Positions 1 through 55,018 of a DNA stretch of 55,018 nucleotides are shown here, piece after piece. Both the position numbers and the translations under genes were made by a program. The notes beneath the pieces are model-generated. The model ran no database searches. It had not been told where the DNA came from and was given only the letters and a program-made list of their open reading frames with translations. Source of the stretch: Hoeflea sp. (GTDB lineage Bacteria; Pseudomonadota; Alphaproteobacteria; Rhizobiales; Rhizobiaceae); the NCBI RefSeq assembly GCF_030682515.1, contig NZ_JAUXOD010000076.1, positions 1 to 55,018 on the forward strand, written 5' to 3'. Position 1 is the stretch's first letter. The number at the start of each line of letters is the position of its first letter.

Positions 1-58
1 CCAAAGCCATTTCCTCTCGACGCAACGGGGTCAGTCGGGCATTCTTGTGGATGTTCAT
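1..58 (-). CDS. IS481-family transposase, N-terminal fragment
   Basis: Only the first 19 codons are present. They read MNIHKNARLTPLRREEMAL, which matches the strongly conserved opening of IS481-family transposases (helix-turn-helix followed by a DDE integrase core, the latter outside the window). The ATG is at 56-58 on the minus strand and the frame is open to the left edge. Because only the tip is visible, whether the element is intact cannot be judged. Confidence 0.75.
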   Translation of the reverse strand, partial: MNIHKNARLTPLRREEMAL

Positions 59-123
59 TCGGAGCGATCCTGGAAAACTGTTGTGTGGTAACTCCAGTCT
101 CCTAAATCTGCTCCGAATGGACA
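1..123 (-). mobile_element. End of an IS481-type insertion sequence (partial)
   Basis: The first 58 bases encode the start of an IS481-type transposase running off the left edge. Between that start codon and base 123 is a short non-coding stretch that, read on the minus strand, begins TGTCCATTCGGAG. IS481 elements commonly begin with TGT, so base 123 is a plausible outer end of the element. The other end and any target duplication lie outside the window, so the boundary is an inference. Confidence 0.6.
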
Positions 124-209
124 ACCTATTGAGAGCTCACACCTAGGCATTACAAGCGTCGTTGCCGGAATAGCTGGTAGCCGCCATCACGCAGCACCTC
201 CGTCGGTGC

Positions 210-395
210 TTAATACCCCGCAGTCGCCGAACCCGTCCGCCTTGGGTCAGATGCCCCCGGCGGAAGGCCCTTGTCCGCATCGACATGGATCGACTGGGTC
301 GAACCCATCACGCTCTTGACCGAGATTGTGCGGCCCTTGGCTTCGAGTGCTGCCACCATGTCGCTCGACAGGCAGCCATACATTCGGAGATGCGG
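210..395 (-). pseudogene. Gamma-glutamyltransferase C-terminal remnant
   Basis: Read on the minus strand, a frame ending at a TAA at 210-212 contains DMVAALEAKGRTISVK, then STQSIHVDADKG, then LPPGASDPRRTGSATAGY and the stop. This is the usual carboxy end of gamma-glutamyltransferases (an ALEA+GH segment, an A/QxIxVD segment, then GA[ST]DPR..G.A.GY). There is no start codon and no upstream large-subunit sequence; the neighbouring 300 bases do not continue it. It is therefore a decayed fragment beside the IS481 end, perhaps left by IS-mediated deletion. Sequence similarity was judged by eye. Confidence 0.55.
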
Positions 396-685
396 CCATC
401 AGTGTGGCTCTCCAACGGTTGGCCAAGACGGTTTCTCCAGCGCAATAAATACCCATTGAAGGGTTGTCATGCATAAACCTTCGCCTCCGCAGTTGGCGCA
501 ATGCGGAATTCATTTGAGATGGCAACCAAAGTCCGCAAAGGGCCGAAAGCATCGCCTCAATCGATGTCTGGCCATTGTCCGCATTGCTGGCTGACATTCC
601 AAAACCCGCCAAACCCCTCCCGGCCCCAAATCAGCCCTTCACCAGTGTCGCCCATCACACCAGTCGTCATTTGCAGGATCGGCGG
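396..685. other. Region without a recognisable gene
   Basis: Short open frames exist on both strands but none has a convincing ribosome binding site or a recognisable family signature. The lower GC content compared with the flanking genes, and the position next to an IS end and a pseudogene, suggest decayed DNA. Confidence 0.4.
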
Positions 686-1498
686 TCACCCCCGCCGCGC
701 CACAAACAAATGCCCCGCGATCGGCAGGCCCTGTTCGTGCCGCACGGTGATGACGGTCACCTCGATCAAGGCGAAGCCTGCGGCCTCAAGCGCCTCGCGC
801 ACATAGGCCTCGGTGTGGGCGAAGCGCTGGTAGCGGCCGACGGTGTAGGGGCGGCCTTCGAAGTCGGCGTCGGGGAGGGTTTCGCTCGAGAAGCAGAGCA
901 GCGCGCCGGGGAGCGTGTTCTTGGCTGCGGCCGCAAACAGCGGCTCGAGCGCGCCCAGATAGGGCAGCATGTCGGTGGCCGCGATCAGGTCGAAGGGGTC
1001 GTCGTCATTGTCGTCGAGATAGTCGACGGCGTCGGCCACGTAGAGCGTGTCGTAGAGGCCCTTCTCGTGGGCGATCTCGACCATGTTTTCGGCCAGGTCC
1101 ACGCCGGTGGCGTCGTCGGCCATGTCCTCGAGCGCGCCACCGGTCAAGCCGGTGCCGCAGCCGAGATCGAGCATGCGCTCGAAGCTGGTCTCGCCCAACT
1201 CGATCAGCCTTTGGCGCAGGATCATCGGCACGTGGTAGCCCAGGTCCTCGACCAGCACCTTTTCGAAGACTTCGGCATGCTGGTCGAACAGCGTCGCCAC
1301 ATAGGCTTCGGGCGCGCGCTCGGGCACGTCCCCCCGCTTCATCGAGGCAAGGCGGACGGAGGCGCCGCCATGGTCGTCGGGGTCGAGCGCCAGCACTTCC
1401 GCATAGGCGAGGGCGGCCGCGTCGAAATCGCCCGCTTTTTCCAGCGCGAGAGCGCGGTTGTAGGCTTCGGCGAGCGCGTCATCATCGGTCTTGGCCAT
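686..1498 (-). CDS. TPR-containing SAM-dependent methyltransferase
   Basis: This 270-residue protein has an N-terminal TPR-like pair of helices (about residues 8-42, with the ALEKAGDFDAAALAYAEVLALDP pattern broken here for brevity) followed by a class I methyltransferase fold. Motif I, LDLGCGTGLTGG, is at residues 110-121 and the post-II acidic strand FDLIAATDMLPYLG follows. The link region ATLFDQHAEVFEKVLVEDL is typical of a bacterial family annotated only as class I methyltransferase with TPR. The ATG at 1498 is preceded by GGAG at a good distance; an upstream TTG is less likely. The substrate is unknown. It lies just downstream of the amino acid ABC genes on the same strand, separated by about 80 bases. 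Confidence 0.8.
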   Translation of the reverse strand: MAKTDDDALAEAYNRALALEKAGDFDAAALAYAEVLALDPDDHGGASVRLASMKRGDVPERAPEAYVATLFDQHAEVFEKVLVEDLGYHVPMILRQRLIELGETSFERMLDLGCGTGLTGGALEDMADDATGVDLAENMVEIAHEKGLYDTLYVADAVDYLDDNDDDPFDLIAATDMLPYLGALEPLFAAAAKNTLPGALLCFSSETLPDADFEGRPYTVGRYQRFAHTEAYVREALEAAGFALIEVTVITVRHEQGLPIAGHLFVARRG

Positions 1499-1577
1499 CT
1501 TGGGCTCCAAACTTGGGTTTGGCGCTCTTTACCCCAGCTGCCACGCGATTACAAAGGCGGAGCTTCGCCCGAGGCGA

Positions 1578-2408
1578 TTATCGCTTGAGGTGGCGGGTCA
1601 GGCGCTGTTCGAGCTTCGCCCAGATGTTGCGCAGCGTCTCGACGATGACGAGGTAGAACACCGCCGCCCAGATATAGGTCTGGAAGTCGAAGGTGCGCGA
1701 ATAGGCCCGCCTGGTCTCGCCCATCAGGTCGAAGACCGTGACGATGGCCACGATCGCCGAGCCCTTGATCATCAGGATGATCTCGTTGCCGTAGGGGCGG
1801 AGCGCCACGATCATCGCCTGGGGCAGGATGATGCGGTGGAAGGTCTGGAACGGGGTCAGGCCCAATGCCTTGGCGCCCTCGTGCTGGCCGCGCGCCACGC
1901 TCTCGATGGCGCCGCGCAGGATCTCGGCCTGGTAGGCGGCGGTGTTGAGGGTAAACGCCAGCAGCGCGCAGTTCCAGGCGTCGCGGAAGAACACCCACAG
2001 GCCCAGCGCCTCGAGTTCGTTGCGGTAGGTTCCGAAGCCGTAATAGACCAGGAACAGCTGCGCGATCAGAGGCGTGCCGCGGAAGAAATAGACATAGCCA
2101 TAGGCGAGCCCCGAGAGCACGCGGTTCGACGACATGCGGCCGAAGGCGAGCGGCACCGACAGCACCGCGCCGAGCACGATCGAGATGCCCACCAGCGTCA
2201 GCGTCGTGCCAAGGCCGGTGAGATATTTCGGACCGTAGGTCCTGACCTTGTCGATGTCCCAGGCGCCTGCAAGCCAGGCCACCAGCGCGATCCCCGCCAG
2301 GATCCAGAGCCCGAGCAGCGCCGCGCCGGCGATCCGCGCCGGGGTCCACTGGGTGGCCGTCACCGGCGGGGCCGGCTGCGGGGCAATGAGTTCGCTGACC
2401 GCGCTCAT
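1578..2408 (-). CDS. Polar amino acid ABC transporter permease (HisM/ArtM type)
   Basis: This 276-residue inner-membrane subunit has a hydrophobic segment near residues 28-50 and further membrane segments from residue 68 on. The permease signature contacting the ATPase, with HEGAKALGLTPFQTF and the conserved ILPQA, spans residues 177-200. The family (HisM, ArtM, OccM) forms a heterodimeric channel with a HisQ-type partner. Its ATG at 2406-2408 overlaps the stop of the upstream permease gene by four bases, which indicates translational coupling. Basic amino acids are the likely substrates by analogy with the binding protein; this is inferred. Confidence 0.88.
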   Translation of the reverse strand: MSAVSELIAPQPAPPVTATQWTPARIAGAALLGLWILAGIALVAWLAGAWDIDKVRTYGPKYLTGLGTTLTLVGISIVLGAVLSVPLAFGRMSSNRVLSGLAYGYVYFFRGTPLIAQLFLVYYGFGTYRNELEALGLWVFFRDAWNCALLAFTLNTAAYQAEILRGAIESVARGQHEGAKALGLTPFQTFHRIILPQAMIVALRPYGNEIILMIKGSAIVAIVTVFDLMGETRRAYSRTFDFQTYIWAAVFYLVIVETLRNIWAKLEQRLTRHLKR

Positions 2409-3205
2409 CGGTTCACCCCCGAGCGGCGCACGCTGGTCTCGATCCGCGAGAACACGATCGAGGAGGCCATGGCGAGGCCCAGGAACAAAAGGCAGGCGAT
2501 GCCATAGAAGAAGAAGGCCTCCTTGGTCACCTTGGCGGCGATCCCGGTCTGGCGCAGCGTGTCGCCGAGCCCGATCACCGAGATCAGCGCGGTGTCCTTG
2601 ATCAGGATCATCCAGAGATTGCCCAGGCCCGGCAGGGCGATGCGGACGAGCTGCGGCAGGATGATCAGCCGCAGGGTCTTGCCGGGCCTCAGGCCCAGCG
2701 CGTAGCCCGCCTCGTACTGGCCCTTGGGGATCGCCTTGAAGGCGGAGGAGAGCACTTCCGAGGCATAGGCCGAAAACACCAGCGACAGGGCGATCACGCC
2801 GGCGACGAAGGAATTGATGTCGAAGCCGCGCGCGTAGCCCAGCGCCAGCGCCGCTTCACGCACGGCGATCTGCAGGCCGAAATAGATCATGAAGATGGTC
2901 AGCAACTCGGGCAGGCCGCGGAAGATGGTGGTGTAGATATTGGCCGCCATCCGGAGCGAGCGGATTTCGGCCTGCTGCGCCAGGGAGAGGAACAGGCCGA
3001 TCGTCAGCCCGATCGGCAGCGTGCACAGCGCCAGCGTCACGGTGACGAAGAAGCCGCGCGCCACCTCGTCGCCCCAGCCGGTGTCGCCGCAGGACATGAG
3101 TGAGCCGTCCGGGAGCAGGTTGAGAAAGCCCACCGGCCCGCAGAACGGGTCAAACAGGGACATGAGCGAATAGAGCTGCACTCCCAGCGATGCTGTCGGT
3201 TCCAT
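2405..3205 (-). CDS. Polar amino acid ABC transporter permease (HisQ/ArtQ type)
   Basis: This 266-residue permease carries several membrane helices and the conserved cytoplasmic loop GQYEAGYALGLRPGK followed by LIILPQLVRIALPGLGN, the hallmark of amino acid ABC permeases. An ATG at 3203-3205 preceded by AGGGGA is preferred over a longer TTG-initiated version. It overlaps the next permease by four bases and follows the binding-protein gene after about 100 bases that contain a stem-loop. A transmembrane partner of the HisM-like protein, it would form the inner-membrane pore. No ATPase gene is present in the operon. Confidence 0.88.
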   Translation of the reverse strand: MEPTASLGVQLYSLMSLFDPFCGPVGFLNLLPDGSLMSCGDTGWGDEVARGFFVTVTLALCTLPIGLTIGLFLSLAQQAEIRSLRMAANIYTTIFRGLPELLTIFMIYFGLQIAVREAALALGYARGFDINSFVAGVIALSLVFSAYASEVLSSAFKAIPKGQYEAGYALGLRPGKTLRLIILPQLVRIALPGLGNLWMILIKDTALISVIGLGDTLRQTGIAAKVTKEAFFFYGIACLLFLGLAMASSIVFSRIETSVRRSGVNR

Positions 3206-3250
3206 GCCGTCCCCTGTACCATGCCGTATTTTTACGGTCTCGGTGTGCAA

Positions 3251-3276
3251 ACGGCGGACGAAACCTCGCCCGCCGT
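3251..3276 (-). promoter_or_regulatory. Stem-loop between binding-protein and permease genes
   Basis: ACGGCGG at 3251-3257 pairs perfectly with CCGCCGT at 3270-3276. It stands in the spacer between the binding-protein stop and the first permease. Such hairpins often stabilise or attenuate messages so that the binding protein is made in excess. There is no clear T tract, so it is not called a terminator. Confidence 0.5.
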
Positions 3277-3308
3277 CGTGCCGTTCGTATCAGCCTCTCA
3301 GGCGCGGC

Positions 3309-4094
3309 TCAGTCGCCGTAGACGTCAACGTCGAAATACTTGTCGTTGATGGTCTGGTAGGTGCCGTTCTCGCGAATGGCGGCGATGGCGGTGTTGAACA
3401 TGTCGCGCAGCTCGGTTTCGCCCTTGCGGATGGCGATGCCGGCGCCTTCGCCGTTGATCACCAGATCCGGGGTCAGCGCCGCGAGCAGCTTGCAGCAGGC
3501 CTTGCCGTCATCGGACTTGAGCCAGTCCGACAGCACGATCACGTCGTCGATGACGGCGTCAACGCGGCCCGAGGCGATGTCGAGCTTGTACTCGTCGGGC
3601 GTCGGGTAGAGCTTGAGTTCGGCTGCGGGGAACTTGGCTTCCGCGTAGTTGGAGTGGGTGGTCGACGACTGCGCGCCGATGGTCTTGCCGGCGAGGCCCG
3701 CGTCGGTCGCCTCGGTGATCGCGCTGTCGTTCGGCACGGCGATTGCCGGACCGGTGTTGTAGTACTTGTTGGTGAAGTCGACCTTCTCCTTGCGCTCCTC
3801 GGTGATCGACATCGAGGCGATGATGGCGTCGAACTTGCCGGCGAGAAGGGCGGGAATGATGCCGTCCCAATCCTGGGTCACGAATTCGCACTCGACCTTC
3901 ATTTCCTCGCAGAGCGCCTTGGCGATGTCGATGTCGAAGCCGACCAGGCTGCCGTCGGATTCAAGGTTGTTGAAGGGCGGGTAGGCGCCTTCGGTGCCGA
4001 TGACGATCTTCTTGATTTCGGCCTGGGCGGCGCCCATCGACAGCGCCAGGGCGGCAGCACTCACGGCCAGGGTGATACGCTTGGAAATACGCAT
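3309..4094 (-). CDS. Periplasmic lysine/arginine/ornithine-type binding protein
   Basis: The 261-residue product starts with a clear Sec signal peptide (MRISKR, hydrophobic core, cleavage after AQA near residue 25) and then the solute-binding family 3 fold: IVIGTEGAYPPFNN, then GFDIDIAKALCEEMKV, then DWDGIIPALLAGKFDAI and the SMSITEER motif. These are features of HisJ/ArgT-like proteins. The ATG at 4092-4094 has AGAGGA just upstream. It is the first gene of the operon with two permeases behind it. Specificity for basic amino acids is likely but not proven. Confidence 0.88.
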   Translation of the reverse strand: MRISKRITLAVSAAALALSMGAAQAEIKKIVIGTEGAYPPFNNLESDGSLVGFDIDIAKALCEEMKVECEFVTQDWDGIIPALLAGKFDAIIASMSITEERKEKVDFTNKYYNTGPAIAVPNDSAITEATDAGLAGKTIGAQSSTTHSNYAEAKFPAAELKLYPTPDEYKLDIASGRVDAVIDDVIVLSDWLKSDDGKACCKLLAALTPDLVINGEGAGIAIRKGETELRDMFNTAIAAIRENGTYQTINDKYFDVDVYGD

Positions 4095-4256
4095 AGGTGT
4101 CCTCTCTGTTGGCTGGATTGCGGCTTGTTGCCGCCGCATTCCGTTGGATCGCGGGGTGTGTCGACCGCGCTGGGACGGATACTCCCATTGTTTCCGCGCC
4201 GATTGCAACAGGAAAAGCCGGCTTACCCGGCGCCAGGGCAGGTCAGCTGTGAAAAA

Positions 4257-4874
4257 TCAGCGGCTCCGGGCTGCGAGGCCCTGGACCAGCAGTTCGGCGC
4301 GGGCCAGATCGGCGGGATCGTTGATGTTGAAGAACGGGTCCGGGGCATCCGGTACGGTGTAATCCGCCTCGGCGATGGGCAGCTGTCTCAGGTAGGCGGC
4401 CATGCTGAGATCGGCGGTCGCGGCCAGGTATTCGCCCAACCGGTCAGCCAGTGCCGCGGGCCACAGCGCCACCACCGGATGCTGGCGCCCGTTCGATGCG
4501 GCGATCCGCACCACCGCCTCGTCCGGGTCGGCTGTTGTCAGGCGCGCCAGAAGGTCATGCGGCAGGAATGGCGTGTCGGCGGGGACGACCAGCACATGGC
4601 TCGCGCCACGCGCGCCCGCTGCCTGCATCAGCACATGAATGCCCGCCAGCGGTCCGCGATAACCTTCAATGCTGTCGGGGACGACGTCGAGGCCGAAGGC
4701 GTCGAAACGCCCGGGCTCGGAGTTGGCGTTGAGAATGATCCCGTCCACCTGCGGGGCCAGACGGTCGATCACATGGGCGATCAGCGGCCGGCCCGCGAGC
4801 GGTGCGAAGGGCTTGTCGAGGCCCTCCATGCGGCGGCCGCGGCCGCCGGCGAGAATGCCGCCGATGACCTTCAT
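4257..4874 (-). CDS. mobA: Molybdenum cofactor guanylyltransferase MobA
   Basis: MobA transfers GMP from GTP to molybdopterin to form the bis-MGD cofactor used by DMSO-reductase-family enzymes such as NarG, encoded elsewhere in this window. The 205-residue protein has the nucleotide-binding loop GGILAGGRGRRM at residues 5-16, a conserved Lys in LDKPFAPLAGRPL, the metal-binding VVPADTPFLP, and the C-terminal FNINDPADL. Length fits the family. Its ATG overlaps the stop of the upstream exporter gene (ATGA), so both are probably co-transcribed. Confidence 0.93.
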   Translation of the reverse strand: MKVIGGILAGGRGRRMEGLDKPFAPLAGRPLIAHVIDRLAPQVDGIILNANSEPGRFDAFGLDVVPDSIEGYRGPLAGIHVLMQAAGARGASHVLVVPADTPFLPHDLLARLTTADPDEAVVRIAASNGRQHPVVALWPAALADRLGEYLAATADLSMAAYLRQLPIAEADYTVPDAPDPFFNINDPADLARAELLVQGLAARSR

Positions 4875-6100
4875 GGTGCCCGCTCGGGCTTGGCGCCTGC
4901 GCCCAGGCTGCGCTCGACGCGGATCACATAGAGCGCCGATGCGACGCCCAGCACGCAGGACGCCAGCATGATGAGGACCAGCGGGTAGGGACCTGTCTCG
5001 ATCGAAATCGTGGCTGCGGCGAAGGAGGCAAGGCCGGCGCCGCCACCGATGGTGATGGCGCCGCCGAGGCCCGAGGCGGAGCCGGCCAGATGCGGGCGGA
5101 CGCTGACAATGCCGGCATTGGCGCTCGGCAGGGTGATGCCGTTGCCAAGACCAAGAAAGAAGATCGGCCCGAAAAAGGACAGCGGGTGGTGCAGGCCGGC
5201 CAGAAACAGCATCAGCGACAGCGCCATGCCGAAGGCCGCGACCAGGCAGCCGGCCGTCATCATGCGGTTGATGCCGACCCGCTCGGCGAAGCGGCCGGAA
5301 AGGAAATTGCCGCCCATATAGCCCAGTGCGGTGATGATGAAGTAGAAGCCGAGCTCCGACGGCCTCATGCCGAGGATCTCGCTGGCGACGTAGGGGCCGC
5401 CGCCGAGAAACGAGAAGAAGGCGCCCGAGGCAAAGGTGGCTGTGAGCGTGTAGCCCCAGAAGCGGCGCGAGCGGATGAGCTCTGGATAGGCGCCGAACTG
5501 CCTGAGCATGCTGGACGAGCGGTTGAGGTTGGTCTCTCCCAGGTCCCAGACGGTGAGCGCCAGCGCCACCAGTCCGAAGGCGAACAGCAGCGCGAAGGTG
5601 GATTGCCAGCCGAACATCTCGTCCATGATGCCGCCCAGCGCCGGGCCGACCATCGGCGCGAGCGTCATGCCCATCGTGACATAGCCGATCATCGAGGCGG
5701 CCTTGTCGGTGCTGACCATGTCGCGCACGATGGCGCGCGACAGCACCATGCCGGAGACGACGCCGGCCTGGACCATGCGGATCGCCAGGAACGTCTCGAT
5801 GGTGGGCGCGAAGGGCGCCAGCGCGGTGGCCACCAGAAAGATCACCAGGCTGACAATCATCACCGGACGGCGGCCGTAGCGATCCGACAGCGGCCCGATG
5901 ATCAGCTGAAGCAGGCCGGTGAACGCCAGATAGCCGGAGATGGCCAGCTGCACCAGCGCATAGTCGGCCTGGTAGTGGCTGGCGATGCTCGGCATCGACG
6001 GCAGGAACAGGTTCATGGTCAGCGCACTGAGGCCGGCGATCATCACCAGCGTGATGATGTGCGGCGGGGTGGTGCGATTGAGGAAGATCGTCTTGGTCAT
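4871..6100 (-). CDS. Bcr/CflA-family drug resistance MFS exporter
   Basis: This 409-residue protein has about twelve membrane segments and the MFS loop 2-3 signature as GPLSDRYGRRPVM, plus LPSMPSIASHYQAD near the first helix and SGMVLSRAIVRDMV in helix 5, all typical of the Bcr/CflA branch of 12-TM drug/H+ antiporters. The ATG at 6098-6100 has only a weak ribosome binding site. It is followed directly by mobA through a four-base overlap, an arrangement that need not imply a shared function. The substrate is unknown. Confidence 0.88.
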   Translation of the reverse strand: MTKTIFLNRTTPPHIITLVMIAGLSALTMNLFLPSMPSIASHYQADYALVQLAISGYLAFTGLLQLIIGPLSDRYGRRPVMIVSLVIFLVATALAPFAPTIETFLAIRMVQAGVVSGMVLSRAIVRDMVSTDKAASMIGYVTMGMTLAPMVGPALGGIMDEMFGWQSTFALLFAFGLVALALTVWDLGETNLNRSSSMLRQFGAYPELIRSRRFWGYTLTATFASGAFFSFLGGGPYVASEILGMRPSELGFYFIITALGYMGGNFLSGRFAERVGINRMMTAGCLVAAFGMALSLMLFLAGLHHPLSFFGPIFFLGLGNGITLPSANAGIVSVRPHLAGSASGLGGAITIGGGAGLASFAAATISIETGPYPLVLIMLASCVLGVASALYVIRVERSLGAGAKPERAP

Positions 6101-6344
6101 CGCTGGTCTTTTGTGCCCTCGCGCGCGCCGATGCAAATGAAATCGCCTGTGCCCGTCGCCGGATTGTCCTGGCGCGCCGCCGCCGGGGCGGGGGGATGAT
6201 GGCGGCTGTCGCCCAAGTTTTATACTTCGAAAATGGAGGATTTATTTTAGTTACCCCTTAAACAATGGGGGTTTTTTTGTTATGCACTACTGACAAGAAC
6301 AAGCAAGGGCGCAAGCCCGGCACCAAGGAAGTCATGGGGGGCTC

Positions 6345-6566
6345 ATGCCAGGTGGTGAGGAACTCGACACATGCCCGTTCTGCAACGCCCCGTGGGGAGA
6401 GTGCATGCATGTGAAACTGCTTCTGGACTGGGAGACCGACGCGCTGGTGAGGGAAGCGCAGCGCGAGCTCGGCAGCACCGCAGCCGCCGACCCTCAGCTG
6501 CAACCGGACAGCCAGCAACCGCCTCCCGATGATGTGTCCGCCAGCTCCCATGGCGGGCGGGGCTGA
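6345..6566 (+). CDS. Small cysteine-motif protein, function unknown
   Basis: This 73-residue reading frame encodes an N-terminal segment DTCPFCNAPWGEC followed by MHVKLLLDWE and a low-complexity polar tail rich in Gln, Pro and Ser. Three cysteines (C-x2-C-x6-C) plus the following histidine could form a small zinc-binding knuckle. A G-rich stretch just upstream of the ATG may act as ribosome binding site. The N-terminal half looks constrained while the tail does not. It sits alone between two minus-strand genes. I do not recognise a named family; it could be a spurious frame, but the motif argues for a real gene. Confidence 0.5.
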   Translation: MPGGEELDTCPFCNAPWGECMHVKLLLDWETDALVREAQRELGSTAAADPQLQPDSQQPPPDDVSASSHGGRG

Positions 6567-6614
6567 GTGCCTGGCGGCGAGATCGAGGCCGCCAGTCCAA
6601 AATCGGGTCCGCGT

Positions 6615-7523
6615 TCAGGGCGAAGGGCGGGGGGCCGAGTGGCTTGCCGGCTTGGCGCGGCTGGTGATGCGTTCGCGATAGAGCGTGTAGAGGCCCGATC
6701 CGATGATGATGGCGCTGCCGGTGATCATGTAGGCATCCGGGAATTCGCCGAACACCACCATTCCCATGAGAAGTGCCCAGAGCAGGCTCGTGTAGCGGAA
6801 GGGCGCGACGAAGGAGATTTCGCCCTCGCGCATCGACATGATGATGAACTGGTAGCCGACCAGCAGCAGGCAGGCGGCGACGCTGATGAGAGCGAACTGC
6901 GAGCCGCTGACCGGCTTCCAGCCACCCATCGGCAGGATCAGCACCAGTCCGGCCAGGGTCACGGCGATGGCGGTGACGGTGGACAGGAACAGCGACGGAA
7001 TGGCCGGGTCTACCTTGCGGGTGGCGATATCGCGCACCGTGGCGAAGATGACCGTCCCCACGATCATCAGCGCATAGGGCGAGAAGCCCTCGATGCCGGG
7101 CCTGACGATGATCAGGATCCCGGAGAAGCCGATGAGGATCGCGGCCCATCGCCGCCAGCCGACGGGTTCGGCCAGGAACAGCGCCGCGCCCATGGTGACG
7201 GCGAGCGGCAGGGCCTGCAGGATCGCCGAGGCATTGGCGAGCGGGATGCGGGCGAGGCCGGCCAGGAAGGTCAGCGTGCCCAAAAGCTCGCCCATCACCC
7301 GCAGCGCCACCCACGGATCGCGCAGGTAGCGCAGCGGACGCAGCGCGCCGCGATGCCGGGCCAGCAGATAGATCAGGATGGAGGCCACGACGCCGCGCAG
7401 GAACATCAGCTGGGCAATGCTCAGGTCGTCGGTCAGCAGCTTGAGGAGCGTATCATTGAAGGTGAACCCCGCCATCGACAGGGACATGAACAACGCGCCG
7501 CGCATGTTGGGGGAAATGGCCAT
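6615..7523 (-). CDS. EamA/DMT-family transporter
   Basis: The 302-residue product has about ten hydrophobic helices in two EamA repeats: the first with NDTLLKLLTDDLSIAQLMFLR and LARIPLANASAILQALPL, the second beginning near RDIATRKVDPA and ending with YTSLLWALLMGMVVFGE followed by GSAIIIGSGLYTLYRE. These are signatures of drug/metabolite transporters related to RhaT and SAM-uptake proteins. The chosen ATG is at 7521-7523; a longer in-frame start exists but its extra residues are not typical of the family. Substrate unknown. It is followed on the same strand by no close gene. Confidence 0.85.
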   Translation of the reverse strand: MAISPNMRGALFMSLSMAGFTFNDTLLKLLTDDLSIAQLMFLRGVVASILIYLLARHRGALRPLRYLRDPWVALRVMGELLGTLTFLAGLARIPLANASAILQALPLAVTMGAALFLAEPVGWRRWAAILIGFSGILIIVRPGIEGFSPYALMIVGTVIFATVRDIATRKVDPAIPSLFLSTVTAIAVTLAGLVLILPMGGWKPVSGSQFALISVAACLLLVGYQFIIMSMREGEISFVAPFRYTSLLWALLMGMVVFGEFPDAYMITGSAIIIGSGLYTLYRERITSRAKPASHSAPRPSP

Positions 7524-7705
7524 CTGCAATCCGGTCCTTGCCGGCAGGGAATCGCTGGCGCGGCCAGACCCTAGCATCGATACCGGCCGCGACCCAGCCG
7601 CTGCGGTGCAGCCATTCATCAGCAATATCGATCAGTCGCGGGCGTCGCTCCCGCGTGTCGGCGCCCCTGTCCGACCTAAAAGAACCCAGAGCATATGCCC
7701 GGTGC

Positions 7706-8719
7706 TCAGCCGCCGGTGACGCTCATGTGGCGTGCGACGGCAGGCTGCCTTGTGGTGCGGTCGATGATGAAGTCGTGACCCTTCGGCTTGCGGGTGATAG
7801 CCTCGTCGATGGCGGCGGAGAGCAGCTCGTTGCCTTCCGAGGCGCGCAGAGGCCCGCGCAGATCCGCCGCATCGTCCTGACCCAGGCACATGTAGAGCGT
7901 GCCGGTGCAGGTGAGGCGGACGCGGTTGCAGCTTTCGCAGAAATTGTGCGTCATCGGGGTGATGAAGCCGAGCTTGCCGCCGGTCTCCCTCACCGTCACA
8001 TAGCGCGCCGGGCCGCCGGTCTTGAACGGGATGTCCTCAAGCGTGAAGCGGCGTTCGAGATCGTCGCGTAGCTTGGACAGCGGCAGGTACTGGTCGGTGC
8101 GGTCCTCGTCGATCTCGCCCATCGGCATGGTCTCGATCACCGTCATGTCCATGCCCTGGCCATGGGCCCATGCGAGCATGTCCGGGATCTCGGTGCCGTT
8201 GAAATCCTTGAGCGCCACGGCGTTGATCTTGATCTTGAGACCCGCTTCCTGGGCGGCGCGCACGCCTTCGAGCACCTTGTCGAGTTCGCCCCAGCGGGTG
8301 ATCTTGCGGAACTTGTCGGGGTCGAGCGTGTCGATGGAGACATTGATGCGGCGCACGCCGCAGTCGTAGAGCTCCGGCGCGAACCGCGCCAGCTGCGAGC
8401 CGTTGGTGGTCAGCGTCAGTTCGTCCAGACGCCCGGCGTCGATGTGGCGTCCGACCTGCCGGATCAGGTGCATGATGTTCTTGCGCACCAGCGGCTCGCC
8501 GCCGGTCAGCCGGATCTTGCGCACGCCTTTTTCAATGAAGACCGTGCAGAGCCGTTCCAGCTCCTCCAGCGTCAGCAGGTCCTTCTTGGGCAGGAAGGTC
8601 ATGTTTTCCGCCATGCAATAGGTGCAGCGGAAATCGCAGCGGTCCGTCACCGAAACCCTGAGATAGTTCACCGCCCGGCCGAACGGGTCCATCATGGCCG
8701 GAGTAGGAGCGTCTTGCAT
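7706..8719 (-). CDS. moaA: GTP 3',8-cyclase MoaA
   Basis: MoaA is the radical-SAM enzyme that starts molybdopterin synthesis by converting GTP to 3',8-cyclo-dihydro-GTP. The 337-residue protein shows the SAM cluster motif CDFRCTYCM near residues 28-36, the LTGGEPLVR motif, and the second cluster [11 protein letters not shown]...C near the carboxy end, and it finishes with the essential Gly-Gly pair (VTGG). The ATG at 8717-8719 has AAGGA about ten bases upstream. It stands alone, but with mobA it supplies cofactor for the nitrate reductase encoded at 26-33 kb. Confidence 0.96.
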
Positions 8720-8881
8720 TGCAAATTGTCCTTCATTTCCTGAACGCCAATGTCATCATTTGCGGCCTCGGGGTCAAGGGCATGACATGCCGAAGGGGGC
8801 GTAATCGCCCTGGCGGCTTGTGGATCGCACGATTGAGGACTAGATCAGCCCCCATTGCGGCGAAACCGGGAAGGCAAAGCG

Positions 8882-9247
8882 ATGGCTGATCACAAAACGG
8901 CATGGCCTAAGGAATTGCGGGTGTCGCCCGACCGCAAGATGCTGACCGTGAGCTTCACCGACGGGCGCAGCTACGCGATCGAGGCCGAGCTGCTGCGCGT
9001 CCGCTCGCCTTCGGCGGAAGTGCAGGGGCATTCGCCGGCGCAGCGGATCACCGTGGGCGGCAAGTCCGCCGTCACCATCACCAAGGTCCTGGCCGTGGGC
9101 AATTACGCGGTGCGGCTGTCGTTCGACGACGGCCATGACACCGGCATCTTCACGTGGGCGTTCCTGTCAGAGCTGGGCACTGAAAAGGACGCGCGCTGGG
9201 CGGAGTACATCGCCGAGCTTGCCGACAAGGGCATGAGCCGCACATAG
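8882..9247 (+). CDS. DUF971 domain protein
   Basis: This 121-residue protein matches the DUF971 family: WPKELRVSPDRKMLTVSF, then YAIEAELLRVRSPSAE, then the NYAVRLSFDDGHDTGIFTWAFL block with its conserved D-D-G-H-x-T-G-I-[FY]-[ST]-W core. The domain also occurs in plant/bacterial Fe-S assembly contexts such as HCF101 fusions, but its activity as a stand-alone protein is not established. The ATG at 8882 follows GGAAGG. It is divergent from moaA, which may share its promoter region. Confidence 0.85.
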   Translation: MADHKTAWPKELRVSPDRKMLTVSFTDGRSYAIEAELLRVRSPSAEVQGHSPAQRITVGGKSAVTITKVLAVGNYAVRLSFDDGHDTGIFTWAFLSELGTEKDARWAEYIAELADKGMSRT

Positions 9248-9268
9248 GACTGCGCCCGGCGGCGACCG

Positions 9269-9769
9269 TCAGCCCTGTTTGCTCAGGGCCTCGGCATCCT
9301 CCCGGGGCTCGCTGCCGCCGGAACTGGTCAGTTCCGCGATGATCCTGAGCATCACGTTGCCGACGAGGTCGCATTCCTCGGCGCTCGCGGTCTTCATGGT
9401 CCGGTCGATCAGCTCGGACTGGATGACGATGGCCTCTTTGGTCAGGCTCACGCCTTCCGGCGTCAGCTCCAGCCTGAGGATGCGCCGGTCCCTGGCGTCG
9501 CCGCGGCGGACGATCAGCCCGCGCTTTTCCAGTTGCGGCAGCAGCATCGACAGGTTGGAGCGGCCGACCAGCAGCTTGTCGGCCAAATCCTGCTGGGATA
9601 TTCCCGGCGTGCGGAACAGGTTGACCAGGATATCGAGATGCGGCGGCTTCAAGTCGAGCGGCTGAAGCGCCCGGGTCAGCGTCAGCCCCATCACCTGGCA
9701 GGCGCGTCCGACGGCGATCCAGTTGCGGAAACGCGGGTTCTCCCACGGGAGGGCTTGATTTTTGTTCAT
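9269..9769 (-). CDS. MarR-family transcriptional regulator
   Basis: The 166-residue protein has the winged-helix layout of MarR regulators: LKPPHLDILVNLFRTPGIS, the recognition helix in LADKLLVGRSNLSMLLPQLE, and the wing with RRGDARDRRILRLELT. It probably dimerises through its terminal helices. It is divergent from a hydrolase gene 45 bases away and the gap holds two short palindromes, so it likely controls both itself and the hydrolase. No cysteine or metal site suggests a particular ligand; the signal is unknown. Confidence 0.88.
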   Translation of the reverse strand: MNKNQALPWENPRFRNWIAVGRACQVMGLTLTRALQPLDLKPPHLDILVNLFRTPGISQQDLADKLLVGRSNLSMLLPQLEKRGLIVRRGDARDRRILRLELTPEGVSLTKEAIVIQSELIDRTMKTASAEECDLVGNVMLRIIAELTSSGGSEPREDAEALSKQG

Positions 9770-9771
9770 GG

Positions 9772-9797
9772 TTGTACAATTCTGTTCAGAGTTGAAC
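9772..9797. promoter_or_regulatory. Candidate MarR operator region
   Basis: The 45-base gap between the divergent regulator and hydrolase genes contains TTGTACAA at 9772-9779 and GTTCA-GAGT-TGAAC at 9784-9797, both perfect palindromes. Their position over both start regions fits an autoregulatory operator. Assignment to this regulator is an inference. Confidence 0.5.
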
Positions 9798-9814
9798 CGA
9801 TCTGGACATCCACT

Positions 9815-10801
9815 ATGGCATCTCTTGTTGAAAAGGTCACCCGCGCCGCATTCCGGTTGATTGAAGCCCAATCGCCTGAAAAGGCGGGGGAACTGGCGTT
9901 CTGGCTGTTCTGCCGCACCCGCTCGGTCAAGCCGCAGGGCGAGAAGGAACGGCTTGCGCTCGCGAAGGCCAGGGCGCGGATGGATGCGAGCGAAACCGTG
10001 CGCCTGCTGATTCCCGGCAGCGTTGTTGCCACCCATGTGTTCCGGCCCGCCCCCGAGACCGACAGCGGCGAGCGGGTGCTGCTGGTGCATGGATATCGCT
10101 CGCGCAGCGACCACATGGTGGCCATGGCAGATGCGCTGGTGGCAGCCGGCCACACGGCGGTGTGTCTTGATCTGCCCGGGCACGGCGCCTCTTCCGGCCG
10201 CGTGCTGCATCTGGGCAAGGCGGTGGAGGCCATCGATGCGGCCTGGCGCCAGCACGGCCCGTTCGGCACCTTTGTCGGCCATTCCTTCGGCGGGCCCTCG
10301 GTGATGGCGGCGGCGGCGGGCGCGATCCTCAGCGTGCCGCGCCGCATGCCCGACCGCATCGTCACCATTGCAGCACCGTCCGACATCGCCGACGTGTTCC
10401 ACTGGCTGGGCGGGCTGCTGGGACTCGGGGCTGCGGCGCAGGCCGCCTTCGAGCGCCAGGTGCTGCGGATCGCCGGCCGTCCCCTGTCGGAATTCCGGGC
10501 TGACCGGATGTTTCATGGCGTGCGGCTGCCGATGCTGGTCATCCATGCCGAGGACGACAAGGAAGTGGCGTTCTCCAATGCCGAGGCGCTGGCGCGGCTC
10601 GGCCCGCATGTGCGGCTGATGCGCGCCAACGGCTCCGGCCACAGGCGCATCGTCTCGGCCCCGGAGGTCACAGCGGCGGTGGCGGAATTCGCGGGCGGGG
10701 ACACCGACTGCCGCAGGATCGTCGATCTGCCGCGTCCCGAACCGGTTGAAACTCCTCCGCTTCCGGCGGGCGAACGCGCCAGACCGCGCAAGCTGGCGTG
10801 A
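9815..10801 (+). CDS. Alpha/beta hydrolase
   Basis: The 328-residue protein has an alpha/beta-hydrolase core: the oxyanion-loop HGY at residues 92-94, the nucleophile elbow GHSFGG with Ser157, an acidic residue in HAEDDKEV (residues 247-248) and His276 in the GSGHRRI segment. About 60 residues precede the core and may form a cap or anchor. The C-terminal 40 residues are proline-rich and variable. The ATG at 9815 has a weak ribosome binding site. It is divergent from the MarR gene, which suggests substrate-induced expression of an esterase-like or hydrolase activity; the substrate is unknown. Confidence 0.82.
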   Translation: MASLVEKVTRAAFRLIEAQSPEKAGELAFWLFCRTRSVKPQGEKERLALAKARARMDASETVRLLIPGSVVATHVFRPAPETDSGERVLLVHGYRSRSDHMVAMADALVAAGHTAVCLDLPGHGASSGRVLHLGKAVEAIDAAWRQHGPFGTFVGHSFGGPSVMAAAAGAILSVPRRMPDRIVTIAAPSDIADVFHWLGGLLGLGAAAQAAFERQVLRIAGRPLSEFRADRMFHGVRLPMLVIHAEDDKEVAFSNAEALARLGPHVRLMRANGSGHRRIVSAPEVTAAVAEFAGGDTDCRRIVDLPRPEPVETPPLPAGERARPRKLA

Positions 10802-10936
10802 GCATTGTCGCCCAGATACGCCGGGGCATTGCCAGCAACCCCTCAGAGTCTGTCCGGAGAGGTGTTCAATCTGATCTTCTTCCCCGCATCATACCCGCGT
10901 GTTCGAGACAGCCGCGCCGACCGCACGTTTGGATCC

Positions 10937-12118
10937 TCAGCGACATAATCCTGCATCACAGATCAGCGTCTCGGCTTCCGAGAGGTCGACGCTGACAGGT
11001 ACCTCTCTGGCAATTACATAGCTGGCATAGCTGGTGTTGGATGGGGTCTCGAGGGTGAACTGATGCTGAACCCGCATGATCCCGATGGCGTCGCTGCCAT
11101 CCGCCATTTCAAGCTGCATGGTGCAGGTGACGCGCTGCATCGTGCGCGTTGCCCGGTCAAAACCATCGGGATTGCGCACGCGCTCCTTGTTGCAATCGAT
11201 CGGTTCCGTGCCGGTGACGGCATCTGCCGACAACAGGACCATCCGTCCATCCGAAAGGCGCGCAGGCAGGGCGCCGTCGTCAAGAAGCACGGCGGAAAAT
11301 TGAATGGCATAGCGGGGATCGAAATAGAACGAATACCCTGGCCCCATAACATCATCGGCTTTCAGCCACAGCCAGCCGAACCCGATCACGACAAGACCAA
11401 CCATCGCGGGTCGCACCATTGGCCGTGACATGAATCTTGCGCGTGCTTCATCGAACCGGTCCAGGGCGCTGGCCTTCCCGTGCAGTTCAATGGCGGCGAG
11501 CGCTTCCGGCGTAACGGGCCCGAAATGACGCCATCGCAAGGCCAAAGCCTCGAACAGACGCCGTTTAGGCCAGCCGAACCAGTCAGGCGCAACGACAATG
11601 CGCACGATCGTGCCGGACTTGTCAGGCACAAAAATCAGATGCCAGCCGGGGCCGCGCTTCCAGAGGCTGTCAACATGGAGGGAGCGATCATAAAACTCCC
11701 TTGAGACGATGAGGCAAGGTTGCGTGATCATGATCGCGAGCCACTTACCGACGAGTCTTGCAAAACTTGTGCGTTCAACGCCTTGCACCTCGCTCCAGGG
11801 CACCAGGGCAGGCTCTATTGACTTGGAAAGATGCAGGAGCACTCCCTTTTCGTCGATCGTGATGACCGTGCGGTCTTTGTGCAGAAATGGCCCTGCCATC
11901 AGATAGATACCGGTGACTGTCATGAGGCTGCCGATCAGAATGAAGGGCCCCGGCGAGCCATCTCCTGGCGGGTTGCGCACGAACAAGGTTCCAAGGAAGA
12001 TCAGGACCAAGGCAAAGCGCCAGTTCGCCCTCATGGCAACGGATGTGCCCGTATGCAGGGGCAGATGCGGGTCTGCAATCGCATCTCGCCAGTCTGCCTT
12101 GCGTTCCACGCTTCCCAT
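10937..12118 (-). CDS. Membrane protein of unknown function
   Basis: I do not recognise this 393-residue protein. Two adjacent hydrophobic segments (about residues 33-46 and 59-78, the latter FILIGSLMTVTGIYLMAGPF) precede a soluble domain with ITIDEKGVLLHLSK and VPWSEVQGVERT, reminiscent of PH-like domains of small bacterial membrane proteins of the STM3941 type. A third membrane segment (VGLVVIGFGWLWL) near residue 245 is followed by a likely periplasmic domain with three or four cysteines that could pair (CNKERV, VTCTMQL, ICDAGLC). The ATG at 12116-12118 follows AAGGAG. It converges with the hydrolase gene. Confidence 0.65.
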   Translation of the reverse strand: MGSVERKADWRDAIADPHLPLHTGTSVAMRANWRFALVLIFLGTLFVRNPPGDGSPGPFILIGSLMTVTGIYLMAGPFLHKDRTVITIDEKGVLLHLSKSIEPALVPWSEVQGVERTSFARLVGKWLAIMITQPCLIVSREFYDRSLHVDSLWKRGPGWHLIFVPDKSGTIVRIVVAPDWFGWPKRRLFEALALRWRHFGPVTPEALAAIELHGKASALDRFDEARARFMSRPMVRPAMVGLVVIGFGWLWLKADDVMGPGYSFYFDPRYAIQFSAVLLDDGALPARLSDGRMVLLSADAVTGTEPIDCNKERVRNPDGFDRATRTMQRVTCTMQLEMADGSDAIGIMRVQHQFTLETPSNTSYASYVIAREVPVSVDLSEAETLICDAGLCR

Positions 12119-12121
12119 CTA

Positions 12122-12309
12122 CGCGCGCTCCTTGCGTCAACAACATTGCCGGTCTTCCGTAGGGCATGAAAAACGTCAGCAAACTCTTTGGGAATGCTCC
12201 GGTCGTAGGACAACCCCTGCCGTGTCTCCTCAAAGCTTTCACGTTCGTCACGATAAACGGCTTTGCGAGCCGCAATCAGTTCGCAAGATGCCCGGCATAT
12301 CGGCGCATC
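12122..12309 (-). pseudogene. Possible protein-coding remnant upstream of the membrane gene
   Basis: One minus-strand frame stays open from a TAA at 12310-12312 and reads ELIAARKAVYRDERESFEE, then LSYDRSIPKEFADVFHALRK, which has the composition of a real soluble protein. It has no ATG, GTG or plausible start before the middle and overlaps the start of the membrane protein gene. It may be the tail of a lost gene or chance coding-like sequence. Confidence 0.25.
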
Positions 12310-12407
12310 TTAATAGGAAACATAACCGGCTCAAACGATTCAACAAACAGCCGGACGGACACCGAGACCGGAAAGGCCGGAGCGGTCTGAGCTCAGGCTT
12401 TGGTGAC

Positions 12408-12435
12408 AAAAAAACCGGCCAGGACGGCCGGTTTT
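12408..12435 (-). terminator. Rho-independent terminator of the ldt gene
   Basis: AAAACCGGCC (12411-12420) pairs perfectly with GGCCGGTTTT (12426-12435) around a five-base loop. On the minus strand the stem ends in a run of seven T. It lies 25 bases after the stop of the short L,D-transpeptidase gene. Confidence 0.9.
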
Positions 12436-12460
12436 CGCTGTCTGCGATGATCTCGGGCCT

Positions 12461-13081
12461 TTACTGGCGCACGATCACCTTCGCGCCGATATTGGTCTTG
12501 TTGTAGAGGTCGATCACGTCCTCGTTGGCCATGCGGATGCATCCAGACGACATCGCCTGACCGATTGTCCAGGGCTGGTTGGTGCCGTGGATGCGGTAGA
12601 TCGTCGAGCCGATATAGAGCGCGCGCGCGCCAAGCGGATTTTCCGGGCCGCCTGCCATGTAGGCGGGGAGGACTCGGCCTTCCTGGCGCTTGACCCGGTC
12701 GCGCATCACCTGCGGCGGGGTCCAGCCCGGCCATTCGGCTTTGCGGGTGATCTTGTTCGTGCCCTGCCAGGTGAAGCCCTCGCGGCCGACGCCGATGCCG
12801 TAGGCGGTGGCCTTGCCCGGTGCGATCACGTGATAGAGCCGCCGGTCGGAGGTGTCGATGACAATGGTGCCGACGGGATGATTCTCTTTGAAAGAGATCA
12901 CCTTGCGCTTGATCGGTGACTTGTCCGAGCGGCTTTGCTTGTTGAAGTTGTCCGAGGGCGGAAACAATACCTGCAGCAGCGACTTGGTTTCCGAGGAAGA
13001 CTGCGCGGCCGGCTGGGCCTGAACGGCCGCCGGCGCCATCAGGCAGAGGGCGAGAAATGCGGAGGAAATCAGGCGTTTCAT
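12461..13081 (-). CDS. L,D-transpeptidase (YkuD domain), short form
   Basis: This 206-residue exported protein starts with a signal peptide ending near VQAQ (residues 20-23). The YkuD catalytic domain holds IHGTNQPWTIG with His165 and the nucleophile motif SSGCIRM with Cys181, preceded by the family segments VGTIVIDTSDRRLYHV and GIGVGREGFTWQGT. Such enzymes make 3-3 peptidoglycan crosslinks or attach outer-membrane proteins, both common in rhizobial cell walls. The ATG at 13079-13081 is selected because the signal peptide begins there. A strong terminator follows. Confidence 0.92.
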   Translation of the reverse strand: MKRLISSAFLALCLMAPAAVQAQPAAQSSSETKSLLQVLFPPSDNFNKQSRSDKSPIKRKVISFKENHPVGTIVIDTSDRRLYHVIAPGKATAYGIGVGREGFTWQGTNKITRKAEWPGWTPPQVMRDRVKRQEGRVLPAYMAGGPENPLGARALYIGSTIYRIHGTNQPWTIGQAMSSGCIRMANEDVIDLYNKTNIGAKVIVRQ

Positions 13082-13269
13082 GTCGAGTTCCCGGTTTGCG
13101 GTTGAAAAACAATCGGGCCTGACGCTGGTCCACGTTCGACCGTCTACACGCAATCGGTACCTGCTTCGCGGCTTTGTGTCCAGCATGATGGCGGGATTGT
13201 GGCGATGATCAGGCATGGTTTCGGATCGAGTGCGGCAGGATTTGCCGGGCCGGTTTGCGGATCCGGCAA

Positions 13270-14340
13270 TCAGGACTTGTAGATCGCCCAGTTCTTTTCA
13301 AAGTCCTGGTTGAGATCCGGATTGTAGATCTGGATCCGGTTACGGCCAGTGTTCTTGGCGGTATAGAGCGCCACGTCGGCCTTGTTGTAGAGCTCTTCGG
13401 CGCTGGTCGCGTCGCTGGCCATGCAGATGCCGAGCGACAGGGTGATCGGGCCGTAGTCGACACCGGTCTTCTGGTTCTTGAGCGGCGTCGCCTGGACGGC
13501 CCGGCGGAGGCGTTCGGCGATCTCGGTGGTGACGTCGAGACTTGTTCCCTGGAGCACCACGGCGAATTCCTCCCCGCCGGTGCGGGAGATGAACACGTCC
13601 TTGCGCAGCGTGCTTTTCATCACGGCCGCGACCACACCCAGAACCCGATCGCCGACCGGGTGGCCGTAGGTGTCGTTGAATTTCTTGAAATGGTCGATGT
13701 CCGCCACGATCAGGGAGTAATACATCGCCTCCCGCGGATTGTTGTAGACGGCTGAGAGCATCTCGTCGAAGGCGCGGCGGTTGGACAGGCGGGTGAGCGG
13801 ATCGGTGTTGGCGATCCGCTTGTATTCGTCAAGCTCGAGCTTGACCTGTTCCATCTCGCGGGCGCGTTCGACCATGTGCTCGACCACGATCTTGCCCTTT
13901 TCCATCGTGTCGCCGGTGGCGTTGCTCAGCACCCCGATGACGCTGGACAGGATGTCGGCGCTCGATGCGCTTTTGCTCGAAATGCGATGGTAGGTTTCGC
14001 CCAGCAGCTTGGAATAGCTTTCGAGCGAGGACTGCTCCTGGCGGAGCAGGCGCAGCATGCCCTCGAGTTCGCCGGAAATCCTGTCATGGGCGCCTTCGAC
14101 CACGCCGGTGCGGTGATGATGCGGGAAGTGCAATTTGCCGAGCGCGTCGAGATCTTCCTGCGCGGGGTTGCGACCGAGACTCTCGAAATCCCTGGTAAGG
14201 CGCGCATTGGAGGCGTTGAGAGCTTCGTAGACCAGTTCATAATTGCGCGGCAAGCCGGATATCCCGCGCCGGCGCATGGTCGCAAGAACCATGGTGGCTG
14301 TGTCCAGAGTCTGAACCTTGTTCGCAGCAGCAGCTGACAT
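13270..14340 (-). CDS. Diguanylate cyclase (GGDEF domain)
   Basis: The 356-residue protein has no predicted membrane span or signal. Residues 1-165 are helical and probably form an input/dimerisation region with a coiled coil ending at EQVKLELDEYKRI. The GGDEF domain starts at residue 179 (TDPLTRLSNRR), has ADIDHFKKFNDTYGH for metal and GTP binding, and the active-site GGEEF at residues 255-259. The residues where an RxxD inhibitory site would lie read RKDV, so product inhibition through a canonical I-site is unlikely. No EAL domain is attached. The ATG at 14340 follows GGACGG; another ATG at 14367 is possible. Confidence 0.92.
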   Translation of the reverse strand: MSAAAANKVQTLDTATMVLATMRRRGISGLPRNYELVYEALNASNARLTRDFESLGRNPAQEDLDALGKLHFPHHHRTGVVEGAHDRISGELEGMLRLLRQEQSSLESYSKLLGETYHRISSKSASSADILSSVIGVLSNATGDTMEKGKIVVEHMVERAREMEQVKLELDEYKRIANTDPLTRLSNRRAFDEMLSAVYNNPREAMYYSLIVADIDHFKKFNDTYGHPVGDRVLGVVAAVMKSTLRKDVFISRTGGEEFAVVLQGTSLDVTTEIAERLRRAVQATPLKNQKTGVDYGPITLSLGICMASDATSAEELYNKADVALYTAKNTGRNRIQIYNPDLNQDFEKNWAIYKS

Positions 14341-14484
14341 CTTCCGTCCCCGAGCCTGAAGTATCATTTTCTCCGGGGCACATTACGGGACAATTATTTG
14401 GGAAATGTTAACCGCAGCAGAGTCTCGCCCTCTATCATCGGTTGCATGGGCTCTCTAACCCGTTGGAATTTCAACCAAACTGAT

Positions 14485-16092
14485 TTAACCCAGGTTCAGC
14501 TCCTTGAAGAAATCATTTCCCTTGTCGTCGATCACTATGAAGGCGGGGAAGTTCTCCACCTCGATTCGCCAGATCGCTTCCATGCCCAGTTCGGGGTATT
14601 CCTCGATCTCGACTTTCTTGATGCAGTCCTGCGCAAGCCGGGCTGCCGGGCCGCCGATCGACCCGAGATAGAAGCCGCCGTGGCGGGCGCAGGCCTCGCG
14701 CACCGCGCGCGACCGGTTGCCCTTGGCGAGCATCACCATCGAGCCGCCGAAGGACTGGAACTGGTCGACATAGGAATCCATCCGCCCCGCGGTGGTCGGA
14801 CCAAAGGAGCCCGATGCATAGCCTTCCGGGGTCTTGGCCGGGCCGGCATAGTAGACCGGGTGGTTCTTGAGATAGTCGGGCATCGGCTTGCCCGCTTCCA
14901 GCAGCGCGCGGATCTTGGCATGGGCCAGATCGCGCGCGACGATGATCGAGCCGGTGAGCGAGACTTGCGTCTTGATCGGATGCTTGGACAATTCCGCCAG
15001 GATCTCGCTCATCGGGCGGTTGAGGTCGATCCGGACCACATGGGCGGACAGCTTCTCCTCGTCGATCTCCGGCAGGTATTTCGACGGCTCGGTCTCGAGC
15101 TGCTCAAGGAAGATGCCGTCTTTGGTAATTTTCCCCTTGGCCTGGCGGTCGGCTGAGCAGGAGACGCCCAGCCCGATCGGCAGCGACGCGCCGTGGCGCG
15201 GCAGGCGGATGACGCGGACGTCGTGGCAGAAATACTTGCCGCCGAACTGCGCGCCGACGCCCATCTGCTGGGTGAGCTTGTGGACTTCGGCCTCCATTTC
15301 GAGGTCGCGGAACGCGTGGCCCGAGTCGGAGCCGCTGGTCGGCAGTTCGTCGAGATATTTGGTGGAGGCGAGCTTGACCGTCTTCAGCGTCATTTCCGCC
15401 GAGGTGCCGCCGATGACGATGGCCAGATGGTAGGGCGGGCAGGCGGCGGTGCCGAGCGTCAGGATCTTCTCGCTCAAGAACTCGATCATCCGGTCATGGG
15501 TGAGCAGCGACGGCGTGCCCTGGAACAGGAAGGTCTTGTTGGCCGAGCCGCCGCCCTTGGCGACGAACAGGAAGTCGTAGCTGTCTGTGCCTTCCTCATA
15601 GATGTCGATCTGGGCGGGGAGGTTGGTCTTGGTGTTCTTCTCGGAGAACATCGACAGCGGCGCGAGCTGGGAGTAGCGCAGGTTCCTGCGCTCATAGGCG
15701 TCGAGCACGCCGCCCGCCAGCGCCTCGTAGTCGCCCCCCTCGGTCCAGACCCTGCGGCCCTTCTTGGCCATGATGATGGCGGTGCCGGTGTCCTGGCACA
15801 TCGGCAGCACGCCGCCGGCGGAAATATTGGCGTTCTTGAGCAGGTCGAGGGCGACGAAGCGGTCGTTTTCGGTTGCTTCCGGATCCTCCAGGATGGCCGC
15901 CAGCTGCTTGAGGTGGCCGGGCCTGAGCAGATGGTTGATGTCGCCGAATGCCGCCTCGGCCAGAAGCCGCAGCCCGTCGGTCTCCACTGTCAGGATTTCC
16001 TGGCCGCGGAAGGTCTCGACCCCGACATGGTTGCCGGTGAGCTTTCGCCATTGTGTGGTGTCGGGTCCAAGAGGGAAGAGATCGTTTGCCAC
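14485..16092 (-). CDS. Class I fumarate hydratase (4Fe-4S)
   Basis: Fumarase hydrates fumarate to malate in the TCA cycle. This 535-residue protein contains both domains of the one-chain class I family: the N-terminal part with [11 protein letters not shown] and [14 protein letters not shown], which carry cluster cysteines, a third cysteine in [12 protein letters not shown], and the C-terminal beta domain with [17 protein letters not shown], then [32 protein letters not shown] start at 16090-16092 preceded by AAAGG gives the usual family length; a longer ATG start adds a non-conserved leader. Being oxygen-labile, such enzymes suit micro-oxic growth. Confidence 0.93.
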
Positions 16093-16242
16093 GGGATGCC
16101 TTTCCGGTCGCCTGATGCCGCTTGTGTTCGGACGGGTCTTAGGATGAAGCCTACCCAATTGCAATTGCGCCATCCGTCGGGGGGATGCGATCCTGGAGGC
16201 CGCCGGGGCAGAGACGTCGCCCTTGAATAAGTCGAGATATCA

Positions 16243-16260
16243 TGATTTATCGAAATCATT
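16243..16260. promoter_or_regulatory. Palindrome upstream of the ACR3 gene
   Basis: ATGATTT-ATCG-AAATCAT is a perfect 7-bp inverted repeat about 80 bases before the ACR3 start, in an AT-rich patch. Arsenic exporters are often controlled by ArsR/SmtB repressors that bind AT-rich palindromes; none is encoded nearby. The role is an inference. Confidence 0.4.
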
Positions 16261-16342
16261 TGCCTGGCCGGGTCAACGGATCCCCATGCCGGGGTCTTGA
16301 CCCTGGCGCCACGACGCGGGTCTTGCTGCAAAGGAGCGCGAC

Positions 16343-17428
16343 ATGTCGACATTTGAACGGTACCTGACCCTGTGGGTGGCGCTCTGCATCGCCGCGGGCA
16401 TCGCCCTTGGCTATGTCTTTCCGGCTTTCTTCCAGCTGATCGGGTCGGCGGAAATAGCCAATGTCAATCTGCCGGTCGCGGTGCTGATCTGGCTGATGAT
16501 CATTCCGATGCTGGTCAAGATCGACTTCGCCTCGCTCGGGCAGGTGAGCACGCACTGGCGCGGCATCTCGGTCACGCTTGCCGTCAACTGGGCGATCAAG
16601 CCGTTCACCATGGCGGTGCTGGCCTGGTTCTTCATCGGCTGGCTGTTCGTGCCCTACCTGCCGGGCGAGCAGATCAACAGCTACATCGCCGGCCTGATCC
16701 TGCTCGGCGCCGCGCCCTGCACCGCCATGGTCTTCGTCTGGAGCAACCTGACCAAGGGCGACCCGCTGTTCACGCTAAGCCAGGTGACGGTCAACGATCT
16801 GGTGATGGTGTTCGCCTTTGCGCCCATCGTCGCCCTGCTTCTCGGCATCTCGGCCATCACCGTTCCCTGGGAAACGCTGATGCTGTCGGTGGCGCTCTAT
16901 ATCGTCGTGCCTGTGATCATCGCCCAGATCCTGCGGGCCCGGCTTCTGGCCACAGGCGGGGAGGCCGCTTTGCAGGGCCTGCTGTCGAAACTGCAGCCGC
17001 TGTCGATTCTCGCGCTCCTGGCCACGCTGGTGGTGCTGTTTGCCTTCCAGGGGCAGGCGATTCTCGCCCAGCCGATGATCATCGTGCTCCTGTCGGTGCC
17101 GATCATCATCCAGACCTACCTGACCTTCGGCATCGGCTACCTCGCCAACCGCGCGGTGGGCGAAACCCATGTGATCGCCGGGCCGTCGGCGCTGATCGGG
17201 GCCAGCAATTTCTTCGAACTCGCCGTCGCCGTCGCCATCAGCCTGTTCGGCTTCAATTCCGGTGCTGCGCTCGCCACCGTGGTCGGCGTCCTCATCGAGG
17301 TGCCCGTCATGCTGTCGCTGGTCTATGTCGTCAACCGGTCGAAGGGCTGGTATGAGGCGGCACCCGCGCTCGGCCGCCGGACTGCCGCCGCCGCACCGCC
17401 GCGCCGGTCCGGCCGCGAGACTCAATAA
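16343..17428 (+). CDS. ACR3-family arsenite efflux transporter
   Basis: The 361-residue inner-membrane protein has ten hydrophobic helices and the ACR3 signatures: LPVAVLIWLMIIPMLVKIDF (helix 2), NWAIKPFTMAVLAWFF, the catalytic helix LLGAAPCTAMVFVWSNLTKG with the conserved Cys126, and GASNFFELAVAVAISLFG near the end. ACR3 proteins expel arsenite using the proton gradient. The ATG at 16343 has AAAGGAG upstream. No arsR or arsC gene neighbours it. Its stop overlaps by seven bases the stop region of the convergent histidine kinase gene. Confidence 0.92.
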   Translation: MSTFERYLTLWVALCIAAGIALGYVFPAFFQLIGSAEIANVNLPVAVLIWLMIIPMLVKIDFASLGQVSTHWRGISVTLAVNWAIKPFTMAVLAWFFIGWLFVPYLPGEQINSYIAGLILLGAAPCTAMVFVWSNLTKGDPLFTLSQVTVNDLVMVFAFAPIVALLLGISAITVPWETLMLSVALYIVVPVIIAQILRARLLATGGEAALQGLLSKLQPLSILALLATLVVLFAFQGQAILAQPMIIVLLSVPIIIQTYLTFGIGYLANRAVGETHVIAGPSALIGASNFFELAVAVAISLFGFNSGAALATVVGVLIEVPVMLSLVYVVNRSKGWYEAAPALGRRTAAAAPPRRSGRETQ

Positions 17429-18492
17429 CCGTCGAGGACGTGCTGCGATTCCATCGAAATTTTCGCTGTCAGCCCGTCCGCATCGAACAGGAATTCGCAT
17501 CCTCCGCCCAGCAACAGGCTCATCCGGTTCAGCAGTTCCGTGCCGAAACCGGTGCGCGTGGGAGGGGGTGCAATGGGGCCGCCCCTTTCGACCCAGACAA
17601 AACTCAGTATGGACTTGTCGACCTCCCGCACGGCCACGGTCCAGGAGAGACGGAGCCTGCCCGACTGGTTGCTGAACGCACCGTGCTTGAGTGAATTCGT
17701 ACCAAGTTCATGCAGGATCAGGTTCAGGGGAACGAACCCGTTCGAACTGATCATCACCTCCGGTCCGTCGAGCGTCACACGGTCGGAATCAGAAAGTCCC
17801 AAGGGCTCCAAGGCTGACAGAACAGCCTTTCTGAGCGAGATTCGTTCCCCCTCCGCGGCGCCGCGGAGCAATCCGATGGAATGGCTCAAGGCGTTGATCC
17901 GCTGCCGCAGCTGATCAGCCAGCTCCCTGGGGGTGGAGGCATGTTTCTGCAGCATGGAAATCAGGCTGTTGATGGTCGCCATCAGGTTCTTCAATCGATG
18001 GTCAACTTCCTTGGAGACCAGTTGCTGCATCTGCAGAGCTGCGGCGAGGGCTTCGTGGGAGCGAACCTGCGCGCCCAGGGCGCGGAGCGCGAGAAACAGC
18101 AGGGCAATGTCCGTGGTGATGACGAAGACGTAAAATGCAAGCGCTGTGGCGGCGGGACCGTCGAGGGAGAAACTGCCTGATGGTTGGATGAACCAGTACC
18201 AGGAGGCCAATCCCGACAAGATCCCGGCGGTGATCGCGGGATAAATGCCCCAGACGAAGCCGGTGATCACGACGGTCGGGAAGAAGGTAAGGTAAGGAAA
18301 GCCCGGCGGCAGCATCGGGTCAAGGTAAAACCGCAGAGCCAAAGCGAGGGCGGTCATCAGCAATGCCGCGACCTGTCCGATAAACATGCCGGACGTGGTC
18401 GGTCCATGCACCGCATTGCGGAACGCGGGAAGGGAGAACAAAAGACGTCGGGCGCTTGTTTCTTCCCGATATCCGTCTAACTTATCTGTCAT
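17422..18492 (-). CDS. Membrane histidine kinase, HisKA_2/HWE type
   Basis: The 356-residue protein has an N-terminal DUF4118-like membrane bundle (four hydrophobic helices, about residues 37-140, with FPYLTFFPTVVITGFVWGI) without a separate periplasmic domain. The phosphoacceptor is His165 in VDHRLKNLMATINSL, the form seen in HisKA_2/HWE kinases. An atypical ATPase domain follows with ILHELGTNSLKHGAF (N box) and GFGTELLNRM (G box). Such kinases in alphaproteobacteria often feed the general stress response through a PhyR-type regulator, but no response regulator is adjacent. The signal is unknown. Confidence 0.88.
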   Translation of the reverse strand: MTDKLDGYREETSARRLLFSLPAFRNAVHGPTTSGMFIGQVAALLMTALALALRFYLDPMLPPGFPYLTFFPTVVITGFVWGIYPAITAGILSGLASWYWFIQPSGSFSLDGPAATALAFYVFVITTDIALLFLALRALGAQVRSHEALAAALQMQQLVSKEVDHRLKNLMATINSLISMLQKHASTPRELADQLRQRINALSHSIGLLRGAAEGERISLRKAVLSALEPLGLSDSDRVTLDGPEVMISSNGFVPLNLILHELGTNSLKHGAFSNQSGRLRLSWTVAVREVDKSILSFVWVERGGPIAPPPTRTGFGTELLNRMSLLLGGGCEFLFDADGLTAKISMESQHVLDGY

Positions 18493-18612
18493 TGGGACCC
18501 AAGGCTTTCGGTGATGGCTGGCTCATGCCGGCCAAAAGCTGTAAAATATGCCGAGTTGGAATGGGCGTTCTATTAGCAATAATCCTCGGTTCGGCGCAAC
18601 AATTTTTGAGCG

Positions 18613-19485
18613 ATGAATTTGACCACTCAAAGGTTCGATCTTAAGGATTCGCGCGAGGCGCCGGCGCGCAGGCATCTCTCCTGGCGCGGCTTTTGTGTTG
18701 AACATGTAGTCCCCGCCAGCGGCGACAGCTTTGCATACCAATGGCAAAGCAATCTTCATTTCTGCGCCCTGCACGACATCTTGCTCAAGGACGGCGGCAT
18801 CCAGGCGGGCAGCGACAGGGAAATCACCCAGAAAGATCTCCGCAGTTCCCTCACCTATGTGCCCAAAGGGGCCGACGTTCGAGGCTGGTCGGATCTCACG
18901 GAGCGACGAAACTCCTATGTCGCGATCTATTTCGATCCGGGCGACATGCACGAGGAACTCGATCAACGGTTCCCGGAGGATTGGCGGGTTCGGCTATATT
19001 TTCGCGATCCCGAACTGAGCGCAAGCCTGCGGCGCTTTTCGAAACTGCTCGCCCTGGGGGAAGGGGCCGATGATCTGTTCGCCGAGACACTGGGGCTGAT
19101 GACGGTCCTCAACCTGCAGAGAACGACAGCGGATCAACCGGCGACAAAACCCGCCTTGTCTCGTCGCACCTCGTCAAGGGTTGTCGAATATGTCGATGCG
19201 AATCTGGGCAACCAGATCAGCCTGGAAGACCTCGCGGCAACGGCCGGATTGAGCCGGTTTCACTTCAACAGGGCCTTCAAGGCTGCCACGGGAGAGAGTC
19301 CCTACCAATATGTGCTGAGGCGACGCATTGAAACCGCGCAGGCTCTGCTTGCGGAGCGGGGTTCGAGCGTGGAACAGGTGGCAGCCGCTGTGGGATTTCG
19401 CAACGCGTCCCATTTTCAGAAAGTCTTCAAGGCGCGGGTCGGCCTCAACCCGTCTGACTTCGCCAGGCTGTCCGAAGGTCGCTAG
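18613..19485 (+). CDS. AraC-family transcriptional regulator
   Basis: This 290-residue regulator has a variable N-terminal sensor region (residues 1-180) and two helix-turn-helix units at the end: ISLEDLAATAGLSRFHFNRAF and VEQVAAAVGFRNASHFQKVF, with the family signature ending in KARVGLNPSDF. It is divergent from the histidine kinase gene with 120 bases between. The sensor part is not a standard cupin pattern I can name, so its ligand is unknown. Confidence 0.9.
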   Translation: MNLTTQRFDLKDSREAPARRHLSWRGFCVEHVVPASGDSFAYQWQSNLHFCALHDILLKDGGIQAGSDREITQKDLRSSLTYVPKGADVRGWSDLTERRNSYVAIYFDPGDMHEELDQRFPEDWRVRLYFRDPELSASLRRFSKLLALGEGADDLFAETLGLMTVLNLQRTTADQPATKPALSRRTSSRVVEYVDANLGNQISLEDLAATAGLSRFHFNRAFKAATGESPYQYVLRRRIETAQALLAERGSSVEQVAAAVGFRNASHFQKVFKARVGLNPSDFARLSEGR

Positions 19486-19647
19486 GTGACCGTGACCGCG
19501 CGTCCGGCCGATCAGCTTTTCGTGATGCGGTGATCTCGTCTGCCGTTCTTTTCATCGATCCCTCAATTTGTTAGGGTCAGTTCACAAAGAGTGAAGTGAT
19601 TTGAACGCGCGGTCCTCCGGGCCCGCGCAAAACAGTCTGGGTTGGGC

Positions 19648-21540
19648 ATGAAATATACGAAGCGCGCAGGTGTGGCGGCAATCGCCATGGCAGTCACATT
19701 CACCGGCGTGGTGGCGGATCCGCCTCCGGTTCAGGCGCAGGGCCTGCTCGAGGCGCTGTTCAAGGGCCCGGCGCAGCGCGAGCGCGAGAGAGCGGCGCGG
19801 GAGCAGGCCAAGGCACAGGCAAGGGCACAGGCCGAAGCCCCGGCCCCGGCGCCCAAGCCCGTGGCGCGCATCAGCGGGCCGAGCTATCACACCTACAAGC
19901 CCGACACGCTGGTCAAGATCGACTTTTCCAAGCTCACCGATCCGGTCATCACCGGCGCCATCGGAGAGATGGGGCTTGCGCCGCTCGGCATCGATCCGTT
20001 CACAGAAGGCCGCCCGGCGCTCGACGACCTGTCGCTGCGCGCCCTGCCGGAGGCCGCCACGGCGTTGATCGATCACTATTCCTCCCGTCCCGAGTATCTC
20101 TGGGTCGCGGGCACCTCGGTCACGGAGCGCGCGCGCGCGGTGATTGCCGTGCTCGAGGATGCCGATGCCGTGGGCCTGTCGGCGGCCGACTACAGGGTCG
20201 ACGTGCCCGCGGATGGCTTCGACATGACGCGCGCCACCGAACGCCAGAAAGAGCTGATGGTCTTCGAGATGAAGCTGACGGCGGCGGTGGCCAATTATAC
20301 TCTCGACGCCACCCGTGGCCGGATCGATCCCAACCGGATCTCCGGCTATCACGACTTCAAGCGCAAGAGCCCCGATCTGGCGGACCGGATCGAGGCGATC
20401 TCCAAGGCCGCCGATCCGGCAGAGGCGCTTCTCACGCAGAATCCCCAGGGCGCGCATTTCGAAGCGCTGAAGGCCGAACTCGTACGCCTCAAGGGTCTGG
20501 ACGAGGGCGCGCGCATCGAGATCGCCGAGGATGTGCTGATCAAGCCGGGCCAGTCCAATCCGGAGCTTGCCAATGTGATCGCGGCGATCGCGCTCAAGGG
20601 CAGCGATGCGCTCAAGGCCGACAATGCCCTGGTGCTCGCGAGCTATGCCGGCAAGCCGGACTATGACGACGAGATCGCCACGCTGGTGAAAGGGTTCCAG
20701 AAGGAAGCCGGCCTCAAGCCCGACGGCGTCGTCGGCCCGGCGACGCGGCGGGCGCTGGTGGGCATCACCAATGCCGACAAGATCGAGAAGGTGCGGCTCG
20801 CCATGGAGCGGGCGCGCTGGCTGCCGGGCGTGCTGGCCGCGCGCCGCGTGTTCATCAATCAGCCGGCCTACACCGCCACCTATTACGAGGGCGGCAGGCA
20901 GGACCTCGCCATGCGGGTCGTGGTCGGCACCAAGGCCAACCAGACCTATTTCTTCGACGACGAGATCGAGCTGGTCGAGTTCAATCCCTACTGGGGCGTG
21001 CCGCAGTCGATCATCATCAACGAGATGCTGCCCAAGCTTCGCGCCGACCCGTCCTATCTCGACCGGCTTGGCTACGAGGTGACGGCCAACGGCAAGGCCG
21101 TGTCCTCGAGCGCGGTCAACTGGAACGCCGTCGGCAAGGGCAGCGGCATCGGCGTGCGCCAGCCGCCCAGCGACGGCAATGCGCTGGGCGAGCTCAAGAT
21201 CCTGTTCCCCAACAGCCACGCCATCTACATGCACGACACGCCGTCGAAAAACCTGTTCGAGCGCGACACGAGAGCCTACAGCCATGGCTGCATCAGGCTC
21301 GAGGATCCGCGCGCCATGGCCGCCAAGGTGCTGGGCACCACCGTCGCCGACATCGGCGGCCATATTGCCGGCGGGCGGAACAAGCAGGTCAACCTGAGCA
21401 CGCGGATCCCGGTTCACGTCGCCTATTTCACCGCCTGGCCGGACGAGACAGGCAAGGTCGAATATTTTGCCGACATCTATGGCCGGGACGACTACCTGCG
21501 CCGCGCCATCGACGCCACGCAGAAGGCGCGGGGATCCTGA
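19648..21540 (+). CDS. L,D-transpeptidase, YcbB/LdtD-like
   Basis: The 630-residue exported protein begins with a signal peptide (MKYTKRAG, hydrophobic core, PVQA) and a charged Ala/Glu/Gln-rich stalk. A scaffold domain is followed by a peptidoglycan-binding unit (VKGFQKEAGLKPDGVVGPATRRAL) and the catalytic YkuD domain with the substrate-cap region NPYWGVPQSII, IYMHDTPSKNLFE and the nucleophile motif YSHGCIRLEDP, Cys548. This matches the LdtD class making 3-3 crosslinks. An ATG at 19648 is preferred over a TTG six bases earlier. It is transcribed alone. Confidence 0.92.
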   Translation: MKYTKRAGVAAIAMAVTFTGVVADPPPVQAQGLLEALFKGPAQRERERAAREQAKAQARAQAEAPAPAPKPVARISGPSYHTYKPDTLVKIDFSKLTDPVITGAIGEMGLAPLGIDPFTEGRPALDDLSLRALPEAATALIDHYSSRPEYLWVAGTSVTERARAVIAVLEDADAVGLSAADYRVDVPADGFDMTRATERQKELMVFEMKLTAAVANYTLDATRGRIDPNRISGYHDFKRKSPDLADRIEAISKAADPAEALLTQNPQGAHFEALKAELVRLKGLDEGARIEIAEDVLIKPGQSNPELANVIAAIALKGSDALKADNALVLASYAGKPDYDDEIATLVKGFQKEAGLKPDGVVGPATRRALVGITNADKIEKVRLAMERARWLPGVLAARRVFINQPAYTATYYEGGRQDLAMRVVVGTKANQTYFFDDEIELVEFNPYWGVPQSIIINEMLPKLRADPSYLDRLGYEVTANGKAVSSSAVNWNAVGKGSGIGVRQPPSDGNALGELKILFPNSHAIYMHDTPSKNLFERDTRAYSHGCIRLEDPRAMAAKVLGTTVADIGGHIAGGRNKQVNLSTRIPVHVAYFTAWPDETGKVEYFADIYGRDDYLRRAIDATQKARGS

Positions 21541-21646
21541 CTCCAGGACGAAGGTGGACGGCCGAGCCGGATGGGCTCCCGACATAGATCCGAGCGCAGG
21601 GTCGTACTTTCGGCCGATCGGTGACGCTCGCACAGGGGCGGGCGTC

Positions 21647-22381
21647 TCACGGGCCGGTGAGGCCTGATCCGAAGTGGCCCGCATTGGTGTCGGGACCATC
21701 GATCAGCGCGTCGGGGCCCGCCACCGCCTCGAGCAATTTCATGTTGGTGATGATGATGCGCATGCCGTCCATGGCGACGCCATCGGACTGAAGCGACTTG
21801 ATGGCGCGCGAGAAATTCTCGGGCGTCATGCCGAGCAGCGAGGCGAGCAGCCGTTTCTCCATGGGCAGAACGAAGCTGACGGCGTTTCCGGCGATTGACG
21901 ACTGACGGTAGATATAGGCCGCGACCCGCTCCCGCGAGGTGCGCAGTTTCAGGCCCTTGGCGTGGCGCACCACCGAGCGGTAGCAATTGGCGAGTTCCGT
22001 GATCGTCGAGACCGCGAATTCCGGATCGAGCCGGAAGGTCGCCCTCAAATCCTTGGACGGAATCATGATGATGCGCGATTTCTCCACCGTGCGCGCCGAC
22101 ATCAGATAGGGCGCGTCCTTGATGCAGGCGGCAAGGATGAAGGTCGACACCGGCCTCACCACCGCCATGGCGGTTTCGCGGTCACGCCATCCGGAAAACA
22201 GCTCGACCGTGCCTTCCATGACGATGTGCAGGAAATCCGCCGGCTCGCCCTGGCGGATCAGTTCGAGCTGCGCGGGAAAACTGTGCGCATAGGCCGCCTG
22301 CATCAGCCGCTCGAAATTCTCCGGACTCATGGTCCGGAACAGCAAGAGCTTGCGAATCTCCGGTTTGTCTTCTTCCCGCAT
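21647..22381 (-). CDS. Crp/Fnr-family regulator, likely nitrate-respiration activator
   Basis: The 244-residue protein has a cyclic-nucleotide-binding-like beta roll (about residues 12-135) and a C-terminal winged helix with ERVAAYIYRQ and the recognition helix TPENFSRAIKSL. Glu188, Ser191 and Arg192 form the E-x-x-S-R pattern that in FNR reads TTGAT half sites. The N-terminal cysteine cluster needed for a 4Fe-4S sensor is absent, so it resembles the Dnr/NnrR/NarR group rather than oxygen-sensing FNR. It is divergent from the usp-nar operon and a perfect TTGAT-N4-ATCAA box lies in the gap. Its ATG at 22379-22381 follows GGGGAG. Confidence 0.88.
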   Translation of the reverse strand: MREEDKPEIRKLLLFRTMSPENFERLMQAAYAHSFPAQLELIRQGEPADFLHIVMEGTVELFSGWRDRETAMAVVRPVSTFILAACIKDAPYLMSARTVEKSRIIMIPSKDLRATFRLDPEFAVSTITELANCYRSVVRHAKGLKLRTSRERVAAYIYRQSSIAGNAVSFVLPMEKRLLASLLGMTPENFSRAIKSLQSDGVAMDGMRIIITNMKLLEAVAGPDALIDGPDTNAGHFGSGLTGP

Positions 22382-22541
22382 GTCGTTTCTCCCCCGATCC
22401 CGACTTGCCGAGCGTCATTTCAAATACACGCAATTGCTCGCACATGAATTGATATTTGTCACCCGTCGGATTGATGCATTTGGCCGTTCAGGCCGATCAA
22501 AGACAAATCCGGTTCGATTGTGCAGTGCCACGCAAATCCGT

Positions 22542-22555
22542 TTGATCTGCATCAA
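22542..22555 (+). promoter_or_regulatory. FNR-type box upstream of the usp-nar operon
   Basis: TTGAT-CTGC-ATCAA is a perfect anaerobox. Its centre is 84 bases before the usp ATG, leaving room for a promoter with the activator at about -41. The nearby Crp/Fnr gene, transcribed away from it, encodes a protein with the matching recognition helix. Confidence 0.85.
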
Positions 22556-22632
22556 CGAGACGGCGCCTCCGGCATGGATTTTCTCCGCCAACAGGTCTGC
22601 AAGCGCAGGCCGATTGTCGGAGACCACAGCCC

Positions 22633-23121
22633 ATGCACCTCATGCTTGCCTATGATCATTCGCGGAACTCAAGGATCGCGCTGGACGCGGTGATCGGGAT
22701 GTTCGGGCCTCTCAAGCCCACCGTCACGCTGATTTCGGTGATCGAGGATGTGGCCAGCGCCACCGCTGGCGCGGACGACATGTTCAACGAGCAGTTCGCC
22801 GCGCAGAAGGCCGGGACGGAGGCTGCGGCCGCCGAACTGAACGCCCACGGATTTACCGCAAAGGTCATGCTCGCCGACGGCGATGCGCGCAAGATGATCC
22901 TGCGCGCCACCGAAGAGAAGAAACCGGACCTCCTGGTCATGGCCCGCCACAGCCACCAGCCCGACACCGGTCCGCTGGGCTTCTTCACCAAGCGTCTGGA
23001 CGCGCTGGTCGAGGAGTTCGACCACATGACCTTCGGCTCGGTGTCGGCCTTCCTGGCGCGGCGGGTGAAATGCCCGCTGCTGATCATTCCCACCCATTCA
23101 CAGCCCCAGGCTGACAAGTGA
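22633..23121 (+). CDS. Universal stress protein, UspA family
   Basis: The 162-residue single-domain protein has the UspA fold pattern: MHLMLAYDHSRNSRIALDAV at the amino end, TVTLISVIEDV, then PDLLVMARHSHQ and, at the end, FGSVSAFLARRVKCPLLIIP. The ATP-binding Gly-rich loop is only partly recognisable. It is the first gene after the FNR-type box and precedes narK1 by 15 bases, so it is induced together with nitrate respiration. Usp genes under Anr/FNR control help survival without oxygen in pseudomonads; the same role is inferred here. Confidence 0.87.
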   Translation: MHLMLAYDHSRNSRIALDAVIGMFGPLKPTVTLISVIEDVASATAGADDMFNEQFAAQKAGTEAAAAELNAHGFTAKVMLADGDARKMILRATEEKKPDLLVMARHSHQPDTGPLGFFTKRLDALVEEFDHMTFGSVSAFLARRVKCPLLIIPTHSQPQADK

Positions 23122-23136
23122 TTCAAGGACGTCACC

Positions 23137-24783
23137 ATGCAAGTCTCTAGTCTCTTCCGGGTTCGGAACAAGGAAATCCAGGCGCTGCACCTGACCTGGA
23201 TCGCCTTCTTCATCTGCTTCTATGTCTGGTTCAACATGGCCCCGCTGGCCTCGTCGATGCTGGCCTCGGCCGACTGGCTGACCCGCGACGACCTGCGCCT
23301 GTTTGCCATCGCCAATGTCGCGCTCACCATTCCCGCGCGCATCCTGGTCGGCATGGCGCTCGACAAATGGGGCCCGCGCCGGGTGTTCTCGGTGCTGATG
23401 GTGTCGATGGCCATCCCGACCTTCGTCTTCGCCTTCGGCGACACGCGCGAGCAGCTCTTCGTCTCCCGCCTCGTGCTGTCCTCGGTCGGCGCCTCCTTCG
23501 TCGTCGGCATCCACATGACGGCGCTGTGGTTCAAGCCGCGCGACATCGGCTTTGCCGAAGGTTTCTACGCCGGCTGGGGCAATTTCGGCTCGGCAGCCGC
23601 GGCGATGACCATCCCGACGATCGCGCTGCTGGTCTATGGCGGGCCTGACGGCTGGCGCTGGGCCATCGCCACATCGGGCGCGGTCATGGGCGCGTACGGC
23701 GTGTTCTACTGGTTCGCCATCACCGATGGTCCGCACAAGGACAGCCACAAGAAGCCGCGCAAGGCCTCGGCGCTCGAGGTCTCGAGCTGGCGCGACCTGG
23801 TGCTGCTGTGCATCTTCACCGTGCCGATGGTCGGCGTTCTGTCGATCGTCGTCTACCGCCTGCAGCTGATGGGCTATGTCGACGGCATGACGGCTGCGAT
23901 CTGCTACGGCGCCATCGCGGTGATCGTGGTCTATCAGGTCTGGCTGGCCATCAAGGTCAATGTGCCGCTCCTGAAGAAGGGCATCCCCGAGGACGACCGC
24001 TATCCGTTCTCCTCGGTCGCTGCGCTCAACCTGACCTACTTCGCCAATTTCGGCGCCGAACTCGCCGTCGTGTCGATGCTGCCGATGTTCTTCCAGGAAA
24101 CCTGGGGCCTGACCGCGGTGGCGGCGGGGATGATCGCCTCGACCTTCGCCTTCGTCAACCTGTTCGCCCGGCCGATGGGCGGCCTCGTCTCCGACCGTAT
24201 GGGCAACCGGCGCTTCGTCATGCTCGCCTACATGTTCGGCATCGGCGTCGGCTTCGCGCTGATGGGCCTGATGAACTCGAGCTGGCCGCTGATCATCGCC
24301 ATCGCCATCACCATCGGCTGCTCTTTCTTCGTGCAGGGGGCGGAAGGCGCCACGTTCGGCATCATTCCCTCGATCAAGCGCCGGGTGACCGGGCAGATCG
24401 CGGGCATGGCCGGCGCCTACGGCAATGTCGGCGCGGTCGTCTACCTCTTCATCTTCATGTTCGTCGACTCCTCGACCTTCTTCCTCATCATCTCGGCCGG
24501 CGCCTTCCTGAGCTGGGCTGTCTGCTGGATGTGGCTCAAGGAGCCAGAGGGCGGCTTCGACGAGGAATATGTCCTCTCCTCGGTCGATCACGCCATCGCC
24601 GCCGAAGCCAGGGTCAAGCGCGAGACGGAAGCCGAAATCACGCGCCTGTTCGCCGGCAGCCACAAGGTCGAGCTCGCCGATCGCGGCGCCGGCCTGACGC
24701 TGACGGCGCGGTTCAGGGACATGGACGAACTCCAGCAGGTGGTTGGCCGGCTGAAACAGACAGCCGAACCCAGCCGGACCTGA
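23137..24783 (+). CDS. narK: NarK1-type nitrate transporter (MFS)
   Basis: This 548-residue protein has about twelve membrane helices and the nitrate-signature region GFAEGFYAGWGNFGSAAAAMT, characteristic of type I NarK (proposed nitrate/proton symport). The conserved arginines that bind nitrate in NarK family members would lie in helix 2 (TIPARILVGM) and helix 8. A 75-residue soluble tail after helix 12 (from DEEYVLSSVDHA) exceeds the usual length and is not seen in the second transporter. AAGGA precedes the ATG. It would import nitrate for NarG. Confidence 0.9.
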   Translation: MQVSSLFRVRNKEIQALHLTWIAFFICFYVWFNMAPLASSMLASADWLTRDDLRLFAIANVALTIPARILVGMALDKWGPRRVFSVLMVSMAIPTFVFAFGDTREQLFVSRLVLSSVGASFVVGIHMTALWFKPRDIGFAEGFYAGWGNFGSAAAAMTIPTIALLVYGGPDGWRWAIATSGAVMGAYGVFYWFAITDGPHKDSHKKPRKASALEVSSWRDLVLLCIFTVPMVGVLSIVVYRLQLMGYVDGMTAAICYGAIAVIVVYQVWLAIKVNVPLLKKGIPEDDRYPFSSVAALNLTYFANFGAELAVVSMLPMFFQETWGLTAVAAGMIASTFAFVNLFARPMGGLVSDRMGNRRFVMLAYMFGIGVGFALMGLMNSSWPLIIAIAITIGCSFFVQGAEGATFGIIPSIKRRVTGQIAGMAGAYGNVGAVVYLFIFMFVDSSTFFLIISAGAFLSWAVCWMWLKEPEGGFDEEYVLSSVDHAIAAEARVKRETEAEITRLFAGSHKVELADRGAGLTLTARFRDMDELQQVVGRLKQTAEPSRT

Positions 24784-24867
24784 CCACAGCTCCGGCGCCT
24801 GCCGGACCTCACACCAATTCATCGACCGGAGGCCAGGCCTCAGGGTCCGACACAAGGAGTAACTGGA

Positions 24868-26250
24868 ATGAACGCGATTACCTCGAAGGGGCCTGTGCTG
24901 ACCGACTGGCGGCCCGAAGATCAGCAGTTCTGGGAGAGCACGGGCCGCAGCATCGCCCGCCGCAATCTCTGGATCTCGGTGCCCTGCCTGCTTCTGGCCT
25001 TTGCAGTCTGGATGGTCTGGTCGGTGGTGGTGGCGCGTCTGCCCGCCATCGGGTTCGATTTCACCACCGGGCAGCTGTTCTGGCTCGCGGCCCTTCCGGG
25101 CCTGTCCGGGGCGACGCTGCGCATCTTCTACAGCTTCGTCGTGCCGATCTTCGGCGGCCGCCGCTGGACGGCGATCTCCACCGCCTCGCTGCTGATCCCG
25201 GCACTCGGCATCGGCTTTGCGGTGCAGGATCCCGAAACGCCCTATTCGGCCTTTGTCATCCTGGCGCTGCTCTGCGGCTTCGGCGGCGGCAACTTCGCCT
25301 CGTCGATGTCCAACATCAACTATTTCTTCCCCAAGGCGCAGAAGGGCAACGCGCTGGCCATCAATGCGGGCCTCGGAAATCTCGGCGTGTCGGTGGTGCA
25401 GTTCGTGGTTCCCGTGGTCATCACCATGGGCGTGTTCGGCGCGATGGGCGGCCAGTCGCAGACGATCAGCGACGGCGGCGAGCTCTGGCTGCAGAACGCC
25501 GGCTTCATCTGGGTACCGTTCCTGGTGTTCTTCACCATTGCCGCCTGGTTCGGCATGAACGACCTGGCCGACGCCAAGGCCAACCTGTCCGACCAGCTGT
25601 CGATCCTCAAGCGCAAGCACAACTGGATCATGTCGCTCCTCTATGTCGGCACCTTCGGCAGCTTCATCGGCTATTCGGCGGGCTTCCCGCTCTTGATGAA
25701 AACCCAGTTCCCCGAAGTCAACGCCTTGTCCTACGCCTTCCTGGGCCCGCTCGTGGGCGCGCTGTCGCGGGTCGCGACCGGCTGGATCTCCGACAAGTTC
25801 GGCGGCGGACGGGTCACGCTGTGGACATTCCTGGCGATGATCGTCGCGGTCATCGGCGTGCTGCAGTTCCTGCCGCTCGGCGGTTCGGAAGGCCATTTCT
25901 GGGGCTTCTTCGCCTGCTTCATGGCGCTGTTCTTCCTCACTGGCGTCGGCAATGCGTCGACCTTCCAGATGATCCCGGTGATCATGCGCAAGGAAATCCC
26001 GCGGCTGATGCCCACGCTTGACCAGGCTTCCCAGCTCAAGACCGCCGAGCGCGAGGCCGGGGCCATCATCGCCTTCACCTCGGCGATGGCAGCCTACGGG
26101 GCGTTCTTCATCCCGAAGTCCTACGGCACCTCGATCGCGCTGACCGGCGGGCCGGCCGCAGCTCTCTACGCCTTCGCCGCCTTCTACGCGGTCTGCGTGG
26201 TGCTGACCTGGTTCTTCTACACCCGCCGCGGCGCCGCAACGGCCTGCTGA
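24868..26250 (+). CDS. narK: NarK2-type nitrate/nitrite antiporter (MFS)
   Basis: The 460-residue protein equals E. coli NarK in length and has its nitrate signatures: GGGNFASSMSNINYFFPKAQ (helix 5) and the LGNLGVSVVQFVVP segment, with SGATLRIFYSFVVPIFGGRR around helix 2 containing the substrate arginine. These mark type II NarK, nitrate/nitrite exchangers. AAGGAG lies upstream of the ATG. The tandem of types I and II, sometimes fused in other denitrifiers, primes import by proton symport and continues by exchange of the nitrite product. Confidence 0.93.
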   Translation: MNAITSKGPVLTDWRPEDQQFWESTGRSIARRNLWISVPCLLLAFAVWMVWSVVVARLPAIGFDFTTGQLFWLAALPGLSGATLRIFYSFVVPIFGGRRWTAISTASLLIPALGIGFAVQDPETPYSAFVILALLCGFGGGNFASSMSNINYFFPKAQKGNALAINAGLGNLGVSVVQFVVPVVITMGVFGAMGGQSQTISDGGELWLQNAGFIWVPFLVFFTIAAWFGMNDLADAKANLSDQLSILKRKHNWIMSLLYVGTFGSFIGYSAGFPLLMKTQFPEVNALSYAFLGPLVGALSRVATGWISDKFGGGRVTLWTFLAMIVAVIGVLQFLPLGGSEGHFWGFFACFMALFFLTGVGNASTFQMIPVIMRKEIPRLMPTLDQASQLKTAEREAGAIIAFTSAMAAYGAFFIPKSYGTSIALTGGPAAALYAFAAFYAVCVVLTWFFYTRRGAATAC

Positions 26251-26326
26251 GACGGGCCACCCGACACACGGCGCGGGCCGGACGAAACGGCCCGCCCCCC
26301 TTAAAAAACAAGCCGAGGATTCACCA

Positions 26327-29300
26327 ATGAGCCATCTTCTTGATCGCCTCAACTTCTTCGCCAGCAATCGCGTCGACACCTTCTCCAACGGCCATGGCGA
26401 GACCACCATGGAAAGCCGCGACTGGGAAGACGTCTACCGCAATCGCTGGCGGCACGACAAAATCGTCCGTTCCACCCATGGGGTGAACTGCACCGGCTCA
26501 TGCTCCTGGAAGATCTATGTCAAGTCCGGCGTCGTTACCTGGGAGACCCAGCAGACCGACTATCCGCGCACGCGGCCGGAACTGCCCAATCACGAGCCGC
26601 GCGGCTGCGCCCGCGGCGCCAGCTACAGCTGGTATCTCTATTCCGCCAACCGGGTGAAGACGCCGCTGGTGCGCGCCCGGCTGATGAAGATCTGGCGCAG
26701 GCTGCGCGAGACCCAGTCGGCGATCGAGGCCTGGACGACGATCCAGTCGGATCCCGCGCTGCGCGCCGACTACGTCACCAAGCGCGGCAAGGGCGGCTTC
26801 GTGCGCGCCTCCTGGGAGGAGGCGACCGAAATCACCGCCGCCGCCAATGCCTATACCGCGAAAAAGTACGGCCCCGACCGGGTGTTCGGCTTCTCGCCGA
26901 TTCCCGCCATGTCGATGGTCTCCTATGCGGCCGGCTCGCGCTATCTCAGCCTGCTCGGCGGCACCTGCATGTCGTTCTACGACTGGTATTGCGACCTGCC
27001 GCCGGCCTCGCCGCAGACCTGGGGCGAGCAGACCGACGTGCCGGAATCGGCAGACTGGTACAATGCCGGCTTCTTGATCCTGTGGGGCTCGAACGTCCCG
27101 CAGACGCGCACGCCCGACGCCCATTTCTACACCGAGGCGCGCTACCGCGGCACCAAGTCCGCCGTCATCTGCCCGGACTACTCGGAAGCATCCAAATTCT
27201 CCGACATCTGGCTCAATGCGAAGCAGGGCACCGACGCCGCACTCGGCATGGCCTTCGGTCACGTGATCCTCAGGGAATTCCATCTCGACCGGCAGGCCGA
27301 GTATTTCGAGGACTATTGCCGGAAATATTCCGACATGCCGATGCTGGTCGAGCTCGACAAGCGCGGCGGCTCCTACATCCCGGGCCGGCAGCTGCGCGCG
27401 GCCGATTTCGCCGAGAATCTCGGCCAGGACAACAATCCCGACTGGAAGACCGTCGGCATCGATGAGGCGACGGGCAACGTGGTGGTCCCCAACGGCTCGA
27501 TCGGCTTCCGCTGGGGCGAGAACGGCAACTGGAACCTCGAGGAAAAGGCCGCGGGCGCTTCGGTCAAGCTGCGCATGAGCCAGATCCTCGACACCGATCA
27601 CGACGCGATCGTGGGCGTCGAGTTTCCCTATTTCGGGGGTGCGGCCACCAACGGCTTCGAGGTCTGCGACCATCCCGACGTGCTGACCCGCAACGTGCCG
27701 GCCCGCAAGATCAAGCTCGCCAATGGCAAGACCGCGTGGGTCGCCACTGTGTTCGACCTGTTCTGCGCCAATTACAGCCTCGACAGGGGCCTGGGCGGCG
27801 GCAATGTCGCCAGCTCCTATGATGACGATGTGCCGTTCACCCCGGCCTGGGCCGAAAAGATCACCGGTGTGCGCCGCGACAAGATCATCCAGGTGGCGCG
27901 CGAATTCGCCGACAATGCCGAGAAGACCAACGGCAAGTCGATGATCATCATCGGCGCGGCGATGAACCACTGGTACCACATGGACATGAACTACCGCGCC
28001 GTCATCAACATGCTGGTGATGTGCGGCTGCGTCGGCCAGTCGGGTGGCGGCTGGGCGCATTATGTCGGCCAGGAGAAGCTCCGGCCGCAGACCGGCTGGG
28101 CACCGCTGGCGTTTGCGCTCGACTGGGCGCGTCCGCCGCGGCACATGAACTCGACCTCGGCCTGGTACGCGCACTCCAACCAGTGGCGCTACGAGACGGT
28201 GACGGCAGCCGAGATCCTGTCGCCGACCGCGCCCGAAGGCGACTGGAAGTCCTTGAGCCTGATCGACTACAACATCCGTGCCGAGCGCATGGGCTGGCTG
28301 CCGTCGGCACCCCAGCTCAAGACCAACCCGCTTGAGGTCGGCCGCGCCGCCAAAGCGTCGGGCCAGGAGGTGGCGGCCTATGTCGCCGAACGCCTGAAAT
28401 CGGGCGAGCTGGAAATGAGCTGCCAGGATCCGGACGCGCCGGAAAACTGGCCGCGCAACCTGTTCATCTGGCGCTCCAACCTCTTGGGCTCCTCGGGCAA
28501 GGGGCACGAGTATTTCCTCAAGCACCTGCTCGGCACCGATCACGGCGTCCAGGGGAAGGATCTGGGCCAGGAGGGACGGCAGAAGCCGATCGAGGCCAAA
28601 TGGCACGAGGAGGCGCCGGAAGGCAAACTCGACCTCTTGGTCACCATCGACTTCCGCATGTCGACCACGGCGGTCTATTCCGACATCGTGCTGCCGACAG
28701 CGAGCTGGTACGAGAAGGACGACATGAACACGTCCGACATGCACCCGTTCATCCACCCGCTGCAGGCGGCGGTGGACCCGGCCTACGAGAGCAAGACGGA
28801 CTGGGAGATCTTCAAGGCGATCGCCAAGACGTTCTCCGAGATCGCGCCCGAGATCCTCGGCGTGGAGACCGATGTGGTGCAGCTGGCGCTGCACCACGAC
28901 ACGCCGTCGGAGCTGGCGCAGCCGCAGGTGCTCGACTGGAAGCTCGGCGAATGCGACCTGATTCCGGGCAAGACGGCGCCGGGCTACATCGCGGTCGAAC
29001 GCGACTATCCCAACATCTACAAGCGCTTCACCTCGCTTGGGCCGCTCATGGACAAGGTCGGCAATGGCGGCAAGGGGATCACCTGGGACACCAAGACCGA
29101 GGTGCATCACTTGAAGGCGCTCAACGGCGTGGTGACGGAGGAGGGCGTTTCCCACGGCCTCGCCCGGATCGACACGGCCATCGACGCCTGCGAGGTCATC
29201 CTGATGCTGGCGCCCGAGACCAATGGCGAGGTCGCGGTCAAGGCCTGGGATGCGCTGGGCAAGCACACCGGCATCGATCACCGGCACCTGGCCGAATCCA

Positions 29301-30073
29301 AGCGGGACGAGAAGATCCGCTTCCGCGACATCGCGGCGCAACCGCGCAAGATCATCTCGTCGCCGACCTGGTCGGGGATCGAGAGCGAGGAGGTCTGCTA
29401 CAATGCCGGATGGACCAACGTGCATGAGCTGATCCCCTGGCGCACCGTGACGGGCCGGCAGCAGCTCTACCAGGACCACAAGTGGATGCGGGCCTTCGGC
29501 GAGTTCTTCGTCACCTGGCGTCCGCCGGTGGATCTCAAGACCGTCGGGCCGGAGATCAACATCTCCGCGCGCGACAGCGAGCCGCATGTGGTGCTCAACT
29601 TCATCACGCCGCACCAGAAATGGGGCATCCACTCCACCTATTCGGACAATCTGATGATGCTGACGCTCAACCGCGGCGGCCCGGTGGTGTGGATTTCCGA
29701 GGTCGACGCCCGCAAGGCCGGGCTCGTCGATAATGACTGGGTCGAGGTCTACAACACCAACGGCGTGCTGACGGCGCGCGCGGTGGTGAGCCAGCGGATC
29801 AAGGAAGGCACGCTGTTCATGTACCACGCCCAGGAAAAGATCGTGAACACGCCGGGATCGCAGATCACCGGCCAGCGCGGCGGCATCCACAATTCGGTGA
29901 CCCGCGCCACGCTCAAGCCGACCCACATGATCGGCGGCTACGCCCAGCTCTCCTACGGTTTCAACTACTACGGAACCGTGGGCTCCAATCGCGATGAATT
30001 CGTCATCGTCCGCAAAATGACAAAGGTCGACTGGCTGGACCGCCCGGCCGCCCAAGTGGAGGCAGCAGAATGA
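26327..30073 (+). CDS. narG: Respiratory nitrate reductase alpha subunit NarG
   Basis: NarG reduces nitrate to nitrite at a Mo-bisMGD centre on the cytoplasmic side of the membrane. The 1248-residue protein has the length and motifs of E. coli NarG: the FS0 cluster ligands His51, Cys55, Cys59 and Cys94 ([10 protein letters not shown] ... RGCARGAS), the Mo-Asp region [20 protein letters not shown] near residue 218, and the C-terminal [19 protein letters not shown] block. There is no twin-arginine signal cleavage site, as expected. It overlaps narH by four bases. Confidence 0.98.
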   Translation: [1248 protein letters not shown]

Positions 30074-31593
30074 AAATCCGCGCACAAATCGGCATGGTGC
30101 TCAATCTCGACAAATGCATCGGGTGCCATACCTGTTCCGTCACCTGCAAGAATGTCTGGACCAGCCGAGAAGGCGTCGAATACGCCTGGTTCAACAACGT
30201 CGAGACCAAGCCCGGCATCGGCTACCCGAAGGACTGGGAGAACCAGAAGCGCTGGAACGGCGGCTGGACCCGGTCGAAATCCGGCAAGCTGCAGCCCAAG
30301 CAAGGCGGCAAATGGCGGATTCTGGCCAATATCTTCGCCAATCCGGACCTGCCCGAGATCGACGATTTCTACGAGCCGTTCGATTTCGACTACGACCATC
30401 TGAAGTCGGCGCCGGAGATGGAGGCGTTCCCGACCGCGCGTCCGCGCTCGAAGATCACCGGAAAGCGCATGGAAAAGATCGAATGGGGTCCGAACTGGGA
30501 GGAAATCCTGGGCGGCGAATTCGCCAAGCGCAGCCAGGACCAGAATTTCGAGGGCATCGAGAAGGAAATCTACGGCGAATACGAAAACACCTTCATGATG
30601 TATCTGCCGCGGCTGTGCGAGCACTGCCTCAACCCGTCCTGCGTGGCCTCGTGCCCATCGGGCGCGATCTACAAGCGCGAGGACGACGGCGTCGTGCTGA
30701 TCGACCAGGAGAAGTGCCGCGGCTGGCGCATGTGCGTCTCGGGCTGCCCCTACAAGAAGATCTACTACAACTGGGAAAGCGGCAAATCGGAGAAGTGCAC
30801 CCTGTGCTATCCGCGCCTGGAATCAGGCCAGCCGACGGTCTGTTCGGAAACCTGCGTCGGCCGCATCCGCTATCTGGGCGTCATGCTCTATGACGCCGAC
30901 AAGATCTCCCAGGCCGCGGCGACCGAGAACGAGAAGGATCTCTATGACGCCCAGCTCGGCGTCTTCCTCGATCCCAACGATCCCGAAGTGATCAAGGCGG
31001 CGCGTGCGGAAGGCATTCCGGAGGACTGGATCAAGGGCGCGCAGAGATCGCCGGTGTGGAAGATGGCGATGGAGTGGAAGATCGCGTTTCCGCTGCATCC
31101 CGAATACCGCACCCTGCCGATGGTCTGGTACGTGCCGCCGCTCTCGCCGATCCAGAACGCGGCGGAAGCCGGCGCCATCGCGTCGATCGACAACATGCCG
31201 GATGTCCGCTCGCTCCGGATCCCGGTGCGCTACCTCGCCAACATGCTGACCGCCGGCGACGAGCCGCCGGTGATCGCGGCGCTGGAACGGATGATGGCGA
31301 TGCGCGCCTACATGCGCTCCAAGACCGTCGACGGCGTGATCAATCTCGGCGTCGCCAAGCGCGTCGGGCTCACGCCGCAGCAGATCGACGAGATGTACCA
31401 GCTGATGGCGATCGCCAACTACGAGGACCGTTTCGTCATCCCGACGACGCACCGGGAGCTGGTCGAGGACGCCTATGACCTCAAGTCCGGCTGCGGCTTC
31501 ACCGACGGCAATGGCTGCTCGTCGGGCGTGTCCAAGGGCAAATTGTTCGGCGGCGGCAAGAGCTTCCGCTCACCCACGGAGTTCCTGTCATGA
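30070..31593 (+). CDS. narH: Respiratory nitrate reductase beta subunit NarH
   Basis: The 507-residue electron-transfer subunit carries four cysteine groups: CIGCHTCSVTCKN near residue 16, CEHCLNPSCVASCPSG, CRGWRMCVSGCP and CTLCYPRLESGQPTVCSETC. In the third group a tryptophan replaces one cysteine, giving the one 3Fe-4S and three 4Fe-4S clusters known in NarH. It passes electrons from NarI hemes to the FS0 cluster of NarG. Its ATG overlaps the narG stop and its stop overlaps the narJ ATG. Confidence 0.98.
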   Translation: MKIRAQIGMVLNLDKCIGCHTCSVTCKNVWTSREGVEYAWFNNVETKPGIGYPKDWENQKRWNGGWTRSKSGKLQPKQGGKWRILANIFANPDLPEIDDFYEPFDFDYDHLKSAPEMEAFPTARPRSKITGKRMEKIEWGPNWEEILGGEFAKRSQDQNFEGIEKEIYGEYENTFMMYLPRLCEHCLNPSCVASCPSGAIYKREDDGVVLIDQEKCRGWRMCVSGCPYKKIYYNWESGKSEKCTLCYPRLESGQPTVCSETCVGRIRYLGVMLYDADKISQAAATENEKDLYDAQLGVFLDPNDPEVIKAARAEGIPEDWIKGAQRSPVWKMAMEWKIAFPLHPEYRTLPMVWYVPPLSPIQNAAEAGAIASIDNMPDVRSLRIPVRYLANMLTAGDEPPVIAALERMMAMRAYMRSKTVDGVINLGVAKRVGLTPQQIDEMYQLMAIANYEDRFVIPTTHRELVEDAYDLKSGCGFTDGNGCSSGVSKGKLFGGGKSFRSPTEFLS

Positions 31594-32282
31594 TCCGCAC
31601 CTTCAAGGCCCTTTCGGCACTGCTGAGCTATCCCTCCACCGATCTGCAGGAGGCCATTCCCGACATCCGCGAAATCCTGGCCTTCGAAAAAGTCCTGCCG
31701 GTCGAGGCGGTGGTGGCTATGGAGCCGCTCTTGAGCGAGTTCCAGACCGGCGACATCTTCGACCTGCAGGAGCGCTACGTGCTCCTGTTCGACCGGTCGC
31801 GGACCCTGTCGCTCAACCTGTTCGAGCACATCCACGGCGAGGGCAGGGACCGCGGCGGGGCGATGGTCGACCTGCTCGAGACCTACCGGGCGCACGGCTT
31901 CGACCTGGTCGCGACCGAGCTGCCCGATCATTTGCCGGTGCTGCTCGAGTTCATCTCGACGCTGCCGCTTGACGAGGCGCGCGAGATGCTCATCGACGCG
32001 GGCCACATCATCGCGGCGCTGGCTGAACGGCTGACCCGGCGGGAGACGCCCTATGCGGCTGTGCTCACCGCGCTGTCGGACTTCGCCCAGGCGTCGATCT
32101 TGACCGAGGAGGCGCAGGTGCTGATCTCGGAAAAGGACGACGACCCCGAGGATCTCGATGCGCTCGACGCGGTCTACGAGGAGGCCATGGTCACCTTCGG
32201 ACCCGACCCGAACGCCGGCTGCCCGGTCAGCCGCGACATTCTTGCCCGCATGGACGCGCCGCTCCGGCCGGCTACAGCCTGA
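31590..32282 (+). CDS. narJ: Nitrate reductase assembly chaperone NarJ
   Basis: The 230-residue protein belongs to the TorD/NarJ chaperone group. MIRTFKALSALLSYPS at the start, FDLQERYVLLFDRSRTLSLNLFEHIHGEGRDRG and PDHLPVLLEFISTLP are its conserved blocks. It binds the NarG N-terminus, allows insertion of the molybdenum cofactor and FS0, and is not part of the final enzyme. The start overlaps the end of narH by four bases, so translation is coupled. Confidence 0.96.
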   Translation: MIRTFKALSALLSYPSTDLQEAIPDIREILAFEKVLPVEAVVAMEPLLSEFQTGDIFDLQERYVLLFDRSRTLSLNLFEHIHGEGRDRGGAMVDLLETYRAHGFDLVATELPDHLPVLLEFISTLPLDEAREMLIDAGHIIAALAERLTRRETPYAAVLTALSDFAQASILTEEAQVLISEKDDDPEDLDALDAVYEEAMVTFGPDPNAGCPVSRDILARMDAPLRPATA

Positions 32283-32300
32283 CACGAAAGGACGTGAATC

Positions 32301-33002
32301 ATGGACTATTTTCTCTTCGGAGTGCTTCCCTATCTGGCGCTGACCGTGCTGGTGGTCGGCTCCATCGCGCGCTACGAGCGCGACCCCTTCACCTGGAAAT
32401 CCTCGTCGAGCCAGCTTCTGCGCCGCAAGCAACTGGTCTGGGGCTCGGTCCTGTTCCATGTCGGTGTGCTGATCGTGTTCTTCGGGCATCTGGTCGGCAT
32501 GCTGATGCCGGCGGAGATCTTCCACCTGATGGGCATGAGTTACGGCTTCAAGCAGCTGCTCGCCATCGTCGTGGGTGGCGTGGCCGGCGCCATGGCGCTG
32601 GTCGGCGGCGCCATGCTGTTGCACCGGCGGCTGTTTGACGACCGGATCCGGGCCAATTCCTCCTTTGCCGATACCGGCATCCTGGTCCTGCTCGTGGCCC
32701 AGCTGGTGCTCGGAATGGCGACGATCCTGGCCTCGATACAGCATCTGGATGGCGGCGAGATGATCAAGTTCATGGGCTGGGCCCGCGGCATCTTCACCCT
32801 GCAGGCAGGGGCCTGGGAACTGGTGGCCGACGTGCACTGGATCTACAAGCTGCATATCCTGCTCGGCCTCATCATCTTCATCGTGTTCCCGTTCACCCGG
32901 CTGGTGCACATGTTCTCGGTGCCGGTGCGCTATGTCCTGCGCCCGGGCTACCAGATCGTCCGCACCCGCAAGCACAAGGCAGCCCTGGGGCCAAGACCAT
33001 GA
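32301..33002 (+). CDS. narI: Respiratory nitrate reductase gamma subunit NarI
   Basis: NarI is the membrane cytochrome b that oxidises quinol. This 233-residue protein has five hydrophobic helices and the heme ligand pairs His53/His63 (FHVGVLIVFFGHLVG) and His185/His203 (YKLHILLGL ... TRLVHMFSVP), with the spacings of E. coli NarI. The C-terminal region YVLRPGYQIVRTR is also conserved. It starts 18 bases after narJ and its stop overlaps the following PPIase gene by four bases. Confidence 0.97.
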   Translation: MDYFLFGVLPYLALTVLVVGSIARYERDPFTWKSSSSQLLRRKQLVWGSVLFHVGVLIVFFGHLVGMLMPAEIFHLMGMSYGFKQLLAIVVGGVAGAMALVGGAMLLHRRLFDDRIRANSSFADTGILVLLVAQLVLGMATILASIQHLDGGEMIKFMGWARGIFTLQAGAWELVADVHWIYKLHILLGLIIFIVFPFTRLVHMFSVPVRYVLRPGYQIVRTRKHKAALGPRP

Positions 33003-33793
33003 AACAGACCTTCACCGACATCTCCGTCAACGGCGAGGCCATCTCGCCCGAACTCATCGCCACGGAAGCGCAGAACCACCGTGCGCCCAAGGGCAAGCCC
33101 GGCATGGCCTGGATGGCGGCGGCCCGCGCGCTCGCCGTGCGGGCACTGATCCTGCAGGAGGCCGCGCGGCGCGGACTTGCGGCCGAACCCGCGGAACTCG
33201 CGCCCGGGCTCTGGGAGACCGAGGACGACGCGCTCGTCCGCCAGGTTCTCGACGAGGCGGTGACGCCCGAGGCGCCGACGCCCGCGTCCGTGCGGGCAGC
33301 CTATGACGCCAATCCGGAACGGCACCGCGCGCCCTCGCTCTATGAAGCGGCACATATCCTGTTCGCCGCCCGGCCCGACGACGTCGTGGCGCGCAAGATA
33401 GCCAGGGACCAGGCCACCGCGGTGCTCGCCAAGGTGAAGACCGAGCCCAAGGCCTTCGACGCGCTGGCGCGGGACCATTCGGCCTGTTCCTCGCGCGCCG
33501 ATGGCGGCAGGCTGGGACAGATCTCGACCGGCGACACGGTGGCCGAATTCGAGGCGGCGCTTGGCCTGCTCGCTCCGGGCGAGATCGCGGCCGAGCCGGT
33601 GGAGAGCCGCTACGGCTTCCACATCATAAGGCTCGACGCCAGGGCCCCGGGCGAGATCCTGCCGTTCGAGGCGGTGGAAACCGCGCTGCGGGTGGCGCTC
33701 GAAAAGGCCGCCTGGGTCCGCGCCAGCCGCGCCTTCGTCGATGGCCTGGCCGAGAAGGCCGAGGTCACCGGCATCTCGCTCAAGGCGGCGTGA
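32999..33793 (+). CDS. PpiC-type peptidyl-prolyl isomerase of the nar operon
   Basis: The 264-residue protein has a parvulin domain in the second half (YEAAHILFAARPDDVVARK, the GGRLGQISTGDTV loop, and ESRYGFHIIRLDAR), preceded by a helical SurA/PpiC-like region. It has no signal peptide, so it probably works in the cytoplasm. The ATG overlaps narI (ATGA), which makes it the last gene of the nar operon. Similar parvulins follow narI in other denitrifying bacteria, where a role in maturation of the enzyme has been proposed; here it is inferred from position. Confidence 0.88.
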   Translation: MKQTFTDISVNGEAISPELIATEAQNHRAPKGKPGMAWMAAARALAVRALILQEAARRGLAAEPAELAPGLWETEDDALVRQVLDEAVTPEAPTPASVRAAYDANPERHRAPSLYEAAHILFAARPDDVVARKIARDQATAVLAKVKTEPKAFDALARDHSACSSRADGGRLGQISTGDTVAEFEAALGLLAPGEIAAEPVESRYGFHIIRLDARAPGEILPFEAVETALRVALEKAAWVRASRAFVDGLAEKAEVTGISLKAA

Positions 33794-33897
33794 GCCGATC
33801 CACTCTTTCCGGTCGCGGCGAAAACTGGTCGCGATCGGGGCTTTGATTTCCACCGGGGGCAAGCGTAATCTCGTCCCGGGACATCAGGAGCATGATC

Positions 33898-34410
33898 ATG
33901 GCATTGGCATTTGTCAGAACCACCGAGCGCGGACTGACCGACCGGCTGTTGTGGACTTTCGCGGACAGCCTGCAGGCGGACGGCTTCCGGCTCGCGGGCG
34001 TGGTGCAGACGAATTCCGACCGGCCCGGCTCGCGTCACTGCGACATGGATGTGCGGGTGCTGCCCGATGGCCCGGTGATCCGCATCAACCAGGTGCTGGG
34101 CGAGGAATCCCGCGGCTGCCGGCTCGATCCGGCGGCGCTCGAGGAGGCGGTGGCGCTGGTCGAGGCGGCGCTCGATCCGGCGCCCGATCTCCTGATCATC
34201 AACAAGTTCGGCAAGCACGAGGCCGAGGGCAGGGGCTTCCGGCCGCTGATCGGCGAGGCGCTTGCGCGCGACATCCCGGTTCTGCTCGGCGTCAACGCGC
34301 TCAACCAGGCGGGTTTCGAAGCGTTTGCGGGCGACTATGCCGAGGAACTCGCCGCCGACAGTGCAGGCCTTGCTGCCTGGTTCGACGGCTTGCGGCTGCA
34401 GGCCGCCTGA
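33898..34410 (+). CDS. DUF2478 (putative NTP-binding) protein
   Basis: The 170-residue protein fits the DUF2478 family, small proteins often found beside molybdate transport or molybdoenzyme genes. Recognisable parts are LADSLQADGFRLAGVVQTN near the start (read here as FADSLQADGFRLAGVVQTN), MDVRVLPDGPVIRINQ, ESRGCRLDP, and PDLLIINKFGKHEAEGRGF, which resembles a P-loop NTPase core lacking a clear Walker A motif. GGAG at 33887-33890 sets the start at ATG 33898; an ATG six bases earlier is too close to it. It stands between the nar operon and ldh. Confidence 0.72.
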   Translation: MALAFVRTTERGLTDRLLWTFADSLQADGFRLAGVVQTNSDRPGSRHCDMDVRVLPDGPVIRINQVLGEESRGCRLDPAALEEAVALVEAALDPAPDLLIINKFGKHEAEGRGFRPLIGEALARDIPVLLGVNALNQAGFEAFAGDYAEELAADSAGLAAWFDGLRLQAA

Positions 34411-34429
34411 GGCGCGGCTTACACTCGGT

Positions 34430-34443
34430 TTGATCTCTGTCAC
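34430..34443 (+). promoter_or_regulatory. Near-match FNR-type box upstream of ldh
   Basis: TTGAT-CTCT-GTCAC differs from TTGAT-N4-RTCAA only in the last bases (C for A at one conserved position plus the flank). It starts 90 bases before the ldh ATG, almost the same distance as the perfect box before usp (91 bases). The match could be chance; its repeated spacing supports it. Confidence 0.45.
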
Positions 34444-34468
34444 ATTCCGCTGGCATGGTGTTTGCTAG

Positions 34469-35452
<984 letters not shown>

Positions 35453-35459
35453 GGCGTCC

Positions 35460-36407
35460 TCAGATCTCGCTCGTTACCACCCCCTCCAGAATCTCGTCCG
35501 CCGTCTGCTTCGAGCACAATTGTGTAGCCGGCGTCATGACGGCCGAACCGGCTGCGGCGACGCCGTGGCGGACGGCGTCGCGGAAGCTGTTGCCGGCTGC
35601 GAGTTGCAGGGCGATGGCCGCGACCATGCTGTCGCCGGCGCCGACCGCGCTCAGGGTCTTGATCAGCGGTGGCTGGCAGAAGAAGCGCTCTTCAGTCGAG
35701 ACGCCGACAGTGCCCTTGGAGCCGATCGACATCACCAGTTTTTCAGCCGCGCCGCTTGCGATCAGCTGCAGGCCGTAATCGGCAAGGGAGGCGGGCGTGG
35801 CGAAGCTGCGGCCCGAGACTTCGGTCGCTTCGGCGCCGTCCATTCTGAGCAGCGCAAACGGCGGACCCGGGTTCTGGGCGGCGCTGACCAGCGCATCGCC
35901 CGAGGTGTCTAAGATCAGGCGCGCGCCCTGGTCGATCGCCAGCCTGTTGATCGTGTTGCCGATATCGGCGGGCACCCCGGCGGGCACGCTGCCCGACATC
36001 ACCACGAGACGGCCTTGCGTCAGATGCGGCTTGAGGGCGACAAGCAGCGCGTCGGTCTGCTCCGGCGGCCAGCCGGGTCCGGGCAGCTGGAACCGGTACT
36101 GCTTGCCGGTCGAGGTCTCGACCACGGCCATGGACTGGCGGGTGTTGCCCACCACCGGGAAGTGGATCGGCTCGATGCCCTCGGCCTTGAGCATCGACAG
36201 CGCCATGAGGCCGGTTTCGCCGCCAAAGGCGACAAAGGCCTCCGACTGGCCGTCAAGCCGCAGGATGGCGCGGCTGACATTGACGCCGCCGCCGCCGGGA
36301 TCGTAGCGCGGTTCGTCACAGCGCAGTTTCGCGCCGGCAACCACCGCGTCGACCGAGGTGGCCACGTCCAGGGCAGGGTTGAGTGTGATGGTCAGGATCT
36401 GGATCAT
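35460..36407 (-). CDS. pfkB: 6-phosphofructokinase 2 (PfkB/ribokinase family)
   Basis: This 315-residue kinase has the PfkB signatures: TLNPALDVATSVD at the amino end, the YDPGGGGVNVSRAI substrate loop, and the catalytic region SAVGAGDSMVAAIALQL with the base Asp in GAGD, followed by HGVAAAGSAVMTPATQLCS, which closely parallels E. coli Pfk-2. The ATG at 36405-36407 is preferred; an in-frame GTG/ATG lies slightly upstream. It follows ppsA after 61 bases on the same strand, so both are probably in one transcript although they act in opposite directions of glycolysis. Confidence 0.88.
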   Translation of the reverse strand: MIQILTITLNPALDVATSVDAVVAGAKLRCDEPRYDPGGGGVNVSRAILRLDGQSEAFVAFGGETGLMALSMLKAEGIEPIHFPVVGNTRQSMAVVETSTGKQYRFQLPGPGWPPEQTDALLVALKPHLTQGRLVVMSGSVPAGVPADIGNTINRLAIDQGARLILDTSGDALVSAAQNPGPPFALLRMDGAEATEVSGRSFATPASLADYGLQLIASGAAEKLVMSIGSKGTVGVSTEERFFCQPPLIKTLSAVGAGDSMVAAIALQLAAGNSFRDAVRHGVAAAGSAVMTPATQLCSKQTADEILEGVVTSEI

Positions 36408-36468
36408 GGGCCGGACCATCACACAAGGTGCCGCGCGATTTCAATCGGTTTGGCTCGGATTTTTCGGA

Positions 36469-38859
36469 TTATTTTCCGGCCTTTTCCGCCTCTGCCACGT
36501 TCTGCTTGACGGCGACGAAACTGTCGGGCGTCACCGAGATCGTGTCGATGCCGGCGCGCACCAGGATCTTGGCGAAAGCCGGGTCGTTCGACGGCGCCTG
36601 GCCGCAGAGTCCCACCTTGGCGCCGGCCGCGTGGGCCCTTTCGATCAGTGTCTCGATCATCCAGATCACCGCCGGGTCGGACTCGCTGAACAGGTCCGCC
36701 AGGTCGCCCGAATCGCGGTCGACACCCAGCGTCAACTGGGTCAGGTCGTTCGAGCCGATGGAGAATCCGTCGAACCGCTCGGCGAATTCGGCAGCCCGGA
36801 TGACGTTGGAGGGGATCTCACCCATCACATAGACCTGCATGCCGTTTTCGCCGCGCTTGAGGCCGTTTTCGGCCATCACGGCCAGCACCTTGTCGGCCTC
36901 GCCGGGCGAGCGGCAGAAGGGAATCATGACCACGACATTGTCGAAGCCCATCTCCTCGCGCAGCATCTTGATCGCCTTGCATTCAAGCGCGAAGCCGTCC
37001 CGGTAGCGGTCGGAATAGTAGCGCGAGGCGCCCCTGAAGCCGATCATCGGGTTTTCCTCGTCGGGCTCGAAGGCGCGCCCGCCCAGAAGCTCGGCATATT
37101 CATTGGTCTTGAAATCGCTCATCCGCACGATCACGGGCTTGGGGTAGGCGACGGCTGCGATGCGCGACAGTCCGCGGGCGAGCGTCTCGACGAAATAGTC
37201 GGACTTGTTGGCGTAGCGCCGGGTGAGCTCGGCGATCTTCTCCTTCGCGTCCTCGTCCTTGAGCGTGTCGAAATTGACGAGCGCCATCGGGTGGACCTTC
37301 ACGGCCGAATTGACCACGAATTCCATCCGCGCCAGGCCCACGCCATCGGCGGGCAGGCGCCACCAGCGGAACGCCGCCGACGGATCGGCGAGGTTGAGCA
37401 TGATTCTGGTCTTTGTCTCAGGCACATGGTCGAGGCGCACATCCTCGACCTCGTAATCGGCGATGCCTTCATAGATCGCGGCTTCCTCGCCGCCGGCGCA
37501 GGAGACCGTTACCTCCTGCAGATCGTGCAGGATCTGGGTGGCAGTGCCGGTGCCGACAATGGCCGGCAGGCCCAGTTCACGGCTGACGATGGCGGCATGG
37601 GAGGTGCGCCCGCCATGGTCGGTGATGATCGCCGCCGCCCGCTTCATGATCGGCACCCAGTCGGGGTCGGTGGTCGACGTGACCAGGATCGAGCCATCGA
37701 CGAACTTGTCGATGTCTTTGGCGTTCTCGATCAGGCAGACCCGGCCCGCCTTGACCGCGGACCCGACGCTGAGGCCCGTGAGCAGGATCTTGCCGGCTTT
37801 CTTGATGGTGTAGGTCTTGAGCGCGGTGACATCGGCGCGCGACTGCACGGTTTCGGGCCGTGCCTGGACGATGTAGAGCTTGCCGGTCTCGCCATCCTTG
37901 GCCCATTCCATGTCCATTGGCTGGCCGTAATGCTCTTCGATGGTCGCGGCCTGGCGGGCAAGGGAGAGGATTTCCTCGTCGGACAACACATAGGCCCGGC
38001 GTTCGGCCTTCGAGGTGGGCACGTTCTTGGTCTCGCCGCCTTCAGCCCCCGCGTAGATCATCTTGATCTCCTTGGCGCCGCAGGTCTTCTCCACGATCGG
38101 CTTGAGGGCGGGGTTGGAAAGCAGCGGCTTGAACACCTGATATTCGTCGGGCGTCACTGCGCCCTGGACCACATTCTCGCCCAGGCCCCAGGCCGCGTTG
38201 ATCAGCACCACCTTGTCGAAGCCCGATTCGGTGTCGATGGAAAACATCACGCCAGAGCCGCTGATGTCGGAGCGCACCATCAGCTGCACGCCGATAGACA
38301 GCGCCACCTGGTTGTGGTCGAAGCCCTGGATCTTGCGGTAGGTGATCGCCCGGTCGGTGAACAGCGAGGCGTAGCAGCGGCGGCAGGTCGACAAGAGCGC
38401 CGCCTCGCCGCGGACATTGAGATAGGTCTCCTGCTGGCCGGCGAAGCTCGCGTCGGGCAGGTCCTCGGCGGTGGCCGACGAGCGGACCGCGACCGAGAGG
38501 TCGGTATGGCCGGTGCGTTGGGAAAGCTCGCGGTAGGCCGCCACGATCGCCGCGCTGATGTCTTCGGGAAAATCGCCCGCGATGATGGCCTCGCGAACGG
38601 CCTTGCCGGTCTCGGCCAGCGTGCGCTTGCCGCGTTCCAGCATGGTCATCGCGTCGGCGATCACGTCATTGAGCTTGTTGGCCTTGATGAAGGCGCGGAA
38701 GGCGTCGGACGTGGTGGCGAAGCCGGGCGGCACGTCGATGCCCTTGCTCCCCAGCTGCTGGACCATTTCGCCCAGGGAGGAGTTCTTGCCGCCCACGAGG
38801 CCGACGTCGCCGCGCGACAGATCTTCAAACCAGATGACGTTCTTGTTGGCTGCGGACAT
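36469..38859 (-). CDS. ppsA: Phosphoenolpyruvate synthase
   Basis: PpsA converts pyruvate and ATP to PEP, AMP and phosphate. The 796-residue protein matches the family length. It has the N-terminal ATP-grasp part (GLVGGKNSSLGEM, AVRSSATAEDLPDASFAGQQETYLNV), the phospho-histidine domain GGRTSHAAIVSRELGLPAIVG, and the C-terminal PEP-binding barrel with MIPFCRSPGEA, IGSNDLTQLTLGVDRDS and LCGQAPSNDP, including the active-site cysteine. GGAGGG stands before the ATG at 38857-38859. A perfect anaerobox in class II position to a TATAGT element precedes it, which indicates control by an Fnr-type activator. Confidence 0.96.
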   Translation of the reverse strand: MSAANKNVIWFEDLSRGDVGLVGGKNSSLGEMVQQLGSKGIDVPPGFATTSDAFRAFIKANKLNDVIADAMTMLERGKRTLAETGKAVREAIIAGDFPEDISAAIVAAYRELSQRTGHTDLSVAVRSSATAEDLPDASFAGQQETYLNVRGEAALLSTCRRCYASLFTDRAITYRKIQGFDHNQVALSIGVQLMVRSDISGSGVMFSIDTESGFDKVVLINAAWGLGENVVQGAVTPDEYQVFKPLLSNPALKPIVEKTCGAKEIKMIYAGAEGGETKNVPTSKAERRAYVLSDEEILSLARQAATIEEHYGQPMDMEWAKDGETGKLYIVQARPETVQSRADVTALKTYTIKKAGKILLTGLSVGSAVKAGRVCLIENAKDIDKFVDGSILVTSTTDPDWVPIMKRAAAIITDHGGRTSHAAIVSRELGLPAIVGTGTATQILHDLQEVTVSCAGGEEAAIYEGIADYEVEDVRLDHVPETKTRIMLNLADPSAAFRWWRLPADGVGLARMEFVVNSAVKVHPMALVNFDTLKDEDAKEKIAELTRRYANKSDYFVETLARGLSRIAAVAYPKPVIVRMSDFKTNEYAELLGGRAFEPDEENPMIGFRGASRYYSDRYRDGFALECKAIKMLREEMGFDNVVVMIPFCRSPGEADKVLAVMAENGLKRGENGMQVYVMGEIPSNVIRAAEFAERFDGFSIGSNDLTQLTLGVDRDSGDLADLFSESDPAVIWMIETLIERAHAAGAKVGLCGQAPSNDPAFAKILVRAGIDTISVTPDSFVAVKQNVAEAEKAGK

Positions 38860-38900
38860 GGGGCCCTCCGAGGCAGTGTGTGACGTTTGGACGAGACGCC

Positions 38901-38941
38901 ACTATAGGAGGCGAGGTCGCTTGCGCTTTGATGTGCGTCAA
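38901..38941 (-). promoter_or_regulatory. FNR-type class II promoter of ppsA
   Basis: TTGAT-GTGC-GTCAA at 38928-38941 matches TTGAT-N4-RTCAA exactly. On the minus strand a -10 element TATAGT (38906 to 38901) follows it. With transcription starting about seven bases beyond that element, the box centre falls at about -41, the standard place for class II activation. No -35 hexamer is needed in such promoters. Confidence 0.75.
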
Positions 38942-39278
38942 GAGCTGGAGGGTGGGCCACGCGGCGGATTGCGCGGCGCGACCTCCAAGCCTGGTCTGCT
39001 CAAGTCTATTGCATCGCCAAGTTGCATAAACAAAAGTCGATCTGGCGGAAGCTTTAAGCATAAAATTAGCCACTGCTTAACAAATACCCCCTAAATCTTT
39101 GGGTGCAGAGGTTAACGGCTGGGATCGGACGCCACGCAAGATTGATGACCGGAGGGGCGGGGCGCAGGCAGCGCCGCACACCGCCCGCGCCGTCGACCGG
39201 CGCGTCCCAGCCTGACTCTTCGCCATCACGTCTTCGCTTGTTTCCACATCACATCATTAATCTCAGAGGTATCTGCAA
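38942..39278. other. Intergenic region between ppsA and the chemoreceptor gene
   Basis: This 337-base stretch has no gene. It becomes AT-rich from 39020 to 39110 and holds TTAAGCA (39054-39060) and TGCTTAA (39074-39080), an inverted repeat with a 13-base spacer, probably part of the chemoreceptor promoter region. An AGAGG ribosome binding site precedes the receptor ATG. Confidence 0.5.
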
Positions 39279-41219
39279 ATGACTGCTTTTCGTCGCGTGG
39301 GCATCATGGGTCGCCTGTCACTGGCTTTCAGCTTCGTGCTCGTTCTCATGCTTGCCCTGACCGTTTTCTCGGTGAGCCAGGTGGGTGGCATCAGCCGCAA
39401 CCTGCAGGTGATCAACGAGGTCAACAGCGTCAAGCAGCGCTATTCCATCAATTTCCGCGGCAGTGTCCATGATCGCGCCATCGCCATTCGCGATGTCGTG
39501 CTGGTGTCCTCGCCGGCCGAACTGGACGCCGCGGTTACGCTGATCGACCAGCTCGAATCAGCCTATGCGGAAAACGAGGTCAAGCTGAACCAGATGCTGG
39601 GCGAGCGCTCTGACACTTCGGCCGAGGAAAAGACGATTGCGGCGGACATCGCCGCGATCCAGGCCAAGACCAATCCGGTGGTCGACCAGATCATCGCGCT
39701 GGTGCGATCGGGCAACAAGGCCGAGGCCGAAACCCTTCTGATGGGGGAGGCGCGGCCGTATTTCGTCGAATGGCTCGCGGCGATCAACCAGTTCATCGAT
39801 TATCAGGAACTCCAGAACAAGACCGTGGGATCCGAGGTCTCCAATGCGGCCGAAAGCTTCACCTATCTGCAGTTGTCCGGCTTCGTGCTGGCCCTGCTGC
39901 TGGCCATTGGCTCGATCTGGACCGTCATTGTCGGCGTGACCCGGCCGCTCAACGCGCTTGCCGGCGCCATGGGCGGGCTCGCCCAGGGCGATCTCGATGT
40001 CACCATCCATGGCGAAGGCCGCGGCGACGAGATCGGCGCGATGGCGTCGACGGTTGCCGTCTTCCGCGACAATGCACGTGAACGCCGCCGGCTCGAGGAC
40101 GAGGCGCAGGCCAATCGCTCGCTGTCGGAGACTGAGCGGAGGGAGCGCGAGCAACGCCAGGCCCGGGATGCCGCCGAAGTCCAGTTCGCCGTCGACAATA
40201 TCGGCAAGGGTCTCGGCCAGCTCGCCGAAGGCAAGCTCAACTACCGGATCAGGGAGAGCTTTGCCGAACGTCTTGACACGGTGCGCGTCGACTTCAACGA
40301 CGCCGTGGGCAAGCTCGAGGACGCAATGCGCCGGGTCGGCCAGAACGCCCAGGCCATCGCCGCCGGCTCGAGCCAGATCCGTTTGGCCGCGGACGATCTG
40401 TCCAAGCGCACCGAACAGCAGGCGGCTTCCGTGGAAGAGACCGCGGCGGCGCTCGAGGAGATCACCACCACCGTCAGCGATTCGAGCCGCCGCGCCGACG
40501 AGGCGGGCAAGCTGGTCAACGAGACGCGCCAATCGGCCGAACAATCCGGCGAAGTCGTCAGCCGCGCCGTCCGTGCCATGCACGAGATCGAGTCCTCGTC
40601 GAAGGAGATCTCCAACATCATCGGCGTCATCGACGAGATCGCCTTCCAGACCAACCTGCTGGCGCTCAACGCCGGCGTCGAGGCCGCGCGCGCCGGCGAA
40701 GCGGGCAGGGGCTTTGCCGTGGTGGCCCAGGAAGTTCGCGAACTGGCGCAACGCTCGGCCAGTGCCGCCAAGGAGATCAAGGCGCTGATCAGCAAGTCTG
40801 GCGACCAGGTCAAGAATGGCGTCAATCTGGTGACGGAGACCGGCAAGGCGCTTGAGCAGATCGTGAGCCAGGTCCAGGCCGTGAGCACCAATGTCTCGGC
40901 GATCGTCGAAGGCGCCAGGGAACAGGCCATCGGGCTCAAGGAGATCAACGCCGCGGTCACCACCATGGACCAGGGCACGCAGCAGAACGCGGCCATGGTC
41001 GAGGAATCCACCGCCGCCAGCCATGCGCTCACCCAGGAGGCCGATGCGCTGTTCCAGCTGATCGGCCGCTTCGAGATCTCGCAATCGGCCCCGCCGGCGC
41101 TGGCGCGCACCGACCGCCATGCAGCTGTCGCCTCGCCCGCCAATCGCCTGATCAACCGCGTTGCCGGCGCGATCCGCGGCACTGCGGCGGCCAAGCCCGA
41201 CACTTGGCAAGACTTCTAG
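39279..41219 (+). CDS. Methyl-accepting chemotaxis protein
   Basis: The 646-residue receptor has a membrane helix at about residues 11-33, a periplasmic four-helix sensor domain to about residue 195 (with [20 protein letters not shown]), a second membrane helix, HAMP ([21 protein letters not shown]) and a second HAMP-like unit, and the methyl-accepting signalling domain with the hairpin tip [20 protein letters not shown] and [20 protein letters not shown]. There is no C-terminal CheR/CheB pentapeptide. It is a single transcript. The ligand cannot be read from the sequence. Confidence 0.94.
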
Positions 41220-41297
41220 GCGTTGAGTTTGTCAGGGAGAAGTGGAACTCGATTTTCCCGAAGAGACAAACGAAAACAATGAATCCAGGCTCCGTCT

Positions 41298-41390
41298 GGT
41301 TCAAATGAACCTGACAGAGCATGCCGCGCCCAAAGGCGCATCTTGTCAATGGTTCAACCATACCGCCGGGCGCAAGTCCGGCGGTTTTCG
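41298..41390 (+). repeat. Three-hairpin intergenic element, copy 1
   Basis: Three inverted repeats follow one another: GGTTCA-AA-TGAACC (41298-41311), GCGCC-CAAA-GGCGC (41326-41339), and ACCGCCGG/CCGGCGGT (41362-41385) followed by TTTTCGTTT. A second copy lies at 42931-43026, with matching segments TCAAATGAACC, GCGCCCAAAGGCGCAT and TTCAACCATACC in the same order. It begins 78 bases after the chemoreceptor stop. It could be a 3'-UTR structure, a small RNA with its own terminator or a short repetitive element. Confidence 0.6.
41362..41390 (+). terminator. Terminator downstream of the chemoreceptor gene
   Basis: ACCGCCGG (41362-41369) pairs with CCGGCGGT (41378-41385) over an eight-base loop and is followed by TTTTCGTTT on the plus strand. 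It ends the chemoreceptor transcript or a small RNA contained in the three-hairpin element. Confidence 0.8.
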
Positions 41391-41464
41391 TTTGTGGGGT
41401 TGGCTGAAAGGCCGGGGGATGATCAGCTTCGGGCGCAGAAGCTCGGAGATCGCACGAGAAGGCC

Positions 41465-41695
41465 GGAGCGGCAATGTGATCGAGGATGAGATCCGCACGA
41501 TGCCGGATGCTTCAATGGAGCTTGCCCTGTTCTCGCCGTCGAAGAGGCCGTAGCCCCGGATCAGCGCGGTCCTCAATCCGCTCGCGCCGCCGCCGAGACT
41601 ACCGATGTGCAAGCGTCTCGCCCGGCATCGCCACCCGCGCGTCGCCGATGCCGGGCCTGATGCGCCGGCGGGTCATGCCGAAGATCGCCCGCCTT
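41465..41695 (-). pseudogene. Frameshifted 3' remnant of a HAD-family phosphatase gene
   Basis: On the minus strand this stretch encodes HIGSLGGGASGLRTALIRGY and GLFDGENR, which matches the end of the intact HAD gene at 43128-44051 (HTDILGGAASGFRTALIQGY, GFFDGADP). The upstream GETL segment (GDTL in the intact gene) is in another frame because of an extra base near 41610. DNA similarity continues to about 41695 and then stops. The remnant is too diverged to be a recent copy. Confidence 0.75.
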
Positions 41696-41906
41696 CGATC
41701 GTCGCATGGCTGTCGCCCAGGACGATCGGTCCGGGCGGGCTAAAGCCCGGAATCCGTTGCATGCCGTGTTCAGGCGGCCACACTCAGGGGTTCAGGAGGC
41801 CAGAACATATCCCCGGACGCAGGACACACTTGATCGGCCCGCGCTGTTGCACCACCATCTGACCCGGAGGCAGGCCACTCGGGGAATGTCGTGCAAAAGG
41901 TGTTTC
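41696..41906. other. Upstream region of the OmpA-family gene
   Basis: No gene is seen. A hairpin TCCGGGC/GCCCGGA lies at 41730-41751. The promoter of the OmpA gene is expected here but I cannot place -35 and -10 elements with confidence. Confidence 0.35.
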
Positions 41907-42908
41907 ATGATCCGATTTTCAATGAAGTATTTTGGCATCATCACCCTGGCTCTTCTGGGGTTTGGACAGCACAGTGCGGCCGAAACCTGTCCGGTTCTGG
42001 AAGGCTATGCCCCGCTTGATGCGCTGGCGGTTTACGACGGGGCATGCCTTTATGGCTCGGAAGATGCCGGGTTTACCCGGTTCGAGCTGCCTGTCGGCCC
42101 GATGAAGGGCAGGGCCCTGTCCGAGGTCAAACCGGTCGAGGGCCAGTTGCAGCGCCGCCTTTATGTGGCTCCGGATGGCGCCAGTGCCGCCGATCTCTTT
42201 CTCAATTACCGCATGGCACTGCTCGGGGCCGGCTACTCCTCCCTCTTTGAATGCTCGGGGCGCGCCTGTGGCAGCAACAATGCCCTGCTCGGCAAGCTCA
42301 TCATCTACCCGCCGGAGCGGAAGCTGAAAAATCTGGGCGCGGTCTCGGAATTTGCGCTCAATATTGAGGGCGACGAGCATTACATGGCCGCCGTCTCTGC
42401 CGATGGCACGCGCCATGTGGCGCTTTATGTCGCGCAGAACCGGAAGGCCCCGCTCTCCGGCAACGCATCGGAGCGTGCCGCCGTGCATCTGGATCTTGTC
42501 ACCTCGGCAGCACTCGAATCCCGCATGATCGATGCCGCCGCCATGGCCAAGGGCATTTCGGACGAGGGCCATATCGCGCTGGACAATGTCTATTTTGACT
42601 TCGGCACGGCCAACCTGTCGCCGGACGCAGCCCCCGCAATTGCCGAAATGGCAAAGCTGCTGGCCGGGAACCCGGCGCTGAAGGTCTATATCGTCGGCCA
42701 TACCGATTGGATCGGCGATGCCGACACCAACCTGTCGCTGTCGCAGAAGCGGGCCCAGGCGGTGATGGCAGCGCTGGTCTCCTCGGGCATCGCGGCAGAC
42801 CGCCTCGCTGCCGCCGGAATGGGGATGCTTGCCCCGCGCGCCAGCAACACGACCGAGGCAGGCCGGGCCATGAACCGCCGGGTGGAACTGGTCGAACGAT
42901 CCGATTGA
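41907..42908 (+). CDS. OmpA-family protein with DUF4892-like N-terminal domain
   Basis: This 333-residue exported protein starts with a signal peptide (MIRFSMKYFGIITLALLGFG, cleavage near SAAE). Residues 25-210 resemble DUF4892 (a VYDGACLYGSEDAGFTRFEL-type opening; Cys pairs such as CSGRAC may form disulfides). The C-terminal OmpA domain, from IALDNVYFDFGTANLSPDA, has VYIVGHTDWIGDADTNLSLS and the conserved RRVELVE end, and should bind peptidoglycan. AAAGGTG stands before the ATG. The gene is bracketed by two copies of an intergenic element and HAD 3' sequence. Confidence 0.85.
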   Translation: MIRFSMKYFGIITLALLGFGQHSAAETCPVLEGYAPLDALAVYDGACLYGSEDAGFTRFELPVGPMKGRALSEVKPVEGQLQRRLYVAPDGASAADLFLNYRMALLGAGYSSLFECSGRACGSNNALLGKLIIYPPERKLKNLGAVSEFALNIEGDEHYMAAVSADGTRHVALYVAQNRKAPLSGNASERAAVHLDLVTSAALESRMIDAAAMAKGISDEGHIALDNVYFDFGTANLSPDAAPAIAEMAKLLAGNPALKVYIVGHTDWIGDADTNLSLSQKRAQAVMAALVSSGIAADRLAAAGMGMLAPRASNTTEAGRAMNRRVELVERSD

Positions 42909-42930
42909 GGCGCCAGTGCATGTTCGGTAT

Positions 42931-43026
42931 CGCTCAAATGAACCCATTTGAGCGCGACATGCATTCGCGCGCCCAAAGGCGCATTTCGTCAATCATTCAA
43001 CCATACCACCGCGCGCAGGCGGTTTT
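42931..43026 (+). repeat. Three-hairpin intergenic element, copy 2
   Basis: CGCTCAAATG-AACC-CATTTGAGCG (42931-42954) forms a 10-bp perfect hairpin, GCGCC-CAAA-GGCGC (42969-42982) a second, and ACCGC/GCGGT (43008-43023) with TTTT a third. The order equals copy 1 at 41298-41390. First and third stems differ in sequence between copies but keep pairing, which points to selection for RNA structure. It starts 23 bases after the OmpA-family stop. Confidence 0.6.
43008..43026 (+). terminator. Terminator downstream of the OmpA-family gene
   Basis: ACCGC (43008-43012) pairs with GCGGT (43019-43023), followed by TTTTCGCTT. The stem is short but its counterpart in copy 1 is a strong terminator in the same place. 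Confidence 0.55.
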
Positions 43027-43127
43027 CGCTTGTGATCCAAGGTGCATGGGCACCGGGTCCGTGTCACGGGCGGAGGAATGCTTGGACAGAGCTGCGACGG
43101 TGCTGACGGCAGGACGAGGCGGGTTGC

Positions 43128-44051
43128 TCACGGCCTGTCGAGGATGAAATCGGGCACGATGCGGGATGATGCGATGGCTTCCGCCGGATCGGCGCCGTCG
43201 AAGAAGCCGTAGCCCTGTATCAGCGCGGTGCGGAACCCGCTTGCGGCGCCGCCGAGAATGTCGGTGTGCAGCGTGTCGCCCACCATCACCACCCGGTGAT
43301 CCGGCACGCCCGGCCTGAAGCGGGTGCGGACGATGTCGAAGATCGCCGGAAACGGCTTGCCGTAGAAGGTCGGCGCGATCCCCGTGCTGTCCGCCAGTCG
43401 GTGGGCGTAGTGACCGGGTTCGCGCGACAGGCCGGCCTCGACGGGGGCGACCAGATCGGGATTGCCGACCAGCAGGTCCCGCGGCCTGTCCCGGAGCGCC
43501 TGTTCGAGCAGGGCCTGGCGGGCTTCGCTCCAGGCGGAGGCGCCGAGCATCAGGAAGCCTTCGGCTTCGTCATAGGCCTCCGGATCATCCTCGAGGAAGA
43601 TGGCGCCGTCGGGGAGTTCCTCGCGTCCGAATTTGGGTGCTGCCACCATACCCCATCTGCGCTTGGGGTGGGCGTCGAGATTGGCCAGCAGCGCCATGCG
43701 GCTCGAGACCACGTCGTCGGTGGCGAAGCTGTAGCCCAGCCGTTTGTAGCGGGCATGCAGCACGGAGGAGGGATAGCCCGCCGCATTGGTGACGACCAGC
43801 ACCTGCTTGCCCAAGCGCCTCAGCCCGTCGACGCGCTCGACCACGCCCGGAATGGCGGTCTCGCCGATGTTGAGCACGCCGAAGGCATCGAGCAGGAAGA
43901 CGTCGAATTCATGCGCGATGGCATCGAGGGTGTCGGCGCGCACCGATCCGGCCACGGGCTGCATCGGCGGCAGGCGATGGCGGACGGACTCGTATTCGTT
44001 GAAGGCCCAAACCGCGTCCTGGCCGGTGATGATGGCCGAACCTGTACTCAC
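43128..44051 (-). CDS. HAD-superfamily phosphatase (TIGR01459-like)
   Basis: The 307-residue cytosolic protein is a class II HAD hydrolase: motif I is VFLLDAFGVLNIG, where Phe replaces the second Asp of DxD, motif II VVTNAAGYPS with Thr, the cap region in the middle (GMVAAPKFGREELP), motif III GKPFPAIFD and motif IV VMVGDTLHTDILGGAASGF. A GTG start at 44049-44051 with GGAG five bases upstream is chosen over a longer start. The substrate is unknown; relatives act on small sugar or nucleotide phosphates. A broken copy of its 3' end lies 1.5 kb away. Confidence 0.82.
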   Translation of the reverse strand: MSTGSAIITGQDAVWAFNEYESVRHRLPPMQPVAGSVRADTLDAIAHEFDVFLLDAFGVLNIGETAIPGVVERVDGLRRLGKQVLVVTNAAGYPSSVLHARYKRLGYSFATDDVVSSRMALLANLDAHPKRRWGMVAAPKFGREELPDGAIFLEDDPEAYDEAEGFLMLGASAWSEARQALLEQALRDRPRDLLVGNPDLVAPVEAGLSREPGHYAHRLADSTGIAPTFYGKPFPAIFDIVRTRFRPGVPDHRVVMVGDTLHTDILGGAASGFRTALIQGYGFFDGADPAEAIASSRIVPDFILDRP

Positions 44052-44223
44052 AACAGCTCCACGAACCTTGGCGGAAATCCACTCGCCGACGCCCACACAG
44101 GATCGGGCCGACTTGCGATGACGCTAGCGTGTTGAGCCAGGAATGCAATCGGAGTCCGATGCCGCCAGCGCGCGGCTGGTCCGGGACGGTCGAGTCGCGG
44201 ATGCCGATGAGCAGGCGTACCAC

Positions 44224-44246
44224 TCATGCCGACAAGCCCGGCATGA
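44224..44246. other. Palindromic hairpin
   Basis: TCATGCCG (44224-44231) pairs with CGGCATGA (44239-44246) around a seven-base loop. It stands in a 300-base gap between the HAD gene and the sugar ATPase gene. No T tract follows on either strand. Confidence 0.5.
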
Positions 44247-44286
44247 CAAGAGGCTCAACGCCGCGACCAAGCCTTCAGCCAGACCT

Positions 44287-44313
44287 CGACCTGCGCCGTG
44301 ACGGCGCAGGTCG
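44287..44313 (-). terminator. Strong hairpin after the sugar ABC operon
   Basis: CGACCTGCGCC (44287-44297) pairs over 11 bases with GGCGCAGGTCG (44303-44313). It lies about 40 bases past the stop of the ATPase gene. No U run follows on the minus strand, so it may be a message-stabilising 3' stem or part of a Rho-dependent end rather than a full intrinsic terminator. Confidence 0.55.
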
Positions 44314-44351
44314 CCGATCCCGGACATGTCCGCGCCACCGCGCTCAGGCCC

Positions 44352-45140
44352 TCAGACCGTGCCGCCGAGCGAGCTTTCGAGCGCCACCATCTCCTGGCCG
44401 CCGGCCATCAGGTCCTGCAGCTCGTCCGGCGTGATCTGGCCGCGCTGGGCGGTGCCCAGCGTCTTGCCGCGGTTGAGCACGGTGAAGCGGTCGCCGACCG
44501 CCAGTGCGTGGCGGACATTGTGGGTGATGAAGACCACGGCGATCCCGTCCTTGCGCACCTTGTCGATGGTGGCGAGCACATTGGCGGTCTGGCGCACGCC
44601 GAGCGCCGAGGTGGGCTCGTCGAGGATCAGCACCTTGGCGCCGAAATGCACGGCGCGGGCGATCGCCACGGTCTGGCGTTCGCCGCCAGACAGCGTGCCC
44701 ACGGCCTGGTCGGGGCCGCGCAGGTTGATGCCCATCTTGCGCATTTCCTCGAGCGTCACCCGGTTGGCGTAGTCGTGGTCGAACAGCTTGAACGGGCCGA
44801 AGCGTTTCTCGGGCTCGTTGCCCATGAAGAAATTGCGGCTCACCGACATCAGCGGGATCATCGCCAGGTCCTGGTAGACGGTGGCGATGCCGGCCGAGAT
44901 CGCGTCGCGCGGATCGTCGAACTGCATCGGCCTGCCTTCGAACAGGATCTCGCCCCGGGTCGGCTTGTGGACACCCGACATGGTCTTGATGAAGGTGGAT
45001 TTGCCCGCGCCATTGTCGCCCAGCAGGCAGTGGCATTCGCCGGGAAAGATCTCGAGCGACACGCCGGCAAGCGCGATGACCGAGCCGAAGTGCTTCTCGA
45101 TGTTCTTCATCTGGATGATGGGCGCGTGTTCGGGGTTCAT
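44352..45140 (-). CDS. Sugar ABC transporter ATP-binding protein (FrcA-like)
   Basis: This 262-residue protein holds one nucleotide-binding domain: Walker [10 protein letters not shown] (residues about 41-49), the Q-loop VYQDLAMIP, the signature LSGGERQ, Walker [13 protein letters not shown] and the switch His in FITHN. Single-domain ATPases of this kind serve CUT2 (ribose/fructose) importers such as Frc of rhizobia, unlike two-domain RbsA. The ATG is separated from the permease stop by one base. It powers uptake together with the next two genes. Confidence 0.92.
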
Positions 45141-45141
45141 C

Positions 45142-46263
45142 TCATCTCTCCCCCGTGATCATGCGCCGGATATAGGTGTTGAGGACCACGGCGAACAAAA
45201 GGATGACGCCCAGGAACACCCGGAACAGCGAGCTTTCGACATTGGCGAAGAACAGGCCCTGCTGCACCACGCCGAAGATCAAGGCCCCCAGCGCCGCCCC
45301 GATCACCGAGCCGTAGCCGCCGGTGAGCAGCGCCCCGCCGATGACGACGGCGATGATCGCCTCGAATTCCTTGAGCAGGCCGCGGTCGGCGCCGGCCGAG
45401 CCGAATTCCATCACCTGGCAGGTGGCGAAGACGGTCGCGCAGAAGGCGGTGAACATGAACATCAGGATCTTGACCCGGTTGACCGGGACGCCGACATAGC
45501 GCGCGGCCTGGGCGTCGCCGCCCGAGGCGTAGATCCAGTTGCCGAACTTGGTGCGGGTCAGCACGAAATGGCCGAAGGCCACCAGCACGAGCGCCCAGAC
45601 GATCAGCATCGGGATGCCGTCGACCACCGGCTGGCCGGCGCGATTTCCCCGCTCGAACACGGCGATGATGCCGGCCTCGCCGAGCCAGGTGAACAGGCCG
45701 CCGAGGATCTTGCCGCCGAACAGCGCCGCCAGCCAATCGCCCTCGGCCGCCTTGTCGATGCCGCCGATGATGGTTTTGCGCTCGATCAGCTGCGGCAAAT
45801 AGATGGTGAAGCCGCGCAGGATGAACAGGAAGGCGAGCGTGACGATGAAGCTCGGCAGCCCGGTGCGCACCACGATGACGCCATTGAGCGCGCCGATCGC
45901 CATGCACAGCGCGAAGGTGATCAGGATCGACTGCCAGACCGGCCAGCCCAGCGTGACGGTGAAGATGGCGATCATCATGCCGGCAAAGCCGATCATGGAA
46001 CCGACCGAGAGGTCGAACTCGCCGGCGATCATCAACAGGCAGGCGCCCACCGCGATGATCATGAACTGGGCCGAGACGATCGACCAGTTGAGGACCCCTT
46101 GGGAATTGAACATGCCGCTGTCGCCGGCGAAGATTGCGAACAGCACGAACACGATCACCGTGCCGCAGATGCCGCCCAGTTCCGGGCGGATCAGCGCCTT
46201 GCGCAGGGCCGATGTCTGCTTGATGCGTTCGTCGCCTGGCTGTGCGTGAGCCGAATCGGACAT
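45142..46263 (-). CDS. Sugar ABC transporter permease (FrcC/RbsC-like)
   Basis: The 373-residue membrane protein has about ten helices and the CUT2 permease blocks: [23 protein letters not shown] near helix 3, [25 protein letters not shown], and [24 protein letters not shown] near the end. The residues are shown here only in part. The permease gene is the second of three and is preceded by a terminator-like hairpin. It forms the sugar channel with the FrcA-like ATPase. Confidence 0.92.
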
Positions 46264-46294
46264 GGTGCCTCACAGACCTGGATGAATACGGGAT

Positions 46295-46329
46295 GAAAAA
46301 AGGCAGCGGCGCACGAAGGCGCCACTGCC
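46295..46329 (-). terminator. Internal terminator/attenuator between sugar binding protein and permease
   Basis: On the minus strand GGCAGTGGCGC (46329-46319) pairs with GCGCCGCTGCC (46312-46302), with one wobble pair and a six-base loop, then a run of six T follows. It lies inside the 78-base gap between the first and second genes of the operon, so it should lower expression of the membrane parts relative to the binding protein. Confidence 0.8.
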
Positions 46330-46341
46330 AGGGAGGAGCCC

Positions 46342-47292
46342 TTAGCGGTATTCGCCCGCGTATTTCTCGATCATCTCCAGGCCCTCGGCGGTGACGAAGC
46401 CGGGGCCGGAGTTGATGTTGTTGCCCGGCAGCACGCCGTAGCGATGATAATTGGTCATCACCACCACCGGCAGGTAGGCCTGCAGGAACGGCTGCTGGTC
46501 GATGCCCCATTTGATGGTGCCGGCCTTGATGGCCTCGACGATGTTGGCGCCGAGATCGAAGGTGCCGAAATAGATGTCGCCGGCCATGCCGTTCTCCTGA
46601 AGCGCCAGGATCGTCGGGTCGGCGCTGGTGGGTCCGAGCGTCAGCACCGCATCGGTGTCGGGGTTGGAATTGAGATAGGCCAGAACCCGGTTCTTGATTT
46701 CCGCCGGATCCTGTCCGGAATCGATCATCTGGTTGCCGAGTTCGACTCCCAGGCCATCGGCGAAGCCCTGGCAGCGCTCTGTCGAGGCGGGCGAGGAGAT
46801 ATAGTGGTTGACGCAGAGGAAGGAGGCCACGCCATCGCCCTTGGCGCGGAGGCCCGCGGCATGGCCGGCGTCATATTCGGGCTGGCCGACATACATCAGC
46901 GCGCCCACTTCGCGGGCCTGGTCGGGGGTGCCCGAATTCATGATGATGACGTCGATGCCGGATTCGACGGCGGCCTTGATCGGGCCCGAGAGCACGTCGA
47001 AATCGGCCAATGTGGTGATGATGCCGTTGGGGGCGGAGGCTGCTGCCTGGTCGATGATGCGGGCCATGTCGGCCAGATCGCCGGTCGGCGGGTTGCGGTA
47101 TTCGACTTGCACGCCCATCTGCTGGCCCGCCAGCGCGATGCCGTTCTTGATGGTGTTCCACCAGCTGTCGCTGTCGGGGGCGTGGCTGACGAGAACGTAG
47201 CGTTCGCCCTCGGCGGATGCGGTGGCGGCGCCCAGCACTGGCGTCGCGAATACGGCAACGGCCAGGGCAAGCTTCTTGGTCAATGACATCAT
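46342..47292 (-). CDS. Sugar ABC transporter substrate-binding protein (CUT2, FrcB-like)
   Basis: The 316-residue exported protein starts with a signal peptide (MMSLTKKLALAVAVFATPV, cleavage near ASAEG) and shows the periplasmic type I binding fold: YVLVSHAPDSDSWWNTIKNG, the VEYRNPPTGDLADMARIIDQ strand-helix, and IDVIIMNSGTPDQAREVGAL. Trp and Asp residues in these segments are typical of pentose or hexose binding. GGAGGA precedes a pair of ATGs at 47292/47289. It heads the operon under a perfect LacI-type operator. The exact sugar is unknown. Confidence 0.9.
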   Translation of the reverse strand: MMSLTKKLALAVAVFATPVLGAATASAEGERYVLVSHAPDSDSWWNTIKNGIALAGQQMGVQVEYRNPPTGDLADMARIIDQAAASAPNGIITTLADFDVLSGPIKAAVESGIDVIIMNSGTPDQAREVGALMYVGQPEYDAGHAAGLRAKGDGVASFLCVNHYISSPASTERCQGFADGLGVELGNQMIDSGQDPAEIKNRVLAYLNSNPDTDAVLTLGPTSADPTILALQENGMAGDIYFGTFDLGANIVEAIKAGTIKWGIDQQPFLQAYLPVVVMTNYHRYGVLPGNNINSGPGFVTAEGLEMIEKYAGEYR

Positions 47293-47377
47293 GGTCTCCT
47301 CCCAGAGTTTCATGTCGAACGGAAAGGCCGGCCTCCCGCCGTCTCTCTCGATGATGAGAAAACCACGATTTGGAGCA

Positions 47378-47397
47378 TTTTGCAACCGGTTGCAAAA
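47378..47397. promoter_or_regulatory. LacI-family operator
   Basis: TTTTGCAACCGGTTGCAAAA is a perfect 20-bp palindrome with the central CG step typical of LacI/PurR-family sites. It lies 86 bases before the binding-protein ATG and 84 bases before the LacI ATG, so one site can control both divergent units. A weaker symmetric GAAGGCGCTTC at 47442-47452 may be a second site. Confidence 0.85.
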
Positions 47398-47480
47398 CGA
47401 TTCTGAAAATCTTGCTTTCAATCGCTTTTCTGGGCAGTAATGAAGGCGCTTCCAACCGCATCGACAGGAGATCCCGCACG

Positions 47481-48482
47481 ATGCCGCCAACGCTGAAGGA
47501 TGTCGCCGAAAGGGCAGGCGTGTCGCGCGCCGCGGTGTCGCGCACCTTTACCGATGGCGCGTCGGTATCGCCCAAGATGCGCCGCAAGGTCGAAAAGGCG
47601 GCCACGGAGCTCGGCTACAGCCCCAATGCGCTGGCCTCGAGCCTGACCACAGGCCGCACCAAGCTCATCGGCCTGGTGTCGAACAATTTTCACAATCCGA
47701 TCTTTCTCGAGGTGTTCGACCTGTTCACCCGCGGGCTGCAGGACCGGGGGCTGCGGCCGCTGCTGGTCAATCTGTCCAATGAAACCGATCCCGCCAACTC
47801 GATCCGCATGCTCAGGCAATATTCGGTCGACGGCGTGGTGGTGGCCTCCTCGACGCTGCCGCCAGGCTTCGCCAAGTCCTTCCGCGACGCGGGCGTGCCG
47901 GTGGTGCACAGTTTCGGCCGCTATTCGAGTTCCCCCGAGGTGCATGTGGTGGGCATCGACAATGCCGAATGCGGGCGCATGGCGGCGCGGGAACTGATCC
48001 GGCGCGGCTACCGCGACGTGGCGTTCCTGGGCGGCCCGGAAGGCGCCACCTCGACGCAGGACCGGCTGAGGGGCTTTCTCGAGGAGCTGGCGCGTCACCC
48101 GGAGATCGCCGTGCGGCACTCCTTCGCCGAGGCCTATTCCTTCAATGCCGGGCGCAGGGAAATGCTCAAGCGGCTCGAAGACCGCCCGGCGGAGGCCTAT
48201 TTCTGCGGCGACGACGTGCTCTCCATCGGCGCGCTCAGCGCCGTCACCGGCTCCGGGCTCACGGTGCCGGGCGACATCGGCCTGATCGGGCTCAACGACA
48301 TGGAGATGGCCGGCTGGGAGAACATCAACCTCACCACCATCCGCCAGCCGATCAGCGAAATCATCGGCTCCTCGATCGAGCTCATCGTCTCGATGCTGGA
48401 AAACCCCGACCGCTATCCCGAAACAAGGCTGTTTCCCTGCCGGGTGATCGAGCGGGGGACGCTGAGGCCGGTGCCCGGCTGA
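47481..48482 (+). CDS. LacI-family transcriptional regulator of the sugar ABC operon
   Basis: This 333-residue repressor has the N-terminal helix-turn-helix TLKDVAERAGVSRAAVSRTF (residues 4-23), the hinge helix PNALASSLTTGR, and a periplasmic-binding-like effector domain with GLVSNNFHNPIFLEVF, VVGIDNAECGRMAARELIRRG and GDDVLSIGALSAV. AGGAG precedes the ATG at 47481. Divergence from the sugar ABC operon and the intervening 20-bp palindrome indicate it represses that operon until its sugar is present. Confidence 0.93.
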   Translation: MPPTLKDVAERAGVSRAAVSRTFTDGASVSPKMRRKVEKAATELGYSPNALASSLTTGRTKLIGLVSNNFHNPIFLEVFDLFTRGLQDRGLRPLLVNLSNETDPANSIRMLRQYSVDGVVVASSTLPPGFAKSFRDAGVPVVHSFGRYSSSPEVHVVGIDNAECGRMAARELIRRGYRDVAFLGGPEGATSTQDRLRGFLEELARHPEIAVRHSFAEAYSFNAGRREMLKRLEDRPAEAYFCGDDVLSIGALSAVTGSGLTVPGDIGLIGLNDMEMAGWENINLTTIRQPISEIIGSSIELIVSMLENPDRYPETRLFPCRVIERGTLRPVPG

Positions 48483-48514
48483 GGGCAGGGCGTTCGCGCC
48501 GTGCGGGCCTGGCG

Positions 48515-49270
48515 TTACAGCATCTGCGCCTTGTTGACGAGGTCGGCCTTCTCCGGATAGGCCGAGGTGTCGACGCCGCGCTCAGTGAGGGCGGCGCGCA
48601 GTTCCTCCTCGCCCAGCGCCTCGATCGCCTCCGACGTCATCGCCATGAAATTGAGCTTGCGCCTGAGCGGCGGGTTGAGCGCGCCGAAGGCATATTTGTC
48701 CTCGAAGGCAAACTCCTGCGCATATTTCCCCATGAAATAGGCGAGGAACGTGTTGAGCGCCGGCCGCACGCGCGGATCGTCCGTCATGTGCGGGCCTGAG
48801 GCGTCGAGCGTCTGAACCATCAGTTCGGTCCAGCGCCGGGCGCCCCGGTCGGTCATCAGCTCCATGGCGTTGTGGGTGTGGTGGAAATTCAGGCGGAATT
48901 CGGCGCCATGATAGGCGGGCCCGCCGCCCATCACGTCCACCCACATCGCCGCCTGGGTCATGACATGGTGCTCGAGCGGCCCGACGCGGGCGAAGACCGT
49001 GGTGAACCAGGGCTCGTCGGCAAACACCCGCCCGTAGAAATCTCGGACGATGGCGATGATCCGGTCCGGCCCCAGCACCGAGAACAATTGCCAGGGCTGG
49101 ATCGGCTTGGCCGCGTCGTTGGCGGCCTCAAGCGCAATCACCGGCGCCATGCGGTGTGCGTCCCTGGGCAGCAGGCCCCTGTCGATCGCCCAGACGATGA
49201 ATTTGCGCTGGATGTCTTCCGTAATGTAGCCATGCCGGGTGGGATAGGTGGGAGAGTTGAAAGTGCTCAC
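48515..49270 (-). CDS. Truncated-hemoglobin-like protein
   Basis: The 251-residue protein has an N-terminal region of about 65 residues (YITEDIQRKFIVWAIDRGLL) and then a globin-like domain: RIIAIVRDFYGRVFADEPWF, FARVGPLEHHVMTQAAMWVDVMGGG with an E-helix pattern, and NFHHTHNAMELMTDRGARRW, where a His would be the proximal heme ligand. The pattern of YxRVFxDPxF, Y-x-G and H-x12-RW fits truncated hemoglobins. The last 50 residues are an extension of unknown role ending in VNKAQML. A GTG start at 49268-49270 follows AAGG. Heme binding is unproven. Confidence 0.7.
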   Translation of the reverse strand: MSTFNSPTYPTRHGYITEDIQRKFIVWAIDRGLLPRDAHRMAPVIALEAANDAAKPIQPWQLFSVLGPDRIIAIVRDFYGRVFADEPWFTTVFARVGPLEHHVMTQAAMWVDVMGGGPAYHGAEFRLNFHHTHNAMELMTDRGARRWTELMVQTLDASGPHMTDDPRVRPALNTFLAYFMGKYAQEFAFEDKYAFGALNPPLRRKLNFMAMTSEAIEALGEEELRAALTERGVDTSAYPEKADLVNKAQML

Positions 49271-49512
49271 GCGCCGTCTGCCTTGGGAATCAAACAATGG
49301 ATATTTTTCCCTATGTGCCCATCGCCATGGCGCAAAACAAGCTTCGGCCGGGCCAGGCGGTGGCCGGCGGTCGCGCGCGCCGCCTTGCTGTGACGGTTTG
49401 GCGTGTGGCTTTTGCACCGGGAAAGCGTAAAACCGGCGTCAGCACCCACAGGCCCAGGCAGCAGTTTCGCCACCCCGGCATCCGCACCCCTTATACGCCC
49501 GAGGCGACCATC

Positions 49513-50430
49513 ATGGCAGGCCACCACCACCACCATCACCACCACGCTGTCGATCCGGACGCAGGCGATTCCCGCGTTGCCTGGGCGGTGGTCGTCAATC
49601 TCGGGCTCACGGTGGTGCAGATCATCGGCGGGATCTTCTCGGGCAGCCTGGCGATGATCGCCGACGCCATCCACAATCTGTCGGACGCGCTGTCGCTCGT
49701 CATCGCCTTCTTCGCCCGCAAGATCGCCCGGCGGCCCGCGGACGAGGACATGACCTTCGGCTATGGCCGCGCCGAGGTGGTGGCGGCGCTGATCAACTAC
49801 ACCACGCTGATCGTGATCGGGCTCTATCTCGTCTACGAGGCGGTGATGCGCTTCCTCACGCCCTCGGGCGTCGACGGCTGGCTGGTGGTGATCATCGCGG
49901 GCGTGGCGCTTGCCGTCGACATGGTCACGGCGCTGCTCACCTACCGGTTGTCGAAAGAGAGCGTCAACATCCGCGCGGCGTTCCTGCACAATGTCGCCGA
50001 CGCGCTGGGTTCGATTGCCGTGATCGTCGCCGGCACGCTGATCATCCTCTACGACTGGCTCTGGATCGACCCGGCCGTCACGCTCATGATCGCGGGCTAC
50101 ATATTGTGGATGTCATTTCATGAAATCGGCGGCGTCATTCGCATTCTGATGCTCGGCGCCCCGCCGGAGCTGAGTGCTGCCAAGGTGATCACGGCCATCG
50201 AGGCGATCGATGGGGTGACAAGCGTGCATCATCTGCACCTGTGGCAGATGCAGGAACACGCGGCGGCGCTCGACGCGCACCTGGTCATCGACGCCGGCCG
50301 CTGGGGCGACGCCGACGCCATCAAGCAGGCGGTCAAGCAGAGGCTGAAACAGGATTTCGGGCTCGGGCACACGACGCTGGAGCTCGAATGCGCCCGGCAT
50401 GCCTGTGTCGGGGCAGAGGTGATCGGGTGA
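49513..50430 (+). CDS. Cation diffusion facilitator (Zn/Co/Cd efflux)
   Basis: The 305-residue antiporter begins MAGHHHHHHHHAVD, a natural run of eight histidines. It has six membrane helices with the transport-site motifs HNLSDALSLV (helix 2) and HNVADALGSI (helix 5), each with the H-x3-D of zinc transporters, and a cytoplasmic ferredoxin-like domain with VTSVHHLHLWQM. The carboxy end retains CARHAC. Zinc/proton exchange out of the cytoplasm is the likely role. The ATG at 49513 follows GAGG. It is divergent from the globin-like gene. Confidence 0.93.
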   Translation: MAGHHHHHHHHAVDPDAGDSRVAWAVVVNLGLTVVQIIGGIFSGSLAMIADAIHNLSDALSLVIAFFARKIARRPADEDMTFGYGRAEVVAALINYTTLIVIGLYLVYEAVMRFLTPSGVDGWLVVIIAGVALAVDMVTALLTYRLSKESVNIRAAFLHNVADALGSIAVIVAGTLIILYDWLWIDPAVTLMIAGYILWMSFHEIGGVIRILMLGAPPELSAAKVITAIEAIDGVTSVHHLHLWQMQEHAAALDAHLVIDAGRWGDADAIKQAVKQRLKQDFGLGHTTLELECARHACVGAEVIG

Positions 50431-50480
50431 GGGGCCTTGCGGCCTGACTGCACGGTCGAGGATCGCCTGGTTGGACATCG

Positions 50481-50510
50481 GGAGGGCGCCACCCTGAGGT
50501 GACGCCCTCC
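50481..50510. terminator. Bidirectional hairpin between convergent genes
   Basis: GGAGGGCG (50481-50488) pairs with CGCCCTCC (50503-50510); within it CACC pairs with GGTG across a CTGA loop, separated by one C/A mismatch. It lies between the CDF stop and the baeRF stop and can end transcripts from both sides, though no T tract follows. Confidence 0.7.
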
Positions 50511-50527
50511 GAACCTTGGGTCGTGCC

Positions 50528-51649
50528 TCAGATGGCGAAGCGCAGGATCGCGGCCAGCGACGCGTTTTTGGGCAGGTCCGCCTTGCGCACGGCCAGAACC
50601 GTGCCGCCGGAAGCCAGGACCCGGCCTGCGATTTCATCGACCACGCCATAGCTCTTGGCGCTTTCGCCCTTGGCGAAGGTCACTTCGCCGGTGACTTCGT
50701 CCACAGTGCCCGCCATGTCCTCGTCCATGTCGACGAGCAGCGTGTCGACCGCGCCGAAGGTGGCGGCTCGGGCGGCCTGGGCGATGTCGGTGGTGGCGCG
50801 GCCCTCGTTCTCGCGCGCCGAGAAGGTTTCGAGGGCCGCATTGACGCGGATTCCATGCAGCGCACGGATCATCGGCTGGGCATGGTCCTGGATTTCGGCC
50901 TCGCTCATCTTGGCCGGACTTGATGCGATCGCGGCATCGGCCAGATGCGGGTAGCTGTTGACCGACCGGAAGATCGAGAGCAGCGGTTCGGTGGCGGCCA
51001 GAATCATCGGTTCGGAGCGGCCCGAGAGATAGGGGCGCAGCGCCGCATCCACCTTGCGGGCATATTGACGCAGACGCAGCTTCTGGCCCTCGCTACCCTG
51101 CACCCGGCCCGAGGCCGAGCGCGAATTGACCGTGGAGGTGCCTGCGGCGCTGTGGGCATCCTTGGGCATGTCAGACACCTTGAGTTCAATGGCGCGCTCG
51201 CCGGCGCTCACATCGAACAGGCGGACCCGGTCTTCTTCCAGAGCAAGAACATAGCCCGACTGCGGCACTGTCAGGCTGCGCAGCAGCGGACTGAGGTGAA
51301 ACCGGTCCGACACCTGCACCATTTCGGTGATCTTGGCGGCGAAGCGGTGGGTGACCAGCCGCGTGGGCGTGACGAAGATCGCCAGCGCATGGGCCTGCTT
51401 CTGCCAGAATTCCTCGTCGTCCATCAGGTCGTGGACCTGCTCGCTCACCGGCCAGAGGTCGCGCTTGTCGATGCCGGCATCGGCCAGCTGGGTCTCGGCT
51501 TCCTTCAGCATGTGGCCCAGGCGGGTCACCGAGGATCCGATGTTCTGCGATTCAGGGGTGGTGGCCAGATAGATCGACACGCTCACCGGATCGCGGGCCT
51601 CGGAAAGGGCCTTCATTTCGGTCGGGGTCGGCAGATCCAGGTAAAGCAT
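50528..51649 (-). CDS. baeRF-family protein, Balon-like ribosome hibernation factor candidate
   Basis: The 373-residue soluble protein belongs, as far as I can recognise, to the bacterial release-factor-1-like (baeRF) group. It starts MLYLDLPTPTEMKALSEARD, has VSIYLATTPESQNIGSSV, AIFVTPTRLVTHRFAAK and FHLSPLLRSL, the region YVLALEEDRVRLFDVSAG, and a C-terminal L7Ae-like domain with AAFGAVDTLLVDMDEDM-type sequence (read here as AATFGAVDTLLVDMDED) and ASGGTVLAVRKADLP. The GGQ motif of true release factors is absent. Relatives include Balon, a hibernation factor that binds the ribosomal A site. Its ATG at 51647-51649 follows GAGAGAG. Confidence 0.7.
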   Translation of the reverse strand: MLYLDLPTPTEMKALSEARDPVSVSIYLATTPESQNIGSSVTRLGHMLKEAETQLADAGIDKRDLWPVSEQVHDLMDDEEFWQKQAHALAIFVTPTRLVTHRFAAKITEMVQVSDRFHLSPLLRSLTVPQSGYVLALEEDRVRLFDVSAGERAIELKVSDMPKDAHSAAGTSTVNSRSASGRVQGSEGQKLRLRQYARKVDAALRPYLSGRSEPMILAATEPLLSIFRSVNSYPHLADAAIASSPAKMSEAEIQDHAQPMIRALHGIRVNAALETFSARENEGRATTDIAQAARAATFGAVDTLLVDMDEDMAGTVDEVTGEVTFAKGESAKSYGVVDEIAGRVLASGGTVLAVRKADLPKNASLAAILRFAI

Positions 51650-51934
51650 CAATATCTCTCTCTTCTATGGCAAAAATCTCCGCGCACTGATCAGCGCGCG
51701 GATCGGGTGACAAGATCTCGTCTCCATAGACCGAAAGCCTATCCAAGCAAAGCCTGTCTGTGGTCAAGGGTGAACCGCGCGCATGAAACACGCCGATCCT
51801 TCCTCTCATCCCACAGCCAGGCACCGAGAGCTTTTCCGTCCGTGCGATCATACAGGATATTGCGGCGACAAGGTGTTGATGACGTGCGCTTTACGCGGAA
51901 CGGCCTGGTTGGGACGGGGCGGTCGGGGGTAGCT

Positions 51935-52699
51935 TCAGCCGGCCATGAAATGAATGTGCGGGCGGCTGTGGAACGGCGATGCGCTGATCCCGGCCTGGAC
52001 GCGGAAGACCTCGCGCAGCAACGGCTCCGTCAGCACCGTTTCCGGCGTTCCGCAGGCGACGACGCGTCCCTCCTGCAGCACCACGATGCGGTCGCAGAAC
52101 ATCGACGCGAGATTGAGGTCGTGCAGCGCCACCACGCTGGTCAGGTCCAGATCCCGCACCAGCCGCAGGATCTCGATCTGGTGATGGATGTCGAGATGGT
52201 TGGTCGGCTCGTCCAGAAACAGGATTTTTGGTGACTGCGCCAGGGCGCGGGCGATGTGGACGCGCTGGCGCTCGCCGCCCGAAAGCGTCTGCCAGGCCTG
52301 CGCCCTGCGACCTGTCATGTCGACCCGCTCAAGCGCCGTCATCACCGCCGCCTGGTCGTCCCGCGACCAGCCCGACAGGGCGGAGCGGTGCGGCGTCCGG
52401 CCCAGCCGGACGACATCGAGCACGCTGACATTGGTGTCTGTCGCGGCGTTCTGCTGCACGAAGGCCACCTGTTGCGACAGGGTGCGGCGCGGAACCTGGG
52501 AAATGTCCTGGCCATGGATCATCACCCGGCCGGAGACCGGGCGCCTGAGGCCCGCCAGCAGCTTGAGCAGCGAGGACTTGCCCGATCCGTTGGGGCCGAT
52601 CAGGCCCAGCGTCTCGCCCGGCGCGACTGCCAGCGACACATCGGAGACGATTGTCCTGTGCTTGACGCCCCAGCAGAGATTTTCGGCGACGATGCTCAT
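51935..52699 (-). CDS. Iron-chelate/heme ABC transporter ATP-binding protein
   Basis: This 254-residue ATPase has Walker A GPNGSGKSS (residues about 35-43), the Q-loop FVQQNA, the signature LSGGERQR, Walker B ILFLDEPTNHLD and the H-loop ALHDLN. NHLDIHHQ after Walker B is typical of the FecE/FhuC/HmuV/BtuD group. Its ATG overlaps the stop of the permease gene by four bases. It supplies energy for the importer encoded by the next two genes, and its expression should follow their iron control. Confidence 0.92.
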   Translation of the reverse strand: MSIVAENLCWGVKHRTIVSDVSLAVAPGETLGLIGPNGSGKSSLLKLLAGLRRPVSGRVMIHGQDISQVPRRTLSQQVAFVQQNAATDTNVSVLDVVRLGRTPHRSALSGWSRDDQAAVMTALERVDMTGRRAQAWQTLSGGERQRVHIARALAQSPKILFLDEPTNHLDIHHQIEILRLVRDLDLTSVVALHDLNLASMFCDRIVVLQEGRVVACGTPETVLTEPLLREVFRVQAGISASPFHSRPHIHFMAG

Positions 52700-53733
52700 G
52701 GCTGGGGCCTCGCGCGGTAGAGGATGATGGCGAAGAATGGCACGCCCACAAGCGCCGTGACGACGCCGATGGGCACCGTCTGCTGCGCGACGATGACCCG
52801 CGAGACGATGTCGGCGCTCACCATGAACACTGCGCCGACCAGGGCGCAGGCGGGAAGCAGCCTGAGATGCAGCGGCCCGACCACGTAGCGCGCGGCGTGC
52901 GGCACCACGAGGCCGACGAAGCCGATCGCGCCCACCATGCTGACAATCGTCGCTGTCAGGACGGCGGTCACGGCGAACATGATGAGACGGATCCGTGCCA
53001 CCGGGATGCCCAGGGCCGCGGCGTCCTCGTCGCCGAAGGTGAAGGCGTCGAGCGACCGCGCCATATAGATGCAGATCGCGAGAGACACCACGACCACTGC
53101 CAGCAGCAGCTGGAAATCCGGCCAGCGCACGCCGCCGAAGCTGCCCAGCAGCCAGAACATCACATCGCGGGCCTGCTGGGCATTGCCCAACGTGGTGACG
53201 ATATAGGAGGTGAGCGCGTTGAACAGCTGCGAGGCGGCGACGCCGGCGAGGATCGTGTGGTTGGGGCCGCTGGTGGCGCCGTTGGACAGGAGCGCCACCA
53301 GCGCGAAGGCGGAAAAGGCGCCGGCGAAGGCGCCGAGCGACAGCGACAGGCCGCCGGCGCCGACGCCCAGAACGATCACCGAGACCGCGCCGGTGGAGGC
53401 GCCGGCCGACACGCCCAGCACGAAGGGCTCGGCCAGCGCATTGCGCAGCAGGGCCTGCAGGATCGCGCCGCAGATCGCCAGGCCCGCGCCGGCAAGGGCC
53501 GCCACCAGCGCCCGGCTCAGCCGCAGGTTCCAGACCACGCTCTGCTCGATGGGCGAGATCTCGGCCCCGGTCAGGCCGAGGCCGTTGGTGATGGCGAGAG
53601 CCACGGTGCTTAACCCGATCGTGTAGTCGCCGATCGCGGTGGCGAGCGCGATCGCCAGGATGAGCGCCACGGCGCAGGCTGCCAGCAGCAGCGCGAGCCC
53701 GAGCGGTGCGCGGTCCGTCTCAGCCGGTGTCAT
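52696..53733 (-). CDS. FecCD-family iron-chelate ABC transporter permease
   Basis: The 345-residue permease has about ten membrane helices and FecCD signatures: VWNLRLSRALVAALAGAGLAICGAILQ near helix 2-3, PFVLGVSAGASTGAV, and GFVGLVVPHAARYVVGPLHLRLLP towards the end, here shown only in part. Such permeases carry Fe3+-siderophores, heme or cobalamin. The ATG overlaps the stop of the binding-protein gene (TGATG), so translation is coupled. The BtuC/FecCD type fits the partner ATPase. Confidence 0.93.
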   Translation of the reverse strand: MTPAETDRAPLGLALLLAACAVALILAIALATAIGDYTIGLSTVALAITNGLGLTGAEISPIEQSVVWNLRLSRALVAALAGAGLAICGAILQALLRNALAEPFVLGVSAGASTGAVSVIVLGVGAGGLSLSLGAFAGAFSAFALVALLSNGATSGPNHTILAGVAASQLFNALTSYIVTTLGNAQQARDVMFWLLGSFGGVRWPDFQLLLAVVVVSLAICIYMARSLDAFTFGDEDAAALGIPVARIRLIMFAVTAVLTATIVSMVGAIGFVGLVVPHAARYVVGPLHLRLLPACALVGAVFMVSADIVSRVIVAQQTVPIGVVTALVGVPFFAIILYRARPQP

Positions 53734-54746
53734 CAGCGCAGCAGGTCGAGCGCCTTGAGCTGTTCGGCCACCTGTTCGGCGCCGTAGAGCGTGCGGATGC
53801 TCGGGTTCATGGCCGCCCCGCTCATGGTGACGATGCGCCCGGCGCGGACGGCCTCCATCTGGCTGACCGTGGGATCGGATGTGAGAAACGCGATCTTGGT
53901 CTCGGCCTTGTCCAGATCCCAGCGATTGCGATCGACCTGGGCCGCGACGATCACCTTGGGCTCGGCCGCCATGATGCCTTCCCAGCCGAGCGTCGGCCAG
54001 TCCGCCTCGGTCTTGACCGCGTTCGAGCCGCCGAGGACGTCGGCGATATAGCCCGACGGGCCGTTGCCGCCGCCCAGATAGGCGTCGTCGGCGGGCGAGG
54101 GGCTCGAGAACCAGAACAGGAAGGTCAGGTCGTCCCGGGCGGCGAACTCGGCCCGAAGCGCCGCCTCGCGGGCCTTGAAGTCCTGGATCAGCGCCTCTCC
54201 GCGGTCGCCCACGTCGAAGATCCGCGCGAGATCGTCGATCTCCTGGTAGAGCAGCTCCATGCTCCACAGATTGTCGCGGCTGCCATAGGCGTCGGTCGCG
54301 GTCACGGTGGTCGAGCAGGCGCTTGGCGACAGGTAGGTGGGGATGCCGAGCGTCTCGAAATCCTCGCGCTTGGCGACCTTGCTGTCGGCGCCCATCAAGG
54401 TGACCAGCATCGCCGCGACGAAATCGGGCTGTTTGGACAGCACGGCTTCCAACGTCGGGAACTCGACGGTCAGGATCTCCACCTTGCTGTTGGCCTCTTC
54501 CAGTTCGGGCAGCACGCTGTTGGGCCAGAAGGCGGTGGCCGCCATGCGGTCCTCAAGCCCCAGCAGCAGAAGGATCTCGGCGCTGTTCTGCCCCAGCGCC
54601 ACGGCGCTCTTCGGCGCCGCGTTGAAGGTGACGGACTGGCCGCAATTCTCGATCGTCAGCGGGTAGGCGGTGGGCTCGGCCCGGAGCGCGGTGGAGGCGA
54701 GTGTCGCGGCAACAGTCCCGATGACCAGAAGGCTCTTGTTCAACAT
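53733..54746 (-). CDS. Iron-chelate-type ABC transporter substrate-binding protein
   Basis: The 337-residue exported protein starts with a signal peptide (MLNKSLLVIGTVAATLAST, cleavage near ALRAE) and has the class III binding fold: YPLTIENCGQSVTFNAAPKS, LLLGLEDRMAATAFWP and PTLEAVLSKQPDFVAAML, with the single long backbone helix between lobes. These are features of siderophore or cobalamin binding proteins such as FepB/BtuF. It is the first gene of the operon and lies 19 bases from an IRO-type operator. The ligand is probably an iron chelate, from the operator. Confidence 0.88.
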   Translation of the reverse strand: MLNKSLLVIGTVAATLASTALRAEPTAYPLTIENCGQSVTFNAAPKSAVALGQNSAEILLLLGLEDRMAATAFWPNSVLPELEEANSKVEILTVEFPTLEAVLSKQPDFVAAMLVTLMGADSKVAKREDFETLGIPTYLSPSACSTTVTATDAYGSRDNLWSMELLYQEIDDLARIFDVGDRGEALIQDFKAREAALRAEFAARDDLTFLFWFSSPSPADDAYLGGGNGPSGYIADVLGGSNAVKTEADWPTLGWEGIMAAEPKVIVAAQVDRNRWDLDKAETKIAFLTSDPTVSQMEAVRAGRIVTMSGAAMNPSIRTLYGAEQVAEQLKALDLLR

Positions 54747-54762
54747 CTCATGGATTCCATTT

Positions 54763-54781
54763 CCTGACTAAAATTGTCAGG
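54763..54781 (-). promoter_or_regulatory. Iron-responsive operator (RirA/IRO type)
   Basis: CCTGAC-TAAAATT-GTCAGG is a perfect inverted repeat that contains TGA-N9-TCA (54765-54779), the IRO consensus bound by RirA in rhizobia. It stands 19-37 bases before the ATG of the binding-protein gene, over the expected promoter. Repression in iron-replete cells is the expected outcome. Confidence 0.8.
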
Positions 54782-54894
54782 TTTTCCTACAGAGCCGAGG
54801 GGCAAGAATCAAGAGTCATTTACTCATGTTTATGGGGGCGGAGGGAGAGGGGGCGGGGCGACCGCCAACTGCGGCTCATACCAAGCCTCATTGA

Positions 54895-55018
54895 TCAGAA
54901 CCCATTGGCCCATTTTCTTCGGCCGATGGACATGATCTTCCAAGGCTGGTTCTGGAGTTTTCTCCAGGAGTATGAGCAGTGGTCGACAATGTCGTCGTAG
55001 GACTTGAACACGCGATTG
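54895..55018 (-). CDS. IS630-family transposase, C-terminal fragment
   Basis: The last 40 codons of a transposase are read on the minus strand, entering from the right edge. They include NRVFKSYDDIVDHCSYSW, then QPWKIMSIGRRKWANGF and a TGA stop. This is the conserved end of rhizobial-type IS630 transposases. The rest of the element lies outside the window. The adjacent TTGGTATGAG pattern past the stop may be part of the terminal inverted repeat. Confidence 0.82.
   Translation of the reverse strand, partial: NRVFKSYDDIVDHCSYSWRKLQNQPWKIMSIGRRKWANGF

Follow-up and report, generated by a model that had tools for sequence, protein, structure and literature searches.

The window, a 55,018-nt stretch of a Hoeflea sp. 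contig, carries a nitrate-respiration gene block followed by genes acting on lactate, pyruvate and phosphoenolpyruvate (PEP). The genes, with the profile matches that identify them, are as follows:

19642-21540 (+), ldt, an L,D-transpeptidase (YkuD) found by family search
21647-22381 (-), narR-type Crp/Fnr regulator (cNMP_binding and HTH_Crp_2; NCBIfam name FtrB)
22633-23121 (+), usp (Pfam Usp)
23137-24783 (+), narK1 (TIGR00886, slightly below cut-off)
24868-26250 (+), narK2 (TIGR00886, above cut-off)
26327-30073 (+), narG (TIGR01580)
30070-31593 (+), narH (TIGR01660)
31590-32282 (+), narJ (TIGR00684)
32301-33002 (+), narI (TIGR00351)
32999-33793 (+), ppiC-like peptidyl-prolyl isomerase (Pfam Rotamase)
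33892-34410 (+), DUF2478 gene between ppiC and ldh, ending the nar block
34520-35452 (+), ldh, L-lactate dehydrogenase (TIGR01771 above cut-off)
35460-36422 (-), pfkB-family kinase (family profile matches)
36469-38859 (-), ppsA, PEP synthase (TIGR01418 and PRK06464 above cut-off)

On the left flank, a minus-strand ORF of 705 aa (19582-21699) has no Pfam match and was discarded as a gene, the real gene there being ldt. The DUF2478 gene also adjoins ppiC in the nar blocks of three genus genomes (G002, G009 and G011) in which that block lies away from ldh. For the kinase, the general hexose kinase profile TIGR03168 scores above its cut-off and the 6-phosphofructokinase II profile PRK10294 below, so that the family given in a preliminary description of this DNA holds, while its more specific name, Pfk-2, is not settled.

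The regulator is transcribed divergently from usp-narK1-narK2-narGHJI-ppiC. Its recognition helix, LGMTPENFSR, contains the E-x-x-S-R motif in the form E-N-F-S-R, and there is no cysteine among residues 1-60 and hence no N-terminal cluster, both as the preliminary description had it; for the FNR/FnrL class of Fe-S oxygen sensors, the N-terminal [4Fe-4S] cysteines are thus missing. The protein scores 317.3 bits against the NCBIfam FtrB model NF006901 (cut-off 211), and 215 against the Caulobacter FtrB model, below its cut-off of 300. We found 145 related regulator loci and kept 80, several of them incomplete, each with 10 kb on the nar side, a span that ends before ldh (linkage counts below are accordingly for the genus only); E-x-x-S-R is present in all 80, a narG-like gene in 68 and a narK2-like gene in 73. 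In the tree, the regulator falls into a clade of 12 rows (support 99/98) that includes three Paracoccus rows, and this genome's own FnrL copies lie outside it; some branches elsewhere in the tree are long, which calls for caution. We regard the protein as a NarR-type regulator, dedicated to nar in view of its occurrence with narG across the genus (below), with putative activation by nitrate or nitrite.

Fnr-type boxes and possible promoter elements lie upstream of both groups of genes:

22449-22462, asymmetric Fnr-type box TTGATATTTGTCAC, within the divergent narR/usp promoter, towards narR
22542-22555, perfect Fnr-type palindrome TTGATCTGCATCAA, before usp-narK1-narK2-narGHJI-ppiC, starting 91 nt 5' of usp
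22577-22582 (+), possible -10 element GATTTT, a weak -10 match 21 nt 3' of the usp box
34430-34443 (+), asymmetric Fnr-type box TTGATCTCTGTCAC, before ldh, starting 90 nt 5' of the gene
34466-34471 (+), -10-like TAGGAA with extended TGC, 22 nt 3' of the ldh box
38901-38906 (-), -10-like TATAGT, 21 nt 3' of the ppsA box
38928-38941 (-), Fnr-type box TTGATGTGCGTCAA, reading TTGACGCACATCAA in the ppsA sense, before ppsA-pfkB, starting 82 nt 5' of the ATG

The preliminary description had listed the boxes before usp, ppsA and ldh, and all three are there. It called the first two perfect, which is true of the usp box; the ppsA box departs from the FNR palindrome at one position, and the ldh box departs from it at two. 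The narR-side box, absent from that description, has a GTGAC half in common with the ldh box. A distance of 21-22 nt between box and -10-like element is what we take to be the layout of class II activation.

Chance occurrence of these boxes is ruled out by shuffle counts together with conservation across the genus rows. The window holds 29 sites with at most two mismatches, against a shuffle mean of 11.2, and none of 100 shuffles reaches 29. Within the 17-kb stretch, two sites carry no more than a single T-to-C change (TTGAT-N4-RTCAA or TTGAY-N4-ATCAA), compared to a mean of 0.032, with two or more in none of 500 dinucleotide shuffles; the asymmetric type TTGAY-N4-GTCAC, counted on either strand, also occurs twice, compared to a mean of 0.044, with two or more in 1 of 500. 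When two-base blocks are shuffled, a box of the respective type appears in the last 150 nt in 0.04% (ppsA) and 0.01% (ldh) of cases.

Among the genus genomes, which include some of lesser quality (G006, 77% complete; G007, 75% complete; G012, 9% contamination), an Fnr-type box precedes ppsA in all 14 orthologues, and TTGAY-N4-GTCAC precedes ldh in 12 of 14. Since the preliminary description had tied its reading to conservation of these two boxes in relatives, the boxes themselves come through its own refutation test. The perfect palindrome before usp is found in all five genus genomes with a usp match, as is the block around its possible -10 element, and boxes near narR are present in many relatives too. 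It is most improbable, in our judgment, that the ppsA and ldh boxes (either or both) are non-functional as Fnr sites and conserved by descent or for some other reason. Such a view could appeal to the ldh box, which is off consensus at two positions and missing from the ldh rows of G005 and G006, and to the boxless ppsA homologues of G040 and G047, both from outside the family. However, conservation peaks at the boxes and falls away in the flanks: at the ppsA box the information content is 1.82 bits for each specified position, compared with 0.39 over the preceding 20 nt and 0.80 over the following 20 nt, and at the ldh box (12 box-bearing rows) the corresponding values are 1.90, 0.53 and 0.84. 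Furthermore, the 21-22 nt spacing to the -10-like element is near-constant in the genus rows for both boxes, and the TTGAC half swaps sides among the ppsA boxes (nine TTGAC-ATCAA, four TTGAT-GTCAA and one TTGAC-GTCAA).

The preliminary description went on to propose a single, nitrate-linked regulon island, in which nar, ppsA-pfkB and ldh all answer to the local NarR-type regulator. In favor of this proposal are the Fnr-type boxes at all three promoters within 17 kb, the E-N-F-S-R motif of NarR, and the position of the nar block beside ldh in 6 of the 14 ppsA-bearing genomes. The distribution of the genes across the genus tells against it. narR and narG are concordant in all 18 genomes, both being present in 14 and absent from 4; two of the latter, G001 and G013, nevertheless retain the ppsA and ldh boxes, and on these two genomes the NarR-less comparison for the ppsA box stands (of the other two, G005 lacks ppsA and has a boxless ldh, and both genes are missing from G008). 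The nar block is not tied to its neighbors either. In G003, G004, G014 and G017 it separates ldt from ldh by 12-13 kb, the arrangement also seen in the window; ldt and ldh are direct neighbors in six genomes (gap 17-234 bp), and in two the DUF2478 gene alone separates them. At this junction, 8 of the 14 genomes with this ldh lack the block or retain DUF2478 alone. In five genomes (G002, G006, G010, G011 and G012) nar lies elsewhere and the ppsA box is kept. Trees of ldh and narG give weak support on whether the block was gained or lost at the ldh site. The retained boxes in NarR-less genomes could reflect recent loss of NarR, and the GTGAC half noted above could hint at a shared reader. The two groups of genes are separable, and the boxes do not depend on the presence of the local regulator. 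Because ldh-pfkB-ppsA occurs apart from nar and its boxes persist where NarR is gone, we reject the single island; the conserved boxes stand, and the joining of both blocks by the local regulator, which occurs only with narG, is very unlikely.

A different reader is available throughout the genus, as FnrL-like proteins occur in all 18 genomes. Both copies in this genome, the two in which the motif was inspected, combine E-T-V-S-R with N-terminal cysteines. A search of the whole genome for TTGAT-N4-RTCAA gave 45 matches at 31 distinct sites (palindromes being listed on both strands); the pattern written backwards, a control that differs in word content, gave one. Perfect boxes elsewhere in the genome lie near ccoN, ccoG, hemN and both fnrL copies; among the neighbors of the 29 other perfect boxes, ccoN, ccoG, hemN and one fnrL are those confirmed by family search, the second fnrL having been found separately, and the remaining genes come from a simple codon-score caller that misjudges some starts and genes; some sites may be intragenic.

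Boxes alone cannot assign a reader, because NarR and FnrL share E-x-x-S-R. From the pattern of occurrence we infer binder, direction of control and signals as follows. The second set of boxes, those of ppsA and ldh, is probably read by the general oxygen sensor and not by the neighboring nitrate regulator; ppsA-pfkB and ldh would then most likely belong to the low-oxygen FnrL regulon, nar would answer to FnrL plus NarR, and the adjacency of the two groups is most likely incidental. We put a probability of roughly three in four on this reading of two independent modules side by side, nar under NarR and FnrL, and ppsA-pfkB and ldh mainly under FnrL. The first module, narR-usp-narK1-narK2-narGHJI-ppiC-DUF2478, would be a NarR-type nitrate-respiration block, in which NarR, lacking an Fe-S cluster, and Fe-S FnrL may both act at the divergent narR/usp boxes, by analogy with Paracoccus, giving induction by low oxygen plus nitrate or nitrite. 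The second, ppsA-pfkB with ldh, appears to be a genus module, present both in genomes that have nar and in genomes that lack it, with a single Fnr-type box at each promoter in a predicted class II activation position. If FnrL is the main reader there, these genes would therefore rise at low oxygen regardless of nitrate respiration.

An overlap of the two regulators, with FnrL as principal reader at every box and NarR additionally raising ppsA-pfkB and/or ldh with nitrate or nitrite in NarR-positive strains, strikes us as unlikely. The recognition motif common to both proteins, the similarity of the box sequences, and the very similar targets recognized by FNR, FixK and DNR according to Dufour et al. 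2010 (PMC2908626) would allow it; against it, inspection of the genus rows by eye shows no feature of the ppsA or ldh boxes that goes with the presence of NarR. We consider quite unlikely the further idea that NarR, in NarR-positive Hoeflea, also acts at inherited FnrL boxes and so adds nitrate to the oxygen control of the PEP/pyruvate/lactate node, the box types (perfect at nar, one TTGAC half at ppsA, TTGAY/GTGAC at ldh) setting the order of response.

On the two-module reading, the predicted low-oxygen Crp/Fnr regulon gains three enzymes in one genus, namely PEP synthase, a PfkB-family kinase and lactate dehydrogenase. A comparison of strains that carry the local regulator with strains that lack it separates being near the regulator from being read by it, and the graded boxes together with the NarR-less strains make the assignment of paralogue to box directly testable.

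The closest known counterparts of the regulator are the NarR proteins of Paracoccus denitrificans and P. pantotrophus (59-60% identity), a label that derives from position and literature, as the records are unannotated at that locus. Like them, it lacks an Fe-S cysteine cluster, has E-x-x-S-R, and is transcribed divergently from narK-narG-narH, across an interval that carries Fnr-type boxes; unlike in Paracoccus, usp comes first, the first narK is only ~25% similar to its counterpart there, and the protein's NCBIfam name is FtrB. Paracoccus nar is under joint control of FnrP and NarR according to passages of PMC3541799 and PMC8139620, and in the former NarR appears confined to nitrate reduction, most likely the sole step under it, which also counts against the single island. 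The alphaproteobacterial FnrL core regulon of Dufour et al. 2010 (PMC2908626) includes cbb3 oxidase, ccoG, hemN and fnrL, near which boxes lie here too; ppsA, pfkB and ldh are absent from the consulted part of its table and would be a genus-level extension of it. In the available text of a Dinoroseobacter FnrL/Dnr paper (PMC5398030), word-start searches for pyruvate and phosphofructokinase gave no match, and lactate appeared once, for lldD2. A further parallel comes from Bradyrhizobium diazoefficiens, where the consulted part of PMC9104804 lists ppsA as a direct FixK2 target with the box TTGACCTGCCTCAA. As here, a Crp/Fnr-type box of the TTGAC type precedes the putative counterpart gene, and, to judge by the locus numbers in excerpts of PMC9104804 and PMC10888616, a pfkB gene (blr4659) is close to ppsA (blr4655); the reader there is FixK2, whereas here we propose FnrL.

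The gene and box content of the 17-kb stretch in the preliminary description was borne out, with narGHJI verified by family models. The elements concerned are:

21647-22381, minus strand, narR, a Crp/Fnr regulator (E-N-F-S-R) divergent from the nar block (usp-narK1-narK2-narGHJI-ppiC-DUF2478)
22449-22462, narR-side box
22542-22555, box before usp
34430-34443, ldh box
38928-38941, ppsA box

Two sites of the near-perfect type occurred together in none of 500 dinucleotide shuffles of this stretch, and two of the asymmetric type in 1 of 500. The genome scan that had been proposed for the box, run over 4.67 Mb (the window being contig C144), gave 45 matches to TTGAT-N4-RTCAA at 31 distinct sites and 1 match to the reversed pattern; the 17.3-kb stretch holds 2 of these 31 sites against approximately 0.1 expected, by post hoc arithmetic. 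TTGAY-N4-GTCAC had 30 matches, versus 2 for its reversed control. The narR-side and ldh boxes (TTGAT-N4-GTCAC) share a GTGAC half, which resembles a CRP-type half site. Judged from the sequence, the boxes before nar, ppsA-pfkB, and ldh are real and worth recording.

The expectation that the boxes would be kept in relatives was upheld across the genus set (18 genomes including this one, whose members are relatives and thus non-independent events). Orthologues of ppsA (at least 89% identity) occur in 14 of 18 genomes, all 14 with TTGAY-N4-RTCAA starting 82-88 nt 5' of the start codon; close ldh orthologues (at least 85%) likewise occur in 14, and TTGAY-N4-GTCAC starts 88-94 nt 5' of the start in 12 of the 14 upstream regions compared, being absent in G005 and G006. 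The palindrome upstream of usp is perfect in all five genomes yielding a usp match. Over 14 rows, the ppsA box carries 1.82 bits per specified position and its flanks 0.39 (upstream) and 0.80 (downstream); for ldh, the figures are 1.90 against 0.53 and 0.84, over the 12 rows selected for bearing the box. Outside the family, ppsA homologues in two genomes (G040 and G047) have no box within 350 nt. The ppsA box is a perfect palindrome in 0 of 14 genomes: 13 have a single TTGAC half, its side alternating (9 and 4), and 1 has two. An intermediate affinity may perhaps be maintained there.

A TATAGT-like hexamer begins 21 nt after the ppsA box (22 nt in G015 and G017), and an extended TGC-TA element begins 22 nt after the ldh box, its CTA invariant in the 12 box-bearing rows. 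With this spacing the box is centred near -41, as in class II activation by FNR, so that activation is the more likely direction of the predicted control at both genes.

The preliminary description had further proposed that the local regulator joins nar, ppsA-pfkB, and ldh in one regulon island. Fourteen of the 18 genomes encode a NarR relative (at least 50% identity); nothing matched in G001, G008, and G013, and in G005 there was just a weak similarity within part of a different Crp/Fnr protein. The same four lack narG. Two of them carry the test of box retention without NarR: G001 and G013 have boxed ppsA and ldh (TTGACAGACATCAA and TTGACGCACATCAA; TTGATGTGTGTCAC and TTGACCCGTGTCAC), while G005 lacks ppsA and has an unboxed ldh, and G008 lacks both genes. 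With the boxes present where NarR and nar are absent, and the nar block separable, a single-regulator island is not supported.

Gene order shows the same separability. In the window itself and in G003, G004, G014, and G017, an L,D-transpeptidase gene (ldt) and ldh flank the nar block; in G015, the block abuts ldh, with no ldt within the 1.8 kb fetched past narR. In G001, G002, G006, G010, G011, and G013, ldh follows ldt after 17 to 234 bp, and in G005 and G012 (loci L186 and L184), DUF2478 stands alone in a gap of about 800 bp and may be what is left of a nar block since lost. The ldh and narG trees, compared for gain or loss of the block at the ldh site, were weakly supported. G002 and G011 have a nar block ending in DUF2478 elsewhere; in G006, G010, and G012, a more divergent nar cluster occupies another site (narG 79-85% identical); G009 and G016 have nar and lack ldh of the window type. 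G007 was too fragmented an assembly for this comparison. The narR relative of G004 (L175, about 1765-2489) falls into two adjoining pieces in different frames and is thus interrupted in that assembly; the narG match in G010 (L181, 11276-15009) is split into two overlapping segments. Next to ppsA is a gene for a methyl-accepting chemotaxis protein (39279-41219); close copies also neighbour ppsA in G012 and G014, and a less similar match does so in G011. A 705-aa open frame (19582-21699, minus strand) lies antisense to ldt (19642-21540, plus strand) and gave misleading tblastn matches in relatives.

Seven HTH_Crp_2 proteins in the genome exceed the cut-off. Two of these, both FnrL-like, carry N-terminal cysteines together with E-T-V-S-R (one scores 230.6 bits with the FnrL model, under the strict cut-off of 300); another combines several cysteines with E-T-L-S-R, and a fourth has H-T-V-S-R. 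FnrL-like proteins occur in all 18 genus genomes. The likely readers are predicted to be FnrL for ppsA-pfkB and ldh, and FnrL together with NarR for nar. Raised at low oxygen, the three enzymes (PEP synthase, the PfkB-family kinase, and lactate dehydrogenase) would, at a guess, serve ATP/redox balance at the PEP/pyruvate node.

Outside the window, further perfect boxes are found close to ccoN, ccoG, hemN, and both fnrL copies, genes included in the published FNR core (PMC2908626); the same paper gives Hoeflea phototrophica three FNR-group proteins and none of FixK or DNR. The window regulator is 91, 83, 83, 82, and 78% identical to its counterparts in named Hoeflea records and 85% to that of an alphaproteobacterial bin, by which the host is judged to be Hoeflea or a close neighbour of it. 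It is 59-60% identical to the product of a gene adjoining narK-narG-narH in P. pantotrophus and P. denitrificans (gene names from tblastn, the replicon records being unannotated there). Among 80 related regulator loci kept of 145 found, E-x-x-S-R is present in all 80, and an upstream site with at least 9/10 matches within 350 bp in 77. In excerpts of PMC3541799 and PMC8139620, Paracoccus NarR is a nitrate/nitrite sensor that most likely targets nitrate reduction alone, nar being co-regulated by FnrP. For ppsA, an excerpt of PMC9104804 gives Bradyrhizobium diazoefficiens ppsA (blr4655) as a FixK2 target (box TTGACCTGCCTCAA) that in vitro transcription had already validated; pfkB there is blr4659 (PMC10888616, in excerpt). 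Low-oxygen Crp/Fnr control of PEP synthase is thus already known in Rhizobiales.
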